In this document: one piece after another, positions 1 to 64,000 of the stretch
How the letters are laid out: each line of letters begins with the position of its first letter
Numbering within the stretch: position 1 is the first letter of the stretch
Program-made: the position numbers and the translations under genes
Assembly: GCA_023249475.1 (NCBI GenBank)
Contig: JAHFCO010000001.1
Location: forward strand, 1-64,000
Direction: 5' to 3'
Source: Bacillota bacterium
GTDB lineage: Bacteria > Bacillota_I > Bacilli_A > Erysipelotrichales > Erysipelotrichaceae
Length of the DNA: 64,000 nt
The notes under the pieces: generated by a model
Database searches by the model: none
What the model saw: the letters and a program-made list of their open reading frames with translations, nothing else
Told to the model about the DNA's origin: nothing

Positions 1-942
1 GATGTCGATCATGATTAGTCGTTTCGGGCTGAGTTGGATGATTTGTCGGCAGAGTTCGCTCCCGATCGATCCGGCCGCCCCGGTCACCAAGACCGTTCGG
101 TCCTGGATCAGATCCTGGATGACGGCGTTATCCAACACGATCGACTGTCTTCCCAATAAGTCTTCGATCCCGATTTCACGCAAGGAACGCTTGATGCCTT
201 GCGAGGAAATCATGTCTTTCGACGAAGTCAGGACTTGGACTTTACATCCGGTTTCATAGCAGCGTTCGATCACGCTCTTCTGTTCCTGCAGGGAGACGCT
301 GGGCATCGCGACGTAGATGGTCTCGATCTGTTGGGTATTGACGATGCCTTTGATGTCTTCGGACGTCCCCAGGATCTTGATCCCGCTGATCGTCTTGCCG
401 ACCTTGCTACGGTCGTCGTCGAGGAAGCCGACGATCCGGTTCTTATAGATCTTGTTGGAGGTGATTTCCTTCAGAAGCATCAAGCCGGCCGCCCCCGCGC
501 CGATGATGATCGTACGGGAGTAGTCGCTGCCGAAAGACTGGGTCTTGATCTGCATCATATGGTAGATCCGATAGGAGAAACGCAGGAATTCCAAAATCAG
601 GATCAAGAGGATCGCCTGAACCATGTAGATGCTGCGGGGGACCGGCGTGAAATCCAGGGCGAGGAGAAGGAGATAGGTCAGAAGCGATCCGACGACCCCG
701 GCGATGGAAACACGGACGGCTTCGTCGATGGAGGCCAGATTCCGTACCGTCTTGTCGATCTTCATCGCTTTGAACACGACGAAATAGACGATCAGGATCA
801 ACCAGATCTTCGAAAAGAAGAGTTGATAATAGGTCAATACGCGAAAGGACAAGTCCATGCGGATCCATACCGCGATGAAATAACTCAAGATGACGATAAA
901 CAGGTCGAGAGCCATCAACAACATCGCTTTCAATCTTTCCAT
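1..942 (-). CDS. EpsC/CapD-type polysaccharide biosynthesis epimerase/dehydratase (3' end outside window)
   Basis: Membrane-bound nucleoside-diphosphate-sugar epimerase/dehydratase that makes an activated sugar for capsule or exopolysaccharide. The first 314 residues are visible; the C-terminus runs off the left edge. The N-terminal part has about four hydrophobic segments (roughly residues 7-27, 45-58, 78-98, 107-120). A first Rossmann fold with IIIGAGAAG (around 147) follows. A second NAD-binding fold begins near residue 292 with the glycine-rich VTGAAGSIGSELCRQ motif, typical of the WbpM/CapD/EpsC family. The ATG at 942 is preceded by GGAAGGTGG. The LCP-family gene ends 24 bases upstream, so the two are probably one polysaccharide operon. 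The substrate is not readable from this half of the protein. Confidence 0.88.
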   Translation of the reverse strand, partial: MERLKAMLLMALDLFIVILSYFIAVWIRMDLSFRVLTYYQLFFSKIWLILIVYFVVFKAMKIDKTVRNLASIDEAVRVSIAGVVGSLLTYLLLLALDFTPVPRSIYMVQAILLILILEFLRFSYRIYHMMQIKTQSFGSDYSRTIIIGAGAAGLMLLKEITSNKIYKNRIVGFLDDDRSKVGKTISGIKILGTSEDIKGIVNTQQIETIYVAMPSVSLQEQKSVIERCYETGCKVQVLTSSKDMISSQGIKRSLREIGIEDLLGRQSIVLDNAVIQDLIQDRTVLVTGAAGSIGSELCRQIIQLSPKRLIMIDI

Positions 943-966
943 GATCCACCTTCCTTTTCTTGTCGG

Positions 967-2343
967 CTATTCATCGGCTGCCGGTTGAAGCGCGGCTTGA
1001 ATCGCCGCCTGTGCTTCCGCCAGTTTCGTCTTATCCAATTGAACCATGTATAATTCACGGCCACCCATCGCATAGGAAGGGAGATAGGCATCCTTACCGG
1101 TCAAGGAATATTGTTTGAACGACCAGTCGGTATTCTTCTGAATCTGGGCGCGGACCAGGGCGAAGATGTCGTTACCGCTCATGTTCGTCTTAACCGTCCC
1201 TTCGACCGATTGGATGATGCTTTCGATCTTCGTCAACATGGACGGCTGCAACAGACGTTTGATGATGCCCTTGATGACTTCCTGCTGGTTGCGTATGCGT
1301 TGTTGGTCGCCGTTGGTGAACGCGGAGCGTTCGCGGGCGAAGACCAGCGTACAGACGGGGTTGAGTTGGTTCAAGCCTTTTTGGAAACTGCATCCCTGAT
1401 AGGAAAACGCCAGTTCGGAATAGACCGGGATCGGCTTGATGACTTCCGCCAATTGCGTGACGGTATTGAAATTGACCTGGGCGTAATAGTTCACATCCAC
1501 GTCCAACAGCAACTGCATCGTCTTGATCGCGCATTCCATCCCGTAGACCCCGGCGTGCGTCAGTTTATCCATCGCCGTCCGTGTCTTGCACCCCAGCTGG
1601 ACGTAGGCGTCCCTGGGTACGGACACCATGGTCATCTCCCGTTTGATCGGATCGACCACGACCAGAATGTTGACGTCGTGGCGGTTCGCCTGGAACTCGT
1701 CGCGGTTGTCCACCCCGGCGAGATAGATGACGAAAGGCTCCTTGGTGACGTTCGCTTCGGTCAGGTTGGTGATTTCATCGGTTTTCTTGATGCTCCAGAT
1801 CACCTTGGTCGTCTCAAGGAAAGCCGGGTCGTATTGTTGGACGGAAGAGAGAAACCCTTGGTCGACCGCGAGGATGTCGATGCTTCCGTCATAGAGACCT
1901 TCGATCCCCTGCGATACGCCTTCAAACGGAACCAGCTCGTCCATGTAGTCGTTCTCTTTGAGTTGTTCTTCGACAAACGTGATGACCAAATCATCCAACA
2001 AGGTGCTGATGCCGATGTTCGACTCGTTCTTGATGGCTGTTTTCAACGAGTTGATTCTCGAATCCTTCAGTACGAAGAACGAAATCGTATTGACTTGGTT
2101 GGGGTCGTAGTTGATGATCCGCTCCGCCACGAATTCCACATACATCAGGCCGGAAGACGTGATCAGCATTAACAGGACGACGAACACCTGCAGCACTTTG
2201 CGCTTCCAAGCCAGAACCAAAAGGAGTACCTCGATCGCGCCGATCGCGATCATGATATTGAGCGGCAACAGGCGGCTGGTAAACAAAGTGAATCCCAGCA
2301 GGACCATCGCGATGACTTTCATGACAAGCCTGATTTTTTTCAT
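967..2343 (-). CDS. LytR-CpsA-Psr (LCP) family protein, CpsA-like
   Basis: LCP phosphotransferases attach undecaprenyl-linked glycopolymers (teichoic acid, capsule) to the cell wall, outside the membrane. The protein has three hydrophobic segments in the first about 75 residues, then an accessory extracytoplasmic region, then the LCP catalytic domain from about residue 205. Family motifs are visible: LAGVDNR, the VSVPRDAYV stretch, DKLTHAGVYG and the RIRNQQ segment that carries conserved arginines. Three TM segments plus an accessory domain is the CpsA/Cps2A layout. I chose the ATG at 2343 because GAGAGGTG lies 8 bases upstream; an in-frame GTG nine bases earlier overlaps that ribosome site. 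It lies directly upstream of the EpsC/CapD-like gene. Confidence 0.9.
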   Translation of the reverse strand: MKKIRLVMKVIAMVLLGFTLFTSRLLPLNIMIAIGAIEVLLLVLAWKRKVLQVFVVLLMLITSSGLMYVEFVAERIINYDPNQVNTISFFVLKDSRINSLKTAIKNESNIGISTLLDDLVITFVEEQLKENDYMDELVPFEGVSQGIEGLYDGSIDILAVDQGFLSSVQQYDPAFLETTKVIWSIKKTDEITNLTEANVTKEPFVIYLAGVDNRDEFQANRHDVNILVVVDPIKREMTMVSVPRDAYVQLGCKTRTAMDKLTHAGVYGMECAIKTMQLLLDVDVNYYAQVNFNTVTQLAEVIKPIPVYSELAFSYQGCSFQKGLNQLNPVCTLVFARERSAFTNGDQQRIRNQQEVIKGIIKRLLQPSMLTKIESIIQSVEGTVKTNMSGNDIFALVRAQIQKNTDWSFKQYSLTGKDAYLPSYAMGGRELYMVQLDKTKLAEAQAAIQAALQPAADE

Positions 2344-2374
2344 CCAAAGCACCTCTCGTTTTTATAACCGATAT

Positions 2375-2405
2375 ATTATACCAAAATTTTTCGACGTCTT
2401 GACGT
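2375..2405 (-). promoter_or_regulatory. Candidate promoter of the LCP-epimerase operon, with small palindrome
   Basis: On the minus strand, TATAAT (2375-2380) is preceded by TGG, giving an extended -10 box 32 bases before the LCP start codon. There is no convincing -35 box. The short palindrome ACGTC-TT-GACGT (2394-2405) sits where a -35 or activator site would be. Direct reading only. Confidence 0.45.
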
Positions 2406-2428
2406 TGTTTCAAGTGTTTCCCAAATTT

Positions 2429-3361
2429 TTACACAATTCTTTCCGCAATTTCCATGATTTTCGTGAAGCGGTGTTTCATCCCGGACTTACTCATGATCGA
2501 CCCCGTGCGCTTTTCATACTCTTCGCACAGTTCGTTCAGACTCGCCTCGGGGAAGTCGATCCGCAGTTCCGCAATCTCCTTCAGCTTCAGTTCCAAGGCA
2601 TCCAGACGGTTATGGTTTCTCAGTTTGTCGATCGCCTCGAGCTGTTTGCGCGCCGCTTCCTGGCTCTTCATTTCATTGGCGACTTCGCAATTGTCCAGCC
2701 GGGTCAACGAGTTGTGGAAGTCGCGTTCGATCCGGATTTCCTCGAAGTCCAAGACCGCGTTGTTCGCGCTACATAAGCGTAGGAAATCGCTGATCTTGTC
2801 GGAAGCCTTCAGGTACACCACGTATTGGTTGCGCCTAAGTATCGTTTTGGCGGGCAGGTCGAAGCGCCGCATCAGTTTCTCGATGAACTTCGCGTGTTCT
2901 TCGTCCTGGGTCGCGATTTCAAGGTGGTAGTTGGATTTCTGCGGCGAATTCACGCTTCCCGCGGCGAGGAACGCCCCTGAAAGGTAGGCCCTCGCCCCGC
3001 TTTCCTTGGCGACCAAGGATCGTGCCGGATGCGATTGAAGCCCTTTTTCCGAAATCAACCCCAAATCCTCCAAGACTTCCTTCCCCTTCGATACGACGTT
3101 GAGCGAATAGATGTTGTTCTTCTTCAACTTCATCTTCCGTATGACCGACAGTTCGGTCGGCACGTTGTACAACTCTTTCAACACTTTGAAAATACGCTTG
3201 GCGGTCGCCGCGTTTTCCGTCTTGATGTGCAGCTGGATCCCGGCGCTGCTGAACGAGAGATACGAACAAAGTTGGATCAGTGCGGCCGCTTGGGCGCGCA
3301 TCGGTCCGACATCGAGGTTCGCATTGGCGATCTCCGCCTTTACATCGGTGGTAAAAGACAT
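2429..3361 (-). CDS. whiA: Sporulation/division regulator WhiA
   Basis: WhiA is a DNA-binding protein of Gram-positive bacteria with a degenerate LAGLIDADG fold followed by a helix-turn-helix. In Actinobacteria it controls sporulation; in Bacillus subtilis it affects division and chromosome segregation. The typical N-terminus MSFTTDVKAEIA, the middle ARAYLSGAFLAAGSVNSPQKSNYHLEI segment and the C-terminal LRIDFPEASLNELCEEY...SKSGMKHRFTKI helix-turn-helix are all present. At 310 residues it has the usual family length. The start overlaps the yvcK end by 22 bases, and GAGG lies 8 bases upstream. The rapZ-yvcK-whiA order is the conserved Firmicutes arrangement. Confidence 0.95.
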   Translation of the reverse strand: MSFTTDVKAEIANANLDVGPMRAQAAALIQLCSYLSFSSAGIQLHIKTENAATAKRIFKVLKELYNVPTELSVIRKMKLKKNNIYSLNVVSKGKEVLEDLGLISEKGLQSHPARSLVAKESGARAYLSGAFLAAGSVNSPQKSNYHLEIATQDEEHAKFIEKLMRRFDLPAKTILRRNQYVVYLKASDKISDFLRLCSANNAVLDFEEIRIERDFHNSLTRLDNCEVANEMKSQEAARKQLEAIDKLRNHNRLDALELKLKEIAELRIDFPEASLNELCEEYEKRTGSIMSKSGMKHRFTKIMEIAERIV

Positions 3362-4320
3362 GACATCGCCTCGCTTCTCAAGAGATATTCCATCACCTGT
3401 TTGATTTTCCCGCTGTCGTGACGCACCAAACCCCCGTCGAACCGAAGCATGTCGGTGGAAACGACGATGTAGGGGTGTTCGCTGTCGCGCATCGTCACAC
3501 GCTGCGCATCCGTGTCTTCATATCGGTCCAAGACTTCCGCGGGGATCGAATCGTTGGCGAAGACGACGATGTCGACCGGGTTGTCCCCATGGTCGAAGAT
3601 CGCCTGGACATGTTCTTCCATGCAGTAGCCCGCGGTTTCCCCGGGTTGGGTCATCGCGTTGCAGAAGTAGATTTTGATCGCCTTGCTGTTGCGGATCGCT
3701 TCCCCGATTTCCTTGATGATCAGGTTGGGAAGGATGCTGGTATAGAGCGAACCGATCCCGTAGAGGATGTAGTCCGCGTTGGAAATCGCTTCAAGGGCCT
3801 GTCGGGTCGCCCGGACTTCTTCTTCATAGAAGACGTTGCGGATGCGGTTGCGCAGTTTCGGGATGTTGGACTCGCCGCGTACGATCGTCCCGTCTTCCAT
3901 TTCGGCGAACAAGGTGATGACCTGGCTGGTCGAAGGGAGGATGTCGCCCTTGATGTTGAGGACGTTGGAGATCCGCGTCAAGGCTTCCATGAAGGAACCG
4001 CTGGTTTGCGTCAAGGCGGTCAGGATCAGATTCCCCAGGTTGTGTCCGCTGAGTTCGGAAGAGATTTCTCCGGTGTTTTCAAAGCGGTAGCTCATCAAGT
4101 CCGCCAACAGGCTTTCACTCTCGGCCATGGCGATCATGACGTTGCGTAGATCCCCCATCGCCGGGATGTTGAAAGAGCGGCGCAAACGACCGGTGCTTCC
4201 CCCGTCGTCCGCCACGGTTACGATCGCCGTCAATTCGATCTCGTCGATGTTTTTCAATCCCCGCAACATGGTTGCCTGGCCGGTGCCCCCGCCCACGACC
4301 ACGACACGTTGTTTCTTCAT
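3340..4320 (-). CDS. yvcK: Gluconeogenesis/morphogenesis factor YvcK (GlmR)
   Basis: YvcK/GlmR binds UDP-GlcNAc and adjusts carbon flow into the cell envelope; it is related to CofD-type 2-phospho-L-lactate transferases. The N-terminus VVVVGGGTGQATMLRGLK is the nucleotide-sugar-binding glycine loop, followed by VTVADDGGSTGRLR and MGDLRN, all family hallmarks. The 326 residues match the usual length. AGGGGGT lies just upstream of the ATG, and the rapZ stop is three bases from this start. It sits between rapZ and whiA, overlapping whiA by 22 bases, which implies translational coupling. Confidence 0.95.
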   Translation of the reverse strand: MKKQRVVVVGGGTGQATMLRGLKNIDEIELTAIVTVADDGGSTGRLRRSFNIPAMGDLRNVMIAMAESESLLADLMSYRFENTGEISSELSGHNLGNLILTALTQTSGSFMEALTRISNVLNIKGDILPSTSQVITLFAEMEDGTIVRGESNIPKLRNRIRNVFYEEEVRATRQALEAISNADYILYGIGSLYTSILPNLIIKEIGEAIRNSKAIKIYFCNAMTQPGETAGYCMEEHVQAIFDHGDNPVDIVVFANDSIPAEVLDRYEDTDAQRVTMRDSEHPYIVVSTDMLRFDGGLVRHDSGKIKQVMEYLLRSEAMSCLLPPM

Positions 4321-4323
4321 GGT

Positions 4324-5175
4324 TTACCCCCTGAGGTCCCGGTGTTCCTTAAAGACATGATACACGGGTTTGTAATGTTCATAGAGCCAGTTGGTGATGG
4401 ACACCGAACGGTGTTGACCGCCCGTGCATCCGATCCCGACCGTGAAATGGTTCTTCCCTTCGGCGACATATTCCTTGAAGGCATAGTCGAGGAAGTCGGT
4501 GAGTTTCTCAAGCAAGGTCTGGGTCTGCGGCGATGCCATGACGAAGTCGTAGACGCAGGCGTCGTTGCCCGAGAAAGGTCGTAGTTCTTCGACCCAATAG
4601 GGATTGGGCAGGAAACGGACGTCGAAGAGCAGGTCCGCGTCCATCGGGACGCCGTTCTTGTATCCGAATGAAATGAAACTGATCGAGAACGACGGCTGGG
4701 TGGTCAAGGCGAAATATTGGTTGATCTTCGTCTTCAGTTCATTGGCCTTCAGGAAGGTCGTATCGATCGTCAAAAACGCCGTGTCCTTCAGATCCTTCAG
4801 CATCTCGCCTTCCAGATAGATCGCGTCTTCCAAAGTCGTCGCCTTATTGGAGACCAACATCGGATGGGTCCGGCGGGTCGACTTGTATCGACGTAGCAGT
4901 TCATCGGCGTTGCAGTCCAGGATCAGGACGCGGACGTCGTGGTCCATGCCCGAAAAGACACGATGGAATTCGGCGAAATCCGTCAGATTGGTGGCCAAGG
5001 CGATATAGTCATAGCGCGGGTCGCTTTCCTGCGAAATCACCGACGCGAACGAGTTGAGCAGTTTCACCGGGAATTGGTCGATGCAGTGGTAGCCCATGTC
5101 TTCAAGGATGCCCATGGTGCTTGTCTTACCGGCACCCGACCGTCCGGTAATGAGGATGATCCGTTTTTTGTTCAT
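4324..5175 (-). CDS. rapZ: RNase adapter protein RapZ (YvcJ family)
   Basis: RapZ/YvcJ is a P-loop nucleotide-binding protein. In E. coli it guides RNase E to the small RNA GlmZ; in Bacillus it affects competence. The Walker A motif GRSGAGKTS is at residues about 11-19. The family C-terminal domain carries GIGCTGGQHRSVSITNWLYEHY, whose Cys and His residues are characteristic. At 283 residues it is full length. GCGAGGTAA lies upstream of the ATG at 5175. It is the first gene of the rapZ-yvcK-whiA set; the operon promoter should lie between 5176 and 5360. Confidence 0.94.
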   Translation of the reverse strand: MNKKRIILITGRSGAGKTSTMGILEDMGYHCIDQFPVKLLNSFASVISQESDPRYDYIALATNLTDFAEFHRVFSGMDHDVRVLILDCNADELLRRYKSTRRTHPMLVSNKATTLEDAIYLEGEMLKDLKDTAFLTIDTTFLKANELKTKINQYFALTTQPSFSISFISFGYKNGVPMDADLLFDVRFLPNPYWVEELRPFSGNDACVYDFVMASPQTQTLLEKLTDFLDYAFKEYVAEGKNHFTVGIGCTGGQHRSVSITNWLYEHYKPVYHVFKEHRDLRG

Positions 5176-5280
5176 GTTGTTTACCTCGCATTTATTCTAC
5201 CACGCACCCGGGTGTTTCACAACATCCCCGGCATGTCGGACGTTTGATCCAAACCCCCTTGTTTCATCGGAATTTGATCT

Positions 5281-5331
5281 ATAAGTCGATTTTAATCATG
5301 ATTTTCTGACTTTTCCCGACTTATACGTCAG
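5281..5331. repeat. Nested inverted repeats in the rapZ upstream region
   Basis: ATAAGTCG (5281-5288) is matched exactly by its reverse complement at 5317-5324, and CTGAC (5306-5310) by GTCAG (5327-5331). The sequence lies in the roughly 180-base non-coding stretch between rapZ and the DJ-1 gene terminator. It could be a structured 5' leader or a regulator site for rapZ. The interlocked pairs allow two mutually exclusive folds. I do not recognise it as a known riboswitch. Confidence 0.35.
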
Positions 5332-5361
5332 CATCCTTTTTCTTCACTTCCAAGAAGACAT

Positions 5362-5382
5362 GAAAAAGGCGGGGACCCCGCC
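5362..5382 (-). terminator. Rho-independent terminator of the DJ-1 gene
   Basis: Reading on the minus strand, the perfect GC palindrome GGCGGGG-T-CCCCGCC (5368-5382) is followed by a T run (5363-5367). The stop codon (5382-5384) touches the stem. Confidence 0.8.
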
Positions 5383-5945
5383 TAGTTTTTCTCAAACATC
5401 CATTCCAGAAGCATGCTTTTTTTCAAGGGTTCGCTGTCGATCCCCAGCGCTTCCACCAAGGTGCAGGCGAAGGGCATTACCGTCCCCACCCCGCGGCTGG
5501 TGATGATGTTGCCGTCGACGACCACGAAGTCTTCGCGATAGTCGGCACCCCCGGCGACCACGACGTCTTTACTGCCGGGATACGACGTGGCTTTCCTGCC
5601 CTGAAGCACCCCGGCTTTCGCCAACACCATCGGTGCGGCGCAGATCGCGGCGATCGTCTTCCCTTGGTTGTTGAAATCCAAAACCAATCCCAAGACCCGC
5701 GGATCCGCGGCTAGGTGGTTTGATCCGGGTTGACCCCCGGGTAGAAACAGGAGGTCGGCGTCGTGAAGGTCGGGACCCCACGCCCGGTCGGCCGTCAGTT
5801 TGATTTTATGGGAACCGGTGACATAGAACGAAGAATTCAACGAAACCAAATCGACCGTCAACCCCGCCCTGCGCAGGACATCGATCGTGGCGATGGCTTC
5901 CGTTTCTTCGAAACCGTCCGCCAATAAGCAGATGACTTTCTTCAT
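5382..5945 (-). CDS. DJ-1/PfpI (ThiJ) family protein
   Basis: A 187-residue flavodoxin-like protein of the DJ-1/YajL family. Members are described as glyoxalases, deglycases or redox-responsive chaperones. The opening KKVICLLADGFEETEAIATIDVLRRAG contains the conserved Glu (EETE). The nucleophile elbow AAICAAPMVLAKAGVL contains the reactive Cys, and HAADL/FLPGGQPG is also present. It is followed by its own terminator, and GAGAGGAA precedes the ATG. The upstream MFS transporter gene ends 58 bases away, so they may be co-transcribed. The exact substrate cannot be read from sequence. Confidence 0.9.
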   Translation of the reverse strand: MKKVICLLADGFEETEAIATIDVLRRAGLTVDLVSLNSSFYVTGSHKIKLTADRAWGPDLHDADLLFLPGGQPGSNHLAADPRVLGLVLDFNNQGKTIAAICAAPMVLAKAGVLQGRKATSYPGSKDVVVAGGADYREDFVVVDGNIITSRGVGTVMPFACTLVEALGIDSEPLKKSMLLEWMFEKN

Positions 5946-6003
5946 GCTGATTCCTCTCTTTCATTTCTATTGTACCTTATTTTCAAGCCGGTAACGCAAC
6001 GGA

Positions 6004-7176
6004 TCATGATTCGTCGTTGCGCACGGGCAGCCTGCGGATGCTTTCACTCGCAAGAATCATTACGGAAGCCATGAGTAGGAGATAAAGCGGAAGAAGGGCG
6101 ACCGTCGTCGCCTTGGCCACGAACCCGAAGAGCATGGGCATCGTCGCGACCCCGATGTAGGAAGACGCCATCTGTAGGCCCATGACGGATTGGGAGAGGT
6201 CCCTTCCGAAACGGATGGGGGTTTCATGCGCCATCGCCGGGAAGATCGGGGCGCAGCCCAAACCGATCAGAAGAAGGCCGAGGATTGATACGATCGAAGG
6301 AAAAGGGAGCGCCAAGGCAAGGATGCCCAGGATCGCCAATCCTTGTCCGCCCCGGATCCGCGTCGCGTTGTCGAAACGGGCGCTCAGGAATCCGGACAAC
6401 ATGCGTCCGGACATGATGCCGCCGTAGTAGAGCGACACGCCCAGGGCCCCTTGGTCGACGGTCAACCCTTTGATCGCGACCAGAAAGCTCGACCCCCACA
6501 AGCCCGCCCCGGCTTCCATCGCCACATAGCTGAAGAACGCCAGCATCATCCATTTGACCCCGGGGACTTTCATCGTGTCCGGGTTGGAGACATGGGTCGA
6601 CTGCACGGGGTTGAAATCGGAGGAACTTTCCAACTTGCGCCATAAAGGGAGGGTAAGAAACAACACGACGACCAAGGCGATTTGGATGAAGGAAACCGTA
6701 CGATACCCCCATTGCCAGGAGAGATTGCGGCCAAGGAAGAACGACATGATCAGCGGACCGGTCGTCGCACCGACGCCCCAGAAACTGTGGAGCCAACTCA
6801 TGTGTTTGGATTCATAATGGAGGGCGACGAAATTATTGAGGGCGGCGTCGACGTTCCCGCCGCCTAAACCCAACGGGATCGCCATGAGACACAACCAGAT
6901 GAAATTGGGCCAGACGGAAATGCCGAACAAGGCGAGCGCCGTCAGCGTGACACTGGCGAAGGTGACTTTCCCGGTGCCGTACTTGTGGATCAGACGGGAA
7001 CTCATGAGGCTGGACGCGACGGTTCCGATCGCGGCGATGATGGAGACGACCCCGGCCAAGGATCGGTCGATGTCGAGGGCGAGATGGATCGCCGGCCAGG
7101 CCGAACCCAAAAGGGAGTCGGGAAGTCCGAGTGAAATGAAGGCAAGATAGATGACGATGAGCAGGGCTGTGGCCAT
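6004..7176 (-). CDS. Major facilitator superfamily transporter
   Basis: A 390-residue polytopic membrane protein with about 12 hydrophobic segments in two six-helix halves. Short basic loops sit between helices 2 and 3 (SSRLIHKYGTGKVTF) and helices 8 and 9 (SARFDNATRIRGGQ), as in MFS carriers. The motif IYLAFISLGLPDSLLGSAWP near the N-terminus resembles the FucP/YfkF-like sugar or drug MFS group. The substrate is not identifiable. The ATG at 7176 follows GAGAGGTTAACC, and the YibE/F gene ends three bases upstream. Confidence 0.87.
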   Translation of the reverse strand: MATALLIVIYLAFISLGLPDSLLGSAWPAIHLALDIDRSLAGVVSIIAAIGTVASSLMSSRLIHKYGTGKVTFASVTLTALALFGISVWPNFIWLCLMAIPLGLGGGNVDAALNNFVALHYESKHMSWLHSFWGVGATTGPLIMSFFLGRNLSWQWGYRTVSFIQIALVVVLFLTLPLWRKLESSSDFNPVQSTHVSNPDTMKVPGVKWMMLAFFSYVAMEAGAGLWGSSFLVAIKGLTVDQGALGVSLYYGGIMSGRMLSGFLSARFDNATRIRGGQGLAILGILALALPFPSIVSILGLLLIGLGCAPIFPAMAHETPIRFGRDLSQSVMGLQMASSYIGVATMPMLFGFVAKATTVALLPLYLLLMASVMILASESIRRLPVRNDES

Positions 7177-7179
7177 AGG

Positions 7180-8340
7180 TTAACCTCTCACGGATTTCGT
7201 TTGGTGGCGATGGAGGAAGACGGCGCTAAGGACTGAGGTGATCGGGATGGTGAAGAGGATGCCCAGACTGCCGGCGATCGCCTGGATGACTTCATGGGCG
7301 ACGTATTCGGAATTGGCGATCTGCAGGTAAGGACGGGAGTAGATCACCAAGAGCAGGAGGGTCGGCAAGGAAGACCCGATGTAGGCGAGGATCAAGGTAT
7401 TGGTCATGGTCCCCATCGTATCGCGTCCGATGTTCATACCGGACGAAACCAAAGTCGCGGGGGTGATGTCGTCGACGTTCGAAACGAGTTCCTCCAAGGC
7501 GGAAGCGATGGACATGGAGACGTCCATGACGGCGCCTAGCGCCCCGATGCTGACGGAAACAAACAGTAGACCCCGGATATCGATCGGCAGGGTATCGGCG
7601 ATGTTGATGAGGTAGACGAATTCTTCTTCGGAGATCCCGGAGAGACGCATCGTGGCGACGGCGACGGTCGCGACGATCGCGGCCACCCCCAAGCCTCCGA
7701 TGCATCCCAACGCCGCGGCGATGGTTTTACGCGTCAGCCCGGAAACCAAGAGGAAGTTCATGAATGTCACATAGACGCAGACGGCCAAGGTGACCAGCAC
7801 GTAGTTCTCGCGGGCGAGGATCGCCGGGATCAGGATCTGGAAAACCGCGAAGACCGTAAAAGCGAGCGAAACGACGGAATTGAGTCCTTTCCATCGACCC
7901 AGCAAGACGATCAGGACGAAAAAGAGCCCGGCTAGAAACCAGTTCCCGTTTTCCCGCTTGAAATCCGTCATCTTCCATTCGACTTGGTCGCCGAAGACGG
8001 AGCGGTTGACGATGATCTCATCGTTGACGCGAACCGGGTAGATGGTCAGTAAATCGACTTCGTCCATGGTTTGACGAATCAGGACTTCGCGGTTCTCGAA
8101 ATCCCCGTCGGTGATCACGACCTTGTAGACGATTTCGCGGACACCCAGGATCTCCGGGTCGTCCACCGCGACGTCGCTGATGATCTGCGTCACGTTGGCA
8201 GGGAAAAACGAACCGTATTGTTCCTGCTGGACAAGGCGGATCTGTTTGTTTGTATAGTAGTTCGAAGCGAAGCCCGCGATCACGACGGACAAGAAGAGGG
8301 TCGTGAGGTAGACGATCGCTTCGCGTGTTTTTGGTTTCAT
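7180..8340 (-). CDS. YibE/F-like integral membrane protein
   Basis: A 386-residue membrane protein of the YibE/F family, found mainly in Firmicutes and lacking a firmly established function. Members have been proposed as membrane transport or channel proteins. One N-terminal membrane helix (about 9-27) precedes an extracytoplasmic domain of about 100 residues. About eight further hydrophobic helices then follow from residue 130 to 375. The family region LINIADTLPIDIRGLLFVSVSIGALGAVMDVSMSIASAL is clear. AGGAGACTTGCC precedes the ATG. The closest neighbour on the same strand is the MFS gene, three bases downstream. Confidence 0.85.
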   Translation of the reverse strand: MKPKTREAIVYLTTLFLSVVIAGFASNYYTNKQIRLVQQEQYGSFFPANVTQIISDVAVDDPEILGVREIVYKVVITDGDFENREVLIRQTMDEVDLLTIYPVRVNDEIIVNRSVFGDQVEWKMTDFKRENGNWFLAGLFFVLIVLLGRWKGLNSVVSLAFTVFAVFQILIPAILARENYVLVTLAVCVYVTFMNFLLVSGLTRKTIAAALGCIGGLGVAAIVATVAVATMRLSGISEEEFVYLINIADTLPIDIRGLLFVSVSIGALGAVMDVSMSIASALEELVSNVDDITPATLVSSGMNIGRDTMGTMTNTLILAYIGSSLPTLLLLVIYSRPYLQIANSEYVAHEVIQAIAGSLGILFTIPITSVLSAVFLHRHQTKSVRG

Positions 8341-8383
8341 GGCAAGTCTCCTTGGGTCTATTCTACCAAACTTCCGACCGGAA

Positions 8384-8408
8384 TAAAAAAGAATCCGCTA
8401 GGACTCTT
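8384..8408 (-). terminator. Rho-independent terminator after trxB
   Basis: Minus strand: AGAGTCC-TAGC-GGATTCT (8390-8407, one G-U pair) followed by six T. The trxB stop codon (8398-8400) lies in the loop. It ends the ctp-uvrB-uvrA-hprK-lgt-trxB run. Confidence 0.75.
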
Positions 8409-9318
8409 TGATGTAGTGGAAGGCCATCTGGGCGGCGATGGCGCCGTCGGAGGTCGCGGTGACGATCTGACGCAGGGGTTTGACGATGACATCGCCGGCT
8501 GCGTAGATGCCTTTGATGCAGGTTTCCATCTTGTCGTTGACGCGGATGTAGCCGTCTTCCTGACAGATGTTCAAGTCTTTGACGAAAGCGGTCGAAGGGG
8601 TCGCCCCGATGTAGGGGAAAATCCCGTCGCAGTGAAGGTCCGTCAGTTCTTTGGTGTCCACGTTCTGCAGACGGATCCCGACGACTTTCTTGTCCACGCT
8701 CAACACTTCCACGGGGATGTGCTTACGGATGATTTCAATCTTCGGATGGTCGAAGACGGTTTGCTGGACGGACGCATCTCCGCGGAAGACATCCCGCCGG
8801 ATGACGATGGTGACTTTCTTGGCGAACTGGGTAAGGTAGAGGGATTCTTCCAGGGCGGAGTTCCCTCCGCCGATGACGACGACTTCTTTCCCTTTATAGA
8901 ACGCCCCGTCGCAGACGGCGCAGAAACTGACGCCTCTTCCGATGTTTTGTTCTTCACCGGGGATGTTCATCTGGTTCTCGATGGTACCGGTCGCGATGAT
9001 GATCGCGCGGGTCTTGAAGATCCGTCCGTCTTCGGTCACGATTTTCTTCAAGTGACCGTCCAGGATTTCCCGTACGCCGGTGAATTCCGTCTGGACCTGG
9101 AGTTCTTCGGTATGCCCGAACATCTGTAAGGCAAGGTCGACGCCCGAGACATGGGGGTTGCCCGGCCAGTTGTCGATCTCGAAGGTTTTTACCAATTTTC
9201 CTCCGGGCGCGGAGTTTTCAAACATCACCACGTCCAATCCGGCCCGTTTGGCGTAGATCGCGGCCGTCAATCCGGCAGGACCGGCTCCGATGATCGCTAT
9301 GTCGTAGAGCTTGTCCAT
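8398..9318 (-). CDS. trxB: Thioredoxin-disulfide reductase
   Basis: FAD-dependent, NADPH-using reductase that regenerates thioredoxin. The FAD-binding GAGPAGLTAA is at residues 11-20, and the redox-active CAVC at 133-136. The NADPH-binding GGGNSALEES lies around 150-159, and the closing FAD motif GIYAAGDV near 270. At 306 residues it has the standard low-molecular-weight TrxB length. The start overlaps the end of the lgt fusion by 22 bases, with AGAGGACATTTC ahead of the ATG, so it is coupled to that gene. The hprK-lgt-trxB neighbourhood is common in Firmicutes. Confidence 0.95.
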   Translation of the reverse strand: MDKLYDIAIIGAGPAGLTAAIYAKRAGLDVVMFENSAPGGKLVKTFEIDNWPGNPHVSGVDLALQMFGHTEELQVQTEFTGVREILDGHLKKIVTEDGRIFKTRAIIIATGTIENQMNIPGEEQNIGRGVSFCAVCDGAFYKGKEVVVIGGGNSALEESLYLTQFAKKVTIVIRRDVFRGDASVQQTVFDHPKIEIIRKHIPVEVLSVDKKVVGIRLQNVDTKELTDLHCDGIFPYIGATPSTAFVKDLNICQEDGYIRVNDKMETCIKGIYAAGDVIVKPLRQIVTATSDGAIAAQMAFHYIKES

Positions 9319-10754
9319 GAAATGTCCTCTTTCAGGACGGAGGGGATCTCCGTCAATCGTTCAATGATTTTATTGGGTTTGGATGCGACCAGCGCCGCTT
9401 TGCGATCGGGGTTCAAGACGAAACCGATCGAGTAGACCGCCGCGGCTTTCGCGGCTTCCACATCGGAAGCGGAGTCGCCCACATAGACGACTTCGTCATG
9501 CCCGACGCCCAGTTCGACGCAGGCGTTGAAGATCCCTTCGGGATCCGGTTTGTGTTTGGACACTTCGTCGTATCCGATGACCACTTCGAAATCATCCTGC
9601 ATGTCGAAGAGCGACAAGCCCAGAAGACAGACTTCTTTCTTCTTGGAGGAAACGATCCCGACGCGATAGCCGTCTTTCTTGAGTTGGGATATGACTTCCT
9701 TCGCCCCGTCGATCATCGTGACGTGGGTCGGATGAAACTGGATGTTCAGTTCGCGGTAACGCTTGATCGCGCTTTCGATTTCTTCGGGTTTCAGGTATTT
9801 CGCCAAGCCTTGGTTGAGCGTCGGGCCCAAAAGCTCAAGCAGCTCTTCTTTTGACACATTGAGTTGCGGACGGGTTTCCTTCAACACTTGTTCATAGCTG
9901 GCGAAAATCGCTTTCTCCGTATCCAAGAGGGTTCCGTCCAGGTCGAACAGGATGACCGGTTTGACCTTCTTGAAGAATTTACGATAGATGCCCATCATCC
10001 CCAACCCGCCCACGAGGATGAAGGCGACGGAGGTGACCTGGGCCATGCGTAAGCCCATGAACATCAGGCTGTCGGTGCGTAAGCCTTCGACCCAGAAACG
10101 GGTGATACCGTACCACATCAGATAGCCGTAGACCAAATCACCGCGTTTGCGGGACTTCGTCATCTTGCCGAGTCCGTAGGTGATCAGGAAATACCCCAAC
10201 AGGTTCAACGCGCTTTCGTAAAGGAAGGTCGGCGTACGGTAGGCGCCGTCGATGTACATCAGGTCTTTGATGAACGACGGGAAGAAGCGGTAGAAGTTTT
10301 CGGAAACGACGCCGCCGAAGGCTTCCTGGTTGAGGAAGTTGCCCCATCGGCCGATGGCTTGCGCGATCAGGATGGTCGGCACGATGCCGTCCGCCCAACG
10401 CAGGAAGCTGATCTTACGCTTTTTCACGAAATAGTAGCCATAGGCGGCCCCCAGAAGCAAGCCTCCCTGGATGGCCATTCCGCCCTGCCAGGTCATGAGG
10501 ATCTCAAGCGGGTTGGAAAGATAGTAGTCCAGATTGTAGAAGGCGACGTACCAAAGACGTGCGCCGACTACGCCCGACAACAACGCGCCGAAGAACAAAT
10601 CGTCGGTCATGTCCGTGGAGTAGCCCATTTTTTTGATGTTGCGGGCGGAGAGGTAGTAGGCCAAGAACGCCCCGGTCAGAATCAGGACGGCGTACCACTT
10701 GATGACGACCGGTCCGATTTCCAGGAAGGTCGATACGTCGGGAAACAGTTTCAT
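9297..10754 (-). CDS. lgt: Prolipoprotein diacylglyceryl transferase fused to a PpaX-like HAD phosphatase
   Basis: Residues 1 to about 258 are Lgt, the membrane enzyme that transfers diacylglycerol from phosphatidylglycerol to the lipobox cysteine of prolipoproteins. It has about seven hydrophobic helices, MTWQGGMAIQGG (88-98) and the signature GRWGNFLNQEAFG (135-147). From about residue 266 a complete HAD-superfamily phosphatase follows: ILFDLDGTLLDTE with the nucleophile at D271 and D273, VGIVSSKKKEVCLLG, and VVYVGDSASDVEAAKAA. PpaX-type HAD proteins hydrolyse pyrophosphate released by HPr-P phosphorolysis. In Bacillus, hprK, lgt and ppaX are separate neighbouring genes, so this is a head-to-tail fusion within the same operon order. 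Both halves keep their key residues; no frameshift is needed. Confidence 0.93.
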   Translation of the reverse strand: MKLFPDVSTFLEIGPVVIKWYAVLILTGAFLAYYLSARNIKKMGYSTDMTDDLFFGALLSGVVGARLWYVAFYNLDYYLSNPLEILMTWQGGMAIQGGLLLGAAYGYYFVKKRKISFLRWADGIVPTILIAQAIGRWGNFLNQEAFGGVVSENFYRFFPSFIKDLMYIDGAYRTPTFLYESALNLLGYFLITYGLGKMTKSRKRGDLVYGYLMWYGITRFWVEGLRTDSLMFMGLRMAQVTSVAFILVGGLGMMGIYRKFFKKVKPVILFDLDGTLLDTEKAIFASYEQVLKETRPQLNVSKEELLELLGPTLNQGLAKYLKPEEIESAIKRYRELNIQFHPTHVTMIDGAKEVISQLKKDGYRVGIVSSKKKEVCLLGLSLFDMQDDFEVVIGYDEVSKHKPDPEGIFNACVELGVGHDEVVYVGDSASDVEAAKAAAVYSIGFVLNPDRKAALVASKPNKIIERLTEIPSVLKEDISWTSSTT

Positions 10755-10766
10755 ATGAGAATCCTC

Positions 10767-11705
10767 CTACTTGTTTTGACTTGCGATGAAATCGTAGACG
10801 CGCTGCTCGAAGGCTTTCGCGCTGTTGATGCCTTTTTGTTTTAGGGTGAAGTCGATGACCGCGGATTCGACCAATACGGCCATGTTGCGGCCTTCCTTGA
10901 CCGGGAAGATCAGGCGCGGGACATCCATGTCCAAAATCCGGATGACCCCGTCGTCGTCGATCCCCAGACGGTCGTATTCTTTCTTGTCGTCCCATTTCTG
11001 CAGGTCGACCACGAAATCCACCTTGGTGCGGTCGATCATCGCGGCGGCGCCGAACATGCTGGTGACGTCGATGATGCCGATGCCCCGCAGTTCAAGCATC
11101 CCTCTTAATAGGTCGGGGGCTTGGCCGAAGATCGTGTTATGGATCCGGACCACGTCGACCCGGTCGTCGGCGACCAGGATGTGTCCCTTACGGATCAGTT
11201 CAAGCGCGATTTCGGATTTCCCCATCCCGCTCTCGCCGGTGATCAGGACGCCTTTCCCGAAGACATTCAGCAAGACTCCGTGGATATTATCCGCAGGACT
11301 GAGCTTTTCGTCAAGGTAAGAGACCACGTCGACCATCAAACGATAGGTCGGAAGCGGTGAACGCAGGATCGGAAAGTTCTTGTAGGCGGCGATTTCCAGT
11401 AAAAGCGGAGGGCATTCCATGTTGCGGGAAATGATGATGACGGGGGTGTATTCGTCGGTCAAACGGTCAAACGCATATTTCAGCGCTTCCGGACCCATCG
11501 TCTCCACATAGGCGATTTCCTTGGTCCCGAAGATGATGACGCGTTTGGGTTCGGTGTACTTGAAGAACCCGGTGAGTTCCAAGCCCGGACGGTTGATGTC
11601 CGGGACGACGACCCAACGGCTCAGCGAATCCTCGTTGCCGGTCAGCTGTTCCAGATTGAAGAACTTCTTAAGATCGCGAATCAACGCCTTTCCTTCGAAT
11701 TCCAT
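10767..11705 (-). CDS. hprK: HPr kinase/phosphorylase
   Basis: A bifunctional enzyme that phosphorylates Ser46 of HPr and removes the phosphate by phosphorolysis, controlling catabolite repression in Firmicutes. The Walker A motif GESGMGKSEIALELI is at about residues 156-170. The HPrK signature follows with LVADDRVDVVRI and the LELRGIGIIDV stretch. At 312 residues it is full length. It starts four bases after uvrA and is 12 bases upstream of the lgt::HAD fusion. The linked HAD domain could remove the pyrophosphate made by the phosphorylase reaction. Confidence 0.95.
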   Translation of the reverse strand: MEFEGKALIRDLKKFFNLEQLTGNEDSLSRWVVVPDINRPGLELTGFFKYTEPKRVIIFGTKEIAYVETMGPEALKYAFDRLTDEYTPVIIISRNMECPPLLLEIAAYKNFPILRSPLPTYRLMVDVVSYLDEKLSPADNIHGVLLNVFGKGVLITGESGMGKSEIALELIRKGHILVADDRVDVVRIHNTIFGQAPDLLRGMLELRGIGIIDVTSMFGAAAMIDRTKVDFVVDLQKWDDKKEYDRLGIDDDGVIRILDMDVPRLIFPVKEGRNMAVLVESAVIDFTLKQKGINSAKAFEQRVYDFIASQNK

Positions 11706-11708
11706 GGT

Positions 11709-14537
11709 CTATCCCCTTTCGTTCAGGACATGTTTGAGATATTGTCCCGTATAACTTTTTTCATTCTTCATCAATTCTTCGGGTGTCGCGGCTTGGATCA
11801 GCATCCCGCCTTCATCCCCGCCCTCGGGACCGAGGTCGATGACGAGGTCCGCGTTCTTGATGATGTCGAGGTTGTGTTCGATGACGATGACGGTGTCGCC
11901 GTTGTCGACGATGCGCTGCAAGACGATGAGCAGTTTCCCGACATCGTAGCTGTGCAGGCCGGTCGTCGGTTCATCCAAGATGAACACGGTTTTCCCGGTC
12001 GCGCGGCGTTGGAGTTCGGAGGCGAGTTTGACGCGTTGCGCCTCCCCGCCGGAGAGGGTTGTCGCGGATTGTCCGAGTTTCACATAGCCCAAACCGACAT
12101 CGAAGAGGGTCTGCAGACGATGCTTGACCTTGGGGATGGGGGCGAAGAACTCCAACCCTTCCTCCACGGTCAATTCCAGAACATCGTAGATGTTCTTTCC
12201 TTTATAGGTGACTTCCAAGGTTTCGTCGTTGTAGCGTTTCCCTCCGCATTCTTCGCAGGGGACGTACACGTCCGGCAGGAAATGCATGGAAATGCGTTTG
12301 ACCCCGTCGCCTTGACAGAGTTCGCAACGCCCGCCCCGGACGTTGAACGAGAACCTTCCTTTATCGTAGCCTTTCATCTTGGAGGACGGCGTCATGGCGA
12401 AGAGTTCGCGGATGTCGTCGAAGATCCCGGTATAGGTGACCGGGTTGGAGCGCGGCGTGCGTCCGATGGGGTCCTGGTCGATTTCGATCAGTTTGTCGAC
12501 CTGGTCCATCCCGACGACTTCGTCATGCAAACCGGGTTTCACCTTCGGTTTGCCTAAATGATGGGAGATCGCCTTACCGAGGACTTCGTTGACCAAGGAG
12601 GATTTACCGCTCCCCGACACGCCGGTCACGGCGATGAAGCATCCCAGGGGGAAATCCACGTCGATGTTCTTCAGGTTGTTTTCCCGTGCGCCTTTGACGC
12701 GCAGGAAACTTCCGTTGCCCGTACGCCGCGTCTGCGGGACGGGGTTGGCCATCTTCTTGGCCAGAAACATCCCCGTGATCGACGTCGGATGGTCCATCAA
12801 TTCTTGCGGCGTCCCCGTCGCGACGACTTCGCCGCCATGCAAGCCCGCGCCCGGACCGATGTCGATGATGTAGTCGCTTTCCATCATCGTTTCCTCGTCA
12901 TGTTCGACGACGATGAGGGAATTCCCGAGATCGCGCATATTCTTAAGGGTGGAGATCAGTTTATGGTTGTCGCGTTGGTGAAGCCCGATCGAGGGTTCGT
13001 CCAGCACGTAGAGGACACCGGTAAGATGCGACCCGATCTGGGTCGCCAGGCGGATCCGCTGCGCTTCCCCGCCGGAAAGGGATCCCGCGATCCGATCCAA
13101 GGTCAGGTATTCAAGACCGACGTCTTTCAGGAAGGTCAAACGTTCGTTGACTTCCTTCAGCACCAGTTTCGCGATTTCCTTCTGCATCTGGCCGAGTTTC
13201 AGCTGTTCCATATAATGGAGGGCTTGTTTGACGCTCATCGCCGTCCAGGCGTTGATGTCCTTGCTTCCGACCCGTACGCTCAGCGCCATCTCGTTGAGAC
13301 GCCTTCCCTGACACGTCGGACAAGGGGATTCCGCCATGAACGTCGCATACCATTCACGCGCCATCGACGACGTCGTTTCCATGAAGCGACGTTCGATCAG
13401 GGTTTTCACCCCTTCGATCACGTCGAACCGTGTGAAGACGTTCCCCGACCTGGATTCGATCGTGTATTTGATGGGTTCGGGCGAACCGTTGAGCAGGATG
13501 TCCAATTGGGTTTGCGTCAACTTCGAAATCGGGACGTCGCGCGGGATCTTGTAATGGTCGCACAGGATCCTGAAGCTCTGCCACTCGATGTTTTCCGAAT
13601 CGACGATGTTTTTATAGTAGACGATGGCGCCTTGTTTGATGGATTTACTGCGGTCGGGGATCAGATAATCCACATCGACCTTCTGCGTCACGCCCAAGCC
13701 TTTGCATGTGGCGCACGCCCCCAACGGGGAATTGAACGAGAAAAGACGCGGTTCCAGGATCGGGATCGAGAATCCGCACTTCGGACACGCATAGTTGCTT
13801 GAAAACAAAAGCTCTTCTTTTCCGGTATCGACGATCGCCAACCCGTCGGCGAGTTTCAGCGCCACTTCCAAGGAATCATGCAGACGCGACGCGCTGTCCG
13901 CCTGTTTCACGACCCGGTCGACGACGACGTCGATGTCATGTTTTTTGTTCTTCTCCAAGACGACTTCATCTTCGAGCAGTTTGATTTCCCCGTTCACGCG
14001 GACACGGATGTACCCGTCTTTCCTGAGTTTCTCAAACACATCCTTATGCGTCCCTTTTTCTTGGCGTTCGATCGGCGCCAGGATGTTCAGGCGGGAGCCG
14101 TCTTCGCATGCCATGACCCTGTCCACCATCTGGCGGATCGTCTGGGAGACGATGGGTTCGTTGTGGGTGGGGCAATACGGAATGCCGACCCGGGCATAAA
14201 GCAAACGAAGGTAGTCATAGATTTCCGTCACCGTCCCGACGGTGGAACGCGGATTGTTGGAAGTTGTCTTTTGGTCGATCGAGATGGAAGGCGACAAGCC
14301 TTCGATCAGATCGACATCCGGTTTATCCTGGTTGCCTAAAAACTGACGTGCATACGCACTCAGCGACTCCACATATCTCCGTTGTCCTTCCGCATAGATC
14401 GTATCGAAAGCCAACGATGTTTTCCCGCTCCCTGAAAGACCGGTCATGATGACCAGCTGGTTCCGGGGGATCTTCAAATCGATGTTTTTGAGGTTATTCT
14501 CACGAGCCCCTTTAATCACGATGAAATCTTGATTCAT
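11709..14537 (-). CDS. uvrA: Excinuclease ABC subunit A
   Basis: ATP-binding DNA-damage sensor of nucleotide excision repair. The 942-residue protein has two ABC modules. Walker [15 protein letters not shown] is near residue 33 and a second, [13 protein letters not shown], near 640. Two LSGGEAQR signatures are present. Zinc fingers are CPKC...CATC (about 250-280) and CELC...CEEC (about 735-765). The N-terminus [19 protein letters not shown] is typical. AGAGGTGATGCT precedes the ATG. It lies 83 bases after uvrB in the same operon. Confidence 0.97.
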
Positions 14538-14620
14538 AGCATCACCTCTGCCGTTCTATTATACTATAAGGATTTTTCAATGTCTTGGGTTCTGCCGGAA
14601 ATACTTGAATTTTTTTCAAG

Positions 14621-16597
14621 TCAGGTCTGGCTCTTCAGTTCAAGGATGACATCGCGCAGTTCGGCCGCACGCTCGAAGTCCAGCACCTTGGCCGCATCGT
14701 GCATTTCCTTCTCCAATTCCAGTATCAGTTTCTCGCGCTCCGTCTTGTTGACCTTGGACTTCTTCTTCAAGAGTTTCGCCGCCATTTCCTGCGTCTCTTT
14801 CCCGCGGATGACATCGTGGATTTCTTTGACGATCGTCGTCGGGGTGATGTTGTGTTCGATGTTGTAGGCTTCCTGGATGGAACGGCGACGATTGGTTTCG
14901 TTGATCGCCTTGGTCATCGAATCCGTCATCTTGTCCGCATACATGACGACCATGCCGTTGGAATTACGCGCCGCACGTCCGATTGTTTGGATCAAGGAAC
15001 GCTCGGAGCGCAGGAACCCTTCCTTGTCCGCATCCAGGATCGCGACCAAAGAGACTTCGGGGAGGTCCAAGCCTTCGCGCAGAAGGTTGATGCCGACCAA
15101 GACGTCGTACTTCCCTTTACGTAGGTCGCGGAGGATCTCGATCCGCTCGAGGGTCAGGGTTTCATGGTGGAGGTAGGCGACCTTGAAGTTGGCCCGCTTG
15201 AGGTACGCGGTCAATTCCTCGGCCATCTTGACGGTCAAGGTCGTGATCAAAACACGCTCGTTCTTGGCGACGCGCAATCTGATCTCGTCCATGATGTCGT
15301 CGATCTGCCCGCGTGTCGGACGGACTTCGATGCGCGGATCCACCAAGCCGGTCGGACGGATGATCTGTTCGACGACATGGTTTTGCGTGAGTTCCAATTC
15401 GTAGTTGCCGGGGGTGGCGGAGACGAAGATGACTTGGTTGATGACTTTTTCGAATTCATCGAAGCGCATCGGACGATTCTCCAGCGCGCTGGGGAGACGG
15501 AAACCGTATTTCACCAAGGTTTCCTTTCGGGCACGGTCGCCGTTAAACATCCCGCGGACTTGCGGGACGCTGACATGCGATTCATCGATGACCAACAGGA
15601 AATCCTTCGGGAAGTAATCGAACAGGTTGTAGGGGCGCTGTCCGGGTTCGCGTCCGTCGATGTGCATCGAATAGTTTTCGATGCCCGGGCACATCCCGAA
15701 TTCACGCAAGGCTTCCACGTCGTAGCGGGTGCGTTGTTCCAACCGTTGGCGCTCCAAGAGTAAACCCGAATTCTCGAACTCGACCAGTCTTCCTTTGAGT
15801 TCGTCTTCGATTTTCAAACAGGCCTGCAGGATCTGTTCCTTCGGTCGTGCGTATTCCTTGGCCGGGAAGACGTTGTAGACGCTGTACGCATTCAGGATTT
15901 TCCCCGTCACCGGGTCGACTTCCGTGATGCGTTCGATTTCGTTGTCGAAGAGTTCGATGCGGAGGTTGAAGTTCTCGGTATACCCCAATCGGACTTCGAT
16001 GACATCGCCGTGGACCCGGAAGGTCCCGCGTTTCTGGTCCAGGTCGTTGCGCGTGTACTGACGTTCCACCAGCTTCCCCAACAGTTCCTTGCGGACGATG
16101 GTCTCGCCGACCCGGATCGTGAAAAACATGTTGCGGTAGAGTTCGGGGTCCGAGGAGGCATAGATGCAGGCGACGGACGCGACGATGATGACGTCCCGGC
16201 GTTCCAACACCGAGTTGATCGACGCCATGCGAAGCATATCCAACTCCTCGTTGATCATCGCCGTTTTCTCGATGTAGGTGTCGGTCTTGGGCATGTAGGC
16301 TTCCGGTTGGTAGTAATCGAAGTTGGAGACGAAATACTCCACTTTATTGTTGGGGAAAAGTTCCTTGAACTCGGAATACAGCTGCCCTGCCAAGGTTTTA
16401 TTGTGGACGAAGACCAAAGTCGGCCGGTTCACCGCCGCGATGACGTTGCTGACGGTGAAGGTTTTCCCCGTCCCGGTCGCACCCAAAAGGACTTGGGCAC
16501 GCTTGTTGGCGTGCAAGCCCTCGATCAGTTCACGGATCGCCTGAGGTTGATCCCCCAACGGTTCATAATGGCTTACCAGTTCGAATCGTTCATTCAT
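14621..16597 (-). CDS. uvrB: Excinuclease ABC subunit B
   Basis: Damage-verification helicase of nucleotide excision repair that loads UvrC. Features in order: Walker [11 protein letters not shown] (about 39-48), the beta-hairpin region [17 protein letters not shown] (about 92-108), the DESH motif near 338, motifs V and VI ([39 protein letters not shown]), and a C-terminal UVR domain after residue 620. At 658 residues it is full length. Its start overlaps the ctp gene by 8 bases, implying translational coupling. Confidence 0.97.
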
Positions 16598-18074
16598 GGA
16601 TCAATTCGACCGCCTTCGCCATTTGTGTATCCCGCGCATCCATTTCTTCATGCCATACCCGCGCCACATCCGCATGCAGACGGCTGATCCATTCCCGGGT
16701 CAAGACGCCGTCGACGGTCGTGCCGTAGGTCGCTTGGTATTTCTTGAATTCTTCGACGGACTTGGGTGAATAGTACCCGTCCTGCCGATCGACGTCATAT
16801 CCAAGGAAAGACAGGGCTTCCTGTAAGGAAACGATCGCGACGTGGACACTGTCCGGCGCGATGGTTTCCCCTTCTTCCAGGGGTTCGAACCCGTTCTCCA
16901 TGATCGCCGGCAACTCCACGACGACATCCGGGGTGATTCCGATTCCGTCGATTTTCTTCCCGCTGGGTGTCAGCCATTGGGCGATCGTGTATTTCAGGAT
17001 GGACTGGTCGCTGAACGGACGTTGGGTCTGCACGGTGCCTTTCCCATAGGTCAAGGTCCCGACGACCGTCACTTTATCCCCCAGGTTTTCATCCAAGGCC
17101 GCGACCAAGACTTCGGAGGCGGAAGCCGTGTTCCCGTTGACCAAGATCACGATTTTCTCCCAATCGACGGTGACGAAACCGGAAGATTTGGACGTATCGG
17201 TCGTCCCGTTGATGAATTCCTGTTGAATCAGGATCCCGCCCTTTTCGACGAAGAACGAACCGATGGTTTCAAGCGTACTCAAATACCCTCCGCCGTTGTC
17301 CCGTAAATCCAGGATCAAGCGTTTGGCGCCCTTCGTTTCGAAATCGTCCAAAATGTCCATGACTTCGTTCCCGGTCGTGTCGCCGAAGGTATAGATCTCC
17401 AGCAACCCTGTTTCCGCATCGATCATCTCGCCATAAGCCGTATTATTGATCGGAGCCCGCGTGATCTTCTTGTTGACGGTCACGCCTTCCCGTAGAAAGT
17501 CGATTTCGACGATGCTTCCGTTCTCCCCTTTGACTTTCGCCGCCAGTTCGTCCGACCCGATGCCCGTCACTTCTTCACCGTTCACCTTGAAGATGATGTC
17601 CCCGGGCAAGACCCCCGCTTTTTCGGCAGGCGATCCGCGGAAGACCCGCTCGATGATGTAGGTCCCGTTGGAATCGTAGTACTGGACCCCGATCCCCACG
17701 AAACCCATGTTCAACGAATCGTTGAACTGTTTCGCTTCTTCGCTGGTCAGATAGGACGTATGGATGTCCCCGCCCCCGTCGACCATCCCGTTGATCGCGT
17801 CGTCGATGAGTTTCGTTTGAAGATCGAGCACGTCTTTCCCGAAGTACCAGTCTTCGCTCATGATTTGATAGATGGCTTCCAGTTTGGCGAAGTCGGTGGT
17901 CTCTTCCACCGGTTCACCCGTCGCGAAGGTCGATCCGACAACCCAACCGAAAACAAAGGTCAGCACCAAGCCGACCGAAGCCAGGATGCGCCCTAAATTG
18001 CGTTTGCGTCTGGCTCTGATTTCATCGGGCCAGTAATGTTTCTCCAGATGGATGCGTACTTTTTTTTCTTCCAT
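16590..18074 (-). CDS. S41-family carboxyl-terminal processing peptidase (CtpA/CtpB type)
   Basis: A secreted or membrane-anchored serine protease that cleaves proteins near their C-terminus. One membrane helix (about 26-45) is followed by a PDZ domain (about 100-185, with [11 protein letters not shown] and [14 protein letters not shown]). The S41 catalytic core follows, with the Ser-containing SAS motif at 318-320 and the general-base Lys at 345 in TYGKGTVQ. A peptidoglycan-binding domain ([25 protein letters not shown]) lies near the C-terminus, as in Bacillus CtpB. I used the ATG at 18074, preceded by GCGAGGTAA. An upstream in-frame start at 18098 would swallow that site. First gene of the uvrBA-hprK-lgt-trxB run. 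Confidence 0.92.
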
Positions 18075-18190
18075 GATGTTACCTCGCGTTATGTTCATTT
18101 TACCATGTACATTCTATCTTCGACCAATCAAAGCAATCTGTCAAAGAAATTCGTGTGAAAGCGTCAGGGCGTCCAAAGATCGGGACATTG

Positions 18191-18212
18191 AAAAAGCCCC
18201 CCGTAGAGGGCC
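18191..18212 (-). terminator. Rho-independent terminator of the alpha-galactosidase gene
   Basis: Minus strand: GCCCTC-TACG-GGGGGC (18196-18211) with a UACG tetraloop and one G-U pair, followed by five T (18191-18195). The rest of the gap 18075-18226 should hold the ctp promoter; I see no unambiguous boxes. Confidence 0.8.
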
Positions 18213-18226
18213 TGTGAGACAATGAA

Positions 18227-20512
18227 TCAATCGATCTTCCTGAAGAGGTAAAGACGCGACGCCCCGTCGGGGAAGATCCTCGTTTCGTCACTGAACCCGC
18301 CGACGTTGGACTGTTTGAGTTTGATGCCCGCGGCCATCAGGGATTTCCCGTCGGCGATGCCGTGTTCGACTTCGGTATGCAGAACCTTCATCTTGCGGAC
18401 GACCGTATGCAAAAGCGAATCGGGTTTGATCCGTACGGGGGAAACCATGTTGATGAGGTCGCCGAACAAACCGATGTCGATGTCGAAGGGACGGTTGCTG
18501 AAATCATATAAGGTTTCGGGGTCCAGTCCGATCGGATGCAGGCGTTGGGTGGTCGGATTGGCGATCGCGCGGTCTTGGAAATGCAGGAGGATCGCGAGGG
18601 ATCGGTCGTCGTCGACGACCATCCAATCCGTCAGATTCGTCTGGTTGTTGGGGGAAATCCGATGGAAGGTGCCGAACTGGAAGAGTTCGCGGTATTCCTT
18701 ATAGAAGCTTACCTGGGCTTGGATCGCCTTGAGGCTTTCGGCACTCAGTTCATTCAAGTTCAACTCATAGCCCAACACCCCGAAGCAGGCGACTTGGAAG
18801 CGCGTTTCCAGGGGTGAGACGCGTTGGGTCTGATGGTTGGGGACGGCGCTGACATGGGCGCCCATCGTACTGAGGGGATAACCTTGGGAGGTCGCGTCTT
18901 GGATGTCGATGCGGCAAAGCGCGTCGGTGTTGTCGCTGGTCCAGATCTGAGGCATGTAGGCCAACATCCCGAGGTCGAAGCGGTTCCCGCCGGACGCACA
19001 AGATTCAAAGAGGATGTCGGGGAAAGATCGGGTCAGATCACGCAATACGCGATACAAACCCAACATATAGCGATGGGCATGCGAACCGTCCCGTAGATCG
19101 CTGAGATTGCGGTTCATGTCCCATTTGACATACTCGATCGGGGCGCTTGAGAAGATGTCCGTGAAGGTATGGATCAAATAATCCTGGACGTCGGGGTTGG
19201 CGCAATCCAAGACCAACTGATGGCGACCTATCGTCGGCTTGCGACCCTCGATCGTGATCGCCCAGTCGGGATGGGCGCGGTAAAGGTCGCTGTCGGGGGA
19301 GACCATCTCGGGTTCCACCCACAGTCCGAACTGAAGGCCAAGCCCATGGATTTTTTGGCTCAGCCGTTTCAACCCGCCCGGAAGTTTCTTGAGGTTGACG
19401 TTCCAATCGCCCAATGAGGAAAGATCGTTGTTGCGCTTTGAGAACCATCCGTCATCCAGGACGAAAAGTTCGATGCCGACATCGGCGGCCGTTTTCGCCA
19501 GCTTCATCAGTTTGCTTTCGTTGAAGTTGAAATAGGTCGCTTCCCAACTGTTGATCAGAACGGGACGGGGGACGCTGCGCCAACGCCGCGGGATAAGGTG
19601 GGTGTTGATGAAAGCATGGAACTGCGACGAGAGACGGTTGAGCCCTTGGTCGCTGAAGGTCAGGACGGCCTGGGGGCTTTCCAGCGTTTCCCCGGGAAGA
19701 AGGGTCACTGCGAAGGAATGCGGATTGATGCCCCACACGACATGGGATTTCCCATAGGCGTTGACTTCGCCGATGGTCGCATGGTTTCCGGAATAGACCA
19801 GGTTCAAGCCGAAACAGACGCCGCGATGTTCATCGCAGTCCTTTTCGCGCAGGATCACCAAGGGATTGTGTCGATTGGAGGAGGTCCCGGTCTTCGAATC
19901 GTTGATCAGGATGCCGGAATTGAGTTCTTTCTCATGCACTTCACGCTCTCTCGCCCAATGTCCGTCGAAGGTCCGCCAAAGCAAGTCGTTGCGGTCGAGG
20001 TCCAACTGCGCACTCAACAGGCGATGGACGACGACGGGTTGGTCGGAGGTGTTGACGAGGCGGCAGGAACGTGCGAGCACATCGCAACGTTCATAGACTT
20101 GATAAGAAAGAATCAACGTGAGTCCCGAGGTTTCATCTCTCGTCGTGATTTCGATCGACTTGCTTTCCCCATACGCCCATGGCAGATCCGACGCAGCGTA
20201 GGGCTGGTCCAACACCTTGTCATCCACGTATCGAAAATCGCTGACCCGGTTCTTGTCCGCGGTTTCGATTTCGACCATCGCTTCCCGGATGTCGCCTTTC
20301 CCATAGGTGCTGAATTCCAACGGGAGGTCTTCCAGAGAAACCTTCGTTTCTTCATCCAACAATAATCCGGTCGGATCGGGCATTTTCTCATGCAAAAGCA
20401 ACGGATCGAACACGCCGAGTCTCGCCCCGTAATGCAGGTGTTCAAGATGTCCGCTGTCGGTTAAGCCGAACAAATAGGATGTGTTCTTCGTACTGAGATG
20501 CCATGTTTTCAT
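18227..20512 (-). CDS. GH36 alpha-galactosidase
   Basis: A glycoside hydrolase family 36 enzyme that releases terminal alpha-galactose from raffinose-type oligosaccharides. The protein has 761 residues and no signal peptide, so it is probably cytoplasmic. An N-terminal beta-sandwich precedes a TIM barrel. Expected catalytic residues are the nucleophile D465 in YVKWDMNRN and the acid/base D527 in TSDNTDA. Other GH36 marks are WVEPEMVSPDSDLYRAHPDW, FVLDDGWF and LFESCASGGNRFD. AAGGTGACCCT precedes the ATG. It appears to be a single-gene unit between two terminators, and no sugar transporter lies beside it. Confidence 0.95.
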   Translation of the reverse strand: MKTWHLSTKNTSYLFGLTDSGHLEHLHYGARLGVFDPLLLHEKMPDPTGLLLDEETKVSLEDLPLEFSTYGKGDIREAMVEIETADKNRVSDFRYVDDKVLDQPYAASDLPWAYGESKSIEITTRDETSGLTLILSYQVYERCDVLARSCRLVNTSDQPVVVHRLLSAQLDLDRNDLLWRTFDGHWAREREVHEKELNSGILINDSKTGTSSNRHNPLVILREKDCDEHRGVCFGLNLVYSGNHATIGEVNAYGKSHVVWGINPHSFAVTLLPGETLESPQAVLTFSDQGLNRLSSQFHAFINTHLIPRRWRSVPRPVLINSWEATYFNFNESKLMKLAKTAADVGIELFVLDDGWFSKRNNDLSSLGDWNVNLKKLPGGLKRLSQKIHGLGLQFGLWVEPEMVSPDSDLYRAHPDWAITIEGRKPTIGRHQLVLDCANPDVQDYLIHTFTDIFSSAPIEYVKWDMNRNLSDLRDGSHAHRYMLGLYRVLRDLTRSFPDILFESCASGGNRFDLGMLAYMPQIWTSDNTDALCRIDIQDATSQGYPLSTMGAHVSAVPNHQTQRVSPLETRFQVACFGVLGYELNLNELSAESLKAIQAQVSFYKEYRELFQFGTFHRISPNNQTNLTDWMVVDDDRSLAILLHFQDRAIANPTTQRLHPIGLDPETLYDFSNRPFDIDIGLFGDLINMVSPVRIKPDSLLHTVVRKMKVLHTEVEHGIADGKSLMAAGIKLKQSNVGGFSDETRIFPDGASRLYLFRKID

Positions 20513-20549
20513 AGGGTCACCTTTTCTTTAGTGTAACACACTCGACATG

Positions 20550-20576
20550 AAAAAAAGAGGTCGCTTACGCGATCCC
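20550..20576 (-). terminator. Rho-independent terminator of the ftsEX-M23 operon
   Basis: Minus strand: a hairpin with outer stem AGAGG/CCTCT and inner stem TCGC-GTAA-GCGA separated by a two-base bulge, followed by a T run. The stop codon of the 58-residue ORF lies in the loop. Confidence 0.7.
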
Positions 20577-20741
20577 TCTTTCGTCTTCTTCAAATAGATT
20601 CTCATCGTCGCTGTAGAATTCCTCGAAACTCTTCAGCGCTTCGACGGGGGCGTTGGGGGTGAGCCGATAGCGTCCCGTTTCTTCATCCAAAACATACCAT
20701 GCGGGATTACTCATGAAATAAGGAAGGGTTTTTTCCGTCAT
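20565..20741 (-). CDS. Small hypothetical protein (58 residues)
   Basis: Short reading frame beginning MTEKTLPYFMSNPAWYVLD and ending EEDERGIA. It has a strong AAAGGAGA ribosome site 7 bases before the ATG and starts 15 bases after the M23 peptidase stop. It ends inside the operon terminator. The protein is acidic and soluble (DDENLFEEDE near the end), with no cysteines and no membrane segment. I do not recognise a family. Its place as the last gene of ftsE-ftsX-M23 suggests, without proving, a role linked to wall hydrolysis control. The ribosome site and terminator placement argue that it is real. Confidence 0.7.
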   Translation of the reverse strand: MTEKTLPYFMSNPAWYVLDEETGRYRLTPNAPVEALKSFEEFYSDDENLFEEDERGIA

Positions 20742-20756
20742 GCGAGTCTCCTTTCG

Positions 20757-22154
20757 CTAGTTATTGTAGGTTTTTCCGTACGTGACGCCGAAGACGTCTT
20801 CGGGACGCATCCGGCACGGGGCTTTGTTTCCATTGTAGGCACAGCGGTTTGACAGGGTCCATCCGGCACCGAACGCCATATCCCCGTTCCAACGTTGCGC
20901 ATAATAGGCGACGGTGTTGGTTCCCAGGTAAACGACTTCGATGTGGAGGTGCGGACCCGAGGAGTTTCCGGAAGATCCGACTTTCCCGATGACATCCGAA
21001 GGTCTGACGATCGTCCCGGCTTTGACCGGGGTTCCGGACTGAAGGTGGAGGTAGCGGATCGCATAGGCCTTATTGTTGACGTTGACCATCAGGTAGACCT
21101 GGTTGCCGCCATAGGACGACCCCGGATAGCCGCATTTGTTGCCAAGATAGCCGTAGGTCGGGCAAGAGTCCGCCGAATAGAGCACGACGCCGTTGGCGAC
21201 CGCATAAAGGTTGGTTCCGACCGGGGCGGACATATCGACGCCCAGGTGGACGCTGGAGGATCCCGGATAATACCATGTCCCGGAACTGACCCTGAAGGTC
21301 GCCCGGATGGGGATGGACCATCCCGGTGAAGGCGCGATCGCGTTCAACGCTTTCGAGATGGCTTTCAGTGCGGCGCGCGTCGCGGACAAGTCGGCGACGA
21401 TTTGGCTTTCCAGCGCGACCAACGCGGCTTCTTGTTTCTGGAATTCGACCAGGATCTGTTGCGCCGCCGTCTTCAACCCTTCCATCGTCGCCTTGTTGGT
21501 TTCGATGTTCGCCTTGTTCTGGACCAGCGCGTCTTTCTGACGCTGGACTTCCGCTTTGTCGTCGTTCAGCAAACGGATTTCTTCCGTCAGTAGATCCATC
21601 TGTTCTTTATCGTAATCGGTGATGTCGTTGATCCCCTCGACGCGACGGATCAAATCGGTGAAATCCTTCGCCCCCATGACGAAGTCGATGTATCCGTTGA
21701 GGCTGGCGAACGATTGCATCGTCACCATGCGTTCTTTGATGCTCGCGTCGATCGTCGAAATGACGGCGTCGCGTTCCTTGATTTGGGTTTCCAGTTCGCC
21801 GATCGCCACTTCGGACGCCGCGATCGAGGCTTCAAGCGCCGCGATGTCCCTTTCCAACGACGTGATCTGCGCTTCGTAGTTGGCCAGTTGCGCCGCATAC
21901 TTGCTGATGTTGGCGGAGATGTTCTTCATGTCTTTTTGGATGGCTTCCAACTGTTTCTGCGCATCCAACACTTTCTGGTTGACGTAGTTTTGATACGCCA
22001 GGCAGACCGTGCGGTTCTGCGACGCCTGGGAGGAGGAGCAAAGGGCGGAGTAATAGGCTTCGTTGTTGGCGAAGTCGTACGTCACCGCTTTGACACTCGA
22101 AAACCCCAGGATCATGAAACAGATCAAGATGAGGATGCTCGTGCGTTTTTTCAT
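20757..22154 (-). CDS. Coiled-coil M23 metallopeptidase (EnvC/PcsB-like FtsEX partner)
   Basis: A secreted murein hydrolase or hydrolase activator that works with FtsEX at the division site. A signal peptide (residues about 5-23, ending SSVKA) leads into a long coiled coil (about 55-245). The C-terminal M23/LytM domain has zinc ligands visible as HLGVD, the later GPHLHIEV motif and the intervening RYLHLQSG, so it looks catalytically complete. The ATG at 22154 shares four bases (ATGA) with the ftsX stop and has GAGGTGG upstream. An in-frame GTG at 22163 is less likely. The ftsE-ftsX-M23 order is the one seen for FtsEX-PcsB/CwlO-like systems. Confidence 0.9.
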   Translation of the reverse strand: MKKRTSILILICFMILGFSSVKAVTYDFANNEAYYSALCSSSQASQNRTVCLAYQNYVNQKVLDAQKQLEAIQKDMKNISANISKYAAQLANYEAQITSLERDIAALEASIAASEVAIGELETQIKERDAVISTIDASIKERMVTMQSFASLNGYIDFVMGAKDFTDLIRRVEGINDITDYDKEQMDLLTEEIRLLNDDKAEVQRQKDALVQNKANIETNKATMEGLKTAAQQILVEFQKQEAALVALESQIVADLSATRAALKAISKALNAIAPSPGWSIPIRATFRVSSGTWYYPGSSSVHLGVDMSAPVGTNLYAVANGVVLYSADSCPTYGYLGNKCGYPGSSYGGNQVYLMVNVNNKAYAIRYLHLQSGTPVKAGTIVRPSDVIGKVGSSGNSSGPHLHIEVVYLGTNTVAYYAQRWNGDMAFGAGWTLSNRCAYNGNKAPCRMRPEDVFGVTYGKTYNN

Positions 22155-23044
22155 CGGTTCCACCTCAGGTGGCGGGTTACGGAGATAAAGCTGCCGGTTA
22201 AACCGACCAAGACGGCAAGCCCCGCCAGGATGCCGCTGACTTGAAAGACCATCGGATAAATCGGACGCAGGATGAAGAGGTTGCTGACCAGGACACCGCC
22301 CAAGGCGTTGTAGAGGTATTGATAGCCGAAGATCGTCAGCAGGATCGGAAGGATCGACCCCATCAACCCGATGAGGATCCCTTCGATCAAGAACGGGAAA
22401 CGGATGAAATGGTTGGTCGCTCCCAGGGTGCGCATGATGCGGATTTCTTCGGAACGGGAGTAGATCGTGATTTTAATCGTATTGGAGATCAGGAAGATGG
22501 CCAACAGCCAGAGTACCGAAACCAGGATCAACCCGCCGTTCTGGATGGATTCCATCAAGGAGACCAGACGCAGCGTGTTTTCCCCGCCGTAGTTGACCCC
22601 TTCGATCGCATCCAACAGTTTGATTTTGGCGGCGATGATATCCAGGGGGGCGTTCTTGACCACGTCCACCAGATAGGCGTCCCGTAAGGGGTTGTCTTCC
22701 CCGCGGTACATTTCGAAGATTTTGCCGTCTTCACCGAACGCGGCGATGAACCGGTCCAGCTCGGCGTTTTTATCGGAAAAAGTCACCAGTTTGACGCCCG
22801 GGATCAGCGCGATCTCGGCTTTCATCGCATCGATGGTCTCCATCGTCGTCCCTTCGACGATCTTGACGTGGATCTGGACGCTTTCTTCGACGTTCTTGGT
22901 GATCTGCGATAAGTTGAGCGTAAGCAAGAGGAACAGCGACATGAGGACAAGCGTGATCATGACGGCCGTGGCTGCGGAGACCGACATCGCGCTATGGCGC
23001 AAGACGCCGATGAACCCCTCTTTGACGTGTCGTGTAAAGTTCAT
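22151..23044 (-). CDS. ftsX: Cell division protein FtsX
   Basis: Membrane subunit of the FtsEX complex, which couples ATP hydrolysis in FtsE to activation of wall hydrolases outside. The 297-residue protein has one N-terminal helix (about 20-42), an extracytoplasmic loop of about 120 residues, then three helices (about 172-192, 218-245, 265-290), the standard FtsX layout. The segment RSEEIRIMRTLGATNHFIRFPFLIEG is a family hallmark. It overlaps ftsE and the M23 gene by four bases each (ATGA), so all three are translationally coupled. Confidence 0.95.
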   Translation of the reverse strand: MNFTRHVKEGFIGVLRHSAMSVSAATAVMITLVLMSLFLLLTLNLSQITKNVEESVQIHVKIVEGTTMETIDAMKAEIALIPGVKLVTFSDKNAELDRFIAAFGEDGKIFEMYRGEDNPLRDAYLVDVVKNAPLDIIAAKIKLLDAIEGVNYGGENTLRLVSLMESIQNGGLILVSVLWLLAIFLISNTIKITIYSRSEEIRIMRTLGATNHFIRFPFLIEGILIGLMGSILPILLTIFGYQYLYNALGGVLVSNLFILRPIYPMVFQVSGILAGLAVLVGLTGSFISVTRHLRWNR

Positions 23045-23724
23045 TCGATGTAGCCTCCATCATGCAGGTCCGCCATGATATGGCCGTCTTGAAGGGCGAT
23101 CGTCCGTTTGCGGAAAGAGTTGACCATGCTGATGTCATGGGTGACCATCAGGATCGTGGTTCCTTCTTCCCGGTTGATTTTCTCCAGTAGACGGATGATG
23201 TCGGCGGATTTCGCCGGATCCAGGTTCCCGGTCGGTTCATCGCAGACCAAGACTTTCGGCCGGTTGGCGATGGCGCGCGCGATCGCGGTGCGTTGCTGCT
23301 GTCCGCCGGAGAGGCTCGATGGAAAATCATTGGCTTTATCGGCCAAATCCACCAGACTCAGGACTTCCCTGACCCGCTGTCTTGCCTTCAATACGGGGGT
23401 ATTCGTGATTTCCAATGCGAAATGCACGTTTTCGAAGATGGTTTTGTGTTCCAGTAATCTAAAATCCTGAAAAACCACGCCGATGCTTCGGCGATACAAC
23501 GGAATTTTTCGTGGTTTCAGCTTCGCGAGATCCACCCCTGCGACTTCGACCGACCCCTTCGTCGCCTTCTCTTCGGCGTCCAAAAGCTTGATCAGCGTGG
23601 ATTTACCGGACCCCGTCGGTCCGATGATGTAGACGAATTCTCCCTGTTCGATCAACAAATTGATATTATAGAGCGCATTGACTCCGTTTTTATAGGTCTT
23701 GGAAACATCTTTGAATTTCAGCAT
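23041..23724 (-). CDS. ftsE: Cell division ATP-binding protein FtsE
   Basis: ABC-type ATPase subunit of FtsEX. Walker A GPTGSGKSTL is at about 35-44, Q-loop FQDFRLL near 84, signature LSGGQQQR near 136, Walker B VLVCDEPTGNLDP near 156 and the switch His in VTHD. The start at 23724 (MLKFKDVSK) has AGGAAG 8 bases upstream. Counting from a TTG eight codons earlier would give a longer N-terminus that FtsE does not normally have. First gene of the ftsE-ftsX-M23-58aa operon. Confidence 0.95.
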   Translation of the reverse strand: MLKFKDVSKTYKNGVNALYNINLLIEQGEFVYIIGPTGSGKSTLIKLLDAEEKATKGSVEVAGVDLAKLKPRKIPLYRRSIGVVFQDFRLLEHKTIFENVHFALEITNTPVLKARQRVREVLSLVDLADKANDFPSSLSGGQQQRTAIARAIANRPKVLVCDEPTGNLDPAKSADIIRLLEKINREEGTTILMVTHDISMVNSFRKRTIALQDGHIMADLHDGGYIE

Positions 23725-23747
23725 GCGGTCACTTCCTATCTGCGTCA

Positions 23748-23775
23748 ATTATAACACAATAATTTTCGAGACCAA
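23748..23775 (-). promoter_or_regulatory. Candidate ftsE promoter
   Basis: Minus strand TTGGTC (23770-23775), 16 bases, TATAAT (23748-23753), 24 bases before the ftsE ATG. A sigma-A-type promoter read directly from the sequence. Confidence 0.55.
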
Positions 23776-23902
23776 CCCCGTAGCCGAAAACACACACGAT
23801 AACACGTATGTTTCATCTTTCTCTTTTCTTTGCGTTCGGTTACTTGATTTGAAGTCCGAACCATCTAGTGCTAAAGTAACAATAATCCTGAATACGATTT
23901 TT

Positions 23903-23927
23903 TGCAACTATTTCCATTCAGGTCGTA
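23903..23927 (+). promoter_or_regulatory. Candidate autoregulated ECF promoter
   Basis: TGCAAC (23903-23908), 15 bases, CGTA (23924-23927) upstream of the ECF sigma gene resembles the AAC...CGTA pattern of ECF promoters such as those of Bacillus SigW, with spacing about one base short. It would give the sigma factor control over its own operon. Confidence 0.4.
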
Positions 23928-23947
23928 TCTATCCAAGTGAGGGCGCC

Positions 23948-24463
23948 ATGAACGACATCCATACCGAATTCGAGAAAATCTACCGGGCGAGTTTTCCTTC
24001 GCTCAGCAAGTATGTGTTGTTCCGCGTTGCCCAAGCCAGCGATATGGAGGACCTTCTTCAGAATGTCTATACCGATTTCTACCGCAACGTATTGATGAAG
24101 AAGAAGGAAGTCGACGACGTGGATGCCTATCTGATGCAGATGACCTTGAACGAATTGAAAAAATACTACCGTTTCAAGAAGAAAGCGCCGATCACCCTGA
24201 TCGACGAAGACGACAACGCGTGGGTGCAGGAAATCCCCGATGCGGACAACCCCCATCTCCACGTGATCGAGAGAAGCACTTTGGAAGAGATCGAAACCGC
24301 CCTCAAACGACTCGATTTCCCCCAGCAGCAGGTCTTGATCGCGAAACTGAAGTTGGAGATGACGTTCGCGGAGATCGCGCTTTCCCTGCGCGTGAATGAG
24401 AATACGATCAAGGCACGCTACTACCGTGCCTTGGAAAGACTCCAAAAGGAGGTGGATCAGTAA
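23948..24463 (+). CDS. ECF-type RNA polymerase sigma factor
   Basis: A 171-residue sigma-70-family protein with only regions 2 and 4. Region 2 spans about 10-60 (SLSKYVLFRVAQASDMEDLLQNVYTDFYRN) and region 4 about 115-165 (LDFPQQQVLIAKLKLEMTFAEIALSLRVNENTIKARYYRAL, a clear helix-turn-helix). I chose the ATG at 23948; the longer in-frame reading upstream has no protein-like character and covers the candidate ECF promoter. The stop overlaps the RsgI-like gene start by one base (TAATG), so the two are coupled. Probably a SigI/ECF-like stress or envelope sigma factor; the stimulus is unknown. Confidence 0.9.
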   Translation: MNDIHTEFEKIYRASFPSLSKYVLFRVAQASDMEDLLQNVYTDFYRNVLMKKKEVDDVDAYLMQMTLNELKKYYRFKKKAPITLIDEDDNAWVQEIPDADNPHLHVIERSTLEEIETALKRLDFPQQQVLIAKLKLEMTFAEIALSLRVNENTIKARYYRALERLQKEVDQ

Positions 24464-25425
24464 TGAATCAATTAAAAAAGAGCCTCGATGCGGCGTTCCT
24501 GGATGAAGACCGGGTGTTTGCGAAGATCGAGAACAAGATCAACCGCCGACCGAAGGCCCGACGCACATTTTCCTTGGCGATGGTCGCTGCGACCGTCGCG
24601 CTTGCCCTCTTGCTTGGCATGGCGCGTCTCTTGTCCCCGATGAACGTCGTCGCCGGGGTCGTCACGGTCGACCTGAACCCCAGTTTGAGGATCGAATTGT
24701 CCAAGGACTATACCGTACTGGATGTCAGCGGCGTGAACGCCGAGGCGCAAAGCATGGATCTGAGCTCGCTGAAGGGCTTACCCATCCAGGAAGCCTTGAT
24801 GGAAATCGTCCGCCTAACGATCGAAGCGGGATACCTCGATCCGCTGGCCTTGACCTCGGATTACATTCTGATCACGACCGTCTCTTATGACGGGAACGAC
24901 CAGACCTTCAATCTGGACCTCAAGGACTTACTGGAAAAAGTCAAGACGGAAACACCGTCGCTCGACGGGTTCAACCTCGCCTTCATGCAGGCTGAGAAAC
25001 AGGATCTAGAGGATGCGGAGGATTCCGATCTCCCGCTGTGGCTTTATCTCTTAAGTAAAAACAATCCGGATGTCGTCAGTTCCCCGACCAGTACCGTACA
25101 GGATTATTTCGAAGATGAGGACCTGAAAACCGAATTCGAAAACGAGTTTGGCGAAGTGCTGGAAGATGATCATGAAATCGATTTGGAGGATTTGGAAGAA
25201 GCCTTGGATGAACTCGAAGAACATGGCGTCGATGTGAGTGAATATCGCCGTCGCCTGGCGACCTCGGGCGTCGACTTGAACGCATTGAAGTCCGAGATCC
25301 TCGTCCAGTTGGATCGGATCGAAGAAAACGAGGTCGACGATGACGATGATGAAATCTCGCAGGACAACGACGATGACGAAGAGGACGATGAGGATGACGA
25401 AGAGGATGAAGAAGATGACGATTAA
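24463..25425 (+). CDS. RsgI-like anti-sigma factor with acidic C-terminal tail
   Basis: A single-pass membrane protein expected to hold the upstream sigma factor inactive. A short cytoplasmic N-terminus (about 34 residues) is followed by a membrane helix (about 37-57). The extracytoplasmic stretch VVTVDLNPSLRIELSKDYTVLDVSGVNAEAQSM closely matches the conserved periplasmic core of RsgI proteins. A helical acidic region follows, and the last 30 residues (from about 291) are almost all Asp/Glu. AGGAGGTGGATCAGTA precedes the ATG, and the stop of the sigma gene overlaps it. The sensing domain differs from carbohydrate-binding RsgI forms; the acidic tail could bind cations. Confidence 0.82.
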   Translation: MNQLKKSLDAAFLDEDRVFAKIENKINRRPKARRTFSLAMVAATVALALLLGMARLLSPMNVVAGVVTVDLNPSLRIELSKDYTVLDVSGVNAEAQSMDLSSLKGLPIQEALMEIVRLTIEAGYLDPLALTSDYILITTVSYDGNDQTFNLDLKDLLEKVKTETPSLDGFNLAFMQAEKQDLEDAEDSDLPLWLYLLSKNNPDVVSSPTSTVQDYFEDEDLKTEFENEFGEVLEDDHEIDLEDLEEALDELEEHGVDVSEYRRRLATSGVDLNALKSEILVQLDRIEENEVDDDDDEISQDNDDDEEDDEDDEEDEEDDD

Positions 25426-25440
25426 GAGAGGAACCCCCCA

Positions 25441-26169
25441 ATGAAAAAATTACGCAACCTACTCCAGATTACGCTCGTGCTCTTCTTGATGGCCGGGTGT
25501 ACAAGCGCCGACTTCAATGCTTTCATGTATGGAAAACCTTCGGCCGTTCTCTCGGGCGCTGAAGATTCATCGGATACCAAGAGCGGTCCTTCCGTTCTGA
25601 GTGCGGGCGAGGACACGGAGACCTCTTCGACCAAACCGGCCGGCGAGACGACGGATACCGTTTCTTCTTCGACGAAACCGGTCAATACGACGGAAGATAC
25701 CGTCACATCCTCGACCAAGCCCGCGGGCGATGAGGATGAGGATGATGACTTTGATTCCTTCAAAGGTTGGTTCAGAGGGATCACCGCAGGCGGCATCTTG
25801 GTTGAACTCGCCGCGACCACATCGACCGGAGTCGATACCGTGACATCGGCGACAGGCAAGACCACGACCGTGACTTCGGGTGAAGTCACCACCTTCCCCC
25901 TCTCCCCGACCGTTTGGATCAAGATCGACGACAAGATCGCCGCGTTGCTTGTGAGTGATCTTACTGTCGGCGATTGGATCGAAATCACCTTACGCGATGG
26001 CGTCGTCGTCGGCATCGAACTTGAAAACGATCAAGATGAAGATGACGATGATGACGATGATGATGAAGATGATGATGATGATGAAGATGAAGATGATGAG
26101 GATGAAGATGAAGACGATGAAGAGGATGATGAAGACGAAGAGGAAGACGATGAAGAGGATGACGACTAA
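25441..26169 (+). CDS. Acidic-tailed lipoprotein linked to the sigma/anti-sigma pair
   Basis: A secreted lipoprotein with signal peptide and lipobox LMAGC (Cys near residue 20). Residues about 60-98 contain three imperfect 14-residue repeats built on SSTKPxxxTxDTVT. A small folded domain follows (about 105-195: GWFRGITAGGILVELA...VWIKIDDKIAALLVSDLTVGDWIEITLRDGVVVGIELE), resembling DUF5666-type OB-like domains. The last 46 residues, from about 197, are Asp/Glu apart from one Gln. GAGAGG lies upstream and the gene is 15 bases after the anti-sigma gene. Function unknown; the shared acidic tail and operon position suggest a common extracellular ligand. Confidence 0.75.
   Translation: MKKLRNLLQITLVLFLMAGCTSADFNAFMYGKPSAVLSGAEDSSDTKSGPSVLSAGEDTETSSTKPAGETTDTVSSSTKPVNTTEDTVTSSTKPAGDEDEDDDFDSFKGWFRGITAGGILVELAATTSTGVDTVTSATGKTTTVTSGEVTTFPLSPTVWIKIDDKIAALLVSDLTVGDWIEITLRDGVVVGIELENDQDEDDDDDDDDEDDDDDEDEDDEDEDEDDEEDDEDEEEDDEEDDD
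26029..26166 (+). repeat. GATGAT/GAAGAT low-complexity tract encoding the acidic tail
   Basis: A run of GAT, GAC, GAA and GAG codons, 46 in all but one, at the 3' end of the lipoprotein gene. A shorter tract of the same kind closes the anti-sigma gene (25333-25422). Such trinucleotide tracts are prone to slippage, and in-frame length changes would alter tail length without a frameshift. Confidence 0.8.
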
Positions 26170-26191
26170 AGGAGCTTGCGCTCCTTTTTTT
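26168..26191 (+). terminator. Rho-independent terminator of the sigma operon
   Basis: AGGAGC-TTGC-GCTCCT (26170-26185) followed by a run of T, directly after the TAA stop. It overlaps the stop of the convergent yitT-like gene. Confidence 0.88.
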
Positions 26192-27047
26192 ACACCTTAT
26201 AGTCGAAACTGAATCCGTTGCCTTTCACTTCCGTCGCATCGGTGACGATGATGAAGGCGTTCTTATCGATCATACTGACGACCTTCACCAGTTCGGGATA
26301 CTGGTTCTTACTGATGACCGAGAGGACGATCTTGCGTTCATCCCCCGTATAGCCGCCTTCCGCCTCCAGAAGCGTCGTCCCGCGATCCAGGAAATCGTGG
26401 ATGGCTTGGGTGATCTCCCGATAGGAATTGGAAATGATCATCACGCTACGGGCTTCCTGCCCTCCGAACAACATCACTTTATCCAATGCGTACGCACAGG
26501 CCCACACGGAAATCAACCCGACCAGCACCGCTTGGAGGCCATAGACGCTAAACCCGAGCAAGACCGTCAACGCATCGACGATCAGCACCAATTTCGAAAC
26601 GGGGATCCCCGTGTATTTATTGACGACCAACGGGGGCACATCCATGCCTCCGGTCGAAGCGCCGGTCCGAAAGACCATCCCGACGCCGATCCCCGCCAAA
26701 AGTCCGCCATACAGGCTCGCCAACAGAGGGTCGACATCGACGCCAACGTTCCAGTTCAAGGAAGTGATGTAGGTCAGGAAGGCGGGATAGAGAAAGGAAC
26801 TCAACGCCGTATGGACGGCGAATTTTCTGCCGAGGAAAACCGAACCGATGAGAAACAAACCGATGATCAAGACATAGATCCAATAGGTCGCCGGGATCTT
26901 GGTGATCGGTTCAAGGGCGACCGCGATGCCCGCGACGCCGCCGGATAATACTTTATAGGGTAAGATAAAAAACCCGACCGAACAAGCCAGGAAAAAATTA
27001 CCGATGAGCACGAGCGTCAAATCGCTGAAGAATGAACGGACTTTCAT
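26190..27047 (-). CDS. YitT family membrane protein
   Basis: A member of the YitT/DUF161-DUF2179 family, widespread in Firmicutes with no settled function. About five or six hydrophobic helices occupy residues 8-175 (including VLSGGVAGIAVAL and YGGLLAGIGVGMVFRTGASTGGMD). A cytoplasmic DUF2179 domain of about 80 residues follows (RSVMIISNSYREITQAIHDFLDRGTTLLEAEGGYTGDERKIVLSVISKNQYPEL). The ATG at 27047 is chosen because AAGGGGTG lies 6-7 bases upstream; an in-frame GTG at 27056 is part of that site. Confidence 0.9.
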   Translation of the reverse strand: MKVRSFFSDLTLVLIGNFFLACSVGFFILPYKVLSGGVAGIAVALEPITKIPATYWIYVLIIGLFLIGSVFLGRKFAVHTALSSFLYPAFLTYITSLNWNVGVDVDPLLASLYGGLLAGIGVGMVFRTGASTGGMDVPPLVVNKYTGIPVSKLVLIVDALTVLLGFSVYGLQAVLVGLISVWACAYALDKVMLFGGQEARSVMIISNSYREITQAIHDFLDRGTTLLEAEGGYTGDERKIVLSVISKNQYPELVKVVSMIDKNAFIIVTDATEVKGNGFSFDYKV

Positions 27048-27065
27048 GGAAATCACCCCTTAGTC

Positions 27066-27082
27066 AATGGTATTATACCATT
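27066..27082. promoter_or_regulatory. Palindrome overlapping divergent -10 boxes (yitT-like / vanZ-like)
   Basis: AATGGTA-TTA-TACCATT is a perfect inverted repeat with 7-base arms. Inside it, TATAAT can be read on the minus strand (27072-27077) and TATTAT on the plus strand (27071-27076). This is a candidate operator controlling both divergent genes. -35 boxes are not clear. Confidence 0.45.
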
Positions 27083-27117
27083 ACGCAAGCGCGGAGAACA
27101 CCCCCGCAAGGAAGGAC

Positions 27118-27534
27118 ATGAACATGCGGCGACGTATCGTATTTATTCTTTATGTGGCATGGATCCTTCTGATTCTGGGGTTCACCCTTCAAAACGGGGA
27201 AACCTCCACGACGACCAGTCAGTGGTATGTGGAAGCGGTCCATGGATTCTTACTGAAGATCGATCTGCAGGTGTCGTTGGACCTGTTGACGACGATCATC
27301 CGCAAAGGGGCGCACTTCGGCGAATATGCGGTGTTGGGCGGGTTGAGTTCGATGAATGCGCGGATGAATCATAACCGGTTGTTCTATCTCAGCGCCCTCT
27401 TGCCTTTCCTCGATGAGACGATCCAGACGCAGGTCGACGGAAGAGCCGGTCGGTTCAGCGACGTCCTGATCGATTTAAGCGGATATTTGCTTGGTTACCT
27501 GATCGGACGAATGACACAAAAAAATGCGCGTTAG
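27118..27534 (+). CDS. VanZ family membrane protein
   Basis: A small VanZ-like membrane protein of about 138 residues with four hydrophobic segments and the family motifs RKGAHFGEYAVLG and DETIQTQVDGRAGRFSDVLIDLSGYLLG. VanZ was first described as conferring low-level teicoplanin resistance; most chromosomal members have unknown roles. Two ATGs are possible: 27118, and 27124, which has better spacing from GGAAGG. The stop codon lies inside a terminator hairpin shared with the convergent yhfW-like gene. Confidence 0.85.
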   Translation: MNMRRRIVFILYVAWILLILGFTLQNGETSTTTSQWYVEAVHGFLLKIDLQVSLDLLTTIIRKGAHFGEYAVLGGLSSMNARMNHNRLFYLSALLPFLDETIQTQVDGRAGRFSDVLIDLSGYLLGYLIGRMTQKNAR

Positions 27535-27543
27535 CGCATTTTC
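27517..27543 (-). terminator. Terminator shared by the yhf operon and the vanZ-like gene
   Basis: AAAATGCGC-GTTA-GCGCATTTT (27521-27542). The minus-strand side ends in seven T and is the stronger direction. Both convergent stop codons (27531-27533 minus, 27532-27534 plus) fall in the loop. Confidence 0.85.
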
Positions 27544-28754
27544 CATGTTAAGAAGGGTTGAGCGAAGCTTTCCCCGTTTTGAGGCGGGGGACAATCGAAC
27601 CAGTCGCAGACGCTAGCCCCGACATCGGACATCGTGTTGCGCTTTCCCAGTCGGACGCCGTGGGTCCCTCGTTGATAGGCAAGCAGCGGGACATATTCGC
27701 GGGTATGCCGGTTATGACCGATCTCCGGGTCGTTGCCATGGTCCGCCATGACGATCAAGAGGTCCTTCTCATCCAATAAGGACAGGATTTCTGCGAGGTT
27801 CCGATCGGCGATTTCCAACAATTCCTTATACCATTTCGTATTCATGCTATGTCCGGCCAAATCGGTTTCCTGGACGTTGGTGATGATGAACCCGTGCGAC
27901 ATCGCCTTGATTTCATTGATCGTCAGACGCAGCACTTCTTCGCTGTTGACGCAGGAAACGCTTTTCCCGTAGGGGTTGGCGACGATGTCGGCGACTTTGC
28001 CTAAGAGAACGGTCGGGATGTTTTTCGTTTTCAGTAAAGACGGGACCTGGACGCTCGCATCGACGCCATAGCCCAGATGCAGGACCTGATAGCCTTGCAG
28101 GTAGGACTTGGTCCGTACAGCGACGTTTCCGATGTAGCGGTCTTCTTTGACTTCCTGGGCGCTTAAAATATCATCGATCGTGTTCCCCGTCCCCCCGAAA
28201 GGGATGACGCGGTTCAACGTGACGACGCTCCGTACGACCCGGGCGATTTCAAGAAGTTTTTCGAAAGGCATGAAGTCCAAAGGCGCGATACAATTGATCG
28301 CTTGTCCGAGGTCGGAATCGATGTTGTCGGCGACGGCGCAATAATCTTCGACCAAAAAGTAAGTAAGTTTGTCCGTCCCTTTTTCTTCGACTTTGTATCC
28401 GGCATGAACCAAAGCGTTCTTGACGGGGATCAATTGGTCGTTGAGGCACTGCAGGACCGGTTTTTTGGGAAATGTACCCAAGATCTCTTGATGACCCATG
28501 AAGGTATCGGCCCCATCGTGCATCAAGGAAGATTTGCCTGTGTTCGCTAACGGGTCAAAATGCATGAACCGGCTTTCGAATCCGGCGGCGTTCATCAGTC
28601 CGAGCTTCTGTAAGGTCGGGAGTTTGAGGTCGGGATAGACGGTCAGGATGCTTTTGAGTGTATTGGCATTTACATCCGCAGGTCGGGTGTCACGGGTGTC
28701 TTCCATCGCCCCGATGCCGAAGCCATCCAAAACGATGACGATGAAACGGTTCAT
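27531..28754 (-). CDS. yhfW: YhfW-like phosphopentomutase/alkaline-phosphatase-superfamily enzyme
   Basis: A 407-residue metal-dependent enzyme related to phosphopentomutase (DeoB). Metal-binding motifs of the superfamily are present: IVLDGFGIG at the N-terminus, the GADTFMGHQEI loop, NVQETDLAGH and MADHGNDPEIGHNRHTREYVPLL. The E. coli YhfW is of almost the same length and similarly annotated. The start overlaps the yhfX stop by four bases (ATGA). Last gene of an eight-gene operon whose other members are all orthologous to the E. coli yhfS-yhfZ set, which supports YhfW over a true DeoB. No substrate is known; a phosphorylated sugar or amino compound is an inference. Confidence 0.85.
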   Translation of the reverse strand: MNRFIVIVLDGFGIGAMEDTRDTRPADVNANTLKSILTVYPDLKLPTLQKLGLMNAAGFESRFMHFDPLANTGKSSLMHDGADTFMGHQEILGTFPKKPVLQCLNDQLIPVKNALVHAGYKVEEKGTDKLTYFLVEDYCAVADNIDSDLGQAINCIAPLDFMPFEKLLEIARVVRSVVTLNRVIPFGGTGNTIDDILSAQEVKEDRYIGNVAVRTKSYLQGYQVLHLGYGVDASVQVPSLLKTKNIPTVLLGKVADIVANPYGKSVSCVNSEEVLRLTINEIKAMSHGFIITNVQETDLAGHSMNTKWYKELLEIADRNLAEILSLLDEKDLLIVMADHGNDPEIGHNRHTREYVPLLAYQRGTHGVRLGKRNTMSDVGASVCDWFDCPPPQNGESFAQPFLTWKMR

Positions 28755-29902
28755 AGTCGATAGCCGTGGGCGTCGAACATTCCAAGAAGGATCGGTTCTT
28801 CGCCACGGGGGTCGATGAGGGCGACGTGGCTGCGGGTCGTGAAGATCTGCGTACGGAAACTGCAGAGTACGGTCGAACTGACCGGATGGACGCCGTCGAC
28901 CTTCAAGGTATAATCGATGCTATCGATGCTGGGTCCGTGGATCAGGGCTCTTTCACGGACGCCGTCGCGGTGGACGACCATCGCGTTTTTCAGGTTGGAA
29001 CGGCGATAATATCCGCCCCCGTAGGCATAACTCGTACCGTTCACCGTGTGCGAGATTTCCGTGAGATAAAGCAGCGTCGGTACTTCCCCGTCGCTGTGGA
29101 AGGCATGATAAGGGGTCGTCCCGGTCAAGGCATGCCCGGGTTCGACGGTCGTCGCATGGTTTTCCGCCGCAAGTCGCATGCTGGCGTAGGTATTGGACGA
29201 GGGGGTGTTGACTTCCTTGATCGTACATCCCAGTGATTCCAGCTTATCCTTCGCTTTCAGAAGGAGGTCGAAATTCGCGGTCTTTTCGATTTTCCCGCTC
29301 TTTTCGTTATAAAGCATGCATGGAAACGACGTGACGCCTTCGATGCGGACATGGCTCAGCGCTTTCGCCGCTGCGCAGACGCATTCCAGTTCGTCCAGGG
29401 TGAAACCGCCTTGTTGGCCGTCGTAGATCAGGCAACTGTCATCCGCGACCTTCACCATGATCGACTGGAGGATGTCGTGACGTTTCGCGATTTCGTTGAT
29501 TTCTTGAAGCTTTTCGATGGAATAGACCGTGAAATAACGGACGCCGTAGGGGACCAGGCGTTCAAGGACGGACTTCGGGGTTTGGACAAGGTGTCCGACG
29601 TTCCATAGTTTCAATCCATGCGCCGCCAGATGGAGCGCTTCGCGATAATCCACCGCGACCGCACCGTCATAGCCCATGTCTTCCAACATTTCGGCGATTT
29701 CGGCGTTGCGTCCGATCTGCTTGCTCATGTAGAGGCAATTCAATCCGTGTTTCTTGGCTTCGTCCAAGACCAGTTTCGCGTTGTCAAGCAGACCCGGGAC
29801 GTCCAGGATATAGGTATCGGGATCCAGTGTGCCTTGTTGGTGCAGTTTGATCGCCGCGTCCAACAATTTCGGATTCCGTTCCATGACTTTCTCTAAAAAC
29901 AT
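28751..29902 (-). CDS. yhfX: YhfX-like PLP enzyme (alanine-racemase N-terminal fold)
   Basis: A 383-residue protein matching YhfX, a PLP-dependent enzyme of the fold-type III (alanine/ornithine racemase) group. Sequence marks are YILDVPGLLDNAKLVLDEAKKHGLNCLYMSKQIGRN near residue 31-66 (the expected PLP-lysine region), GYDGAVAVDYREALHLAAHGLKLWNVGHL, and a C-terminal beta domain with EPGHALTGTTPYHAF and YAYGGGYYRRSN. It overlaps the yhfS start region by 10 bases and the yhfW start by four. Likely a racemase or lyase acting on an amino acid; the substrate is unknown. Confidence 0.85.
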   Translation of the reverse strand: MFLEKVMERNPKLLDAAIKLHQQGTLDPDTYILDVPGLLDNAKLVLDEAKKHGLNCLYMSKQIGRNAEIAEMLEDMGYDGAVAVDYREALHLAAHGLKLWNVGHLVQTPKSVLERLVPYGVRYFTVYSIEKLQEINEIAKRHDILQSIMVKVADDSCLIYDGQQGGFTLDELECVCAAAKALSHVRIEGVTSFPCMLYNEKSGKIEKTANFDLLLKAKDKLESLGCTIKEVNTPSSNTYASMRLAAENHATTVEPGHALTGTTPYHAFHSDGEVPTLLYLTEISHTVNGTSYAYGGGYYRRSNLKNAMVVHRDGVRERALIHGPSIDSIDYTLKVDGVHPVSSTVLCSFRTQIFTTRSHVALIDPRGEEPILLGMFDAHGYRL

Positions 29903-31008
29903 GATTTCCCTTCTTTCGTTGCCGCATCCAGGCTTTCGCGCAGGATACGAAGGACCGTTTCCGCTCCGGAGCGCATCGGATTGATGCGGATCATCCGTTG
30001 CTTCAGCGTTTTGTCCGCTTTTAAAAACGTACCGGAGACACGATAGAACATCGGTGCGATTTCATATTTCGATTCGGCTCCGACCGGATGCGGGGCGGCG
30101 CCGAGGCGTTGGGCATGGATCAAGACCTGCTCGGCGATTTCTTCGTCGAATTCCACCAGCAACACCTTGGATTGGGCGTTGGCGATGAAGGCGGACTTGA
30201 TGCCGTGAAGCTCGTGGTTGTTGAGTCTGTCGCAGCACTCCGAGGTCACCGTCGCTTGTAAAGCCAAGGCCACCGGGGCATATACCATCCCGCGAAGGAC
30301 TTCCATCGCTTCGAACCCCTGCACCTGCGAGCCGCCGGAGTAGTTGATTTTATTGATCTTGTCGCACAAGGCTTGCTTGCCGACGACGATCCCGACCCCT
30401 TCGGGTCCAAGGAGTTTGAAGGCGGAGAACGCGGAGAGATCCGCCCCGCATTCGACCCCGATCTTTTCGATCTTCATGACCGCGTAGTTGTCGTCGACGA
30501 TGATCGGTAGATCGCAGGCGGATTTGAACCGTCGGATCACTTCTTCAAGGTCGTAGCGGTCGTCGAGTTTCTGGCGTGTCGTTTGGACGAGGATGAAATC
30601 CAAGCCTTCTTCCCGACAAGCTTGAATGCAGGCGTCGGCGTCGTGGAAATCGACGGCGACCGTCTCGATGTTCATCATCTCGAAGGTGCTTTCCGTCGTC
30701 GAATAGACCGGTGCGTCATGGATCAAGGCTTTGCGCTTCTTGCCGAGGCAGGTCGCGAAAGAGAGGCGCAATGCGCCGGTTCCCGATCCGCGAACCAGGA
30801 CCGCGCTTTCCGTTTGAAAGAAACGGGCCAGCACTTTTTCCACTTTCAGTGTCGTATCGGGTTTGTTGTTGGGGGATTTCACGCCTAAATCCCCGGTCTG
30901 AAGGAATTCCAATCCGCCGAATTCACGGCAGATGCAATCGACCAGGGAGAATTGTTTCCGTGCGGCTTCTTCCATGGAAATGGAGGATAAAGGGTAGGTT
31001 TCGATCAT
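29893..31008 (-). CDS. yhfS: YhfS-like PLP-dependent aminotransferase-fold enzyme
   Basis: A 371-residue fold-type I PLP enzyme. The pattern VRGSGTGALRLSFATC (phosphate-binding turn), LPIIVDDNYAVMKIE (Asp for the PLP ring) and FSAFKLLGPEGVGIVVG (PLP-lysine in AFK) support an aminotransferase or cystathionine-lyase-like role. The length matches E. coli YhfS. It is coupled to php upstream (four-base overlap) and yhfX downstream (10 bases). With YhfX it forms a two-PLP-enzyme pathway; the substrate is not readable. Confidence 0.84.
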   Translation of the reverse strand: MIETYPLSSISMEEAARKQFSLVDCICREFGGLEFLQTGDLGVKSPNNKPDTTLKVEKVLARFFQTESAVLVRGSGTGALRLSFATCLGKKRKALIHDAPVYSTTESTFEMMNIETVAVDFHDADACIQACREEGLDFILVQTTRQKLDDRYDLEEVIRRFKSACDLPIIVDDNYAVMKIEKIGVECGADLSAFSAFKLLGPEGVGIVVGKQALCDKINKINYSGGSQVQGFEAMEVLRGMVYAPVALALQATVTSECCDRLNNHELHGIKSAFIANAQSKVLLVEFDEEIAEQVLIHAQRLGAAPHPVGAESKYEIAPMFYRVSGTFLKADKTLKQRMIRINPMRSGAETVLRILRESLDAATKEGKSCF

Positions 31009-31883
31009 ACGGTGTTTCCTCCTAGGAATCGGTTGGGGTTGTCGGATAGGATGCGTTGTAGCTGTTCTTCCGTGACGTTGCGCTTCTTTAGTTCAGGGAT
31101 GAAGGTATCGAAGAGGTAGTGATAGCCGATTCCGCCGTGGGTGGCGAGATTGCTTTTACGGGTGATGTCCATCGATAAGAAGAGTTGGTCGATGTATCCG
31201 AGATCGATCAATTTGACGATCCAGTCCAGACGGGTTTCGTCCGGTAGGTAGTTGTTTTTCCCGATCGTGTCGAAACCGACGTTGACGCCGCTTTTCAGTA
31301 GACGTACGATCGAATCGAAATCGTTCTTCAGATCCACATGGCTGATCAGGACTTTATCGAGGTCGACGCCATGGTTGCGTAACAGGTCGACTTGCTGGTC
31401 CCCCATCGTCCCTAATGTGGTATGGGTGAGGATGGGCACACCGGTGTTTTTGTGGGCGACGCAGGCGGCGAGGAAGACTTTTTCTTCGTTGGGTGTGATG
31501 ACGTTGAGGCTGGTGCCGATCTCCCCGATGACGCTTGCGCATCGAAGACCTTCGATGCCTTCCGTGATTTCCTTCGTCATGAGTTCGGCCAGTTGGTCGA
31601 TTGTAAGTTCGGCCACTTCCGACGGAAGGAAGGGATCTTTATAGTAGCCCGTTGAAAAGAGAAACTGGATGTTCGTTTGTTTTTCGAGTTCCAGAACCTG
31701 TCGGACATCGCGTCCCATCCCCCGGTTCGAACAGTCCAGGATCCGGACGACGCCGTGGTTCTTGAGATCGGCGACTTCCTGTAACCCGTCCGTCAACAGG
31801 TCCATCTTGCAGTCGAGATCCTTCTTGGGTCCGGAAAGGTCGATGGCCATGTGTTCATGGATCAGCGTGAGGTTGGTCAACAT
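31005..31883 (-). CDS. php: Phosphotriesterase homology protein (PHP/YhfV)
   Basis: A 292-residue amidohydrolase-superfamily protein of the phosphotriesterase type, the same length as E. coli Php. Metal-binding motifs: LIHEHMAIDLSG at the N-terminus (HxH), VIGEIGTS (bridging Glu), ILTHTTLGT, LISHVDLK, and the late SMDITRKSN Asp. E. coli Php has no confirmed physiological substrate. It overlaps the PRD gene by 7 bases and yhfS by four. In this operon it could hydrolyse a phosphate ester or lactone intermediate. Confidence 0.88.
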   Translation of the reverse strand: MLTNLTLIHEHMAIDLSGPKKDLDCKMDLLTDGLQEVADLKNHGVVRILDCSNRGMGRDVRQVLELEKQTNIQFLFSTGYYKDPFLPSEVAELTIDQLAELMTKEITEGIEGLRCASVIGEIGTSLNVITPNEEKVFLAACVAHKNTGVPILTHTTLGTMGDQQVDLLRNHGVDLDKVLISHVDLKNDFDSIVRLLKSGVNVGFDTIGKNNYLPDETRLDWIVKLIDLGYIDQLFLSMDITRKSNLATHGGIGYHYLFDTFIPELKKRNVTEEQLQRILSDNPNRFLGGNTV

Positions 31884-32245
31884 GGTTCGTTTTGTCCTTG
31901 TTGACCCAGGTAATGAATCAGGTGAAGCAGGAAATACCCTTCTTCTTCCTTGGGTGGCTTGATTTCTTCCAAGAGACGCTTCAGCATCTCGTTGGCTTTC
32001 GCGCAGGCCGGATCGTTGAGTAACTGGTCCATGACGAATTCAGGGATCGTTTCGATCGATTGTCCCTGGTTCTCGCGGATGTACATGCCGGCGAAGTGGG
32101 TTATGAAACGTTCGGCGGCTTCTTCGTCGAATGAATAGCCGAACTCGTTTTCGTAGATTGAGCAAAGTCTTTGGATCTTGTCGGCTTGGTCGATCGTGAT
32201 CATCGACACGCGCACCATCAAGTCCAAACGGTTTTGAATGGTCAT
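31877..32245 (-). CDS. yhfY: YhfY-like PRD-domain protein
   Basis: A 122-residue protein resembling a single PTS-regulation domain (PRD), as in E. coli YhfY. Two histidines typical of PRDs are visible, in ERFITHFAGMY and FLLHLIHYLG. A stand-alone PRD has no DNA-binding part and may act by protein contact, perhaps with the adjacent YhfZ regulator. It starts 8 bases after yhfZ and overlaps php by 7. HprK is encoded elsewhere in the window, so an active PTS phospho-relay probably exists. Confidence 0.8.
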   Translation of the reverse strand: MTIQNRLDLMVRVSMITIDQADKIQRLCSIYENEFGYSFDEEAAERFITHFAGMYIRENQGQSIETIPEFVMDQLLNDPACAKANEMLKRLLEEIKPPKEEEGYFLLHLIHYLGQQGQNEPC

Positions 32246-32253
32246 GGCTCTCC

Positions 32254-33180
32254 TTAGTATCTGGGAATCATCTTCCCGTGGGCGACAAGGTGCTGGATGC
32301 TGAGCACGGTGTCGACGTTGATCAATTGCGTCAAAAGGTTGCAGAGCTCGGTGGCGCTGTTTCTGGCGACGATGACCGCGATCGTATCGTTTTCATCGAT
32401 CCCTTCGATCTGGATGTAGCGGATCCCCGGATAGGATTCCCGGATTTCATCTTCATTCCATACCGCGGCGTCGATTTCCCCGCTTTTCAGTTTATTGAGG
32501 ATCTGGTTGTAGTTGAGGTTGATGTACTTCACTTTATGGTCTTTGGTGACATGATAGGTCAGGTTGGTCTGGTCGATCGAGTCGTTGTCGATCCCGATCC
32601 GCATCCCATCCTCGATCCCCTTCGCGTATTGGTCGTTGAGGACGATGACGTGGTTGCTGAGGTAGGATTTGGGTCCGAACTCTTTGACGATCCGGATGTC
32701 CGCGCCTTGGTTGACGCTGTCGAGGAACGCCAGTTTGGAGACCAGGGCGAAATCGTAACGGGCTTCCATCAACAAAGACAAACGTTTGCGCGCACCGCGC
32801 ATGTAGGCCATGTTGACGGGGATGTCGTATTCGTTCTCCATGGCGGAAATGATGCCGGTCGCCAAGCCTTCGTAATGTTTCGAGTACGGTAAGGGCATGA
32901 CGCCGACCAAGGAAGTGATGTTTGCGAATTCAAGCAAGGTCTTCATGTTCTTATGCATTAAAAACGTCCCCATGTGACCCCTGGATTCCAGGGTGATCGC
33001 CTGGGTTTGCGTCAGCAGCTTCATCGCGTTTTGAAGGGTCCCGCGGGCGACCGACGTCTCCTCGGAAAGTTCGCTGAACGTCGGGATTTTGTCGCCGACC
33101 TTGAGTTGGAGAAGGATCTTGGCCAAGGTCATCGAGACCAGGCCGTTTTTGTTCATGATCAGGTTCTTTACGTCGCTCAT
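32254..33180 (-). CDS. yhfZ: YhfZ-like transcriptional regulator (GntR-type HTH)
   Basis: A 308-residue regulator. Residues about 15-75 form a winged helix of GntR type (VGDKIPTFSELSEETSVARGTLQNAMKLLTQTQAITLESRGHMGTFL). Residues from about 85 match the YhfZ ligand domain, which looks like a periplasmic-binding-protein fold (SLVGVMPLPYSKHYEGLATGI...KLKSGEIDAAVWNEDEIRESYPG). It lies behind yhfT with a 14-base-pair hairpin between. It probably controls the operon; the two matching palindromes at the yhfU promoter are the natural candidate sites. Confidence 0.85.
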   Translation of the reverse strand: MSDVKNLIMNKNGLVSMTLAKILLQLKVGDKIPTFSELSEETSVARGTLQNAMKLLTQTQAITLESRGHMGTFLMHKNMKTLLEFANITSLVGVMPLPYSKHYEGLATGIISAMENEYDIPVNMAYMRGARKRLSLLMEARYDFALVSKLAFLDSVNQGADIRIVKEFGPKSYLSNHVIVLNDQYAKGIEDGMRIGIDNDSIDQTNLTYHVTKDHKVKYINLNYNQILNKLKSGEIDAAVWNEDEIRESYPGIRYIQIEGIDENDTIAVIVARNSATELCNLLTQLINVDTVLSIQHLVAHGKMIPRY

Positions 33181-33202
33181 ACGATGTCCTTTCGATGATT
33201 AG

Positions 33203-33235
33203 AATAAAGAGGAAGAGTCGATCTTCCTCTTTATT
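33203..33235 (-). terminator. Strong stem-loop between yhfT and yhfZ
   Basis: A perfect 14-base inverted repeat (33203-33216 with 33222-33235) and a five-base loop, rich in A/T at the base of the stem. It sits in the only sizeable gap inside the operon (33181-33250). It could be a partial terminator or an RNA-stability element that sets yhfUT apart from yhfZY-php-SXW. The poly-T tail is modest (TTTATTCT). Confidence 0.65.
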
Positions 33236-33250
33236 TTACACTATCCTAGA

Positions 33251-34576
33251 TTACTTTACGACGATGGGAAACAAGCCGATTAAATGCAGGATGTTGACGA
33301 GGATGCCCATCGTGATCGCGCCGATCGGACCGATCGCCATGGTCGACAACGGCTTCTTGGAAGCTTGGTTGAGGAAGTAGAGGCCGATGACCCAGATGTA
33401 GCCGATCGAAGGGGCGATGGCGTTGGCCGCCAGCATCCCGCCGACCAACAAGGCGAGGTCGAGGACCTTGCTCATCGCGGTACGGGTATTGTCGCCTAGA
33501 TCCTTCATGCCCGGGAATTTATCCATGCCTTGGGCGATGAATCCAAGCAACAAGACTTCGACGACCATGATCAATGCGCCGGTAACGAAGGAGCCGGCCA
33601 TGCCCATGACGCCCATGTTGATGAAGAGGATCGCGGGAACGTGGATCAATTTGGTCCCTGCGGGGGAATAGACGCCGGAAACGATCGCGGTCGTCATGAC
33701 GAGGGGGATGAAGCCTAAGGTTCTGCCTAACGCGACGATCGCGGCTTGGGCGTATTGGCCCTCGGCCGTCAAGGTCAAGGAAGCCGGGCCTTCGGCGATC
33801 AATAACAACGTGGTGGCAAGCGCGACGATCCCGCCGCTAAATGCCAAGATCAGCATGTTCTTCTTGATGCGGTCGATGTTTTTCGAGAATACGGCGAAGG
33901 CCGTGGCGGCGTTGCCGTCTTCGGTTCTCTTCTGTCTCGCCGCGACGACGATCATCGCAACGATACCGACCAATAATGCCATACCATCCGAGTTCAGGGC
34001 GATGGTGACGCCGTTGACGACGAATTTACCGTAAAGCATCGTGATTTGTTTGACCAACATGATCAGGACAAGCACGGTACCGCCGGAGACGATGCCGGCT
34101 TGATAAGCGACGGCGATCGCGGGGAAGACGCTGAAGGCGAGGATGATCAAGCTTCCGACGGTCCCTAAGCTACCGGTGAAGTCGATCGGTAGGATCTTAA
34201 GCGCATCGATGATGGCTTGCATACCGAACAACAAGACGATTCCGAACAAGGCACCGACCGCGGTCGCGTACCATTTGCTGTTCCCGTTTTCGGAGAACAT
34301 GGTCCCGATGATGTCGGTCGCCAACATGATGGTGTGGACGATGATGATCTTCCCGGCGATGGACGTCGGCAGACCGAAGCCGATGACCAAACCGAACGAC
34401 AAGGCGAAACTGGTGGCGAACAGGGTCTTGCGATCCATCGCCTTGCTGAAGTAAGCCGGGAACATGGGGCGAAGTCCGTCATGGAATACCGCGATGTTCT
34501 GATTGGCGAGATAGGCGCAAATCCCGCCCAAGGCCGCCATGACGATGATCGTCAATGCGTTGATGCTAAATAACAT
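33251..34576 (-). CDS. yhfT: YhfT-like membrane transporter
   Basis: A 441-residue integral membrane protein with about 12 hydrophobic segments, matching the length and character of E. coli YhfT, a predicted transporter. Characteristic pieces are GGICAYLANQNIAVFHDGLRPMFPAYFSKAMDRKTL at the N-terminus, VIGFGLPTSIAGKIIIVHTIML, and LGFIAQGMDKFPGMKDLGDNTRTAMSKVLD. It is 12 bases after yhfU, so they are co-transcribed. Inferred to import the substrate that the YhfS/X/W/Php enzymes handle. Confidence 0.85.
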   Translation of the reverse strand: MLFSINALTIIVMAALGGICAYLANQNIAVFHDGLRPMFPAYFSKAMDRKTLFATSFALSFGLVIGFGLPTSIAGKIIIVHTIMLATDIIGTMFSENGNSKWYATAVGALFGIVLLFGMQAIIDALKILPIDFTGSLGTVGSLIILAFSVFPAIAVAYQAGIVSGGTVLVLIMLVKQITMLYGKFVVNGVTIALNSDGMALLVGIVAMIVVAARQKRTEDGNAATAFAVFSKNIDRIKKNMLILAFSGGIVALATTLLLIAEGPASLTLTAEGQYAQAAIVALGRTLGFIPLVMTTAIVSGVYSPAGTKLIHVPAILFINMGVMGMAGSFVTGALIMVVEVLLLGFIAQGMDKFPGMKDLGDNTRTAMSKVLDLALLVGGMLAANAIAPSIGYIWVIGLYFLNQASKKPLSTMAIGPIGAITMGILVNILHLIGLFPIVVK

Positions 34577-34588
34577 TCTCTTTCCTCC

Positions 34589-34948
34589 TTATTTTTTGAG
34601 AATTTCATCCAATACTACGGGAATGACTTTGTCGGCGTCGTAGTTGACGAACCCGAAACATTTTTTGCCATTCCGAACCGCTGATCGAATCTCCTCTTCC
34701 TGCATAATCTTCCCCGGAATGCTGATGGAGACACAGTGCTGCGGACCGACGAGGCCGATGGCCATCGCTAATGCCCCTCCGGCGCCTGTCGCACATGCTC
34801 CGAAATAGTACTGGGCTTGATTGGTTTGAATCGCCAGGGCTGCTTCGATATCGCTTTTGATCGATACTTCGACTCTGCCGCACCCATACTTGGTGATGAG
34901 ATTCGCCAAAATCTGCTTATCCATTTGACCACCGACCACGATTTTCAA
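34589..34948 (-). CDS. yhfU: YhfU-like DUF2620 protein
   Basis: A DUF2620 protein of about 120 residues (LKIVVGGQMDKQ... to ...VVLDEILKK). It has a glycine-rich centre (FGACATGAGGALAMAIGLVG) and belongs to the YhfU family, whose members accompany yhfT. The perfect AGGAGGT ribosome site is 7 bases from the TTG at 34948 but only one base from an in-frame ATG at 34954, so I favour the TTG start. A longer start at 35038 would span the promoter. First gene of the operon. Some similarity to PTS IIB-like small proteins is possible but unproven. Confidence 0.82.
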   Translation of the reverse strand: MKIVVGGQMDKQILANLITKYGCGRVEVSIKSDIEAALAIQTNQAQYYFGACATGAGGALAMAIGLVGPQHCVSISIPGKIMQEEEIRSAVRNGKKCFGFVNYDADKVIPVVLDEILKK

Positions 34949-34961
34949 GATCATACCTCCT

Positions 34962-34981
34962 AAATACAGAATACTGTATTT
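34962..34981. promoter_or_regulatory. Operator-like palindrome 1 at the yhfU promoter
   Basis: AAATACAG-AATA-CTGTATTT, a perfect 8-base inverted repeat lying just downstream of the predicted transcription start and close to the yhfU ribosome site. Core pattern ATACA-N6-TGTAT. Probable repressor site, most simply for YhfZ. Confidence 0.65.
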
Positions 34982-34993
34982 TGTACTAAAGAC

Positions 34994-35022
34994 ATTATCA
35001 TCTTCAACCCTGGATTTGTCAA
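34994..35022 (-). promoter_or_regulatory. yhfU operon promoter
   Basis: Minus strand TTGACA (35017-35022), 17 bases, GATAAT (34994-34999). The -35 is a consensus match and the spacing is ideal, so this is a strong sigma-A promoter. The start site is predicted near 34987, inside or beside palindrome 1. Confidence 0.75.
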
Positions 35023-35032
35023 GAGATAGCGC

Positions 35033-35048
35033 ATACATTTTTTTGTAT
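35033..35048. promoter_or_regulatory. Operator-like palindrome 2 upstream of the yhfU promoter
   Basis: ATACA-TTTTTT-TGTAT has the same ATACA-N6-TGTAT pattern as palindrome 1, with centres 69 bases apart. The two flank the promoter, which suggests cooperative binding or DNA looping by one regulator. Confidence 0.6.
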
Positions 35049-35123
35049 ACTGTTATGGTTGACTGGAATGTAGACCAAGACTTCCCTCACAATCGGCTTG
35101 ATGACAAGGTCATCCTACCTTTC

Positions 35124-35151
35124 GTGCCCTAATAAAAAACGATTAGGGCAC
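35124..35151. repeat. Perfect 10-base inverted repeat between yhfU and ppx
   Basis: GTGCCCTAAT (35124-35133), eight-base loop, ATTAGGGCAC (35142-35151). No T run follows on either strand, so it is not a standard terminator. It lies in the divergent gap 35049-35312, upstream of ppx-ppk, and may be an operator or a leader hairpin. Confidence 0.5.
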
Positions 35152-35312
35152 GGATAGTAGATCCCGATAATGTGGATCGACTGACATTCGTATCAATACC
35201 GATATCTTGTTTTCCTAGTCTTTTTGTCGATTCTTCGTTCTCCTTTCCCATCGCTTTTTATCAACCTCCCCTTTTGTGCTACAATATCCTTAACAAAGCA
35301 GAGGTGGACCAT

Positions 35313-36224
35313 ATGAAATACGGCATCATCGACTTAGGTTCCAATACCATCCGTCTCGTCATTTTCAAATATGAAAACGAAATCCTCTCCAAGACGCTCA
35401 ATGTCAAACGGTCGACCCAAGCCATCAGTTATGTGGAGAACGGTGAGTTGACGCATGTCGGCATCAAAGCCGTGACCTTGGCGCTTCGGGAACTCCTGTT
35501 GATCGCCAAGGCGTTCGACGTGGATGAGATGCATATTTTCGCGACGGCATCCCTTCGCAACGTCGCCAACACCCAGCAGGCGAAGGAAGCGATCGAGCGC
35601 AACCTCAACATCAAGATCGATTTGTTGAGCGGGGATGAAGAAGCGACGTTTGGATTCAACGGCGTCAAACGCGGGGTCGTGCTGCCGAAGGTCGGCGTCA
35701 GCGTGGATATCGGCGGGGGTTCCTCGGAGATCACGTATTTCACCAACGGCGTCCCCATCAACAGTATTTCCATTCCTTACGGTAGCTTAAACATGTACCT
35801 GAAACATATCCGCAACATCGTCCCGACCGCCAAGGAACATGAGAAAATGCGGGCGGACATCCAGGATGCGTTGTCGAAGGTCGATTTCCTGACGAACCTG
35901 AAGGTCGACAACCTGGTCGGGATCGGCGGTTCCGCACGATCCATCCTGAAGATCTACCAGGCGCAAAACAACTTGGAAGAATCGATGTACGAACTGATCA
36001 TCCCGACGGCGGAGATCACGCGCACCTCGATGATGGTCGAAGGCAAGAAAGCCGCCGGCATCAAACTCTTGTTGTCCTCGGTCCCCGATCGATTGACCAC
36101 GGCCTTACCGGGGGCGATCATCATGGATGAAATCTGCCGTAACGTCCAAGCCAAGAATTTCATGCTTTCCAGATATGGCGTCCGTGAGGGGTATTTCTAT
36201 TCCCGGATCTTAAAACAGGAGTAA
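35313..36224 (+). CDS. ppx: Exopolyphosphatase / GppA-family phosphatase
   Basis: A 303-residue Ppx/GppA protein of the actin-like ATPase fold, which degrades polyphosphate or pppGpp. Motifs: IDLGSNTIRLVIF (phosphate-1 loop) at the N-terminus, FATASLRNVANTQQ, LLSGDEEATFGFNGV, VSVDIGGGSSEITYF (phosphate-2) and VGIGGSARSILKIY. It is a short two-domain form. I start at 35313 (MKYGIIDLG), where GAGGTGGACC lies upstream. The reading frame extends further 5' but without protein character. It is three bases ahead of ppk1, forming a polyphosphate turnover pair. Confidence 0.92.
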   Translation: MKYGIIDLGSNTIRLVIFKYENEILSKTLNVKRSTQAISYVENGELTHVGIKAVTLALRELLLIAKAFDVDEMHIFATASLRNVANTQQAKEAIERNLNIKIDLLSGDEEATFGFNGVKRGVVLPKVGVSVDIGGGSSEITYFTNGVPINSISIPYGSLNMYLKHIRNIVPTAKEHEKMRADIQDALSKVDFLTNLKVDNLVGIGGSARSILKIYQAQNNLEESMYELIIPTAEITRTSMMVEGKKAAGIKLLLSSVPDRLTTALPGAIIMDEICRNVQAKNFMLSRYGVREGYFYSRILKQE

Positions 36225-36227
36225 TCC

Positions 36228-38363
36228 ATGCCTGAATTCTATGACAACCGGGAACTGTCCTGGTTAAAATTCAACCATCGTGTCCTTGAAGAAGCGGAGA
36301 ACGTTGAAAATCCGCTTTTTGAGCGACTACGTTTCCTGGCGATCGTCGCCAACAATCTGGACGAGTTCTACATGGTCCGGGTGGGAAGCATGCATGACCA
36401 GATCTTGTTGGAGAAACCTGCCGACAATAAGACCGGGATGAGCGTCCGTGAACAGTTGGACGCGGTTTATCTGAAGACACAGAAACACAATAAAGACCGT
36501 GACAAGGCGTTTGAGAAGCTGGCGAAAGAGCTGAAGGACAAGAACGTCCATTTCCTGCGTCCGGAGAATCTCTCTTCGGATGAGAAAGAAATGATGAAGC
36601 AATATTTCGACCAAGAGGTCATGCCCTTGCTTTCCCCCCAGGTCGTCGACCCCAAACATCCTTTTCCGTTCTTGGCCAACCGCCAAAGCTACATCATCGT
36701 CCAGCTGAACCTGAAAAACAGGAAATCGTTGGGGATCATCGCGATCAACCGCCAGTTCCTGAAACCTTTGGTGTTCATCCCGGGCAAGAAGGCCGTGAAG
36801 TTCATGCGCATGGAGGATTTGATCCTGATGTTCGCGCAACGCGTGTTCCGAGATATGAACATCGAAGGAAGATCCGTGGTACGGATCATCCGCAATGCGG
36901 ATTTGGATGCGGAAGAGGCATATTACGACGAAGACATCGATTATCGCGAGTTCATGAAGATGCTAATTAAGAAACGCTCGAAACTCAGACCGGTACGGGT
37001 GGAATTCTCCGAAGACGTCCCGAAAGAACTGAAGGCGATCTTGCGTAAACGGTTGAAGTTGACGGCGTCGCAGATGTTCATCGTCAAGTCGCCGTTGAGT
37101 TTCGAATTCATCGCACCGTTGGAAGAGAAACTGCACTCCACCCATCGCGAAACGTTCTTTTATCCACAGCTTACCCCACAGGTCACGCCGTATGCGGAAC
37201 CCCACACCTCCATCATGCGTCAGATCCTGGACCACGACATCTTCATCTCGTACCCTTTCCAGAACACGACGCCGGTCTTGAAGCTTCTTCAGGAGGCTGC
37301 GTTGGATAAGAAAGTCGTGGCGATCAAGATCGCCCTCTACCGCGTCGCCAGCGAATCCAAGATCATCGCGGCCCTGACGGAAGCGGCGGAAAACGGGAAA
37401 GACGTCGTCGTGGCGATGGAGTTGAAAGCCCGGTTCGATGAAGAAAACAACATCAACTGGTCGGATAAACTGGAAGATGCGGGATGCAAGGTCATCTACG
37501 GGATCGACTATTATAAAGTCCACTCGAAGATCATGGTCATCTTGCGGAAGGACGGGAACCTCACCCAGACGTTCACCCATGTCTCTTCCGGCAACTATAA
37601 CGAAAAGACCTCCAGACTGTACACCGACGTCAACCTGATCACCGCCAACCGGGAGATCGGGGAGGATGCCTTGGAGTTCTTCAACCTGCTTCAACTGGCG
37701 AAGATTTCCGATGCGAACGACTTCACCCATTTCCTGGCGTCCCCGATGGGGATCAAAGCCAGGTTCATCGCCTTGATCCAAGAAGAAATCAAGGTCCATG
37801 CCCTCCATGGGGACGGACACATCTTCTTCAAGATGAATTCGCTGACGGATAAGGATGTGTTGGATACCTTGGTCGAAGCGTCCAAAGCCGGCGTGAAGGT
37901 CGATCTGTTGGTGCGGGGGATTTGCTGTCAAATCCCGGGGATCCCCGGCGTCAGCGAAAACATCCGGGTCCGGTCGATCATCGGACGTTTCCTGGAACAC
38001 TCGCGGATCTATTACTTCCATGCCCACGGGGAGGAAAAGATGTACATCTCGTCCGCCGACCTGATGACACGCAATACGGAGAAACGGGTCGAGTTGGCTT
38101 GTCCGGTCTATGACGCGATGATCAAGGAAGAACTGAAGACGATCTTGGCGGTCGGATGGAAGGACAACGTGAATGTCCGGGTAATGGATGAGCAGGGTGA
38201 ATACAAACGGATGAAGAAGGAGAAACCGGCGATCAACAGCCAGCTTCAACTGTATCAACGGGCGTATAGCGAGGCGGAGAAAGACTTCCCCGAAGAGTTT
38301 GGACTTGAACCGATCCCTTGGGATGAGATTACCCGGGAAATATTCCAGAAAGAAAAATGGTGA
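36228..38363 (+). CDS. ppk1: Polyphosphate kinase 1
   Basis: Transfers the gamma phosphate of ATP to polyphosphate, reversibly, through a phosphohistidine. The 711-residue protein shows the N-terminal NRELSWLKFNHRVLEEAENVENPLFERLRFLAIVANNLDEFYMVR signature. The catalytic region has YYKVHSKIMVI with H432 as the likely phospho-acceptor, FTHVSSGNYNEKTSRLYTDVNLIT, and a second PLD-like half with HAHGEEKMYISSADLMTRN. Full length. Coupled to ppx and ended by a strong terminator that contains its TGA stop. Confidence 0.96.
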   Translation: MPEFYDNRELSWLKFNHRVLEEAENVENPLFERLRFLAIVANNLDEFYMVRVGSMHDQILLEKPADNKTGMSVREQLDAVYLKTQKHNKDRDKAFEKLAKELKDKNVHFLRPENLSSDEKEMMKQYFDQEVMPLLSPQVVDPKHPFPFLANRQSYIIVQLNLKNRKSLGIIAINRQFLKPLVFIPGKKAVKFMRMEDLILMFAQRVFRDMNIEGRSVVRIIRNADLDAEEAYYDEDIDYREFMKMLIKKRSKLRPVRVEFSEDVPKELKAILRKRLKLTASQMFIVKSPLSFEFIAPLEEKLHSTHRETFFYPQLTPQVTPYAEPHTSIMRQILDHDIFISYPFQNTTPVLKLLQEAALDKKVVAIKIALYRVASESKIIAALTEAAENGKDVVVAMELKARFDEENNINWSDKLEDAGCKVIYGIDYYKVHSKIMVILRKDGNLTQTFTHVSSGNYNEKTSRLYTDVNLITANREIGEDALEFFNLLQLAKISDANDFTHFLASPMGIKARFIALIQEEIKVHALHGDGHIFFKMNSLTDKDVLDTLVEASKAGVKVDLLVRGICCQIPGIPGVSENIRVRSIIGRFLEHSRIYYFHAHGEEKMYISSADLMTRNTEKRVELACPVYDAMIKEELKTILAVGWKDNVNVRVMDEQGEYKRMKKEKPAINSQLQLYQRAYSEAEKDFPEEFGLEPIPWDEITREIFQKEKW

Positions 38364-38381
38364 GCGAATCACCATTTTTTA
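38354..38381. terminator. Bidirectional terminator between ppk1 and nagA
   Basis: AAAATGGTGA-GCGAA-TCACCATTTT (38354-38378) with T runs leaving on both strands. The ppk1 stop lies in the stem, and the nagA stop (38379-38381) abuts it. Confidence 0.88.
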
Positions 38382-39506
38382 GTTGATTTTCTTCCCTCCC
38401 ACGAATGTGGCGAGGAGCTTCATCGAGGGATCTACGATCAACAGATCCGCTTTCTTATCGACCTTGATCGATCCGAGCCGATCGTCACACTGAAGGAATC
38501 GAGCGGGATAGAGACTGGCCATCTTCACGGTTTCATCGAACGGAAGAATCTCCCGTTCCAATAGTTTACATAGATTCTGATAGAGCGTGAAGTAACATCC
38601 TTGGATCCCGCCATGTTCATCCAGGATCCGGCAATCTTCTCCTACCGTGCGGCGATGACCTTTCAGCGAATACTCGCCGGCGGGTTGTCCGGCCAAGGAG
38701 ACGGAATCGGAGACCAGGATGATTTTGTCGTGTTCCTTCACTCTCAAAATCAAGCGTACCATCTCTTCGCTGACATGGATGAAATCGGTGATCAGTTCGC
38801 ATACGATGTCGGGGTCCAACAGACCGACCCCCATCACTCCGACATCCCTCTGATGCATCACGCCCATATTGTTTCCGGTGTGGGTCAATGCATCGACGAG
38901 GTGCTTTTCCGTAAACTTCCTGAATTCGTTCGCCGTCATTAACGTATGTCCGGCGGAAACCTTGATCCCTTGTTTGTGGAGATATTCCATCCCTTCCATG
39001 GCCCCATCCAATTCCGGAGCGACCATGACGTAGCTCAATCGGTTTCCGCTGCGTCGGATCAATTCTTCCAGATGTTCGATCGAGGGTAGGTTAAGTTGCT
39101 TGTTGGGTTGACGATATCCCGCATACTGCAGGTTACTGAAATAGGCTTCGAGGTTCAATCCGAGAAACCTCGACCCGTTTTCTTTCGGCGTATAGTTCCT
39201 GATCGCGTCGTAGTGTTGCGGATCGATGCTGGGCAGGCAGGACGTGGTCCCTTGCTTCGCCATTTCAAGGAGAAAAAGATCGAGTTCGGTCTCATCAAGT
39301 TCAATATTGGGGTCCAACCGGCCTTTGTATCCGTGCAGATGGATATCCACCAGTCCCGGAAGAACCATGGCGTCCGAGGCATCGAGATCGATGATACCTT
39401 GATACTCATCCTTGGCGAGGATGCGTTTGATTTCACCGTCTTGGATTTCGAGATACCCATCGAGAAATCCCTCTTCCGTTAAGATTTTCCTACTTGCGAT
39501 GATCAT
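38379..39506 (-). CDS. nagA: N-acetylglucosamine-6-phosphate deacetylase
   Basis: Removes the acetyl group from GlcNAc-6-phosphate, feeding amino-sugar catabolism and wall recycling. The 375-residue amidohydrolase has the metal motif VDIHLHGYKG, the VSAGHTLMTANEF segment, LTHTGNNMGVMHQRD (NagA hallmark), FIHVSEEMVRLIL and LVSDSVSLAGQPAG with the catalytic Asp. No nagB lies beside it. It is upstream-flanked by the PHP phosphatase gene on the same strand, with a terminator between. Confidence 0.93.
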   Translation of the reverse strand: MIIASRKILTEEGFLDGYLEIQDGEIKRILAKDEYQGIIDLDASDAMVLPGLVDIHLHGYKGRLDPNIELDETELDLFLLEMAKQGTTSCLPSIDPQHYDAIRNYTPKENGSRFLGLNLEAYFSNLQYAGYRQPNKQLNLPSIEHLEELIRRSGNRLSYVMVAPELDGAMEGMEYLHKQGIKVSAGHTLMTANEFRKFTEKHLVDALTHTGNNMGVMHQRDVGVMGVGLLDPDIVCELITDFIHVSEEMVRLILRVKEHDKIILVSDSVSLAGQPAGEYSLKGHRRTVGEDCRILDEHGGIQGCYFTLYQNLCKLLEREILPFDETVKMASLYPARFLQCDDRLGSIKVDKKADLLIVDPSMKLLATFVGGKKIN

Positions 39507-39581
39507 CGTGTCCTCCCTAGATTGAACTCGTTCTCCTGATTCGTTGGTTTCATTATATCATTACGTTTCCCCTCGTCCGTA

Positions 39582-39609
39582 GAAAAGACGATCGATGGTA
39601 TCGATCGTC
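39582..39609 (-). terminator. Rho-independent terminator after the PHP phosphatase gene
   Basis: Minus strand: GACGATCGAT-ACC-ATCGATCGTC (39587-39609 region) followed by TTTT. A perfect 10-base stem, 11 bases after the stop codon. Confidence 0.78.
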
Positions 39610-39619
39610 CCGCGTTTTT

Positions 39620-40360
39620 CTATCTTCGCTCCAACATTCCATCCTGAATCAAACGGAACGGATTGTCGACCATCAGTCGCTTCGCTTCTTTCTCCCCGAA
39701 CTTCTCCTGGATGAGGTCGTAGATGCCGCCGAGTCGATTCGTGCGCGTGCCTTGGTGGCGGTGGGCATCCGTGGCGATCACATCGCAGTATCCGTCTTCC
39801 ATCATGCGCCAAGCAAGTCGATGATTGGCTTCCCGAGACGGATCGAGTAGACTGGTGCTGTTAATCTGGAAGAAACATCCGAGTGATTTCCAATACTCGA
39901 GTTTTCCGTAGTTTTCATGGACCTGGGGATAGCGTTCGGGATGGGCGATGATGACTTTGCAGCCCAGTTCAAGCACCGAGCGGATCGCCTGGTCCTCGTC
40001 GATCTCGAATTGAAGGTTCTTGTTCCAGGGGATTTCGCAGAGCACCCACTTCGAATCATTCAGGGTGGCGATTCTTCCATCCCGTAACCACTCGATCGCC
40101 TTGGGTGTCAGCATCAGTTCACTACCGAGATGAAACTCGATTTTCATATTTTGCCGCTTCATTTCAGCGACGATTTCGCGATAGACCGGAAGGAGCGTTT
40201 CTTTATCGTTTTCGAACTTGATCCCCGGGACGCAATGGCTGGTCGAGACGACGTTCGTCATCCCGTCGGCTTGGGCGACCTTCAGCATCTCGATCGAATC
40301 ATGTAGGGTTTGGGCGCCGTCATCCACCCCGAAGAGGATATGGCAATGTGTGTCAATCAT
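39620..40360 (-). CDS. PHP-domain protein-tyrosine phosphatase (YwqE/CpsB family)
   Basis: A 246-residue manganese-type PHP hydrolase like B. subtilis YwqE and streptococcal CpsB, which remove phosphate from bacterial tyrosine kinases controlling capsule synthesis. Metal motifs are MIDTHCHILFGVDDGA at the N-terminus, STSHCVPG, FHLGSEL, CKVIIAHPERYPQ and VIATDAHRHQG. No BY-kinase is beside it; a polysaccharide locus lies at the left end of the window. Ends in its own terminator. Confidence 0.9.
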   Translation of the reverse strand: MIDTHCHILFGVDDGAQTLHDSIEMLKVAQADGMTNVVSTSHCVPGIKFENDKETLLPVYREIVAEMKRQNMKIEFHLGSELMLTPKAIEWLRDGRIATLNDSKWVLCEIPWNKNLQFEIDEDQAIRSVLELGCKVIIAHPERYPQVHENYGKLEYWKSLGCFFQINSTSLLDPSREANHRLAWRMMEDGYCDVIATDAHRHQGTRTNRLGGIYDLIQEKFGEKEAKRLMVDNPFRLIQDGMLERR

Positions 40361-40424
40361 GGTGTTCTCCGTTCACTTGCCTTTTCATTATAGGTTTCTA
40401 CACCCTTCAATTCAATGAATCCAA

Positions 40425-40447
40425 CCAAAAAAGTCCTTTCGGACTTT
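40425..40447 (-). terminator. Rho-independent terminator
   Basis: Minus strand: AAAGTCC-GAAA-GGACTTT (40430-40447) with a GNRA loop and following T run. The stop of the upstream 131-residue ORF lies within the hairpin. Confidence 0.85.
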
Positions 40448-40841
40448 AGATTTCTTCGACTAAGGCTCGCAATACCCGCCATGCATCCCGGTTCTGAACC
40501 GGGATCGTTTCCGTTATTTCTCCGTTTTTGATCAGCACTTCCCCCGTCATCGAACCGCTTTTGTTGAAGATGCTTCCTTGAAGACCCTTGCTTGTTTTCG
40601 TGAAGATGAAGCGCATGCTTTGGTATTCGACTTCGAACCCTTCTTCGACCAATCGATCATAGACATGGGAATCATACTTGCGGAGTTGCTTCATCAACAC
40701 GACGGTCAAAGGTCCGTCGATCTGTTGCGTGAAGTAGTTTTGGACCTTGGTGTTGGATGTTTCGACGGTGGAATTGTTGAAACCTCGCCATGATTGGAGA
40801 AATGGACTCATCTTGACGACTTCGCTTAGCTTGGTGATCAT
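40446..40841 (-). CDS. Hypothetical protein (131 residues)
   Basis: A soluble small protein starting MITKLSEVVKMSPFLQSWRGF. It is mixed alpha/beta, with no signal peptide, membrane segment or metal motif. The C-terminal half (KTSKGLQGSIFNKSGSMTGEVLIKNGEITETIP) looks beta-rich. GGAGGATCC lies ahead of the ATG, codon use fits the surrounding genes, and it has its own terminator, so it is a real gene. I do not recognise a family. Confidence 0.7.
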   Translation of the reverse strand: MITKLSEVVKMSPFLQSWRGFNNSTVETSNTKVQNYFTQQIDGPLTVVLMKQLRKYDSHVYDRLVEEGFEVEYQSMRFIFTKTSKGLQGSIFNKSGSMTGEVLIKNGEITETIPVQNRDAWRVLRALVEEI

Positions 40842-40950
40842 TGGATCCTCCTGAACGTTCTGAACGGTTCGATCTGAGGTAACGATATCACCTTTCGACC
40901 AGGAATCAACAACTGGTAAAATACTTTACTTACATGTCCGATTCCATGGA

Positions 40951-40980
40951 CAAAAGAATCCACCCGAAGGTGGATTCTTG
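40951..40980 (-). terminator. Rho-independent terminator of the two-component operon
   Basis: Minus strand: AAGAATCCACC-TTCG-GGTGGATTCTT (40954-40979), an 11-base perfect stem with a UUCG loop. A short T tract follows. Confidence 0.85.
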
Positions 40981-40985
40981 TTGCA

Positions 40986-42431
40986 TTACAGCGGAATGGT
41001 GAAGATGAACGTACTTCCCTTTTCTGCGCTGCTTTGGACGTCGATGCGGATGTTATGGCGCGAGGCGATGTTGGCGGCGATGGCGAGTCCCAATCCGCTG
41101 CCGGTGGCGTTGTTGGGGTCCTTGATGCGTTGATATCGTTTGAAGAGTTGGTCTTGTCGCTCTTGCGACATGCCGGGACCTTCGTCCTGGATGGCGATGA
41201 TGAGTTTGGTTTTGTCTTTCTTGGCGGTTACACGGATCGTTTTATCACTCGGGGTGAATTTCAACGCATTGTCCATCACCGCGTTCAGCATCATCCGTAA
41301 ACGGTCGTAGTCGCCTTTGATTTTCCATACCCCGTCTTCGATCTCCGTGGTCAGGGTGATATTGTTTTTACGTGCGCGTTCCACGCTTCCGCGTAGGACG
41401 TCGTTGAGGATGTCGTGGCATTCCACATCGCTGAACACCAGTTTGAAATCGGGGTCTTCGAGGCGGCTAAGTTCAAGCAGATCGCCGATCAGCCGTTGCA
41501 TCCCCGTGGTTTCCCGGATCATCTGCGCGCTCACGTCGTCCAGACTGTATTCTTCGGGATAGATCCCGTCCCGCAATCCTTCCGCATAGCCCCTGAGTAC
41601 GGTGACCGGGGTGCGGAGTTCATGGGTGATGTCGGCGATGAAGTTCTGACGCATCTTCTCCAGGTTCGCGCTTTGGCGCGACGCGTCTTCCAAACGTTTT
41701 CCCAAAACGTTCAGGTTTCTTCCCAGATCCCCGATTTCATCGTTGCCTTGGTTGTTCAGGCGGATGTCGTAGCGGCCTTGGGCGAGTTGCGTGACGGCTT
41801 GGTCCATGGTGAGGACGGGTTGGATGAAGCGTTTGGAGAGGAAATATCCCGCCAGGACGGCGATGATGATGCCGACGAAGGTGCTCATGAAGAGGATGCG
41901 GATCCCCACGTTGGCGGTGCTTTGGATCATGGTGACCGAGGCGCTGATGAGGATGGCCGCGATGACTTGGTTTTGGGTGTTGTAGACGGGGACGCCGACC
42001 GTCAGGGTCCGCGAACGATAGATGTCGGAGAACGTGTCGGTGCTTCGCTCTTCGCCGGACAAGACGTCGTCGACGACGTTGCGTACACGCAGGGTCAGGG
42101 TCGAGGTGTTGTTATGCATCCCCATGCCCATCCCGTTGTTTCCGCTGATCGACCGTGCCCAGATTTTCCCGTCCTGCGTCACGACCCAGAGTTGGGCGTC
42201 TTCCAGGACGTCGTCCAGTTCGCTGAAACGGACCAGGAGTTCGGTGTTGGTGACGTTCTCATCCCCCAACAGTTCCGCCAGTTCGCGGGCGTTGCTGGTG
42301 ATTTCGGCTTTGACGTTGTCGACCGTCTGGTTGCGGAACATCATGATGAACATTAGGCTTAGAATTAATGCGAAAAGAAGGATGACCCCGACGAAATAGG
42401 TGATCAAGCGGCGTGTGATCCCGGATTTCAT
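40986..42431 (-). CDS. Sensor histidine kinase
   Basis: A 481-residue membrane kinase. An N-terminal helix (about 11-32) is followed by an extracytoplasmic sensor domain of about 130 residues, a second helix (about 170-192) and a HAMP linker (193-245). The HisKA phospho-acceptor is in FIADITHELRTPVTVLRGYAEG (His near 270). The ATPase domain has the N box (NAVMDNALKFTP), G1 (IAIQDEGPGMS) and G2 (GSGLGLAI). The sensor stretch NNGMGMGMHNN is Met/Gly/His-rich, which could touch metal ions; this is only a suggestion. Four-base overlap with the response-regulator gene. Confidence 0.93.
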   Translation of the reverse strand: MKSGITRRLITYFVGVILLFALILSLMFIMMFRNQTVDNVKAEITSNARELAELLGDENVTNTELLVRFSELDDVLEDAQLWVVTQDGKIWARSISGNNGMGMGMHNNTSTLTLRVRNVVDDVLSGEERSTDTFSDIYRSRTLTVGVPVYNTQNQVIAAILISASVTMIQSTANVGIRILFMSTFVGIIIAVLAGYFLSKRFIQPVLTMDQAVTQLAQGRYDIRLNNQGNDEIGDLGRNLNVLGKRLEDASRQSANLEKMRQNFIADITHELRTPVTVLRGYAEGLRDGIYPEEYSLDDVSAQMIRETTGMQRLIGDLLELSRLEDPDFKLVFSDVECHDILNDVLRGSVERARKNNITLTTEIEDGVWKIKGDYDRLRMMLNAVMDNALKFTPSDKTIRVTAKKDKTKLIIAIQDEGPGMSQERQDQLFKRYQRIKDPNNATGSGLGLAIAANIASRHNIRIDVQSSAEKGSTFIFTIPL

Positions 42432-43123
42432 TGGCTTTCCTCCTTGGCTTCGAATTTATACCCGACGCCCCAGATGGTTTTGATGTCCCACAAAGGATGC
42501 GGCAGGACATCCAGTTTCGTACGCAGGCGCGTCATGTGCGAATCGACCGTGCGGCTATCGCCGTAATAGTTGTAGCCCCAGCATTGGTTCAACAGGTTCT
42601 CGCGGGAAAACGCCCTTCCCGGATGGGAAGCGAGCGTCCACAACAGATCGATTTCTTTCTTGGTGAGGTTGATTCTCTGTTCATCGATCTTGACGAGGTA
42701 TTCGTCCAGGTCGACCGTCAGGTTATGCAGGTGCAGGCGTTGTTTCTCATCCGCATTGACACGGTCCAAACGACGCAGGATCGCTTTGACCCGGGCCATG
42801 ACTTCGCCGGGGGAGAAGGGTTTGACGATGTAGTCGTCGGCTCCGATTTCCAAGCCCATGATGCGTTCGAAATCTTCGCCGCGGGCGGTGATCATTAAAA
42901 TAGGGACGTTGGATTCCTTGCGGATCTCGCGGACCACGGTGAACCCGTCCATCTTCGGCATCATCACGTCCAAAAGAACGATGTCGTAATCATCGTTCAT
43001 CGCTTTGGTCAACGCCTCGCTGCCGTCATGGGCGACCGCGACTTCGTATCCCTCTTTTTTTGCGTAGCTTTCAAGGATTTGGACGATCGATTCGTTGTCG
43101 TCCGCAATCAGCATGCGTGTCAT
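42428..43123 (-). CDS. OmpR/PhoB-family response regulator
   Basis: A response regulator of about 231 residues. The receiver domain has IADDNESIV acidic residues, the phospho-Asp in DIVLLDVMMPKMDG and the Lys in DDYIVKPFSPGEV. The C-terminal winged helix (RINLTKKEIDLLWTLASHPGRAFSRENLLNQCWGYNYYGDSRTVDSHMTRLRTKL) is of OmpR type. The start is ambiguous: two ATGs are adjacent (43126, 43123), and GCAGGTGGG fits the second better. ATGA overlap with the kinase gene. Confidence 0.93.
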   Translation of the reverse strand: MTRMLIADDNESIVQILESYAKKEGYEVAVAHDGSEALTKAMNDDYDIVLLDVMMPKMDGFTVVREIRKESNVPILMITARGEDFERIMGLEIGADDYIVKPFSPGEVMARVKAILRRLDRVNADEKQRLHLHNLTVDLDEYLVKIDEQRINLTKKEIDLLWTLASHPGRAFSRENLLNQCWGYNYYGDSRTVDSHMTRLRTKLDVLPHPLWDIKTIWGVGYKFEAKEESQ

Positions 43124-43182
43124 CATCCCACCTGCCTTCCTATCCATTGTATCATCGGTTTATGACGAAAGTATGACGGAGT

Positions 43183-43800
43183 TCAGGTTTGGATGCGATA
43201 GACGACGAATCCCCCGCCGTCCTTGGTTTTGGCGTACCATTGGTCGAGGTTGACGGAGATCAGTTTCCCTCCGTCGAAGATGTCCAGATACATTTCATCC
43301 TTGGTGGACATTTCGATGCCGACCACGGTCACCCAATGCCAGGCGTCCAGTTGCTTCTCTTCCCCGTTGTGAAGGTTCAAGAAGGCGACGGGAAGGTCGT
43401 CGTCGATGGCTTGACGGATGAAATCCCGGACTTCGGATAAAGGTCTACGCAGTTCTTTCTTCTTGGGGACATCGACCACGTCGACCGTGAAGGTTTTCCC
43501 TTGGTCGCGTAGGAACGCGCTCATGCCTGTCGTAAAGATCTGCGTGTTCTTCACGCCTCCGCCGAAACGCGGGGTGACGTATTTCCAGATCGCATCCATG
43601 ATTTCCAATCCTTCTTCCATCGTCCGGTTGCGATCCAAACGCGGAAGATGATACAGGTAAAGATTCGATGCGGCGGTGGGTCCGCATCCCGACAATCGCT
43701 TCCATTTCGTTTTATAGAACTCTTGGTCCAAACCCAGATGGAATTGCCCATCGGGGAGTCGGATCGCAAGCGCATCCTTGTCTTTGATCGATGTATTCAT
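43183..43800 (-). CDS. Papain-like (C39-type) cysteine peptidase domain protein
   Basis: A 205-residue cytoplasmic protein with no signal peptide. The likely catalytic triad is Cys in RLSGCGPTAASNLYLY (near residue 38), His in LDAWHWVTVVGIE (near 160) and Asp in YLDIFDGGKLISV. This is the arrangement of C39-like peptidases. No ABC exporter or bacteriocin precursor lies beside it, so a processing role in export is not supported. The upstream gap holds GGAGGCTGC before the ATG. Substrate unknown. Confidence 0.75.
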   Translation of the reverse strand: MNTSIKDKDALAIRLPDGQFHLGLDQEFYKTKWKRLSGCGPTAASNLYLYHLPRLDRNRTMEEGLEIMDAIWKYVTPRFGGGVKNTQIFTTGMSAFLRDQGKTFTVDVVDVPKKKELRRPLSEVRDFIRQAIDDDLPVAFLNLHNGEEKQLDAWHWVTVVGIEMSTKDEMYLDIFDGGKLISVNLDQWYAKTKDGGGFVVYRIQT

Positions 43801-43869
43801 ATGCAGCCTCCGTCTTTCCCTTACTTTACCACGCTTTTCCTTAAGTTTGTGTCGGTTTGACTACGAAGA

Positions 43870-43899
43870 CAAAAGAAGCGACGTTCCCCGTCGCTTCTT
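43870..43899 (-). terminator. Rho-independent terminator of the 233-residue lipoprotein gene
   Basis: Minus strand: AAGAAGCGACG-GGGAA-CGTCGCTTCTT (43873-43899) followed by TTTT-like sequence. An 11-base perfect stem, 10 bases after the stop. Confidence 0.83.
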
Positions 43900-43908
43900 C
43901 TTCCTTGA

Positions 43909-44589
43909 TTATTTCTGCGTGGCGATGACGGTGATCTTGTCCAGATAGAACTTCGTGAAGCCTTCATAGGCGGAATCCGTTCCGATCAAGAGATAGACCG
44001 TGCCATCGTCTGTGGTTTTTAGCGTCACGTTCGCTTCCACATCCTTGTAGATCATCCCCGTGGCGGATCCTTCCGGTTTCGCCATGGTCGTGGCGACCAC
44101 GACCGTCTCTCCGCCTTCCGATTGATTCCCGATGTCGACGTTGAGGCGATAGACACCCTGGTCATCCAGGGCGGCGACGGGTTTGACCCCGACGACGCCG
44201 GCTTTCACATAGACGCTATCCGCCGGTGATCCTCCGACCCCCACCGACCCCGATTCTTCGCTGGTCCCCAGTTTGAATTTGATCAAGAAGGTATAGGTCG
44301 TGTTCTTCTTCAATCCCGTAATCAACTTCGTGTACCCCATGAACAAATCGTCGCTCCGGTTCATCCCTTCGATATACAGGGCTTGGGTCGCCCCGGCGAT
44401 GTCCGGTTTGTTTCTTCCCCAGGCGAATTCATAGGTCGTGTACCCGTTCCCGTCGTCGTGGTAATCGCCATAGATTTGGGAGAACCCCTCGTCGTTGGTT
44501 TCAAAATCATACTTAAAGACTTGCCGGTCCGCTTTCTGACATCCCGCAAGAACCATCAGACAGACTAGACCGATCATGATTTGTTTCAT
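43909..44589 (-). CDS. Lipoprotein with carbohydrate-binding-like beta domain
   Basis: A secreted lipoprotein of about 226 residues. The signal peptide ends in lipobox LAGC (MKQIMIGLVCLMVLAGC). The rest is beta-rich, with FKYDFETNDEGFSQIYGDYHDD and a closing YEGFTKFYLDKITVIA. This pattern recalls jelly-roll CBM-like domains, although family assignment is uncertain. I start at 44589 because AGAGGTGGCACG precedes that ATG. It has its own terminator. Confidence 0.75.
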   Translation of the reverse strand: MKQIMIGLVCLMVLAGCQKADRQVFKYDFETNDEGFSQIYGDYHDDGNGYTTYEFAWGRNKPDIAGATQALYIEGMNRSDDLFMGYTKLITGLKKNTTYTFLIKFKLGTSEESGSVGVGGSPADSVYVKAGVVGVKPVAALDDQGVYRLNVDIGNQSEGGETVVVATTMAKPEGSATGMIYKDVEANVTLKTTDDGTVYLLIGTDSAYEGFTKFYLDKITVIATQK

Positions 44590-44751
44590 CGTGCCACCTC
44601 TTTTCGTCATTTTACCAAATCCAACGTTAAATCATGGTTAATTCGTGAAGATTCCGATAAAATGTGTAATTTTCAATGGATTCGGCACACTTTCGTAACA
44701 TCCTTTTTCTATACTGTGTTTGTAATCCCGATAGGGAACAAGGAGATCCAT

Positions 44752-45213
44752 ATGAAAAAAGCAGGAATTGTGCTTGGCGTCATCGCCGCGGCACTGGTCT
44801 TGACGATGATTACATCCAGTGTCTTTGCGGCATTCCAACCCAAGAGAGGCATCGAACTGGCGGCCGACGTGCTTGGCGTCACGGTCGATGAATTGATCGA
44901 ACAGAGAGATGAAACCGGAAAGACGATCCATGAAATCGTCGTCGAGGCCGGGAAGCTGGATGAATTGACCCAGGCTCGTTTGGATCAGATGAAACTGATC
45001 CTTGCCGACAGGGTTGCCAATGGCGACCTGACCCAGGCGGAAGCCGATGAATGGTATGCGGAGATGGTCGAGCGGATGGAATACAATCTCGCCAACGGCA
45101 TCACCGGATATGGTCGCGGCGGAATGATGGGCGGATACGGCGCGGGAACCGGTTTCGGTTGCGGTGCGCAAACCCGTGGCGGTAACTACCGTCAATCCAA
45201 CTGGAATCGATAA
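44752..45213 (+). CDS. Secreted DUF2680-like protein with Gly-rich tail
   Basis: A 153-residue exported protein. The signal peptide (MKKAGIVLGVIAAALVLTMITSSVFA) is followed by two helical repeats resembling DUF2680/YckD: AADVLGVTVDELIEQRDETGKTIHEIVVEAGKLDE and ADRVANGDLTQAEADEWYAEMVERMEYN. The tail from about residue 118 is rich in Gly, Arg, Met and Tyr. AGGAG lies 7 bases before the ATG. A TATACT box (44710-44715) precedes it. It is a single-gene unit with its own terminator. The function of this family is unknown. Confidence 0.78.
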   Translation: MKKAGIVLGVIAAALVLTMITSSVFAAFQPKRGIELAADVLGVTVDELIEQRDETGKTIHEIVVEAGKLDELTQARLDQMKLILADRVANGDLTQAEADEWYAEMVERMEYNLANGITGYGRGGMMGGYGAGTGFGCGAQTRGGNYRQSNWNR

Positions 45214-45218
45214 GCGAA

Positions 45219-45245
45219 GAAAAGCGGCGGTCGCCGCTTTTTTTA
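45219..45245 (+). terminator. Rho-independent terminator
   Basis: AAAGCGGCG-GT-CGCCGCTTT (45221-45240 region) followed by TTTT, just after the DUF2680-like gene. Confidence 0.88.
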
Positions 45246-45295
45246 TGTTCATCCACCTTTTGCATCGGTGGTTCAGACTTCATCACGCATTGATT

Positions 45296-45769
45296 CTAGT
45301 CCTTGTTCGCTTCAATGGTGAAACCGGATGGATTTAAAATCCCGATTTCGACTTCGCCTTTTGCGTTTTTCCCGACGATGACGAAGGTGTTCTTCCCCCG
45401 GGTCACTTCCGCTTGGATGACCTTGTCGATTTCACCTTCGGCGATCACATCCACGCGATGATCCGCATCGACCCGGCAAAGTTTGAACTTCCCGGAGTCC
45501 AATGCGATCTCAACATCCATCCAAACGATTCCGTTCTCATTCGCCTCGATCGTCCAAGCCGTTTGTTTTCCATAGAATCCGCTAAACTCGAGATGAAGGC
45601 TTGTTTCATTGATCGAACCAAGCCGATTCCCGAAGGTGTAGCTATCCCCTTGGTTTGCGATTTTCGCATCGTCGTCATAGATGCCGGCTTGGTAGGAGTT
45701 CAACGGGGAACATCCCGTTACAATACCGATCAACAAAATCAGAACGATGATTTTGATTCTAACTTTCAT
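45296..45769 (-). CDS. Small lipoprotein (157 residues)
   Basis: Signal peptide with lipobox IVTGC (MKVRIKIIVLILLIGIVTGC) followed by a beta-rich domain of about 135 residues (GIVWMDVEIALDSGKFKLCRVDADHRVDVIAEGEIDKVIQAEV). Its start overlaps the membrane-protein gene by 11 bases and uses GGAGGG 8 bases upstream, so the two are coupled and likely work together at the membrane. No recognised family. Confidence 0.75.
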   Translation of the reverse strand: MKVRIKIIVLILLIGIVTGCSPLNSYQAGIYDDDAKIANQGDSYTFGNRLGSINETSLHLEFSGFYGKQTAWTIEANENGIVWMDVEIALDSGKFKLCRVDADHRVDVIAEGEIDKVIQAEVTRGKNTFVIVGKNAKGEVEIGILNPSGFTIEANKD

Positions 45770-46643
45770 TCGGTGTACCCTCCGTAGTTTTGATGTTGGT
45801 CAATAACAGAATCAGCGTGAAGACGGAAACGATGTTCAGTCCGAAGAAGAGGACGACTTCCACGATCGAGACGTCGATGCCGCTCAAGATCGAATTGACG
45901 ATCATGGCGGAGATGCAGGTGAGCATGGTGATCCCCTTGATGACGACGATCGATGTCAACAGGTAGCCAAACGGTTTGCGTTTGATCAACAGGATCGCCG
46001 AAAGGGTCGCGGTCGGGACGATGAAGCCCAAATCCATCCCTTGGATGACCAGGGTCGTATAGTGTTCCAACCCCAACGGGATCGCGTCGCCCAAAATCGA
46101 CGGGGCGATCTTCCCAAGCCACAGCATGGCGATGGCGAAGGCGATGAACCCTTGGAACCCTCCCAGGAATCTCACGGGCAAACGGTCGCTAAACACGTTT
46201 GGAAGGTGCGGGATGTCGAAGGAGAGGATGCTGAGGGTGAGGGCGTAGAAACTGGCGGACATCAGCGCCACATAGACGATGAACATGGGGTTGTAGGTCC
46301 AAAGGAAGGTATACGACATGTAGGTGTAAAGGAAATATCCCAAGGTACCGGTAAGAAGCAACCTGGCTTTGATGGATCCTTTGTTGGCATAGATCAAGGA
46401 GCCAAGAAACAAGGGGATCGCCAAGACCAAGGTGACAAGGTCCGACGCCTTTCCCTGGGCGACGACCGAGATCGAGTCGTTCTTGTAGAGTCCGCTCCCG
46501 AAGATCCTCACGGTTTCGCCACCGATGGAGATGAAGTCATAGGATTCGCCCTTCCCTCCCATCGTCAAGCCAAGGATGCAGGCGAAGGCGGAGAGGATCA
46601 GGATCAGAATCCCGAGAAGGTTGATTGATTTACGATGAAGCAT
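45759..46643 (-). CDS. Polytopic membrane protein, unknown function
   Basis: A 294-residue membrane protein with about eight hydrophobic helices and an extracytoplasmic loop of about 40 residues after helix 1 (GGETVRIFGSGLYKNDSISVVAQ). No transporter or enzyme signature is recognised. It is driven by a strong promoter overlaid with a long palindrome (46659-46742) and is coupled to the downstream lipoprotein gene. The pair may form a regulated envelope unit. Confidence 0.75.
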   Translation of the reverse strand: MLHRKSINLLGILILILSAFACILGLTMGGKGESYDFISIGGETVRIFGSGLYKNDSISVVAQGKASDLVTLVLAIPLFLGSLIYANKGSIKARLLLTGTLGYFLYTYMSYTFLWTYNPMFIVYVALMSASFYALTLSILSFDIPHLPNVFSDRLPVRFLGGFQGFIAFAIAMLWLGKIAPSILGDAIPLGLEHYTTLVIQGMDLGFIVPTATLSAILLIKRKPFGYLLTSIVVIKGITMLTCISAMIVNSILSGIDVSIVEVVLFFGLNIVSVFTLILLLTNIKTTEGTPNES

Positions 46644-46658
46644 GGTTTCCCTCTTTTC

Positions 46659-46686
46659 TAATGGGTGTCCATATGGTCACCCATTA
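46659..46686. promoter_or_regulatory. Palindrome A with CCATATGG core
   Basis: TAATGGGTG-T-CCATATGG-T-CACCCATTA: 9-base arms around an 8-base palindromic core, only the two T positions unpaired. It lies between the promoter and the start codon of the membrane-protein gene. Confidence 0.65.
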
Positions 46687-46688
46687 CT

Positions 46689-46730
46689 AATAGGTAACGT
46701 ATTACCCATATGGATAATACGTTACCTATT
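46689..46730. promoter_or_regulatory. Palindrome B (42 bases) with the same CCATATGG core
   Basis: 16-base arms AATAGGTAACGTATTA and their exact complement surround C-CCATATGG-A. It covers the -10 box and most of the spacer of the membrane-protein promoter. Centres of palindromes A and B are 37 bases apart. Likely repressor operators, or a very stable RNA hairpin. Confidence 0.65.
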
Positions 46731-46742
46731 TAGGTTTGTCAA
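46714..46742 (-). promoter_or_regulatory. Promoter of the membrane protein/lipoprotein pair
   Basis: Minus strand TTGACA (46737-46742), 17 bases, TATTAT (46714-46719). A near-consensus sigma-A promoter buried in palindrome B. Confidence 0.7.
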
Positions 46743-46752
46743 CGCTTTTTCG

Positions 46753-47463
46753 TTACTTTTTATGATTTTTTAATTTTTCCGAAAGGATCTCCAGGAGTTG
46801 GTCCAGATCTTCGATCTCATACTTCGCTTGGATGCCCTTCGGATTTCGGGAATCCCCGGATCGATACCAACAGGTAGCGATCCCCGCATTGATTCCTCCC
46901 TGGATATCCGAATGCAGACTATCCCCGATCATCAGGACTTTCGTACGATCCTCTATTTTCATACGGTCGAAGACGTATTCGAAAATCCCGGGATCCGGTT
47001 TCGCAATCCCGAGTTCCTCCGAAATCGCGATCACTTCGAAATGACGCGCGATCACCGATTTGCGGATCCGTTTCTCCTGGACATCGGTCAACCCGTTGGT
47101 GATGATGGCCATGCGTACCTTTTTCGACAAGGTCAGGACCAATTCTTCCGCTTTCGGCAACAAGATCGAGGCATCCGCCAGATGTTGCATATAGCGGGTC
47201 GCGAACTCCTGTTCGTCGAAGTCGACCTTCAATGTCGTCGAAAGCCGACGGAACCGCTCCGTCTTCAGTTTCTTCTGGGTGATCGTCCCGTTTTCGAATT
47301 CCTTCCAGATGGCATCGTTGATGGTCTGGTAGATCGGGAGATGGACGGCTTCGTCGTAGTCGATTTGGAAATCGAGGATCGTATTGCGCAGCGCAATCCG
47401 CTCCGACGCGGCGAAGTCGAACAAGGTATCATCCGCATCGAAAATCAACACATCATAGTTCAT
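46753..47463 (-). CDS. HAD-family nucleotidase (YjjG/YfnB type)
   Basis: A 236-residue HAD phosphatase with the nucleophile motif IFDADDTLFDF, motif II AIITNGLTDVQEKRI, and motifs III/IV in AKPDPGIFEY and VLMIGDSLHSDIQGGINAG. The DADDT form of motif I and the helical cap are typical of YjjG-type pyrimidine nucleotidases involved in nucleotide-pool cleaning. It is upstream of the palindromic promoter region, with no clear separate terminator, so palindrome B may also serve to end this transcript. Confidence 0.85.
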   Translation of the reverse strand: MNYDVLIFDADDTLFDFAASERIALRNTILDFQIDYDEAVHLPIYQTINDAIWKEFENGTITQKKLKTERFRRLSTTLKVDFDEQEFATRYMQHLADASILLPKAEELVLTLSKKVRMAIITNGLTDVQEKRIRKSVIARHFEVIAISEELGIAKPDPGIFEYVFDRMKIEDRTKVLMIGDSLHSDIQGGINAGIATCWYRSGDSRNPKGIQAKYEIEDLDQLLEILSEKLKNHKK

Positions 47464-47529
47464 AGCTTATCCTCCACGACTCGTTCATGGGTTTAGTTTA
47501 TCATAACAAGTCGAGGTTTTTTAGAGGAA

Positions 47530-48771
47530 TCACCCCAGGAGGCTTGCGATCACGTTTGCGCAATCCCTGGCGCCGTTTTCCTGTGCGATCTTCTCGCCCA
47601 GCTTTAATGCATTGTTTCGTATCTTCTCTTGGTCGATGTATTCCAATCTTTCCACGAGATTCTCGACCGTGAGTTTCTTGATGGGGATCAAAGACGCCCC
47701 GACTCCGAGGTCATAGGATCGTGCCGCCCAGGCGAACTGATCGTTGGAGAACGGGGTGATGATGCATGGGACCCCCGAGAGGAATCCAGAAGCCGTCGTC
47801 CCGGCCCCGCCATGATGGACGATCGCCGAGACTTTGGGGAAGAGCCAGGTATGGGGTGCGCCGTCGATGGCGATCACAGTTTCGGGTAGGGAATCGAATT
47901 TCCCCATCCCGCTCAAAATCCCGCGTTTCCCACTGATCCGTAGCGCTTCGATCGCGATCTTCGAGTATCGCTCTTTCATGTCGTCGCTGAACATACTCCC
48001 AAACCCGATATAGACCGGTTTATCGCCTTGATCCAAAAACGCCTTCAGTTCCGGGGAAGGGGTATATTCCTTCTCCTCCTTCACGAACCAGTATCCGTAT
48101 TGATGGATATGCGGGTTCCAATCTTGGGGTCGCGGGAAAACATGATTACTGCAGGAAATCACCGCGGGATGCGTTTCATCGTCATGCTTTTCGTATGGCA
48201 TCTTGAACCCTTTGGGAAGTTCATTGAACTTCCCCTTCCAGAAGTCTTTCACCGCATCCTTCGAGATCATCCACAACATCCCTTGAAGCATCCCGTAGCT
48301 CAACCTCGTCAACCATTTCGCCTTCGTTCTCCCATAGAGGATCACCGAAGGGACGCTCGACGTGGTATGGATCGGAAACGGCGAGGCGAGGATCGAAGGT
48401 ATGCCGAGTTTTTGCGCCGCGAAATACCCGATCGTCATCCCGGGATGGTAAATGATCGCTTCGCTTCCCACACACGCCTCATAGAACTCACCCGTCAGAA
48501 TGCTTCCGTAATTCTTCATCTTATTGAACGCAAGAAGCATCTTCAAAGGATTATCCGCATTCTGCGCCTGTTTCATCATCTTCGGATCCACGTTCAAAGA
48601 CGCGAAGTCCGCTTGGATCGGATAGAAATCGATCCCATAACCCCGGATGAACCCTTCGAAATCCCGCTGTCCTGCGATCCGTACTTCCTTGCCGAGTAAC
48701 TTCAATTCCTGAGCCAATGCGATATACGGTTGAAAGTCACCGCGTGAACCTGAACAAAGTATCGTAATCAT
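47530..48771 (-). CDS. GT1-family glycosyltransferase (UDP-glycosyl/macrolide type)
   Basis: A 413-residue GT-B glycosyltransferase of family 1. The N-terminal domain opens ITILCSGSRGDFQPYIALAQELKLLGKEVRIAG. The C-terminal donor site has KPVYIGFGSM, IVHHGGAGTTASGFLSGVPCIITPFSNDQFAWA and the following acidic helix. Relatives glycosylate sterols, lipids, antibiotics or natural products. It is divergent from a TetR regulator with repeated CCGACA elements between them, so induction by a small molecule is a reasonable inference (for example glycosylation of a toxic hydrophobic compound). Confidence 0.88.
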   Translation of the reverse strand: MITILCSGSRGDFQPYIALAQELKLLGKEVRIAGQRDFEGFIRGYGIDFYPIQADFASLNVDPKMMKQAQNADNPLKMLLAFNKMKNYGSILTGEFYEACVGSEAIIYHPGMTIGYFAAQKLGIPSILASPFPIHTTSSVPSVILYGRTKAKWLTRLSYGMLQGMLWMISKDAVKDFWKGKFNELPKGFKMPYEKHDDETHPAVISCSNHVFPRPQDWNPHIHQYGYWFVKEEKEYTPSPELKAFLDQGDKPVYIGFGSMFSDDMKERYSKIAIEALRISGKRGILSGMGKFDSLPETVIAIDGAPHTWLFPKVSAIVHHGGAGTTASGFLSGVPCIITPFSNDQFAWAARSYDLGVGASLIPIKKLTVENLVERLEYIDQEKIRNNALKLGEKIAQENGARDCANVIASLLG

Positions 48772-48824
48772 GGTGTTCTCCTTGTTTTATCCAACAACGT
48801 GTCGTATGTTTTTAGTATAGCCAT

Positions 48825-48867
48825 CCGACAACCGTTCATCAACCGACACATCACGGTGAACTGTCGG
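48825..48867. promoter_or_regulatory. CCGACA repeats between the glycosyltransferase and tetR genes
   Basis: CCGACA at 48825-48830 and 48843-48848 and its complement TGTCGG at 48862-48867. The outer pair extends to GTTCA/TGAAC with a three-base asymmetry. Candidate binding region for the adjacent TetR protein, close to its own start codon. Confidence 0.45.
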
Positions 48868-48884
48868 AAAAGAAAGAGGGAGAC

Positions 48885-49454
48885 ATGCTGAAACAGAAAG
48901 AAATCACGATGCAAACCCGCCAGAACCTGATCGACGCCTTTTGGTCCCTGTATCGCGTATGCCGCATCGAAAGCATCACGATCAAAGAAATCACGCAAAA
49001 AGCCGGTTATAACCGGGGAACCTTCTATGAGTACTTCACGGATGTCTACGACGTCCTCCATCAGATCGAAGACACACTGATCCCCCGCATCGACGAACTC
49101 CCGCCCATCCAACTCACCGAAAAACAACTCGGTATGCCCCTTGATCTGTTTCTGGACCTTTACGAAAAGAACAGCAAGTACTATTCGATCCTCCTTGGCG
49201 ACAACGGCGACCCCGCCTTCGCCACCAAACTAAAAAACGCCACCAAGCCCATTCTCTTGGAAGCGTTCAACCGCAATTCAGTCTACACCGACACCGAACT
49301 CGACTATATCCTGGAATACATCCTCTCCGCCATGATCGGCATCATGAGCCATTGGTTCGCACGCGACAAGGATCTCCCGGTAACCCGGCTCATCGAGCTT
49401 GTCCACGATCTCATGGGAACCAGTTTGATCCAGCGAATCCAGTCGACCGAATAA
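48885..49454 (+). CDS. TetR/AcrR family transcriptional regulator
   Basis: A 189-residue repressor. The N-terminal helix-turn-helix is IESITIKEITQKAGYNRGTFYEYFTDVYDVLHQIE (about 24-58), of clear TetR type. The C-terminal all-helical domain of about 125 residues resembles the TetR_C_7-like group. AGAGGGAGAC precedes the ATG. It is divergent from the GT1 glycosyltransferase and most likely controls it. Confidence 0.9.
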   Translation: MLKQKEITMQTRQNLIDAFWSLYRVCRIESITIKEITQKAGYNRGTFYEYFTDVYDVLHQIEDTLIPRIDELPPIQLTEKQLGMPLDLFLDLYEKNSKYYSILLGDNGDPAFATKLKNATKPILLEAFNRNSVYTDTELDYILEYILSAMIGIMSHWFARDKDLPVTRLIELVHDLMGTSLIQRIQSTE

Positions 49455-49469
49455 AGAATAATATTAACC

Positions 49470-49745
49470 ATGGAAAACGATAAATGCGATCTCATCCTCC
49501 CCAACGGAGTGAAAGAGAAACGAATCTTAGAAATCGACGGATACATCATCAAGTATCATGCGAACAACAACACCATTTGGTTAAAAGGCAAAGTTGAGAA
49601 CGGACAACCCACCGGTTATTGGGAATGGTTCAGACCGGATGGTATAATCAAACGCTCGGGTTACTTCGAGAATGGTGAACCGGTAGGAGAGTGGATTACC
49701 TATGATAGCAAAGGCGAGAAGTACAAAACGGCTCATAAGAAGTAA
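49470..49745 (+). CDS. MORN-like repeat protein (91 residues)
   Basis: A small protein with two or three MORN-variant repeats: WLKGKVENGQPTGYWEWFRPDG and IKRSGYFENGEPVGEWITYDSKG. Such repeats occur in toxin/antitoxin-like and membrane-associated proteins. It follows the TetR gene by 15 bases with only a weak ribosome site, so it may be read through from tetR. It is the last gene before the AT-rich island; its own codon use is intermediate. Confidence 0.7.
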   Translation: MENDKCDLILPNGVKEKRILEIDGYIIKYHANNNTIWLKGKVENGQPTGYWEWFRPDGIIKRSGYFENGEPVGEWITYDSKGEKYKTAHKK

Positions 49746-49989
49746 ACAAACAGGATGATCGGTGAGTTCACCACACTTATAATATAGAGTTTCATTCCGA
49801 AACAACAATAAAACTTAGTGCACAATCAATCCGATCATTCATAATTGCTTTCATAGCTTTTGATTTATCTATAAATGAAATCAATTTATTAGAGACCCTA
49901 GACTTTTACGTGAATTAGCACGAATTTATATGATTCAAAATACTATATAAACTTAGACATACTATTCGCATCAACTCATAGAAACCAGC
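49746..49989. other. AT-rich non-coding left border of the defence island
   Basis: Base composition changes sharply here from GC-balanced to strongly AT-rich. GGTGA-GT-TCACC (about 49760-49771) is a small hairpin that may end the MORN-like transcript. I see no tRNA, integrase or clear attachment repeat. Confidence 0.55.
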
Positions 49990-50877
49990 TTAATGTCCTT
50001 GTGAACTATTGCATTTGAAATAGTCATATAATTCAAAGATATTGGTATATTTGACATATTTAGCAGGTAATCGAAAACCAAGTAGTTTTTCATATTCTCG
50101 CGCTCTAGTTTCATTCCCTCCACCATCTTCGAATATTGTGAAAATCCATTGTGCATTATGGTGGTCTTCATTGATATATTCAAAGTACCTTCTGTCTATA
50201 TCATTGTATGAATGTCCACATACAATGATCTTGTCGAATTCTAAATCGCCAATTTTTCGTTTAGCTGCTGTGTAATTATCTTCAAAATTTTTCAGATACC
50301 TACCACTAATATTTCCACACAACTCAGATAACTCATCAATTCGATATGGGTTACCAAGTTCCTCTTCAGCAAGCTCATATAAGCTCATGAAGTAATCTCC
50401 CTCTGGATCACTAAAATCTATAGTTCTGTTATGACCAATTACGACTTCAGTGTCTAATGTGCCATGAATATGGATAACTTCTCCAACATATCCAACTTTA
50501 TTTGGAGTCTGTGTGTAGTTAAATGAAAGTATTACTCCACAAAAGTCACTAAGTAAGTACATGAATTTCTTTTCAATTTCAACTTCATCTTGAGCAAACT
50601 CGATAAACTCTTTCAAATAATCATCAAGATTATTGAGTTTTTCTTGATAGAGTAATGAGTAATCGGCAATATCGTTTGGTACAATGCATGAAAGTGCATT
50701 TTCAAAATTCATCCAGAGACTCTCGTTTTCTTGAGAATGTAAATTCACTAACCCCATTTCGTAAAAATATGAAGCAATTTCCTGGTGATTACTTTCCATC
50801 CAATCACCAAATGTAGAATAACTTGTTCTTAGACCACATCCTAAGTCAAATCCATTCCCAATTATTAATAAGTTCAT
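49990..50877 (-). CDS. abiH: AbiH-type phage abortive infection protein
   Basis: A 295-residue protein with the AbiH family opening NLLIIGNGFDLGCGLRTSYSTFGDWM and the conserved FSYTQTPNKVGYVGEVIHIHGTLDTEVVIGHN-like core (here SFNYTQT...HIHGTL...VIGHN). The C-terminal IIVCGHSYNDIDRRYFEYI is also typical. Members, first described in Lactococcus, block phage multiplication by an unknown route; the fold resembles SIR2/NAD-binding-like domains. It is the last gene of the island operon, 85 bases after the DUF4145 gene, so it could have its own promoter. Confidence 0.88.
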   Translation of the reverse strand: MNLLIIGNGFDLGCGLRTSYSTFGDWMESNHQEIASYFYEMGLVNLHSQENESLWMNFENALSCIVPNDIADYSLLYQEKLNNLDDYLKEFIEFAQDEVEIEKKFMYLLSDFCGVILSFNYTQTPNKVGYVGEVIHIHGTLDTEVVIGHNRTIDFSDPEGDYFMSLYELAEEELGNPYRIDELSELCGNISGRYLKNFEDNYTAAKRKIGDLEFDKIIVCGHSYNDIDRRYFEYINEDHHNAQWIFTIFEDGGGNETRAREYEKLLGFRLPAKYVKYTNIFELYDYFKCNSSQGH

Positions 50878-50962
50878 CTTTCAATCTCCGCATAATTTCT
50901 TTACATCCTCTAGTATAAGTTCTTTTAATATTCAATTCAAATCTAAGTCTAGTCAGTCCCCA

Positions 50963-51868
50963 CTATGCTGAACGCTTTTCCAATTCAGTAAGATTAGGCA
51001 CTTGAATAGGTTCAACATTCGATAGTACCTGTGATAATATAGATAATCTGTGTTGAGTGTCAATATTATTTGATTCAAGACTTTGTTTACTAACTATTTT
51101 TTTTGTATTCGCAATCCCGTTCTCTTGGATAAATTTCCTCCAACTGTTTGTCAATCCAATCATTCTGTAAAGTGTAATTATTGCATAAACAATGTTGCCA
51201 TCTGGTTTGTCGTTTTTGAAAACGATTTTCTCAATGGTCTTTAGATCATATTGGGTTCCAAAGAACAATGCAAAAACTGAGTTTATATCTTTAATGTCAA
51301 TGTCATCAAGTGATCCATTTTTATAGTTTACTAGAAACTCATTATCAACATAAAACTTAGGTAGTATTATCTCTGGTCTTAAATCTTCCACTTTTTCTGG
51401 GTTTTTCCTTGGAATCACATTTTTCTCAACGACAGTGGATTCTAGATATTCCTCAAAAGAACTGAAGACTACTTTTGATTTATTATTAAAATTTACATAC
51501 CATTGCAGTATTTCATAGATTTTTTTAAGACAAAATATGGATTCTATTTTATCAGCTTGTATAGCATTAGTTGAGTAACTAACATGTGCTGCACTAGAAT
51601 TCCGAATAGACCTAATTGAGTGCATATCATTAATTGTTCTATCAAGTATTACTCCTCTCAGACTATTGATTTTGGAGTTTAGTTCAGTACTTGAACTATA
51701 TAGTTTTTCGCTCTCAATTACTCTATTAACAACTATCTCAAGAATACTTGATGCTTTTATTATTGATGCTTGAGGATCACTAACACTATACTTTTCTGCA
51801 TCATCAATAAGCTTCGCAATATCAGAAAAACTATCCTTTGACTTCAAGTAGCTAAAAACGTTTTCCAT
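50963..51868 (-). CDS. DUF4145/HEPN-like protein
   Basis: A 301-residue protein. Residues about 30-120 form a helical HEPN/DUF4145-like domain: DPQASIIKASSILEIVVNRVIES and MHSIRSIRNSSAAHVSYS. The latter contains RNxxxxH, the form of the HEPN ribonuclease motif, although related GN-AAH versions in type I restriction subunits are structural only. The C-terminal half (from about 165) is unrecognised. AAGGAG precedes the ATG, and it starts 14 bases after the DUF262 gene. It is either a toxin-like RNase effector or an adaptor of the neighbouring nuclease. Confidence 0.7.
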   Translation of the reverse strand: MENVFSYLKSKDSFSDIAKLIDDAEKYSVSDPQASIIKASSILEIVVNRVIESEKLYSSSTELNSKINSLRGVILDRTINDMHSIRSIRNSSAAHVSYSTNAIQADKIESIFCLKKIYEILQWYVNFNNKSKVVFSSFEEYLESTVVEKNVIPRKNPEKVEDLRPEIILPKFYVDNEFLVNYKNGSLDDIDIKDINSVFALFFGTQYDLKTIEKIVFKNDKPDGNIVYAIITLYRMIGLTNSWRKFIQENGIANTKKIVSKQSLESNNIDTQHRLSILSQVLSNVEPIQVPNLTELEKRSA

Positions 51869-51882
51869 TTGATACTCCTTTC

Positions 51883-53889
51883 TTAAAACTTAGCTTTAGA
51901 AACATCAAGTGTCAGAACATCATTCTCAACTATTTGATTAGCTATTTTCCTCGATCTCTCAAGAATTTCTCTTGGGCCCCAGGTCACATAATCTGCAACA
52001 AGTTCTTGAACAAGAATTCCTTGAACATCCAGAGAGTTATAAAAGCCAATTGGATCAGATGTGTTGCTTTTCTCGATATTTGCATCTCTCTTAAGCGGAA
52101 TTATATTACCAATTCTTGTTAAGTATTCGTTCCTAAACTGCTTCTGTGAAGGCTTATCAATTCCATTCTCAGTAAAATAATCATCAATAATGAGTTTGAA
52201 ATCAGCATCAAAACTTTGCGGCAATATATGATCTTTGTTAAATGCACTTTTAGAAGGTTTCTTGTTAATTAGTGGATTATAGAAATCCGCATTCTTAGTC
52301 CGATCATTAATATAATCGTTTAGTTTACACTGGATATAATACGCAACTTGATCATTACTCAATAATTGTATTTTATCTTCAAGAAGTTCTTTAGACCAAA
52401 CAAATGACTTATCTGTTTGATTCATGGCCAATTTTAAATCAATACCTACAGTATCTGGCGTTTCAAAAAGCCGGTCTCTCTCAAAAAAAACTTTCCAAAT
52501 ATTTCGCTCAACTGTATCAAGTTTTCTCAAACCAAAAACACTAACATATAAAATCGCTGCATTTGTTGTAACAGCAACCATCTTTCTTAATTTCTTAATA
52601 TCACATGTTCTATAGAGAATAATCTCTCTTAAGAGTAAAGCTCTTATAATTTTATAAGGATATGCATATTTCAAATTTGATTGAATAATGTCGTCTTCAA
52701 TAAGTGTCGATCTTCCTGGTTCTATAATTAAATTGTAACACTCACGATGTGTATGCAACTCTGTAACTAGGTCCATAGTCTTCTCATATAGTCTTAAAAT
52801 TCTCTCTTTATCTACTTTGATCTCCTGTTCAGAGTCATACTCAGCATTATCTACTAACTTCCCTTCGAAGTGTTCTTGAATTTCAGTGAATAGTTTTTTG
52901 GGGACAATATACTTCCCAAGGTAGTTTCTTTGAATTATGTAATATCGAATATAGTCTTCAATATCATTATCGAGAGATTTCTGTAAATCAGACCACAAGT
53001 TTTGAATATTTGTGTAATCATTCTTGTATTTTGGATTACTATCAATCTTTGACATGTTATAGACATTTTTGAAGAAATAGTTCTTTATTTTGTCAACTTG
53101 ATCTAGTTGTCTACCTCTATCATTTATTGTTTCGAATAACTTAAATGTCTTTGTACTGTCACTTGAAACAATAAAACATCGAATAATTAAGAATCTAGAC
53201 ATAAGTGTGCTCAAAATCGATGCATAGTTGTTTAGCACTTCGCTCTTGTAGTTTTGAAGAGTACTTTCTTCATTATTCGGCTTGTCATCTACGATGCCGA
53301 ATTTCTCTCTAGCTTGACTGTCAATCGCTTTGAGTTTCTCGTCAAAGTACATAAAATTAGAATGTAATAGAACCGCTGACTTCAAGAAAATCTGATTCTT
53401 GTCAAAAGTCTCTTGAAAGACTGAAACCTTATGCGGAATTTCACAATAAGAATCTTGAATCTTCTTAAATGCATCCTTATCTGAAGATCCAAGAGTCAGC
53501 CTAGGTAAATCGTCTTTCTTCGTTAATTTCTCTAAATTTGTCTTCAAGAATTTAAATGAAGTTGTATCCGACTGATCAGCAAATATCCCAAGTTGTCTCT
53601 TCAAAGCTAACATCAAAAGAGTAACTGAAGTTAAACGTTGCTGACCGTCTGTTACTTCAAGATAGTCATTCTCATCATTGGTAATCATCTTAAAATACAT
53701 TGGTCCAATAAAATGCTGGTCTTTATTATCTCTACAAGCGATAATGTCATCCCATAACTCTTCAGCTTGAAGTCTCTCCCAAGAATATGGTCTTTGATAA
53801 GCAGGAATCTTTAGAAGATACTCTGAAAATAAGTCGTACAGAAAGATAGTCTTTGCCTCAATTACTTTACTTGTTGGCTTTTCGAACAT
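51883..53889 (-). CDS. DUF262/DUF1524 nuclease (GmrSD/SspE type)
   Basis: A 668-residue protein joining DUF262 and a C-terminal DUF1524 HNH-type nuclease. The N-terminus shows IPAYQRPYSWE (28-38) and EVTDGQQRLTS (78-88), the ParB-like nucleotide-binding marks. The nuclease has NKDHILPQSFD with D553-H554 and the later NIIPLKRDANIEKSN. GmrSD cuts glucosylated DNA, while SspE of the SspABCD system uses the same architecture and is activated by phosphorothioate DNA. Placed 14 bases after dndA, it is the likely restriction effector here. All key motifs appear intact. Confidence 0.85.
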   Translation of the reverse strand: MFEKPTSKVIEAKTIFLYDLFSEYLLKIPAYQRPYSWERLQAEELWDDIIACRDNKDQHFIGPMYFKMITNDENDYLEVTDGQQRLTSVTLLMLALKRQLGIFADQSDTTSFKFLKTNLEKLTKKDDLPRLTLGSSDKDAFKKIQDSYCEIPHKVSVFQETFDKNQIFLKSAVLLHSNFMYFDEKLKAIDSQAREKFGIVDDKPNNEESTLQNYKSEVLNNYASILSTLMSRFLIIRCFIVSSDSTKTFKLFETINDRGRQLDQVDKIKNYFFKNVYNMSKIDSNPKYKNDYTNIQNLWSDLQKSLDNDIEDYIRYYIIQRNYLGKYIVPKKLFTEIQEHFEGKLVDNAEYDSEQEIKVDKERILRLYEKTMDLVTELHTHRECYNLIIEPGRSTLIEDDIIQSNLKYAYPYKIIRALLLREIILYRTCDIKKLRKMVAVTTNAAILYVSVFGLRKLDTVERNIWKVFFERDRLFETPDTVGIDLKLAMNQTDKSFVWSKELLEDKIQLLSNDQVAYYIQCKLNDYINDRTKNADFYNPLINKKPSKSAFNKDHILPQSFDADFKLIIDDYFTENGIDKPSQKQFRNEYLTRIGNIIPLKRDANIEKSNTSDPIGFYNSLDVQGILVQELVADYVTWGPREILERSRKIANQIVENDVLTLDVSKAKF

Positions 53890-53903
53890 TTGATTTACCC
53901 CCT

Positions 53904-55007
53904 TTATTCGAAATCATCAAACTTGTTGTAATCATCATAAGGTGAAAGTGAAATTCTTATTATCTCTTTAATACTATCAAGTTCATACCCCATTGCAGAA
54001 TAAACATGTGAGGGTTTTGAATTACTACACGCAGAACCACTCGATGCACATATGCTGTCAGAAATCGACTTTAGGAGTACTTGATTATTGATTCCTTTGA
54101 ACCGGACACTTACTATACCTGGAACTTTTAGCACATGTTCATTCAAAATTTCGATATTTCCCCCATATGTTTTTCTTAGCTTCTCAATTAATTGTATTTC
54201 GAGAAGTTTAAGTATCTCAATATTCTTTGCTAGGTTGCCTTTACAAATCCTTGCGGCTGTACCTATCCCTGCTATTTGATGAGTGGGTAAAGTTCCACCT
54301 CTCAATTTATTCTCTTGATCTCCACCATGTATTAGTGGTTCAATTCTCATATCAAGTGGATTGAAGTGATTGATAATGACAGCTCCAACTCCCTTAGGAC
54401 CATAGAACTTGTGCGCAGAGAACGTAATAAAGTCGACTTTCGATAATACTGAAAGATCAATCAAAACTTTCCCAATTGCTTGTGTTGCATCAGTATGAAA
54501 AAGCACTTTCTTCCTTTCACATATCTCCGAAATTGTCTTTATATTATTCACTATTCCCGTTTCATTGTTTGCCCACATTATTGAAACTAATGCTGTATCT
54601 TCAGTGATCTCAGATTCAAGTGCATCTAGGTTAATTGCCCCATTTTTATCAACTTTAAGATAGGAAACCCTGATTCCTTTTCTTGATAGGTAATTACATG
54701 TTTCAAGTACTGAAGAATGTTCTACTTCAGTTGTAATTATATGTGTTTTACCTGTTCTCTCAAGCACACCTTTTAGAACCATGTTATTTCCTTCAGTTGC
54801 GCCTGAAGTAAATATCACACCACTCGGATTAACATTGACTAATGATGCTACTTCACTTCTTGCCTTTTCTACAATAGCCCTTGCTCTCACCGCTTGTTCA
54901 TAATATAAACTATTTGGATTTCCATAAATTTCAACCAAAACTCTATTCATCTCGTCAATAACTTCTTGATGGATTCTCGTTGTAGCTGCATTATCTAAGT
55001 AAATCAT
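53904..55007 (-). CDS. dndA: Cysteine desulfurase of the DNA phosphorothioation system (DndA)
   Basis: A PLP enzyme of the NifS/IscS family that supplies sulfur from cysteine. The 367-residue protein opens MIYLDNAATTRIHQEV. The PLP-binding Lys is K200 in FSAHKFYGPKG, and the sulfur-carrying Cys is C327 in SSGSACSNSKPSH. It starts 14 bases after dndE with AGGAGG upstream. Its location inside the dnd operon, rather than beside isc or suf genes, indicates dedicated use by DndC. Confidence 0.93.
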   Translation of the reverse strand: MIYLDNAATTRIHQEVIDEMNRVLVEIYGNPNSLYYEQAVRARAIVEKARSEVASLVNVNPSGVIFTSGATEGNNMVLKGVLERTGKTHIITTEVEHSSVLETCNYLSRKGIRVSYLKVDKNGAINLDALESEITEDTALVSIMWANNETGIVNNIKTISEICERKKVLFHTDATQAIGKVLIDLSVLSKVDFITFSAHKFYGPKGVGAVIINHFNPLDMRIEPLIHGGDQENKLRGGTLPTHQIAGIGTAARICKGNLAKNIEILKLLEIQLIEKLRKTYGGNIEILNEHVLKVPGIVSVRFKGINNQVLLKSISDSICASSGSACSNSKPSHVYSAMGYELDSIKEIIRISLSPYDDYNKFDDFE

Positions 55008-55021
55008 CTAGTGCTTACCTC

Positions 55022-55411
55022 CTAGACAGTTTGTTGAATTAACCATTCAATTACTTTCTGTGGATTTCTATGTAGAGAATACTGCTCATATAACTTTTCC
55101 ATTCCTCTAAGTAAATGAGCTTTAGTTAACTCTGGAAAGAATGAGTTTTTGCTAACATTGGTTCTTAGATTTTGCTTCACCATAAGATAGTATACCGATT
55201 CATCATCCCCAAAAACTGTGTGTTTATGATAATTCATTCCTGTGTTATCACGTAACTGATTCTGCCTAATATCTCTTGGATCACCACCCTCTTTAAGTGA
55301 TAATCCAATACATATTCTAATTACTGCTGCTTTAGTAGACAGTCTTAATCCATTCTGAATCTCTGTTATTTTTATTTCTAAATCCTGTGAAGTAATAAGT
55401 CTATCTGCCAC
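55022..55411 (-). CDS. dndE: DNA sulfur modification protein DndE
   Basis: A 129-residue DndE: small helical protein, with family-like segments LRLSTKAAVIRICIGLSL, GGDPRDIRQ and NYHKHTVFGDDESVYYLMVKQNL. DndE binds nicked double-stranded DNA and is needed for phosphorothioate insertion. It uses a GTG start, with GGGGGA about 9 bases upstream. It is four bases after dndD. Confidence 0.9.
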   Translation of the reverse strand: MADRLITSQDLEIKITEIQNGLRLSTKAAVIRICIGLSLKEGGDPRDIRQNQLRDNTGMNYHKHTVFGDDESVYYLMVKQNLRTNVSKNSFFPELTKAHLLRGMEKLYEQYSLHRNPQKVIEWLIQQTV

Positions 55412-55415
55412 TTAA

Positions 55416-57344
55416 TTATTCCCCCTCTCCGAAGTATCCATTATTCACCGTCGTTCGACCTCGATTGTCATATAGCAAAAGAATCTTTTTCGATATCTTA
55501 TCCTCTATCAATTGCTTTACATTTCCGACAATCTCACTATCTGTCGAGAGTATAATTGTCTGTTGTGAAATACTACTCATAATCTCATTGACAAAATTAT
55601 GCCGGTTCTCAAAATCTAGTCGAGCTAAAGGAGTATCGAAAATAAAAGGGGTATCTCTTTTCGAAACTTTTACGATGGCATAAATCAGTGATGATACAAG
55701 GAGTTGCTTCTCACCAGCAGATAAAATCTCTATCGGCATTGAAGAACTATTCTTATCAATTAGCGATATTTCGAAATTCCCGTTTATTTTGATACCAGTA
55801 ATATAGTCCTCTTTTTCGGTCATCGATACAAATTTATCCTTACATGCTAATGAAATTTCGTCTAGTTTCTTCTTAACAAATTCATCTTTAAATGTATTTA
55901 TGACCTTTTGAATTCGATGAGTCACTACAAAGCTGTTTGTTTCATTAGCTGACTGTTTTATAAACTTCTCCAAAAGCTCTATCTTAACTTTTGCATCCTC
56001 AATTTGTAAGCTTCTAGTTACTTGATCATTCTGTAGTTCCTGAATTCGAGAGTATAGTTGCCTTAATTCTTGTTCACTATCCAGAATGTCTTTTAGTAAT
56101 GCAGATAATTCGTGATTGCCTTCATTTTTTCGAATTATATTCTTATACTCCTTCGACTTGTTTAAATCAAATGAATATTCAGAGAATTTCCCAATCATAT
56201 AGTTGGTGTTAGCTTCGAATGACATTTTTTTATATAATTGACTAATAATTAATTCTTCCTCAAAATCCGCATCCAAAAAAACTTCAATGTTCTTCTTCCT
56301 TTGATCAACTAGATCATTCAGCTTTGATAGTGCTTCATTTGCCCCAAGGAAATCAGAAATCTCATTTAAGTATCTTTGATACTTAATCGGTTTTTCTAAC
56401 TCTATTTGATGAACAATATCAGTAATTAGTCTGCGATTCATGAAAAATGAAACTTCCTCTTCAAGAAAGTTCCGAATCTCACTTGTTGCCTCCTTTTGGG
56501 TAATCTCATAGCTTCTCAAAAAGTTTTGTATCTCGTCTTTTTGCTCTTGTGAAACCCCTCCGAACGCAGAAAATTTCTTAAGTTTTTCTCTATGCTTTGA
56601 CTGTTCTTCTTTTCTTCTTAGCTCGTATTGTTTCAGGATTTGGTTGTTTTTTAACAACTCTCTCCTCATTGATGTAACATTCCCTTCAAGTTCCAGAAGA
56701 TCGAGTTCTTCATTTGATAAAAGTTTTACTTTATCTGTATTAACTAAATAAGCTACTAAATCCTGATCAAGTTTCTCAAAATATGTCATACCGAAGTTTG
56801 TATAGAAGACTTCTCTTATGAATTCTGAGGTCTCATTGCTCTCAATTATTCTACCAATTTTCTCACCATCAAAAAGAGATAACTCAATTAGAGATGGAGG
56901 ATAAATCTCCTTAAGTTTCGAGAAAAGGTTCTCCCTTTCGAAATCACTTAGTTTTGCTCCATTTCTGTAAACCACAACCTCCTCGATAATTGTGTTATTT
57001 TCTCTCTTCTTTTTCCACACTCTGGATATCGTATATTCGTTCTGTGTAAATTCCTCATCAATTAAGAAAGAAATCGAAATCGAAAAATAGCTATTTGCTT
57101 TTGCTAACTCCTTATAGTTTAGTAGTTTTTGAAGACTGGCTTGATAGTTTGAGGTGTCTGACTTTAGGCCGATTGAAAAAGAACCAAACATACCAATCTT
57201 TATCGCTAACAGAAGCGAAGTTTTACCTGCGCCATTCTTCCCACCGACCAACACAATGTTCTTCCTATCTGTTACCTGGAAATTAAATTCATTGCTACCT
57301 ATATATGGCCCGATGTTATTCAGAGTGACTTTTAGGAACTGCAT
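55416..57344 (-). CDS. dndD: DNA sulfur modification ATPase DndD
   Basis: An SMC/RecN-like ATPase of about 642 residues that supplies energy or DNA opening for sulfur insertion. The ATP-binding N-terminus has LVGGKNGAGKTSLLLAIKIGMFG (Walker A at about 34-42), followed by coiled coil (about 190-450). The C-terminal lobe has the signature ILSAGEKQLLVSSLIYAI and Walker B FIFDTPLARLD. Unlike the other ATPase of this operon, no cysteine hook is visible at the coiled-coil apex. The ATG at 57344 has AAAGGTGG 8 bases upstream; an in-frame GTG at 57356 overlaps that site. Confidence 0.93.
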   Translation of the reverse strand: MQFLKVTLNNIGPYIGSNEFNFQVTDRKNIVLVGGKNGAGKTSLLLAIKIGMFGSFSIGLKSDTSNYQASLQKLLNYKELAKANSYFSISISFLIDEEFTQNEYTISRVWKKKRENNTIIEEVVVYRNGAKLSDFERENLFSKLKEIYPPSLIELSLFDGEKIGRIIESNETSEFIREVFYTNFGMTYFEKLDQDLVAYLVNTDKVKLLSNEELDLLELEGNVTSMRRELLKNNQILKQYELRRKEEQSKHREKLKKFSAFGGVSQEQKDEIQNFLRSYEITQKEATSEIRNFLEEEVSFFMNRRLITDIVHQIELEKPIKYQRYLNEISDFLGANEALSKLNDLVDQRKKNIEVFLDADFEEELIISQLYKKMSFEANTNYMIGKFSEYSFDLNKSKEYKNIIRKNEGNHELSALLKDILDSEQELRQLYSRIQELQNDQVTRSLQIEDAKVKIELLEKFIKQSANETNSFVVTHRIQKVINTFKDEFVKKKLDEISLACKDKFVSMTEKEDYITGIKINGNFEISLIDKNSSSMPIEILSAGEKQLLVSSLIYAIVKVSKRDTPFIFDTPLARLDFENRHNFVNEIMSSISQQTIILSTDSEIVGNVKQLIEDKISKKILLLYDNRGRTTVNNGYFGEGE

Positions 57345-57360
57345 TAACTCATCCACCTTT

Positions 57361-58932
57361 CTAAATATTCACTATATCCTGATTTAGTATTCTCTTGATT
57401 TCTTTTATCGCATCGTCTCTTCTTTGTAAACCTATATTATTCCTCTCTACATACAATAATTTCTTTATCAATTCTAGATCAACATTCTCTTCTACACAAA
57501 TTCTTTCTAGGAGCGCCTCATCATCTTCTCCCAAAAAACTCACTTCATCTTGATTTACACTTAGTGGTTTACCTAGTGCCTTCTCATAGATGTCAAAAAT
57601 TGTCTTGTTCCAAATCCCATTAGATAACCAGATTCTACCAATTTCCTTGATCTCATCAATTGATATTAGTTCATAATCTACACCAAACTCATCAAATATT
57701 TTCTTCTGTGTTTCAAGAAGTCTTTTAAGCATTTCTTTTCTAGCGTCGATTGTAAATGGTCCTAACCCCAACATTGAGTAGCCATCGAACTCACGCACAA
57801 TAATCTTTGGATCTTCATCCGATCCAAGATTTATATTGTTCTCAGAAAGATATTTTAGCGCTTCCGCTTTTGAATCAAAGAAGCGCCACATTTCTCCATT
57901 TGAATCATGACCATCCAGTTTTATTTCAAGTTTATTTCGTTTCCCTTTTTGAGCAATTACTATTCTATCTCCCTTGAACTCGAGATTCATAAAGTAAACT
58001 GACCCGTTTGTGCGGTATTTTGCGCGCATTTCACGATTATCTCTTATATCCGTAAGCCAATTGCGATAGTCTAGTAAAAGTTGCAGCCATTTAACACCGG
58101 AACTAATAAATCCAGATAATGCTTTGTCCTCGCTAACTACAGTACAAACCCAACAACCGAATCTACTATTCCCACAACTTCCAGCTGTTTCCTTAATGTT
58201 TTTATCAACAATAAGTGGGCACTCATTGCTATTTGAGTCTGAGTATAATTGATAGAGTGCAGAATTATCTGCCCCCCATAATGACTCTGTATTTAGTAGA
58301 GTATTCCACACATCATTAATGTCAAAATCAACAATTGGAGCATAAACAAAGGCGTTCATCAAAGTAGAGTGCCGCATCAAGAGACTATTTTCTACACTAT
58401 ATCCGTCTATTACACGATCTCTTGAACTACTCTCACCTTTTCTTACACCTAGCAACATTATAACTTCACCTTGTTGATCAACAATATCTTTGATAAATTG
58501 ATTTGTAGGTTCGATTTTCATGCGATCTGTACACCATCTAAAAGTTTGGTTCGGTGTTGGATAACCTTTCCCGATAATATTTACCCAAAATGTGTCTTTA
58601 GTTTTGGGGTGCACCAAATGAGTTGAAATAGGAATGTTAAGATTTCGACTCGCATCATGTATTCTTCTTAAATTGTCTTCTAATTGAAGCTTAATCAATG
58701 GGGTTTCGACTAAAGTATCTGAAGAAACTATATAAATCTTCTTTGTTCTTTGTTGAACTGGAAGTTCATTAATGGCATTCATCACTAGATGAACAACACA
58801 AGATGAATCTTTCCCTCCACTATAACCAATGATCCATGGTCTCGAATCATTCATGTATACTTTTTTTATGTTATCTATTGATAAAAGGCGTTTCGCTTCA
58901 GTAGATTGTATCAAACTAGTAATTTTTGCCAT
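57361..58932 (-). CDS. dndC: DNA sulfur modification protein DndC (PAPS-reductase-fold)
   Basis: An ATP-pyrophosphatase/iron-sulfur protein that activates the DNA backbone and inserts sulfur. The 523-residue protein has the PP-loop YSGGKDSSCVVH (37-48), the LGVRKGESSSRDR segment (162-174), and cysteines likely to bind a 4Fe-4S cluster: C134 (RWCTDR), then C253, C260 and C263 in SCGNSRFGCWVC. A C-terminal region of about 200 residues is helical. AGGAAGGTGG lies upstream of the ATG. First of the four canonical dnd genes (C-D-E-A). Confidence 0.95.
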   Translation of the reverse strand: MAKITSLIQSTEAKRLLSIDNIKKVYMNDSRPWIIGYSGGKDSSCVVHLVMNAINELPVQQRTKKIYIVSSDTLVETPLIKLQLEDNLRRIHDASRNLNIPISTHLVHPKTKDTFWVNIIGKGYPTPNQTFRWCTDRMKIEPTNQFIKDIVDQQGEVIMLLGVRKGESSSRDRVIDGYSVENSLLMRHSTLMNAFVYAPIVDFDINDVWNTLLNTESLWGADNSALYQLYSDSNSNECPLIVDKNIKETAGSCGNSRFGCWVCTVVSEDKALSGFISSGVKWLQLLLDYRNWLTDIRDNREMRAKYRTNGSVYFMNLEFKGDRIVIAQKGKRNKLEIKLDGHDSNGEMWRFFDSKAEALKYLSENNINLGSDEDPKIIVREFDGYSMLGLGPFTIDARKEMLKRLLETQKKIFDEFGVDYELISIDEIKEIGRIWLSNGIWNKTIFDIYEKALGKPLSVNQDEVSFLGEDDEALLERICVEENVDLELIKKLLYVERNNIGLQRRDDAIKEIKRILNQDIVNI

Positions 58933-58946
58933 ATTAAACCACCTTC

Positions 58947-59402
58947 CTAATGTTGTATATCGCTAAGTATATCACTTACTCTATCGAGAATTTCTAAATA
59001 TGAATGATTCAATAATTCTTCCTCGAGAAAAACACTTCCTTTTATTGCGAAATTCTCAAGTTGCGCTAATCTATATATTTTAGGATTATCAATAGTATTC
59101 TCTTCAAAAGCTAATTGTAGTAATTCTTCAAAATTATCTTTAGATTTTTCTATTAATACAATCATCGTTGAGATGAATTCTATTTTATCTTGTCTCGAGA
59201 TTAAAACATTTCGGGGTATATTTATCTCAATGCTACTATCATTGTTTCCTTCAATCGTCTTGGTGTTCTCCTTCAAAGTTCGTACTCCTAAAACACTTGA
59301 ATAAAGAAATGAATCGATATAATCAAATCCAAATCTATCCTTCAAATCTTTGAATACTCGGGCACATTCACCTCTTATAACTATATCATTAGTGAAAATC
59401 AT
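58947..59402 (-). CDS. Unknown 151-residue protein inside the dnd operon
   Basis: A soluble helical protein starting MIFTNDIVIRGECARVFKDLKDRFGFDYIDSFLYSSVLG. No motif is recognised. AGGAGG lies 6 bases before the ATG, and the start overlaps the upstream ATPase stop by 14 bases, so it is co-translated. It is not DndB: too short and with no DGQHR-type motif. Its place between the extra ATPase and dndC suggests a small partner of one of them; the many I/L-rich helices would suit a protein-protein adapter. Confidence 0.7.
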   Translation of the reverse strand: MIFTNDIVIRGECARVFKDLKDRFGFDYIDSFLYSSVLGVRTLKENTKTIEGNNDSSIEINIPRNVLISRQDKIEFISTMIVLIEKSKDNFEELLQLAFEENTIDNPKIYRLAQLENFAIKGSVFLEEELLNHSYLEILDRVSDILSDIQH

Positions 59403-61386
59403 GCGTAACCTCCTTTATTAACGTATCACCATCTTTTGAAATGTTGCTTTCATCAACATTGTGAAATAGTTTATATGCTTTGCCAACTCTACTAGATAAA
59501 CCATCCTCAACAGATCCTTTCCACTGGCTATCAGTAGTAAAAAGGACAATTTGTTCAGCAATTTCTGGAATAATTGAGTTTACTGTTCTTCTGTTTGTAT
59601 AGTCAAGATTTGCGTAAGGAGCATCCATGACTAAAGGATAACAATCCGTATTTATTAAGTCTAGTTCCTTTGCAATAGATAGAATTCCGCCAATATATGA
59701 GAAGCTTGTTACAACCTTATAACCTTCTCCCATAACCGTACCACCGAATGCATCTTTTACGGTAAAACGATAATTCTTGTCAATCGCAACCGTCCTTTTC
59801 GATTCGAGCATTGCATTCATCAATTCTTGAACTTTATCCTGCAATTTTTTTCTTACAGAAGTCTCAATCTCGTTGTACTTTGTCAAGATAAGTTCTCTTG
59901 ATCCTTTTATTGTAGTAATTACGTCTAGCGTATGTGCGTTTGTATTCTCAAGCGCAGATAACTCATACCTTCTTAACTTTGCATCTGCAAGTTTCTTTAG
60001 AATTGCCTTCTGCTTTATCGAGTCTTCGCCAATCTTAATTCTTAGTTCATTTGAAGTTCTCTTGCAATATGCTCTTCTATCTTCAAGTTTCGCTACATTG
60101 CTTATTGTTTCGCTAGAAATTTTGATCTTGGACATTACAGATTCTAGTTTTATCCTAGTTTCATCTACATCATCAACGCTTTTATAGTATGAATCGATCT
60201 TCTCTTCAATTCTTCCAGTGACCTCAGAATTTTGGAGTTCAATCTGTTCGAATTGATGTTGTGTTTTCCTCAATAGAGTACTTAAACTCTCAGGTGGTAA
60301 ATACTTCTTCAACTCAGTTAGTTTATTGTAGTGTTTATCAAATTCACAAAATTTCTCACCACAAATACATTGCCCACGCAACAAAATTTGATCGATGGCA
60401 TAACCACTTATACCCTCAATAGTAGCTTCATTCATACCTTCATTACTATTTATCATCGATCTAATCTCATTAAAATGCTTGGATAATCTCAAGTTTGGAG
60501 CATTCTTAATATAGTCGTCAAGAACATTTTTCTGTTGTTTTTGTAAACTATCTCTCAATTTTCTTTCTGAATCTTCAAGAAACACACGTGATGCATGCAA
60601 CTCATTTATTACTTCAGATTCAGCTAAAATTTTATCGATGTTCTTAATCTCTTTATCGAGTTTTAAACTTTCCTCTTCATAGTGTTTTGTTTGTTTCTCG
60701 TAGAAATTCAAATTACTCTCGTAACTTGCGATAAGATTTTGAGTGGTAATCATTTCAGCTGAATATCTACCTCTTAAGCTAAGTTTTGAAGCATATTGTC
60801 TTTCAAGACTCTCAAGATATGAAAGTAGTTTCTCATAGACATCAAGTCCGAAAATACCTTTTACTGCTATAGAAACATCTTTTTTCCCAGTCTCATTATT
60901 TTCGCCTAAGTGTTTCATTCTCTCTCCATCGAAGAAGAAATAAGTTGAAAGCTCGAAGGGAATTAATTTATCAATATCTTCATCTCTTCCATCTTTTGAA
61001 ACACCTAACTTATTTTTTACAAGTATCTTTGGTCTAGAGTCAAGCGCGGTTAGACACTTCGCCTTATCCCCTCGTTTCTGAAACTCTTTTGTCCGTCTTA
61101 TTGTAAACGTCTCGCCATCCTTTTCTATGACAACTTCAACATAAGTTCTTATAATTTCATTGTCTTTCAAACATCCAAATTCATCTAAGTTATATACTAC
61201 TTCGATGTTCTCAAGATCAGCCACATTATAAAGACACCACTTGAATGCCTGTAGTAAAGTTGTCTTTCCTAATCCATTGTCTCCAATAATAACTGTGACG
61301 TTCTTTTTCGCATCTTCAGAAATCTCAAGTGTTTGAGTACCGCGAAATTGTCTAAAATTACTTAGTGTGATTCTCTTGAATTTCAT
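59389..61386 (-). CDS. Second DndD-like SMC/Rad50-type ATPase with CxC hook
   Basis: A 665-residue ATPase beginning MKFKRITLSNFRQFRGTQTLEI. Walker A GDNGLGKTTL is at 35-44. A long coiled coil spans about 170-530, interrupted at the apex by RGQCICGEKF with C340 and C342, a Rad50-like zinc hook in reduced form. The C-terminal lobe has TSFSYIGGILSIAKELD in place of a standard signature, then Walker B YPLVMDAPYANLD. DndD-like proteins carry similar N-termini, so homology to DndD is likely, yet a clear dndD is present two genes later. Its start overlaps the 55-residue gene by 29 bases. Confidence 0.85.
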   Translation of the reverse strand: MKFKRITLSNFRQFRGTQTLEISEDAKKNVTVIIGDNGLGKTTLLQAFKWCLYNVADLENIEVVYNLDEFGCLKDNEIIRTYVEVVIEKDGETFTIRRTKEFQKRGDKAKCLTALDSRPKILVKNKLGVSKDGRDEDIDKLIPFELSTYFFFDGERMKHLGENNETGKKDVSIAVKGIFGLDVYEKLLSYLESLERQYASKLSLRGRYSAEMITTQNLIASYESNLNFYEKQTKHYEEESLKLDKEIKNIDKILAESEVINELHASRVFLEDSERKLRDSLQKQQKNVLDDYIKNAPNLRLSKHFNEIRSMINSNEGMNEATIEGISGYAIDQILLRGQCICGEKFCEFDKHYNKLTELKKYLPPESLSTLLRKTQHQFEQIELQNSEVTGRIEEKIDSYYKSVDDVDETRIKLESVMSKIKISSETISNVAKLEDRRAYCKRTSNELRIKIGEDSIKQKAILKKLADAKLRRYELSALENTNAHTLDVITTIKGSRELILTKYNEIETSVRKKLQDKVQELMNAMLESKRTVAIDKNYRFTVKDAFGGTVMGEGYKVVTSFSYIGGILSIAKELDLINTDCYPLVMDAPYANLDYTNRRTVNSIIPEIAEQIVLFTTDSQWKGSVEDGLSSRVGKAYKLFHNVDESNISKDGDTLIKEVTHDFH

Positions 61387-61525
61387 CTTTTTTTAGTTCC
61401 CCCAGGATTATATCTTCAATAGTATCAATGCTTACTTTTGCTTTCTTTAAAATTGTTTTTGGGTTGTCTTTTGCAAACCTCTCTATTTTATGAACAATAA
61501 ATTTAATAAGTGTTTCGTCAACCAT
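61358..61525 (-). CDS. Small 55-residue protein between helicase and ATPase genes
   Basis: A short basic/acidic helical peptide opening MVDETLIKFIVHKIERFAKDN and ending EIQENHTK. A strong GGAGGG lies 4-5 bases before the ATG at 61525, which decides this start over an in-frame one at 61555. It overlaps the helicase end by 8 bases and the ATPase start by 29, as expected for a coupled gene. No family recognised. Such size and location recall small accessory subunits. Confidence 0.65.
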   Translation of the reverse strand: MVDETLIKFIVHKIERFAKDNPKTILKKAKVSIDTIEDIILGELKKDEIQENHTK

Positions 61526-62900
61526 TTTTCCCTCCATTTTTGTTTGTGACTCCAAACTCGGTAAACATGCCGTCTATAAAATCATCACACTCTTTATGAT
61601 TTAGTGCCAACTCAGCAAAGTCCTTTACTCTCCTTGCCTCTTTCGTAATAATGCTGTTTACGATATTTTCTAGGTCGTAATGTTTTGATATTCTAGGTGG
61701 TACAACAACAAAATCTACGATAGTTGAAAACTCTTTACCCTCAAATTTTCTTAATACTCTTCCCCGTCTTTGAATATATTCTTTGGGATTTGTTGAACTT
61801 GAAATAATAATGGCTGTCTGAACACTTGGAATATCTACACCTTCATCAAGGCACTTGATTGCCACAAGTGCTTGAAGCATCTTATCATTTTCAAACCGAT
61901 CAAGTATTCTTGATCTTTCCTCTATTGATTCTTCATAGGTGTATTTCCCGATACTCATTCCAAATTCGGATCCAAGAATTTTACATACATTTTCGATTTG
62001 ACTTTTGGAATCCTCAAATGTAGAATCAGTGGCCCCACAGTAAACTAGAATGTTTTTTTCATTTTGGTATTTTGATATTACTTCACGTAACTTATCAAGC
62101 TTATTAAATGCTGCATAAATTATCTTTGCTCTCTTCTGCAACAAAATTTCCTTATATGCGATTTGACTATCATTTAGATTTTTTGAACCTATTTTTGCAA
62201 TCTTTTCGGAGTAATCTCTATACTCAAAAAACTCCTCGTTTGTCATATAGACCTTCGCAGGATAATAATAATATGGAGTTAGGAAACCTCCTTCAATTGC
62301 TTGACGAAGATCAAAAGTAAAGACTTCACCTTGAAAATATCTCAATATGAAACTTGTTCCAGAATCATCAAAGTATCTATTTGGAGTTGCAGTTAGCCCT
62401 AGCCTAAATTTAAATCGTTGATCGAGGTACTTGGACAAACTTTCAGCCCCGGCGTAATGAGCCTCATCAACAATAATAAAAATATCCTTTTTACATCGAT
62501 TTATAATGTCTTGAGTATCGTCAAGTACAAATGAACTATTTGACATAACAAATACGGGGCTGTTGTCTACATTCCTATTCAGTTGACTAACTTTATTTGA
62601 AACTTTACCTTTCCATCCTGGATATTTTGAATAACATTGAATAGGTGCAAAAGAAAATTTCTCAAATTCCTTTACCCATTGATCAACTAAATTCACATAT
62701 GGACATAATACTATTGTGAGAAATGAATTATTCGATTCTTTTAATTTGAGAATAGACAAAATCGCTGTAAGTGTTTTACCTGTTCCAGTAGCCATTGAGA
62801 AAATACCACAGTGGTTATTTTCACACCACTTATTTATTGCATCAATTTGATATCCTCTCGGCACAAACCAATCAGGAATTTTCGGTTCTGTTTTCTCCAT
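61518..62900 (-). CDS. SF2 DEAD/DEAH-type helicase
   Basis: A 460-residue superfamily 2 helicase of the ResIII/DEAD type. Motifs in order: Q-like RGYQIDAINKW, Walker A MATGTGKTLTA, Ib/II with IIVDEAHYAG, III LGLTATPNRYFDD, and the second RecA lobe with ILVYCGATD, CLDEGVDIPSVQTAIIIS and motif VI YIQRRGRVLRK. No nuclease or extra domain is attached. First gene of the island operon; ATG at 62900 with a G-rich ribosome site. It may load or translocate for the CxC ATPase, or take the place of DndFGH-type restriction proteins. Confidence 0.88.
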   Translation of the reverse strand: MEKTEPKIPDWFVPRGYQIDAINKWCENNHCGIFSMATGTGKTLTAILSILKLKESNNSFLTIVLCPYVNLVDQWVKEFEKFSFAPIQCYSKYPGWKGKVSNKVSQLNRNVDNSPVFVMSNSSFVLDDTQDIINRCKKDIFIIVDEAHYAGAESLSKYLDQRFKFRLGLTATPNRYFDDSGTSFILRYFQGEVFTFDLRQAIEGGFLTPYYYYPAKVYMTNEEFFEYRDYSEKIAKIGSKNLNDSQIAYKEILLQKRAKIIYAAFNKLDKLREVISKYQNEKNILVYCGATDSTFEDSKSQIENVCKILGSEFGMSIGKYTYEESIEERSRILDRFENDKMLQALVAIKCLDEGVDIPSVQTAIIISSSTNPKEYIQRRGRVLRKFEGKEFSTIVDFVVVPPRISKHYDLENIVNSIITKEARRVKDFAELALNHKECDDFIDGMFTEFGVTNKNGGKNG

Positions 62901-62981
62901 CGTCCCCCCCATTAAACATGTACTTATATACGTATATATTACATTGATTGTATATAGATTTGTAGACTATCTTTTAAGTAG

Positions 62982-63006
62982 TATTATGCTGTACAATAAA
63001 TTGTAC
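62982..63006 (+). promoter_or_regulatory. Promoter -10 and operator-like palindrome of the divergent gene
   Basis: TATTAT (62982-62987) is preceded at 16 bases by TTGTAG (62960-62965). It is followed by the perfect palindrome GTACAAT-AA-ATTGTAC (62991-63006) in the predicted start-site region. A candidate control site for the divergent gene and possibly for the whole island operon. Confidence 0.5.
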
Positions 63007-63051
63007 GATTTTAGTTGTGAAGAAAGAACAATTACGTAAAGGGGGACGAGT

Positions 63052-63459
63052 ATGAGTAGGTGGGTGTTCACCAGAGATGAGGCTATATTGCTCATGTGTT
63101 TATATTTCGAATTTGATTTCCTAAACTTTGACGATAAAGATAGCGAACATCTAAATTTGAGAGTATCGAATTACAGCTCAATATTTAGAATTATGAACAC
63201 TCATAATGTAAACTTGGATTTACATCCAAATTATAGAAATTTCAATGGTATATTTCTTCAAATACAATCAATTCGGCATTATCACTTAACTATTGAGGGC
63301 TATGAACCTCATGGAATCAAAAATAGCTCTCAACAATTCAAGAACCTCCTTTTTGATGCATTGAATGGAAAAATCTCTTTACCAAATGAAAAATCAAGAA
63401 TACTCGAAAAGCTTGTTCTTGATAAATATTCAGAGTCACTGTCAGATATTGAGTTTTAG
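63052..63459 (+). CDS. Unknown 135-residue protein, resembles N-terminal domain of HNH endonucleases
   Basis: The start MSRWVFTRDEAILLMCLYFEFDF and the later HPNYRNFNGIFLQIQSIRHYH recall the N-terminal recognition domain found ahead of HNH nucleases, with its typical W-x-R-E-E-x-L-A-L-x-L-Y and FRN-NGV segments. No HNH motif follows; the frame stops cleanly at 63459. It could be a stand-alone modification reader, an island regulator (it is divergent and has a palindrome at its promoter), or a truncated nuclease. GGGGGACGAGT precedes the ATG. The family link is a pattern judgement only. Confidence 0.5.
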   Translation: MSRWVFTRDEAILLMCLYFEFDFLNFDDKDSEHLNLRVSNYSSIFRIMNTHNVNLDLHPNYRNFNGIFLQIQSIRHYHLTIEGYEPHGIKNSSQQFKNLLFDALNGKISLPNEKSRILEKLVLDKYSESLSDIEF

Positions 63460-63639
63460 TATTGGTTATACTTCTTTCTAGATCTATGATTTAGGTACGA
63501 ATCATATGAATGTCAGGTGAGTTATGAAGTAATCACCTCAATTGATCACACCACTCCTGACAATGAATACAATTAACTTGCTCATCATCTATTTCGTTTA
63601 TAACTGGTTTACGATTAACTTCGTACGATGGGTTATAGA
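63460..63639. other. Non-coding right border of the island
   Basis: About 180 bases with no convincing gene. AGGTGAGTTA-TGAAG-TAATCACCT (63516-63540 region, one extra base) is an imperfect hairpin, and GTCAGG/CCTGAC frame 63513-63560. These may be remains of recombination or transcript ends. Confidence 0.4.
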
Positions 63640-63787
63640 TATGGAATCCTCAGTCATCATCGTGACGGAGATGGACAATGAGAAAAGCATAAACGATCCC
63701 CTGTTATGGGATGACATGTGTTATGTTTCATATTCAAGAGCGAAGAATCACCTTGTGATTCTTCCTCCGGACAATGTAAAATTATAG
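63640..63787 (+). pseudogene. Remnant of a UvrD/Rep-type helicase C-terminus
   Basis: The frame encodes DMESSVIIVTEMDNEKSINDPLLWDDMCYVSYSRAKNHLVIL. This fits the end of superfamily I helicases: a KGLES-VVI-like strand followed by LLYVA-SRARNHLVVL. The rest of a helicase is absent, and the preceding in-frame codons do not extend the similarity. It is probably the tail of a gene destroyed when the island was inserted or reshuffled. It ends just before the chromosomal GNAT gene. Confidence 0.6.
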
Positions 63788-63808
63788 AGAATGAAAGGTG
63801 GGATTTGT

Positions 63809-64000
63809 ATGATTACCACAGAACGGCTGACACTGCGTCCTCTTACCGAAGAGGATGCATCGGAATTCTTGGCGTTGGAGATACGGAATCGTGATTTCTT
63901 TGCGAAATATTCCATTTCCCGGTCCGAGAGTTTTTATACCCTTGATCGTCAAATCGAATCGATCAAACGGGCAAAGAAGGCGATGGAAGACGATGCCATG
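63809..64000 (+). CDS. GNAT-family (RimJ-like) N-acetyltransferase, 5' part
   Basis: The first 64 codons of an acetyltransferase gene: MITTERLTLRPLTEEDASEFLAL, the usual RimJ/RimL-type opening, then FFAKYSISRSESFYTLDRQIESI. It runs off the right edge. AAAGGTGGG lies 7 bases before the ATG. Base composition returns to that of the chromosome, marking the end of the island. Confidence 0.8.
   Translation, partial: MITTERLTLRPLTEEDASEFLALEIRNRDFFAKYSISRSESFYTLDRQIESIKRAKKAMEDDAM

What the first reader, a model, noticed from the sequence alone, without database searches (positions are those of the whole stretch)
27531..34954. Complete yhf pathway in a Gram-positive-type genome
All eight E. coli genes yhfS-yhfZ have a counterpart of matching length here, in a different order: U-T-Z-Y-php-S-X-W. 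Conservation of the full set across distant phyla points to a real catabolic pathway (transporter, two PLP enzymes, a phosphotriesterase-like hydrolase, a phosphomutase-like enzyme) whose substrate is unknown.
Basis: partly seen in the sequence, partly recalled or inferred. Interest (0 to 1): 0.7.

Follow-up and report, generated by a model that had tools for sequence, protein, structure and literature searches.

The report
Complete yhf operon with phosphotransferase links
This gut-type bacterium carries all eight genes of an E. coli operon of unknown function, and comparing about 90 relatives suggests it imports and breaks down a phosphate-bearing amino-sugar compound, driven by the cell's phosphotransferase relay.

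Summary
Eight tightly packed minus-strand genes (27531-34954), transcribed U-T-Z-Y-php-S-X-W, are orthologues of E. coli yhfS-Z (26-53% identity, invariant catalytic residues) in an Erysipelotrichaceae genome. The set is co-inherited in Bacillota, Spirochaetota, Fusobacteriota and 92% of complete E. coli genomes. Presence in Gram-positives is not new; the families carry names but no function, and I found no paper on one.

(1) A ninth gene, a short amidase-signature protein (46/66 complete loci; fused to YhfT once; absent here). (2) NagB, glucosamine-6-phosphate deaminase, is the only strongly recurrent neighbour (18 loci). (3) YhfU (DUF2620) has the RpiB fold and an invariant CxTGxG cysteine, and sits beside YhfT in 75/77 loci. 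(4) YhfY, a lone PRD with invariant histidines, is found in every complete locus. (5) Four loci carry HPr, two of them also Enzyme I, inside the operon.

Best reading: a PTS-coupled import and catabolic operon for a phosphorylated amino-sugar conjugate ending at glucosamine-6-phosphate. PTS coupling is well supported, the hexosamine endpoint moderately, the exact substrate not. Whether Y and U carry phosphate to the substrate or only regulate is open.

The parts
34589..34954 (-). YhfU (DUF2620): RpiB/LacAB-fold protein, 121 aa, invariant C54-x-T-G-x-G
   Evidence: DUF2620 3e-38; AF2 model pLDDT 96; top 23 structure matches all RpiB family, Z 8.6-13.3, next unrelated 7.3; Cys in 85/85
33251..34576 (-). 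YhfT: integral membrane protein, probable permease, 441 aa
   Evidence: Pfam YhfT 1e-134; helical membrane model pLDDT 90; no solid PDB match; adjacent to YhfU in 75/77 loci
33200..33238 (-). Intercistronic hairpin between yhfT and yhfZ, 17-nt arms, 5-nt loop
   Evidence: kept in relative L023 with an A-T to T-A compensatory change
32254..33180 (-). YhfZ: GntR-type regulator with ligand-binding domain, 308 aa
   Evidence: NCBIfam YhfZ_full 367.9 bits over cut-off 260
31877..32245 (-). YhfY: stand-alone PRD (PTS-regulation domain), 122 aa, H50, R57, E101, H108
   Evidence: Pfam PRD 7e-8; H50, R57, E101 in 79/79 and H108 in 76/79 sequences
31005..31883 (-). Php: binuclear-metal TIM-barrel hydrolase, 292 aa, with K209/Y212/R242 at the phosphate-binding site
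   Evidence: 45% identical to E. coli PHP (1bf6/4lef); ligands H9 H11 E121 H154 H182 D239 invariant and K209 87/87, Y212 84/87, R242 84/87
29893..31008 (-). YhfS: PLP fold-type I enzyme, K198, 371 aa
   Evidence: matches solved YhfS 4j8l at 5e-113; K198 in 96/96
28751..29902 (-). YhfX: PLP fold-type III (alanine-racemase-like) enzyme, K61, 383 aa
   Evidence: matches solved YhfX 4kbx at 2e-85; K61 in 83/83
27531..28754 (-). YhfW: phosphopentomutase-like metalloenzyme, nucleophile T84, 407 aa
   Evidence: NCBIfam PRK12383 541.8 bits; D10, D298, H302, D338, H339, H350 in 83/83 and T/S84 in 83/83, aligned to DeoB
34962..35022 (-). Putative promoter (TTGACA-17-GATAAT) and 20-bp palindrome AAATACAGAATACTGTATTT, candidate operator
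   Evidence: palindrome also in the 97%-identical relative L028; no binding shown

Best explanation
The operon encodes uptake and catabolism of a compound that joins an amino sugar to an amino-acid-like part, driven by the PEP:sugar phosphotransferase (PTS) relay, with glucosamine-6-phosphate as the output. Proposed steps: YhfT carries the substrate in; phosphate passes from HPr to the invariant histidines of the lone PRD protein YhfY and probably on to the invariant cysteine of its partner YhfU, so that the substrate is phosphorylated on or soon after entry. Where present, the amidase A removes an acyl group at once; Php opens a phosphate-bearing lactone or ester; YhfX (racemase type) and YhfS (lyase or aminotransferase type) process the amino-acid part; YhfW moves phosphate between C1 and the terminal carbon; NagB, operon-borne or housekeeping, turns glucosamine-6-phosphate into fructose-6-phosphate and ammonia. 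YhfZ senses an intermediate. Shown: orthology, operon structure, invariant catalytic residues, the RpiB fold of YhfU (predicted model), and genetic linkage to NagB, HPr and Enzyme I in relatives. Inferred: order of steps, phosphoryl path and substrate.
For: PTS link: HPr plus Enzyme I lie inside the operon in L079 (the only Enzyme I found in that genome) and in L145; HPr alone in L101 and L107, as extra HPr copies. YhfY is present in all uncut loci once five missed copies are read by eye. Y His and U Cys are invariant. Of the yhf genomes first tested, 21/22 have Enzyme I and 22/22 HPr. Hexosamine link: NagB is in 18 loci at several different positions (after W, after X, between X and A, before Z) and is 15 of 112 immediate neighbours, the next family 5; A sits beside glmM in C. 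polynesiense; all 23 yhf genomes tested encode a NagB homologue, 21 over the cut-off. Phosphorylated intermediates: YhfW keeps all DeoB ligands and the T/S nucleophile; Php keeps R242 and Y212 where a phospho-lactonase binds phosphate. Transport coupling: U/T adjacent in 75/77 and distance correlation 0.93; T-A fusion in [Clostridium] citroniae.
Against: No Pfam EIIA, EIIB or EIIC domain is found in T, U or Y, and the YhfT model matches no solved transporter convincingly. NagB is absent from most operons, including this one and E. coli's, and is a common housekeeping gene. YhfU could be an isomerase rather than a phosphocarrier. Two genomes showed no Enzyme I over cut-off: the L095 MAG and G716 (L107), where the contig ends just after HPr. 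A is missing here. No substrate has been tested.
Confidence: 0.42

Rival explanations
1. PTS coupling is regulatory only. HPr phosphorylates the PRD protein YhfY, which tunes YhfZ or another regulator; YhfT is an ordinary secondary transporter and YhfU a small RpiB-like isomerase acting on a pathway intermediate.
For: PRDs are known as PTS-controlled regulatory modules (established knowledge); Y is next to Z in 50/69 loci; YhfU has the RpiB fold and the CxTG cysteine.
Against: YhfY has no nucleic-acid-binding domain and lies next to U in 48/72 loci, staying with U-T rather than Z in the Bacillus-type order; U co-varies with T at 0.93, unlike a downstream enzyme; an operon-borne Enzyme I plus HPr is more than regulation alone would seem to need.
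Confidence: 0.3
2. The pathway degrades a 2-amino-2-deoxy sugar acid or its lactone, like the D-glucosaminate route: Php opens the phospho-lactone, YhfX epimerises C2, YhfS eliminates ammonia, and YhfW and NagB serve side products.
For: Php resembles phospho-furanose lactonases; YhfS is remotely similar to a DgaE-like lyase (hhalign 89.6%); the DgaE-type enzyme DGL acts on D-glucosaminate-6-phosphate (PMC9529869); SFCGS/DUF4310 clusters pair a lone PRD and an RpiB-like Cys protein with DgaE and DgaF homologues.
Against: No aldolase or dehydrogenase recurs in yhf loci; it does not explain an invariant mutase.
Confidence: 0.2
3. The set degrades an amino-acid lactone or amide such as N-acyl-homoserine lactone (lactonase, amidase, Cys/Met-type PLP enzyme).
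For: PTE-family AHL lactonases, amidase-signature acylases and Cys/Met-type PLP enzymes exist (own knowledge; families).
Against: K209 and R242 of Php are absent from the lactonase/organophosphatase sequences aligned but present in 84-87 of 87 Php; phosphomutase, NagB and PTS links are unexplained.
Confidence: 0.04
4. Superficial grouping of distant paralogues with different active sites.
For: None found.
Against: Invariant catalytic residues, and all eight genes clustered in 55/66 uncut loci by the automatic count.
Confidence: 0.01

Closest known systems
E. coli K-12 yhfS-yhfT-yhfU-php-yhfW-yhfX-yhfY-yhfZ operon
   Same: All eight genes orthologous, catalytic residues kept, one strand, compact; function unknown in both
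   Different: Gene order; 26-53% identity; the E. coli copy lies beside the frl operon, the window copy between a small VanZ-like ORF and ppx/ppk
PTS permeases (EIIA/EIIB/EIIC) with HPr and Enzyme I
   Same: Linked HPr and Enzyme I in some loci; invariant-His protein plus invariant-Cys protein plus membrane protein
   Different: No EII homology by Pfam; the His protein is a PRD, the Cys protein has the RpiB fold, the membrane protein matches no solved EIIC
SFCGS/DUF4312/DUF4311/DUF4310 clusters with DgaE- and DgaF-like enzymes
   Same: Lone PRD upstream of a small RpiB-like CGSGG protein, novel membrane proteins, metal hydrolase, PLP enzyme, no kinase
   Different: Membrane proteins not detectably related to YhfT; aldolase present; no mutase or racemase
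RpiB / LacAB sugar-phosphate isomerases
   Same: Fold and CxTG cysteine loop of YhfU
   Different: YhfU lacks the N-terminal Asp-His and the His-Asn pair of RpiB and is about 30 residues shorter
Phospho-furanose lactonases (NF045706, Mycoplasma type)
   Same: PTE-family barrel; Arg and Tyr at the phosphate site
   Different: Far below the family cut-off; bridging residue Glu instead of Lys; K217 and K244 not kept
Phosphopentomutase DeoB
   Same: Metal ligands and Thr/Ser nucleophile of YhfW
   Different: 136.7 bits against a DeoB cut-off of 341.2; middle (cap) region poorly alignable, so the substrate pocket probably differs

Membership tests
yhf operon | Orthologues of all eight genes in one cluster | tested here: met
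yhf operon | Catalytic residues of YhfX, YhfS, Php, YhfW conserved | tested here: met
   K61, K198, six metal ligands, DeoB-type ligands and T/S84 invariant
yhf operon | Same reaction and substrate as the E. coli set | not testable with these tools
   no function found for E. coli either
PTS permease | Host genome encodes Enzyme I and HPr | tested here: met
   G000:C18 Enzyme I 749.6 bits, G000:C58 HPr 99.3 bits
PTS permease | Genetic linkage of HPr or Enzyme I to the operon | tested here: met
   only in four relatives, not in the window
PTS permease | Homologous EIIA, EIIB and EIIC domains | tested here: not met
   no EII Pfam or NCBIfam match in T, U or Y
PTS permease | Phosphoryl transfer to His/Cys and to substrate | not testable with these tools
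   residues invariant; needs biochemistry
RpiB/LacAB | Fold | tested here: met
   (predicted model)
RpiB/LacAB | Catalytic Cys-x-Thr-Gly loop | tested here: met
RpiB/LacAB | Ring-opening His and N-terminal Asp-His | tested here: not met
   absent in the consensus of 85 YhfU compared with E. coli RpiB; role of those RpiB residues from own knowledge
Phospho-furanose lactonase | Family score cut-off (NF045706, 630 bits) | tested here: not met
   109.7 bits
Phospho-furanose lactonase | Phosphate ligands K217, K244, Y245, R275, Y278 | tested here: inconclusive
   Y245 and R275 kept, a Lys two residues from K244, others not; ligand list from own knowledge of MS53_0025
Phosphopentomutase (DeoB, TIGR01696) | Family score cut-off (341.2 bits) | tested here: not met
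   136.7 bits; metal ligands are kept
Amidase signature family (protein A, relatives only) | Lys / cis-Ser / Ser triad, Ser residues 24 apart | tested here: met
   K48, S97, S121 invariant in 10; Pfam Amidase over cut-off in 3 of 4 scanned

The most novel reading that the evidence does not exclude
The Y-U-T module is a previously undescribed type of PTS permease: a lone PRD acts as phosphocarrier in place of EIIA, an RpiB-fold protein with an invariant cysteine acts in place of EIIB, and YhfT in place of EIIC, and it feeds a nine- or ten-gene amino-sugar pathway. The SFCGS/DUF4310 clusters would be a second branch of the same kind.
Probability: 0.28. Interest if true: 0.82.

Novelty: new variant of a known kind. 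Interest (0 to 1): 0.6.

Why it matters
The yhf operon is kept in 5,014 of 5,426 complete E. coli genomes, with solved structures for YhfX, YhfS and PHP, yet has no assigned function in anything found here. The comparison turns 'substrate unknown' into specific tests: HPr-dependent phosphorylation of YhfY and YhfU, glucosamine-phosphate chemistry for YhfW, an amidase step at import. If the phosphorelay is used for transport it would add a new architecture to the PTS, one of the best-studied uptake systems in bacteria.

Tried and rejected
YhfT as a known PTS EIIC: not supported; Foldseek best E 0.04 and VIA-align best Z 6.2 (VcINDY), both in the noise range; absence from the list does not exclude it. 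YhfT as a relative of DUF4310 or DUF4311: no signal by hhalign, but only two sequences per family were at hand. Php versus A as alternatives: only four uncut loci lack Php, too few to tell. Upstream pcrA-ligA-camS genes in Bacillus and other single neighbours: genomic context, not recurrent. NagA-like gene in the window: not recurrent elsewhere. Literature: eight searches, no paper on yhf function, DUF2620, YhfT or SFCGS clusters. Apparent loss of YhfY in five uncut loci was my own ORF-picking artefact; all have it.
Full report
What is there. The eight ORFs at 27531-34954 lie on the minus strand with gaps of 12, 70 and 8 nt followed by overlaps of 7, 4, 10 and 4 nt, which is typical of one operon. 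Pfam and NCBIfam name them as counterparts of the E. coli yhf genes. Pairwise identities to MG1655 run from 26% (YhfY) to 53% (YhfS) with matching lengths. The order of transcription is U-T-Z-Y-php-S-X-W, in E. coli Z-Y-X-W-php-U-T-S. The window lies in a 2.09-Mb, 60-contig genome; its nearest named relative is an Erysipelotrichaceae MAG, 97% identical in YhfS.

Are they orthologues with the same active sites? Yes. YhfX K61 (83/83), YhfS K198 (96/96), the six Php metal ligands (86-87 of 87), and the YhfW metal ligands (83/83) with a Thr or Ser nucleophile (83/83) are conserved over all loci, and the YhfW residues line up with DeoB.

Distribution. A scan of one genome per species (84,980 species) with a YhfS alignment confirmed 247 stretches; the best 80 come from Bacilli, Clostridia, Erysipelotrichia, Spirochaetales, Brachyspira and Sebaldella. 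Cetobacterium carries it on a megaplasmid, and 5,014 of 5,426 complete E. coli genomes hold at least 80% of the operon. In a sample of the window's own phylum it is patchy: YhfT in 13 of 392 genomes. In 66 loci not cut by a contig end, U, T and S are in 66, W and X in 65, Z in 64, Php in 62 and Y in 61; 55 have all eight. The five missing Y genes are present on inspection.

Most relatives carry a ninth gene, here called A, about 330 aa. It matches Pfam Amidase weakly, GatA at 1e-4, and has an invariant Lys / Ser / Ser set with the two serines 24 residues apart; that this spacing is the amidase-signature one is from own knowledge of FAAH. A is absent from the window genome and its closest relative by a profile search that finds it in positive controls. 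In [Clostridium] citroniae A is fused to the C-terminus of YhfT in one 768-aa frame, which suggests that it acts at or just after import. In C. polynesiense A lies directly downstream of glmM (glmM recognised by sequence, not by a family search).

NagB. Clustering all flanking genes gives one outstanding family, glucosamine-6-phosphate deaminase, in 18 loci, over the TIGR00502 cut-off in the four members scanned, and 15 of 112 immediate neighbours against 5 for the next family. It occurs after W, after X, between X and A, and upstream of Z, so it probably joined the operon more than once. All 23 yhf genomes tested have a NagB homologue somewhere. This points to glucosamine-6-phosphate as a product, an inference from association.

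YhfU. The AlphaFold model of YhfU (pLDDT 96) matches RpiB-type isomerases in the top 23 structural hits, Z 8.6-13.3, with the first unrelated hit at 7.3. Profile comparison aligns its invariant CxTGxG with the CGTG loop of RpiB (hhalign 62%). It lacks other RpiB catalytic residues. It is adjacent to YhfT in 75 of 77 loci and co-varies with it more than any other pair (0.93). That is how a transporter partner behaves, rather than a downstream enzyme.

YhfY and the PTS. YhfY is a PRD standing alone. Its H50, R57 and E101 are invariant in 79 sequences and H108 in 76, although it is the least conserved protein of the set (26% to E. coli). After seeing this I looked for HPr, which my 90-aa length filter had hidden. 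Four loci carry it: L079 has HPr and Enzyme I between Z and X, the only Enzyme I detected in that genome; L145, found afterwards in the same family, ends W-A-HPr-Enzyme I; L101 has HPr a few bp after W and L107 has W-NagB-HPr. In L079, L101 and L107 these are additional HPr copies. Of the first 22 yhf genomes tested, 21 had Enzyme I and 22 had HPr. The window genome has both. PTS coupling is therefore my firmest new inference.

Phosphorylated intermediates. Php aligns with phospho-furanose lactonase; of the phosphate-binding residues known to me for MS53_0025, Arg275 and Tyr245 are kept as R242 and Y212, with an invariant K209 two positions from Lys244. The lactonase and organophosphatase sequences aligned lack K209 and R242. 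With a phosphomutase and NagB in the set but no kinase gene, phosphate must enter elsewhere; the PTS would supply it.

Two modules. Distances of T, U and Php correlate at 0.82-0.93, and S, X, W, Z and A with each other at 0.63-0.84, but W against T, U or Php only 0.26-0.34. One Erysipelotrichaceae group has strongly diverged T, U and Php with ordinary S and W. T-U-Php may set substrate specificity, and S-X-W may be a common core. These correlations do not correct for shared species history.

A parallel. SFCGS/DUF4310 clusters have the same logic: lone PRD, small RpiB-like protein with CGSGG, new membrane proteins, a metal hydrolase, and DgaE- and DgaF-like enzymes, with no kinase (names of the last members by sequence recognition). 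YhfT is not detectably related to those membrane proteins.

Verdict. The comparative evidence supports a PTS-coupled import and catabolic operon converging on glucosamine-6-phosphate. Whether the relay phosphorylates the substrate or only regulates, and what the substrate is, cannot be settled from sequence.

Noticed in passing
window 49990-62912, minus strand: Low-GC island (about 33% against 53%) with DndA/SspA, DndE, DndD, DndC, PbeC and PbeA homologues, AbiH and a HEC-06/Orf5-type protein: a DNA phosphorothioation defence island, probably acquired horizontally.
   Followed up: partly
window 38379-39506, minus strand: NagA-like N-acetylglucosamine-6-phosphate deacetylase, 218.3 bits, just under the TIGR00221 cut-off of 225.65, 3.4 kb from yhfU; not recurrent near other yhf loci.
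   Followed up: partly
window 33200-33238: Hairpin in the T-Z gap conserved with a compensatory change in a relative (L023), possibly an attenuator or RNA-processing site that separates U-T from the rest.
   Followed up: partly
window 23699-26169, plus strand: A sigma-factor-like gene followed by two proteins with long Asp/Glu-rich C-terminal tails, one a lipoprotein.
   Followed up: no
L129, L130: SFCGS/DUF4310 clusters carry a lone PRD directly before an RpiB-like CGSGG protein; the Pfam model PF14272 also weakly hits RpiB itself.
   Followed up: partly
L055, L064, L068, L095, L022, L057, L086: A beta-lactamase-family serine hydrolase lies close to the yhf operon in seven loci by blastp clustering.
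   Followed up: no
L070, L071: The operon ends with a second php-yhfS pair after yhfW.
   Followed up: no
L040, L041, L046, L047, L051: Lacrimispora-type loci have glmS on the opposite strand close to the yhf operon, another glucosamine-phosphate gene.
   Followed up: no
L024, L025, L026, L060, L070, L074, L081, L096: A short zinc-ribbon membrane protein lies between yhfZ and yhfY in one Erysipelotrichaceae-type group.
   Followed up: no

Follow-up and report, generated by a model that had tools for sequence, protein, structure and literature searches.

Which defence system do the four overlapping genes ahead of a dndC gene encode, and how could that system act when its helicase lacks the nuclease domain usual among its relatives? 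The locus lies in a 64,000-nucleotide stretch of DNA (the window) from a host genome of 2.09 Mb in 60 contigs.

A fixed gene module upstream of dndC

The open reading frame (ORF) coordinates bear out the arrangement reported in a preliminary description of the window. The four genes are all on the minus strand, overlap by 8, 29 and 14 bases and lie upstream of dndCDEA; dndC starts 14 bases past the last of them (pbeD), on the same strand. The gene run then continues, with short gaps, through dndC, dndD, dndE, dndA, a DUF262-HNH gene and a DUF4145 gene until it reaches an AbiH gene. The features of the locus are as follows:

61518..62912, minus strand: pbeA, SF2 helicase/translocase lacking the HKD/PLD domain that is usual at the N-terminus (PADLOC PbeA, 508 bits; TIGR04095, 489.7 bits)
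61358..61525, minus strand: pbeB, small protein of 55 aa, predicted helical (position, size and overlap as in the small ORFs of relatives; alignment with L069 and others; model pLDDT 76)
59389..61386, minus strand: pbeC, CxC-hook ABC ATPase of 665 aa (PADLOC PbeC, 390 bits over the full length; clade apart from DndD)
58947..59402, minus strand: pbeD, probable DndE-like protein of 151 aa (AlphaFold model, pLDDT 82.6; matches to DndE structures)
57361..58932, minus strand: dndC, PP-loop sulfurtransferase component (TIGR03183, 514.5 bits; SGGKDSS and CWVC motifs)
55416..57356, minus strand: dndD, canonical ABC ATPase without CxC (TIGR03185, 347.9 bits; ATPase tree)
55022..55411, minus strand: dndE (Pfam DndE, 37.3 bits, above cut-off)
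53904..55007, minus strand: dndA, cysteine desulfurase (TIGR03235, 393 bits, below the 480 cut-off yet the best match; SSGSAC motif)
51883..53889, minus strand: DUF262-HNH gene (GmrSD-like) directly after dndA, possible PT-sensing nickase (GmrSD_N and GmrSD_C; DGQQR and DHILP motifs; SspE/DndI domain architecture)
50963..51868, minus strand: DUF4145 gene of unassigned role in the same gene run (weak DUF4145 match, 22.4 bits against a cut-off of 23.1)
49777..63802, no strand: low-GC defence island in a hotspot (GC contrast; boundaries from sibling species G168)

Two starts of pbeA are equally good, one at 62912 (464 aa) and an ATG at 62900 behind GGGGGG (460 aa); the latter is the end coordinate given in the preliminary description.

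The four genes almost certainly constitute PbeABCD, also described as the CxC ABC-ATPase–DndE system, which is the antiviral half of the DndCDEA-PbeABCD phosphorothioate (PT) system. PbeABCD is an already published system (2019, 2024) of bacteria and archaea that works with DNA sulfur modification. The earlier suggestion that the module replaces Pbe proteins is therefore withdrawn: by its PADLOC matches and the literature, the module is PbeABCD itself. The helicase matches the PADLOC PbeA profile only from position 241 on, and its score against NCBIfam TIGR04095 (PT-linked helicase) lies under the 600-bit cut-off, a value that no genome of the family reaches. The upstream ATPase matches PADLOC PbeC over its whole length, with just 129 bits for DndD. 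Against TIGR03185 (cut-off 245.85 bits) it scores 98.5 bits, compared with 347.9 bits for its neighbour; the neighbour is the true DndD and the upstream ATPase is not DndD. The N-terminus of PbeC matches Rad50 ATPase structures, its Walker A motif reads GDNGLGKT and its apex carries C340-I-C342. The window DndD has no CxC, in keeping with the Rad50-like apex that had been attributed to only one of the two ATPases.

The two small proteins required other evidence. For the 151-aa PbeD there was no sequence match, and its link to DndE by sequence was not significant; structure was therefore used. Among the 16 best PDB matches to the AlphaFold model, 15 are DndE crystal structures, with probabilities up to 0.98, weak E-values (best 0.15) and TM-scores of about 0.4–0.6, which suggests that PbeD has a DndE-like fold. 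The pbeB product occupies the PbeB position between PbeA and PbeC, can be aligned to PbeB-position ORFs of relatives and is modelled as helical with moderate confidence. These identities agree with Rakesh 2024 (PMC10853773), which treats PbeD as the cognate of DndE, PbeB as a small protein that evolves rapidly and PbeC as an ATPase of the CxC type. The same paper describes PbeB as mostly disordered, whereas the model of the window PbeB is helical.

Gene order was compared across a sample of at least 80 loci, obtained by scanning GTDB genomes with a PbeA alignment. Among the loci listed, 75 offer enough sequence; in 69 of them the gene after pbeA, on the same strand, is pbeC, and a small ORF sits at the pbeA–pbeC junction in 66 of these 69. 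By profile searches of the available flanks, the 69 loci divide into those with dnd modification genes (20), those with Ssp-type genes (21) and those with neither (28). Given this conserved order and this split, the pbe module is fixed and is not tied to dndCDEA. The four genes thus form the fixed module that the preliminary description had supposed, rather than scattered neighbours, and the module also occurs without dnd genes. In one related locus (L069, from an uncultured Clostridia bacterium, CANQPY010000029.1), pbeB overlaps pbeC by 29 bases, exactly as in the window. Two human-gut ‘phage’ records in viral collections carry Ssp-type genes with an HKD-bearing PbeABCD.

The operon lies within an island of about 14 kb whose GC content is 33%, compared with about 53% to its left and 51% to its right. 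Both genes that flank the island have counterparts, 83–89% identical, in a sibling species (G168), where they enclose a low-GC defence set comprising an HNH protein, Vsr, a C5 methylase, a MutH-type nuclease, a DUF262 protein and a HEPN-like protein. Because a different set occupies the same flanks in this species, the site is a defence hotspot and the window set an acquired cassette. No perfect repeats of at least 10 bases were found between the two island boundaries. A TIGR03237 (DndH) search gave no match in the host genome, and likewise none in control genomes.

PbeA and the HKD/PLD nuclease domain

Because its PbeA has no HKD/PLD domain, the window locus is classed as an HKD-less PbeABCD variant rather than a canonical member. 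This absence, the one unusual feature of the locus, had been missed in the preliminary description. The usual PbeA N-terminus is an HKD/PLD nuclease domain of about 200–250 residues, and each of the 17 HKD domains extracted from relatives contains an HxK motif with an acidic residue after it. In alignment with HKD-bearing relatives of about 690–760 aa, the window PbeA (464 or 460 aa) lacks this domain and begins about 20 residues ahead of the conserved YQ of the helicase. Its helicase motifs are intact (Walker A, DEAH, TAT and QRRGR). Neither tblastn nor an unfiltered six-frame HMM search found an HKD fragment upstream of pbeA. A separate or frameshifted upstream HKD ORF was considered and rejected, as these searches found none at the window locus. 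A somewhat similar arrangement is present in another genome (G290), where a 206-aa ORF overlaps a 536-aa PbeA. Elsewhere in the host genome, other PLD proteins are encoded by frames of 524 and 942 aa, which lie on other contigs, and by a 712-aa frame at C29:37320-38147.

The two nearest PbeA relatives, L069 and G638, both have HKD. HKD is absent in 17 of the 77 sampled PbeA relatives listed, a share that does not represent a population frequency. A tree was built from 84 PbeA helicase domains; its rows without HKD are those of the window, an Exiguobacterium (L072), Lacticaseibacillus sharpeae (L113) and 15 cyanobacteria. The HKD-less state requires five changes on this tree, four of which are forced by well-supported branches, which suggests that such forms arose independently several times, in at least three lineages besides that of the window. 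The short PbeA sequences of two other contigs (G124:C167 and G064:C31) were rejected as HKD-less because the contig ends there.

The HKD-less forms differ among themselves. The standard DExH motif was not found in the L. sharpeae PbeA; the cyanobacterial forms keep both DExH and QRRGR. Judged by dN/dS values of 0.06–0.10 in five pairs (a simple NG86 estimate, with some dS near saturation), the cyanobacterial HKD-less PbeA is under purifying selection; the estimate applies to these cyanobacterial pairs, the window allele having no close relatives. Five of the 15 cyanobacterial genes have no pbeC nearby. At a Nostocales locus (L081) the helicase comes after an ornithine carbamoyltransferase gene and lexA, and ORFs sized as in this locus precede the helicase at several other cyanobacterial loci. 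The helicases at these loci have possibly been domesticated. A search for a common substitute nuclease beside the other HKD-less loci gave nothing consistent: L081 has Uma2, whereas L105 has an Exo_endo_phos protein.

Mode of action and alternative readings

Published accounts of Pbe activity conflict. PbeABCD has been found to halt viral replication with no cleavage or degradation of viral DNA; in H. jeotgali its activity requires the PT modification itself; and pbeA is the least essential of the four pbe genes, with residual protection remaining without it (Xiong 2019, PMC6459918). Conversely, the presence of HKD in the vast majority of systems is argued to be evidence for cleavage in the consulted part of Rakesh 2024 (PMC10853773), which does not discuss forms without HKD. 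Natural HKD-less forms favour the no-cleavage view without proving it. A naturally nuclease-less PbeA, with several independent origins and under selection in at least one group, offers a ready-made test of the two views. The window contributes one HKD-less variant in a compact operon whose modification genes are all intact, with the HKD-bearing L069 locus as a matched control.

The best explanation overall, and one we consider likely, is a PT-linked pbeABCD whose PbeA has lost HKD and acts as a motor. DndCDEA would introduce sulfur into the host DNA backbone, and the PbeC/PbeD pair, a CxC ATPase with a DndE-like DNA binder, would scan DNA. On unmarked DNA, this complex would, with PbeB, engage PbeA as an ATP-driven helicase/translocase, a motor that would block replication of the invader without cutting. 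The non-cutting mechanism taken by itself is, in our estimate, evenly balanced. Observations in the window cover the family to which the genes belong, their order, the intact state of the ATPase motifs and the absence of HKD; PT dependence and the replication block derive from the literature, and the PT-dependent antiviral action of this locus is presumed by analogy with the cited papers. We counted in favour of this explanation the profile matches, the conserved order with its small ORF, the two-clade ATPase tree, the DndE-like PbeD, the absence of HKD or any remnant of it, the HKD-less lineages elsewhere with purifying selection in cyanobacteria, the intact motor motifs and the results of Xiong 2019 (PMC6459918). 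Counted against it were the retention of HKD in most relatives, including the nearest (L069 and G638), and the DUF262-HNH gene in the operon.

The DUF262-HNH protein might supply a nuclease in trans, sensing PT as SspE and DndI do and nicking unmodified DNA that the Pbe motor has marked or exposed. Its gene directly follows dndA in the same gene run, and its N-terminal DUF262 (with DGQQR) and C-terminal HNH motifs are both intact. SspE and DndI, which share this architecture, are PT-responsive nickases, and by analogy the window protein is a possible PT-sensing nickase. It scores 33.5 bits at best against SspE models and has no PDB match; among PADLOC models, HEC-06 fits it best (141 bits). 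We nonetheless think a role in trans rather unlikely. Among the loci listed, a DGQQR DUF262 gene accompanies HKD-less PbeA in 1 of 17 cases and HKD-bearing PbeA in 6 of 60, which is no enrichment; on these counts the protein was rejected as a consistent HKD substitute. Moreover, DndI and SspE need the modification genes alone, so the protein may be a separate effector, and no close homologue occurs in 395 genomes of the class. No relatives were found in viral contigs.

Loss of HKD could also mark PbeA as a decayed, non-functional fragment, with the rest of the operon working without it or not at all. The long end branch of the window PbeA (0.94, against a median of 0.41) and the minor contribution of pbeA in H. 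jeotgali would fit such decay. However, pbeA reads without interruption from a plausible start, its helicase motifs have all been kept, the gene overlaps are preserved and the cyanobacterial HKD-less forms are under purifying selection, and we regard decay as improbable.

It is more improbable still that pbeABCD is a defence system unrelated to its dnd neighbours, placed next to them but making no use of PT marks, as the 28 listed loci whose available flanks lack both dnd and Ssp genes might suggest. The two halves of the window operon are tightly linked, on one strand and 14 bases apart, and activity in H. jeotgali needs PT. In addition, a tree of 41 ATPases places the window PbeC as sister of the L069 PbeC (support 95) and the window DndD as sister of the L069 DndD (support 100). 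Because both window ATPases are sisters of those of this one same-order locus, the dnd and pbe halves appear to have been co-inherited, which suggests that they travelled together. The earlier proposal of an independent system captured by dnd genes suits the family in general and, it seems, not the window lineage. The same tree, in which one branch (support 95) splits the PbeC rows from the DndD rows and each window ATPase pairs with its L069 counterpart, refutes the upstream ATPase as a recent duplicate of the neighbouring dndD, a reading that its N-terminal similarity to DndD (98.5 bits on TIGR03185) might have invited and that now has practically no chance of being right; the ATPase is, as first described, DndD-like yet distinct.

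Returning to the motor explanation, we tentatively propose a broader form of it, which may well prove wrong: functional, nuclease-free Pbe would have evolved repeatedly, with PT marks gating a motor complex on DNA that halts replication of the invader without any cutting. HKD would then be an accessory effector rather than part of the core, and some cyanobacteria would keep the motor alone for another job.

Comparison with named systems

The DUF262-HNH protein shares with SspE and DndI a DUF262 (DGQQR) and HNH layout within a PT locus, with little sequence similarity. The CxC ABC-ATPase–DndE systems, as described in Rakesh 2024 (PMC10853773), combine a CxC-hook ATPase, a DndE-like protein, a small protein and an SF2 helicase, as does the window; those systems are mostly HKD-bearing, whereas the window is not. 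The DndCDEA-PbeABCD system of Haloterrigena jeotgali A29 (Xiong 2019, PMC6459918) matches the window in the order of all four pbe genes, and both loci place them beside dndCDEA and lack dndB. Their small genes are also almost identical in size (66 and 152 aa in A29, 55 and 151 aa in the window). In contrast to the window protein, the A29 PbeA has an N-terminal PLD/HKD, and pbe follows dnd in A29 but precedes it, in one gene run, in the window. The L069 locus, whose contig stops just past dndA, likewise differs from the window in its HKD-bearing PbeA; it has the same pbeABCD-dndCDEA order, and its PbeA is 48% identical to that of the window.

A defence hotspot and its small ORFs

The site at window 49777–63802 is a defence hotspot. 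Comparison with L226:5356–12478, a locus of the sibling species (G168), shows flanks common to both, and in place of the window's cassette the sibling carries genes for an HNH protein, Vsr, a C5 methylase, a MutH-type nuclease, a DUF262 protein and a HEPN-like protein. Two small ORFs lie within the window's site:

63052–63459, plus strand: divergent ORF of 135 aa
63542–63787, plus strand: ORF of 81 aa with the helicase-like stretch VSYSRAKNHLVIL

A Pfam search with the 135-aa ORF returned no matches. The 81-aa ORF may represent the end of a gene that has otherwise disappeared.

PbeA variants in other genomes

In genome G290 (L054:8079–10219), PbeA is encoded by two overlapping ORFs (206 and 536 aa); a frameshift probably separates its HKD part from its helicase part. 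In Lacticaseibacillus sharpeae, a 717-aa gene (L113:77–2230) overlaps the HKD-less pbeA by 4 bases, and its sole match is a weak one to sigma-70 region 4. PbeA-like helicases at G345:C3:5934–7154 and G533:C1:97969–99183 contain in-frame TGA codons and probably come from small genomes in which TGA encodes tryptophan.

Cyanobacterial loci, among them L081, L084, L089, L094 and L109, carry an HKD-less helicase. At L081 an ornithine carbamoyltransferase gene and lexA precede it, and several of the other loci have ORFs of the same sizes. Because pbeC is absent at five cyanobacterial loci among the matches listed, this helicase may have been domesticated.

pbeABCD beside Ssp-type genes

Among the matches listed, many Bacillota and one Methanobrevibacter carry pbeABCD downstream of Ssp-type modification genes rather than with dndCDEA (loci L013, L015, L054, L055, L071, L073, L077, L092, L098, L141 and others). 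We found no description of this pairing in the portions of the literature consulted. The upstream genes encode a BrxP/SspD-like PAPS-reductase protein, SspB, SspC and a cysteine desulfurase. Two gut phage records (L216 and L217) likewise contain Ssp-type genes followed by pbeABCD.
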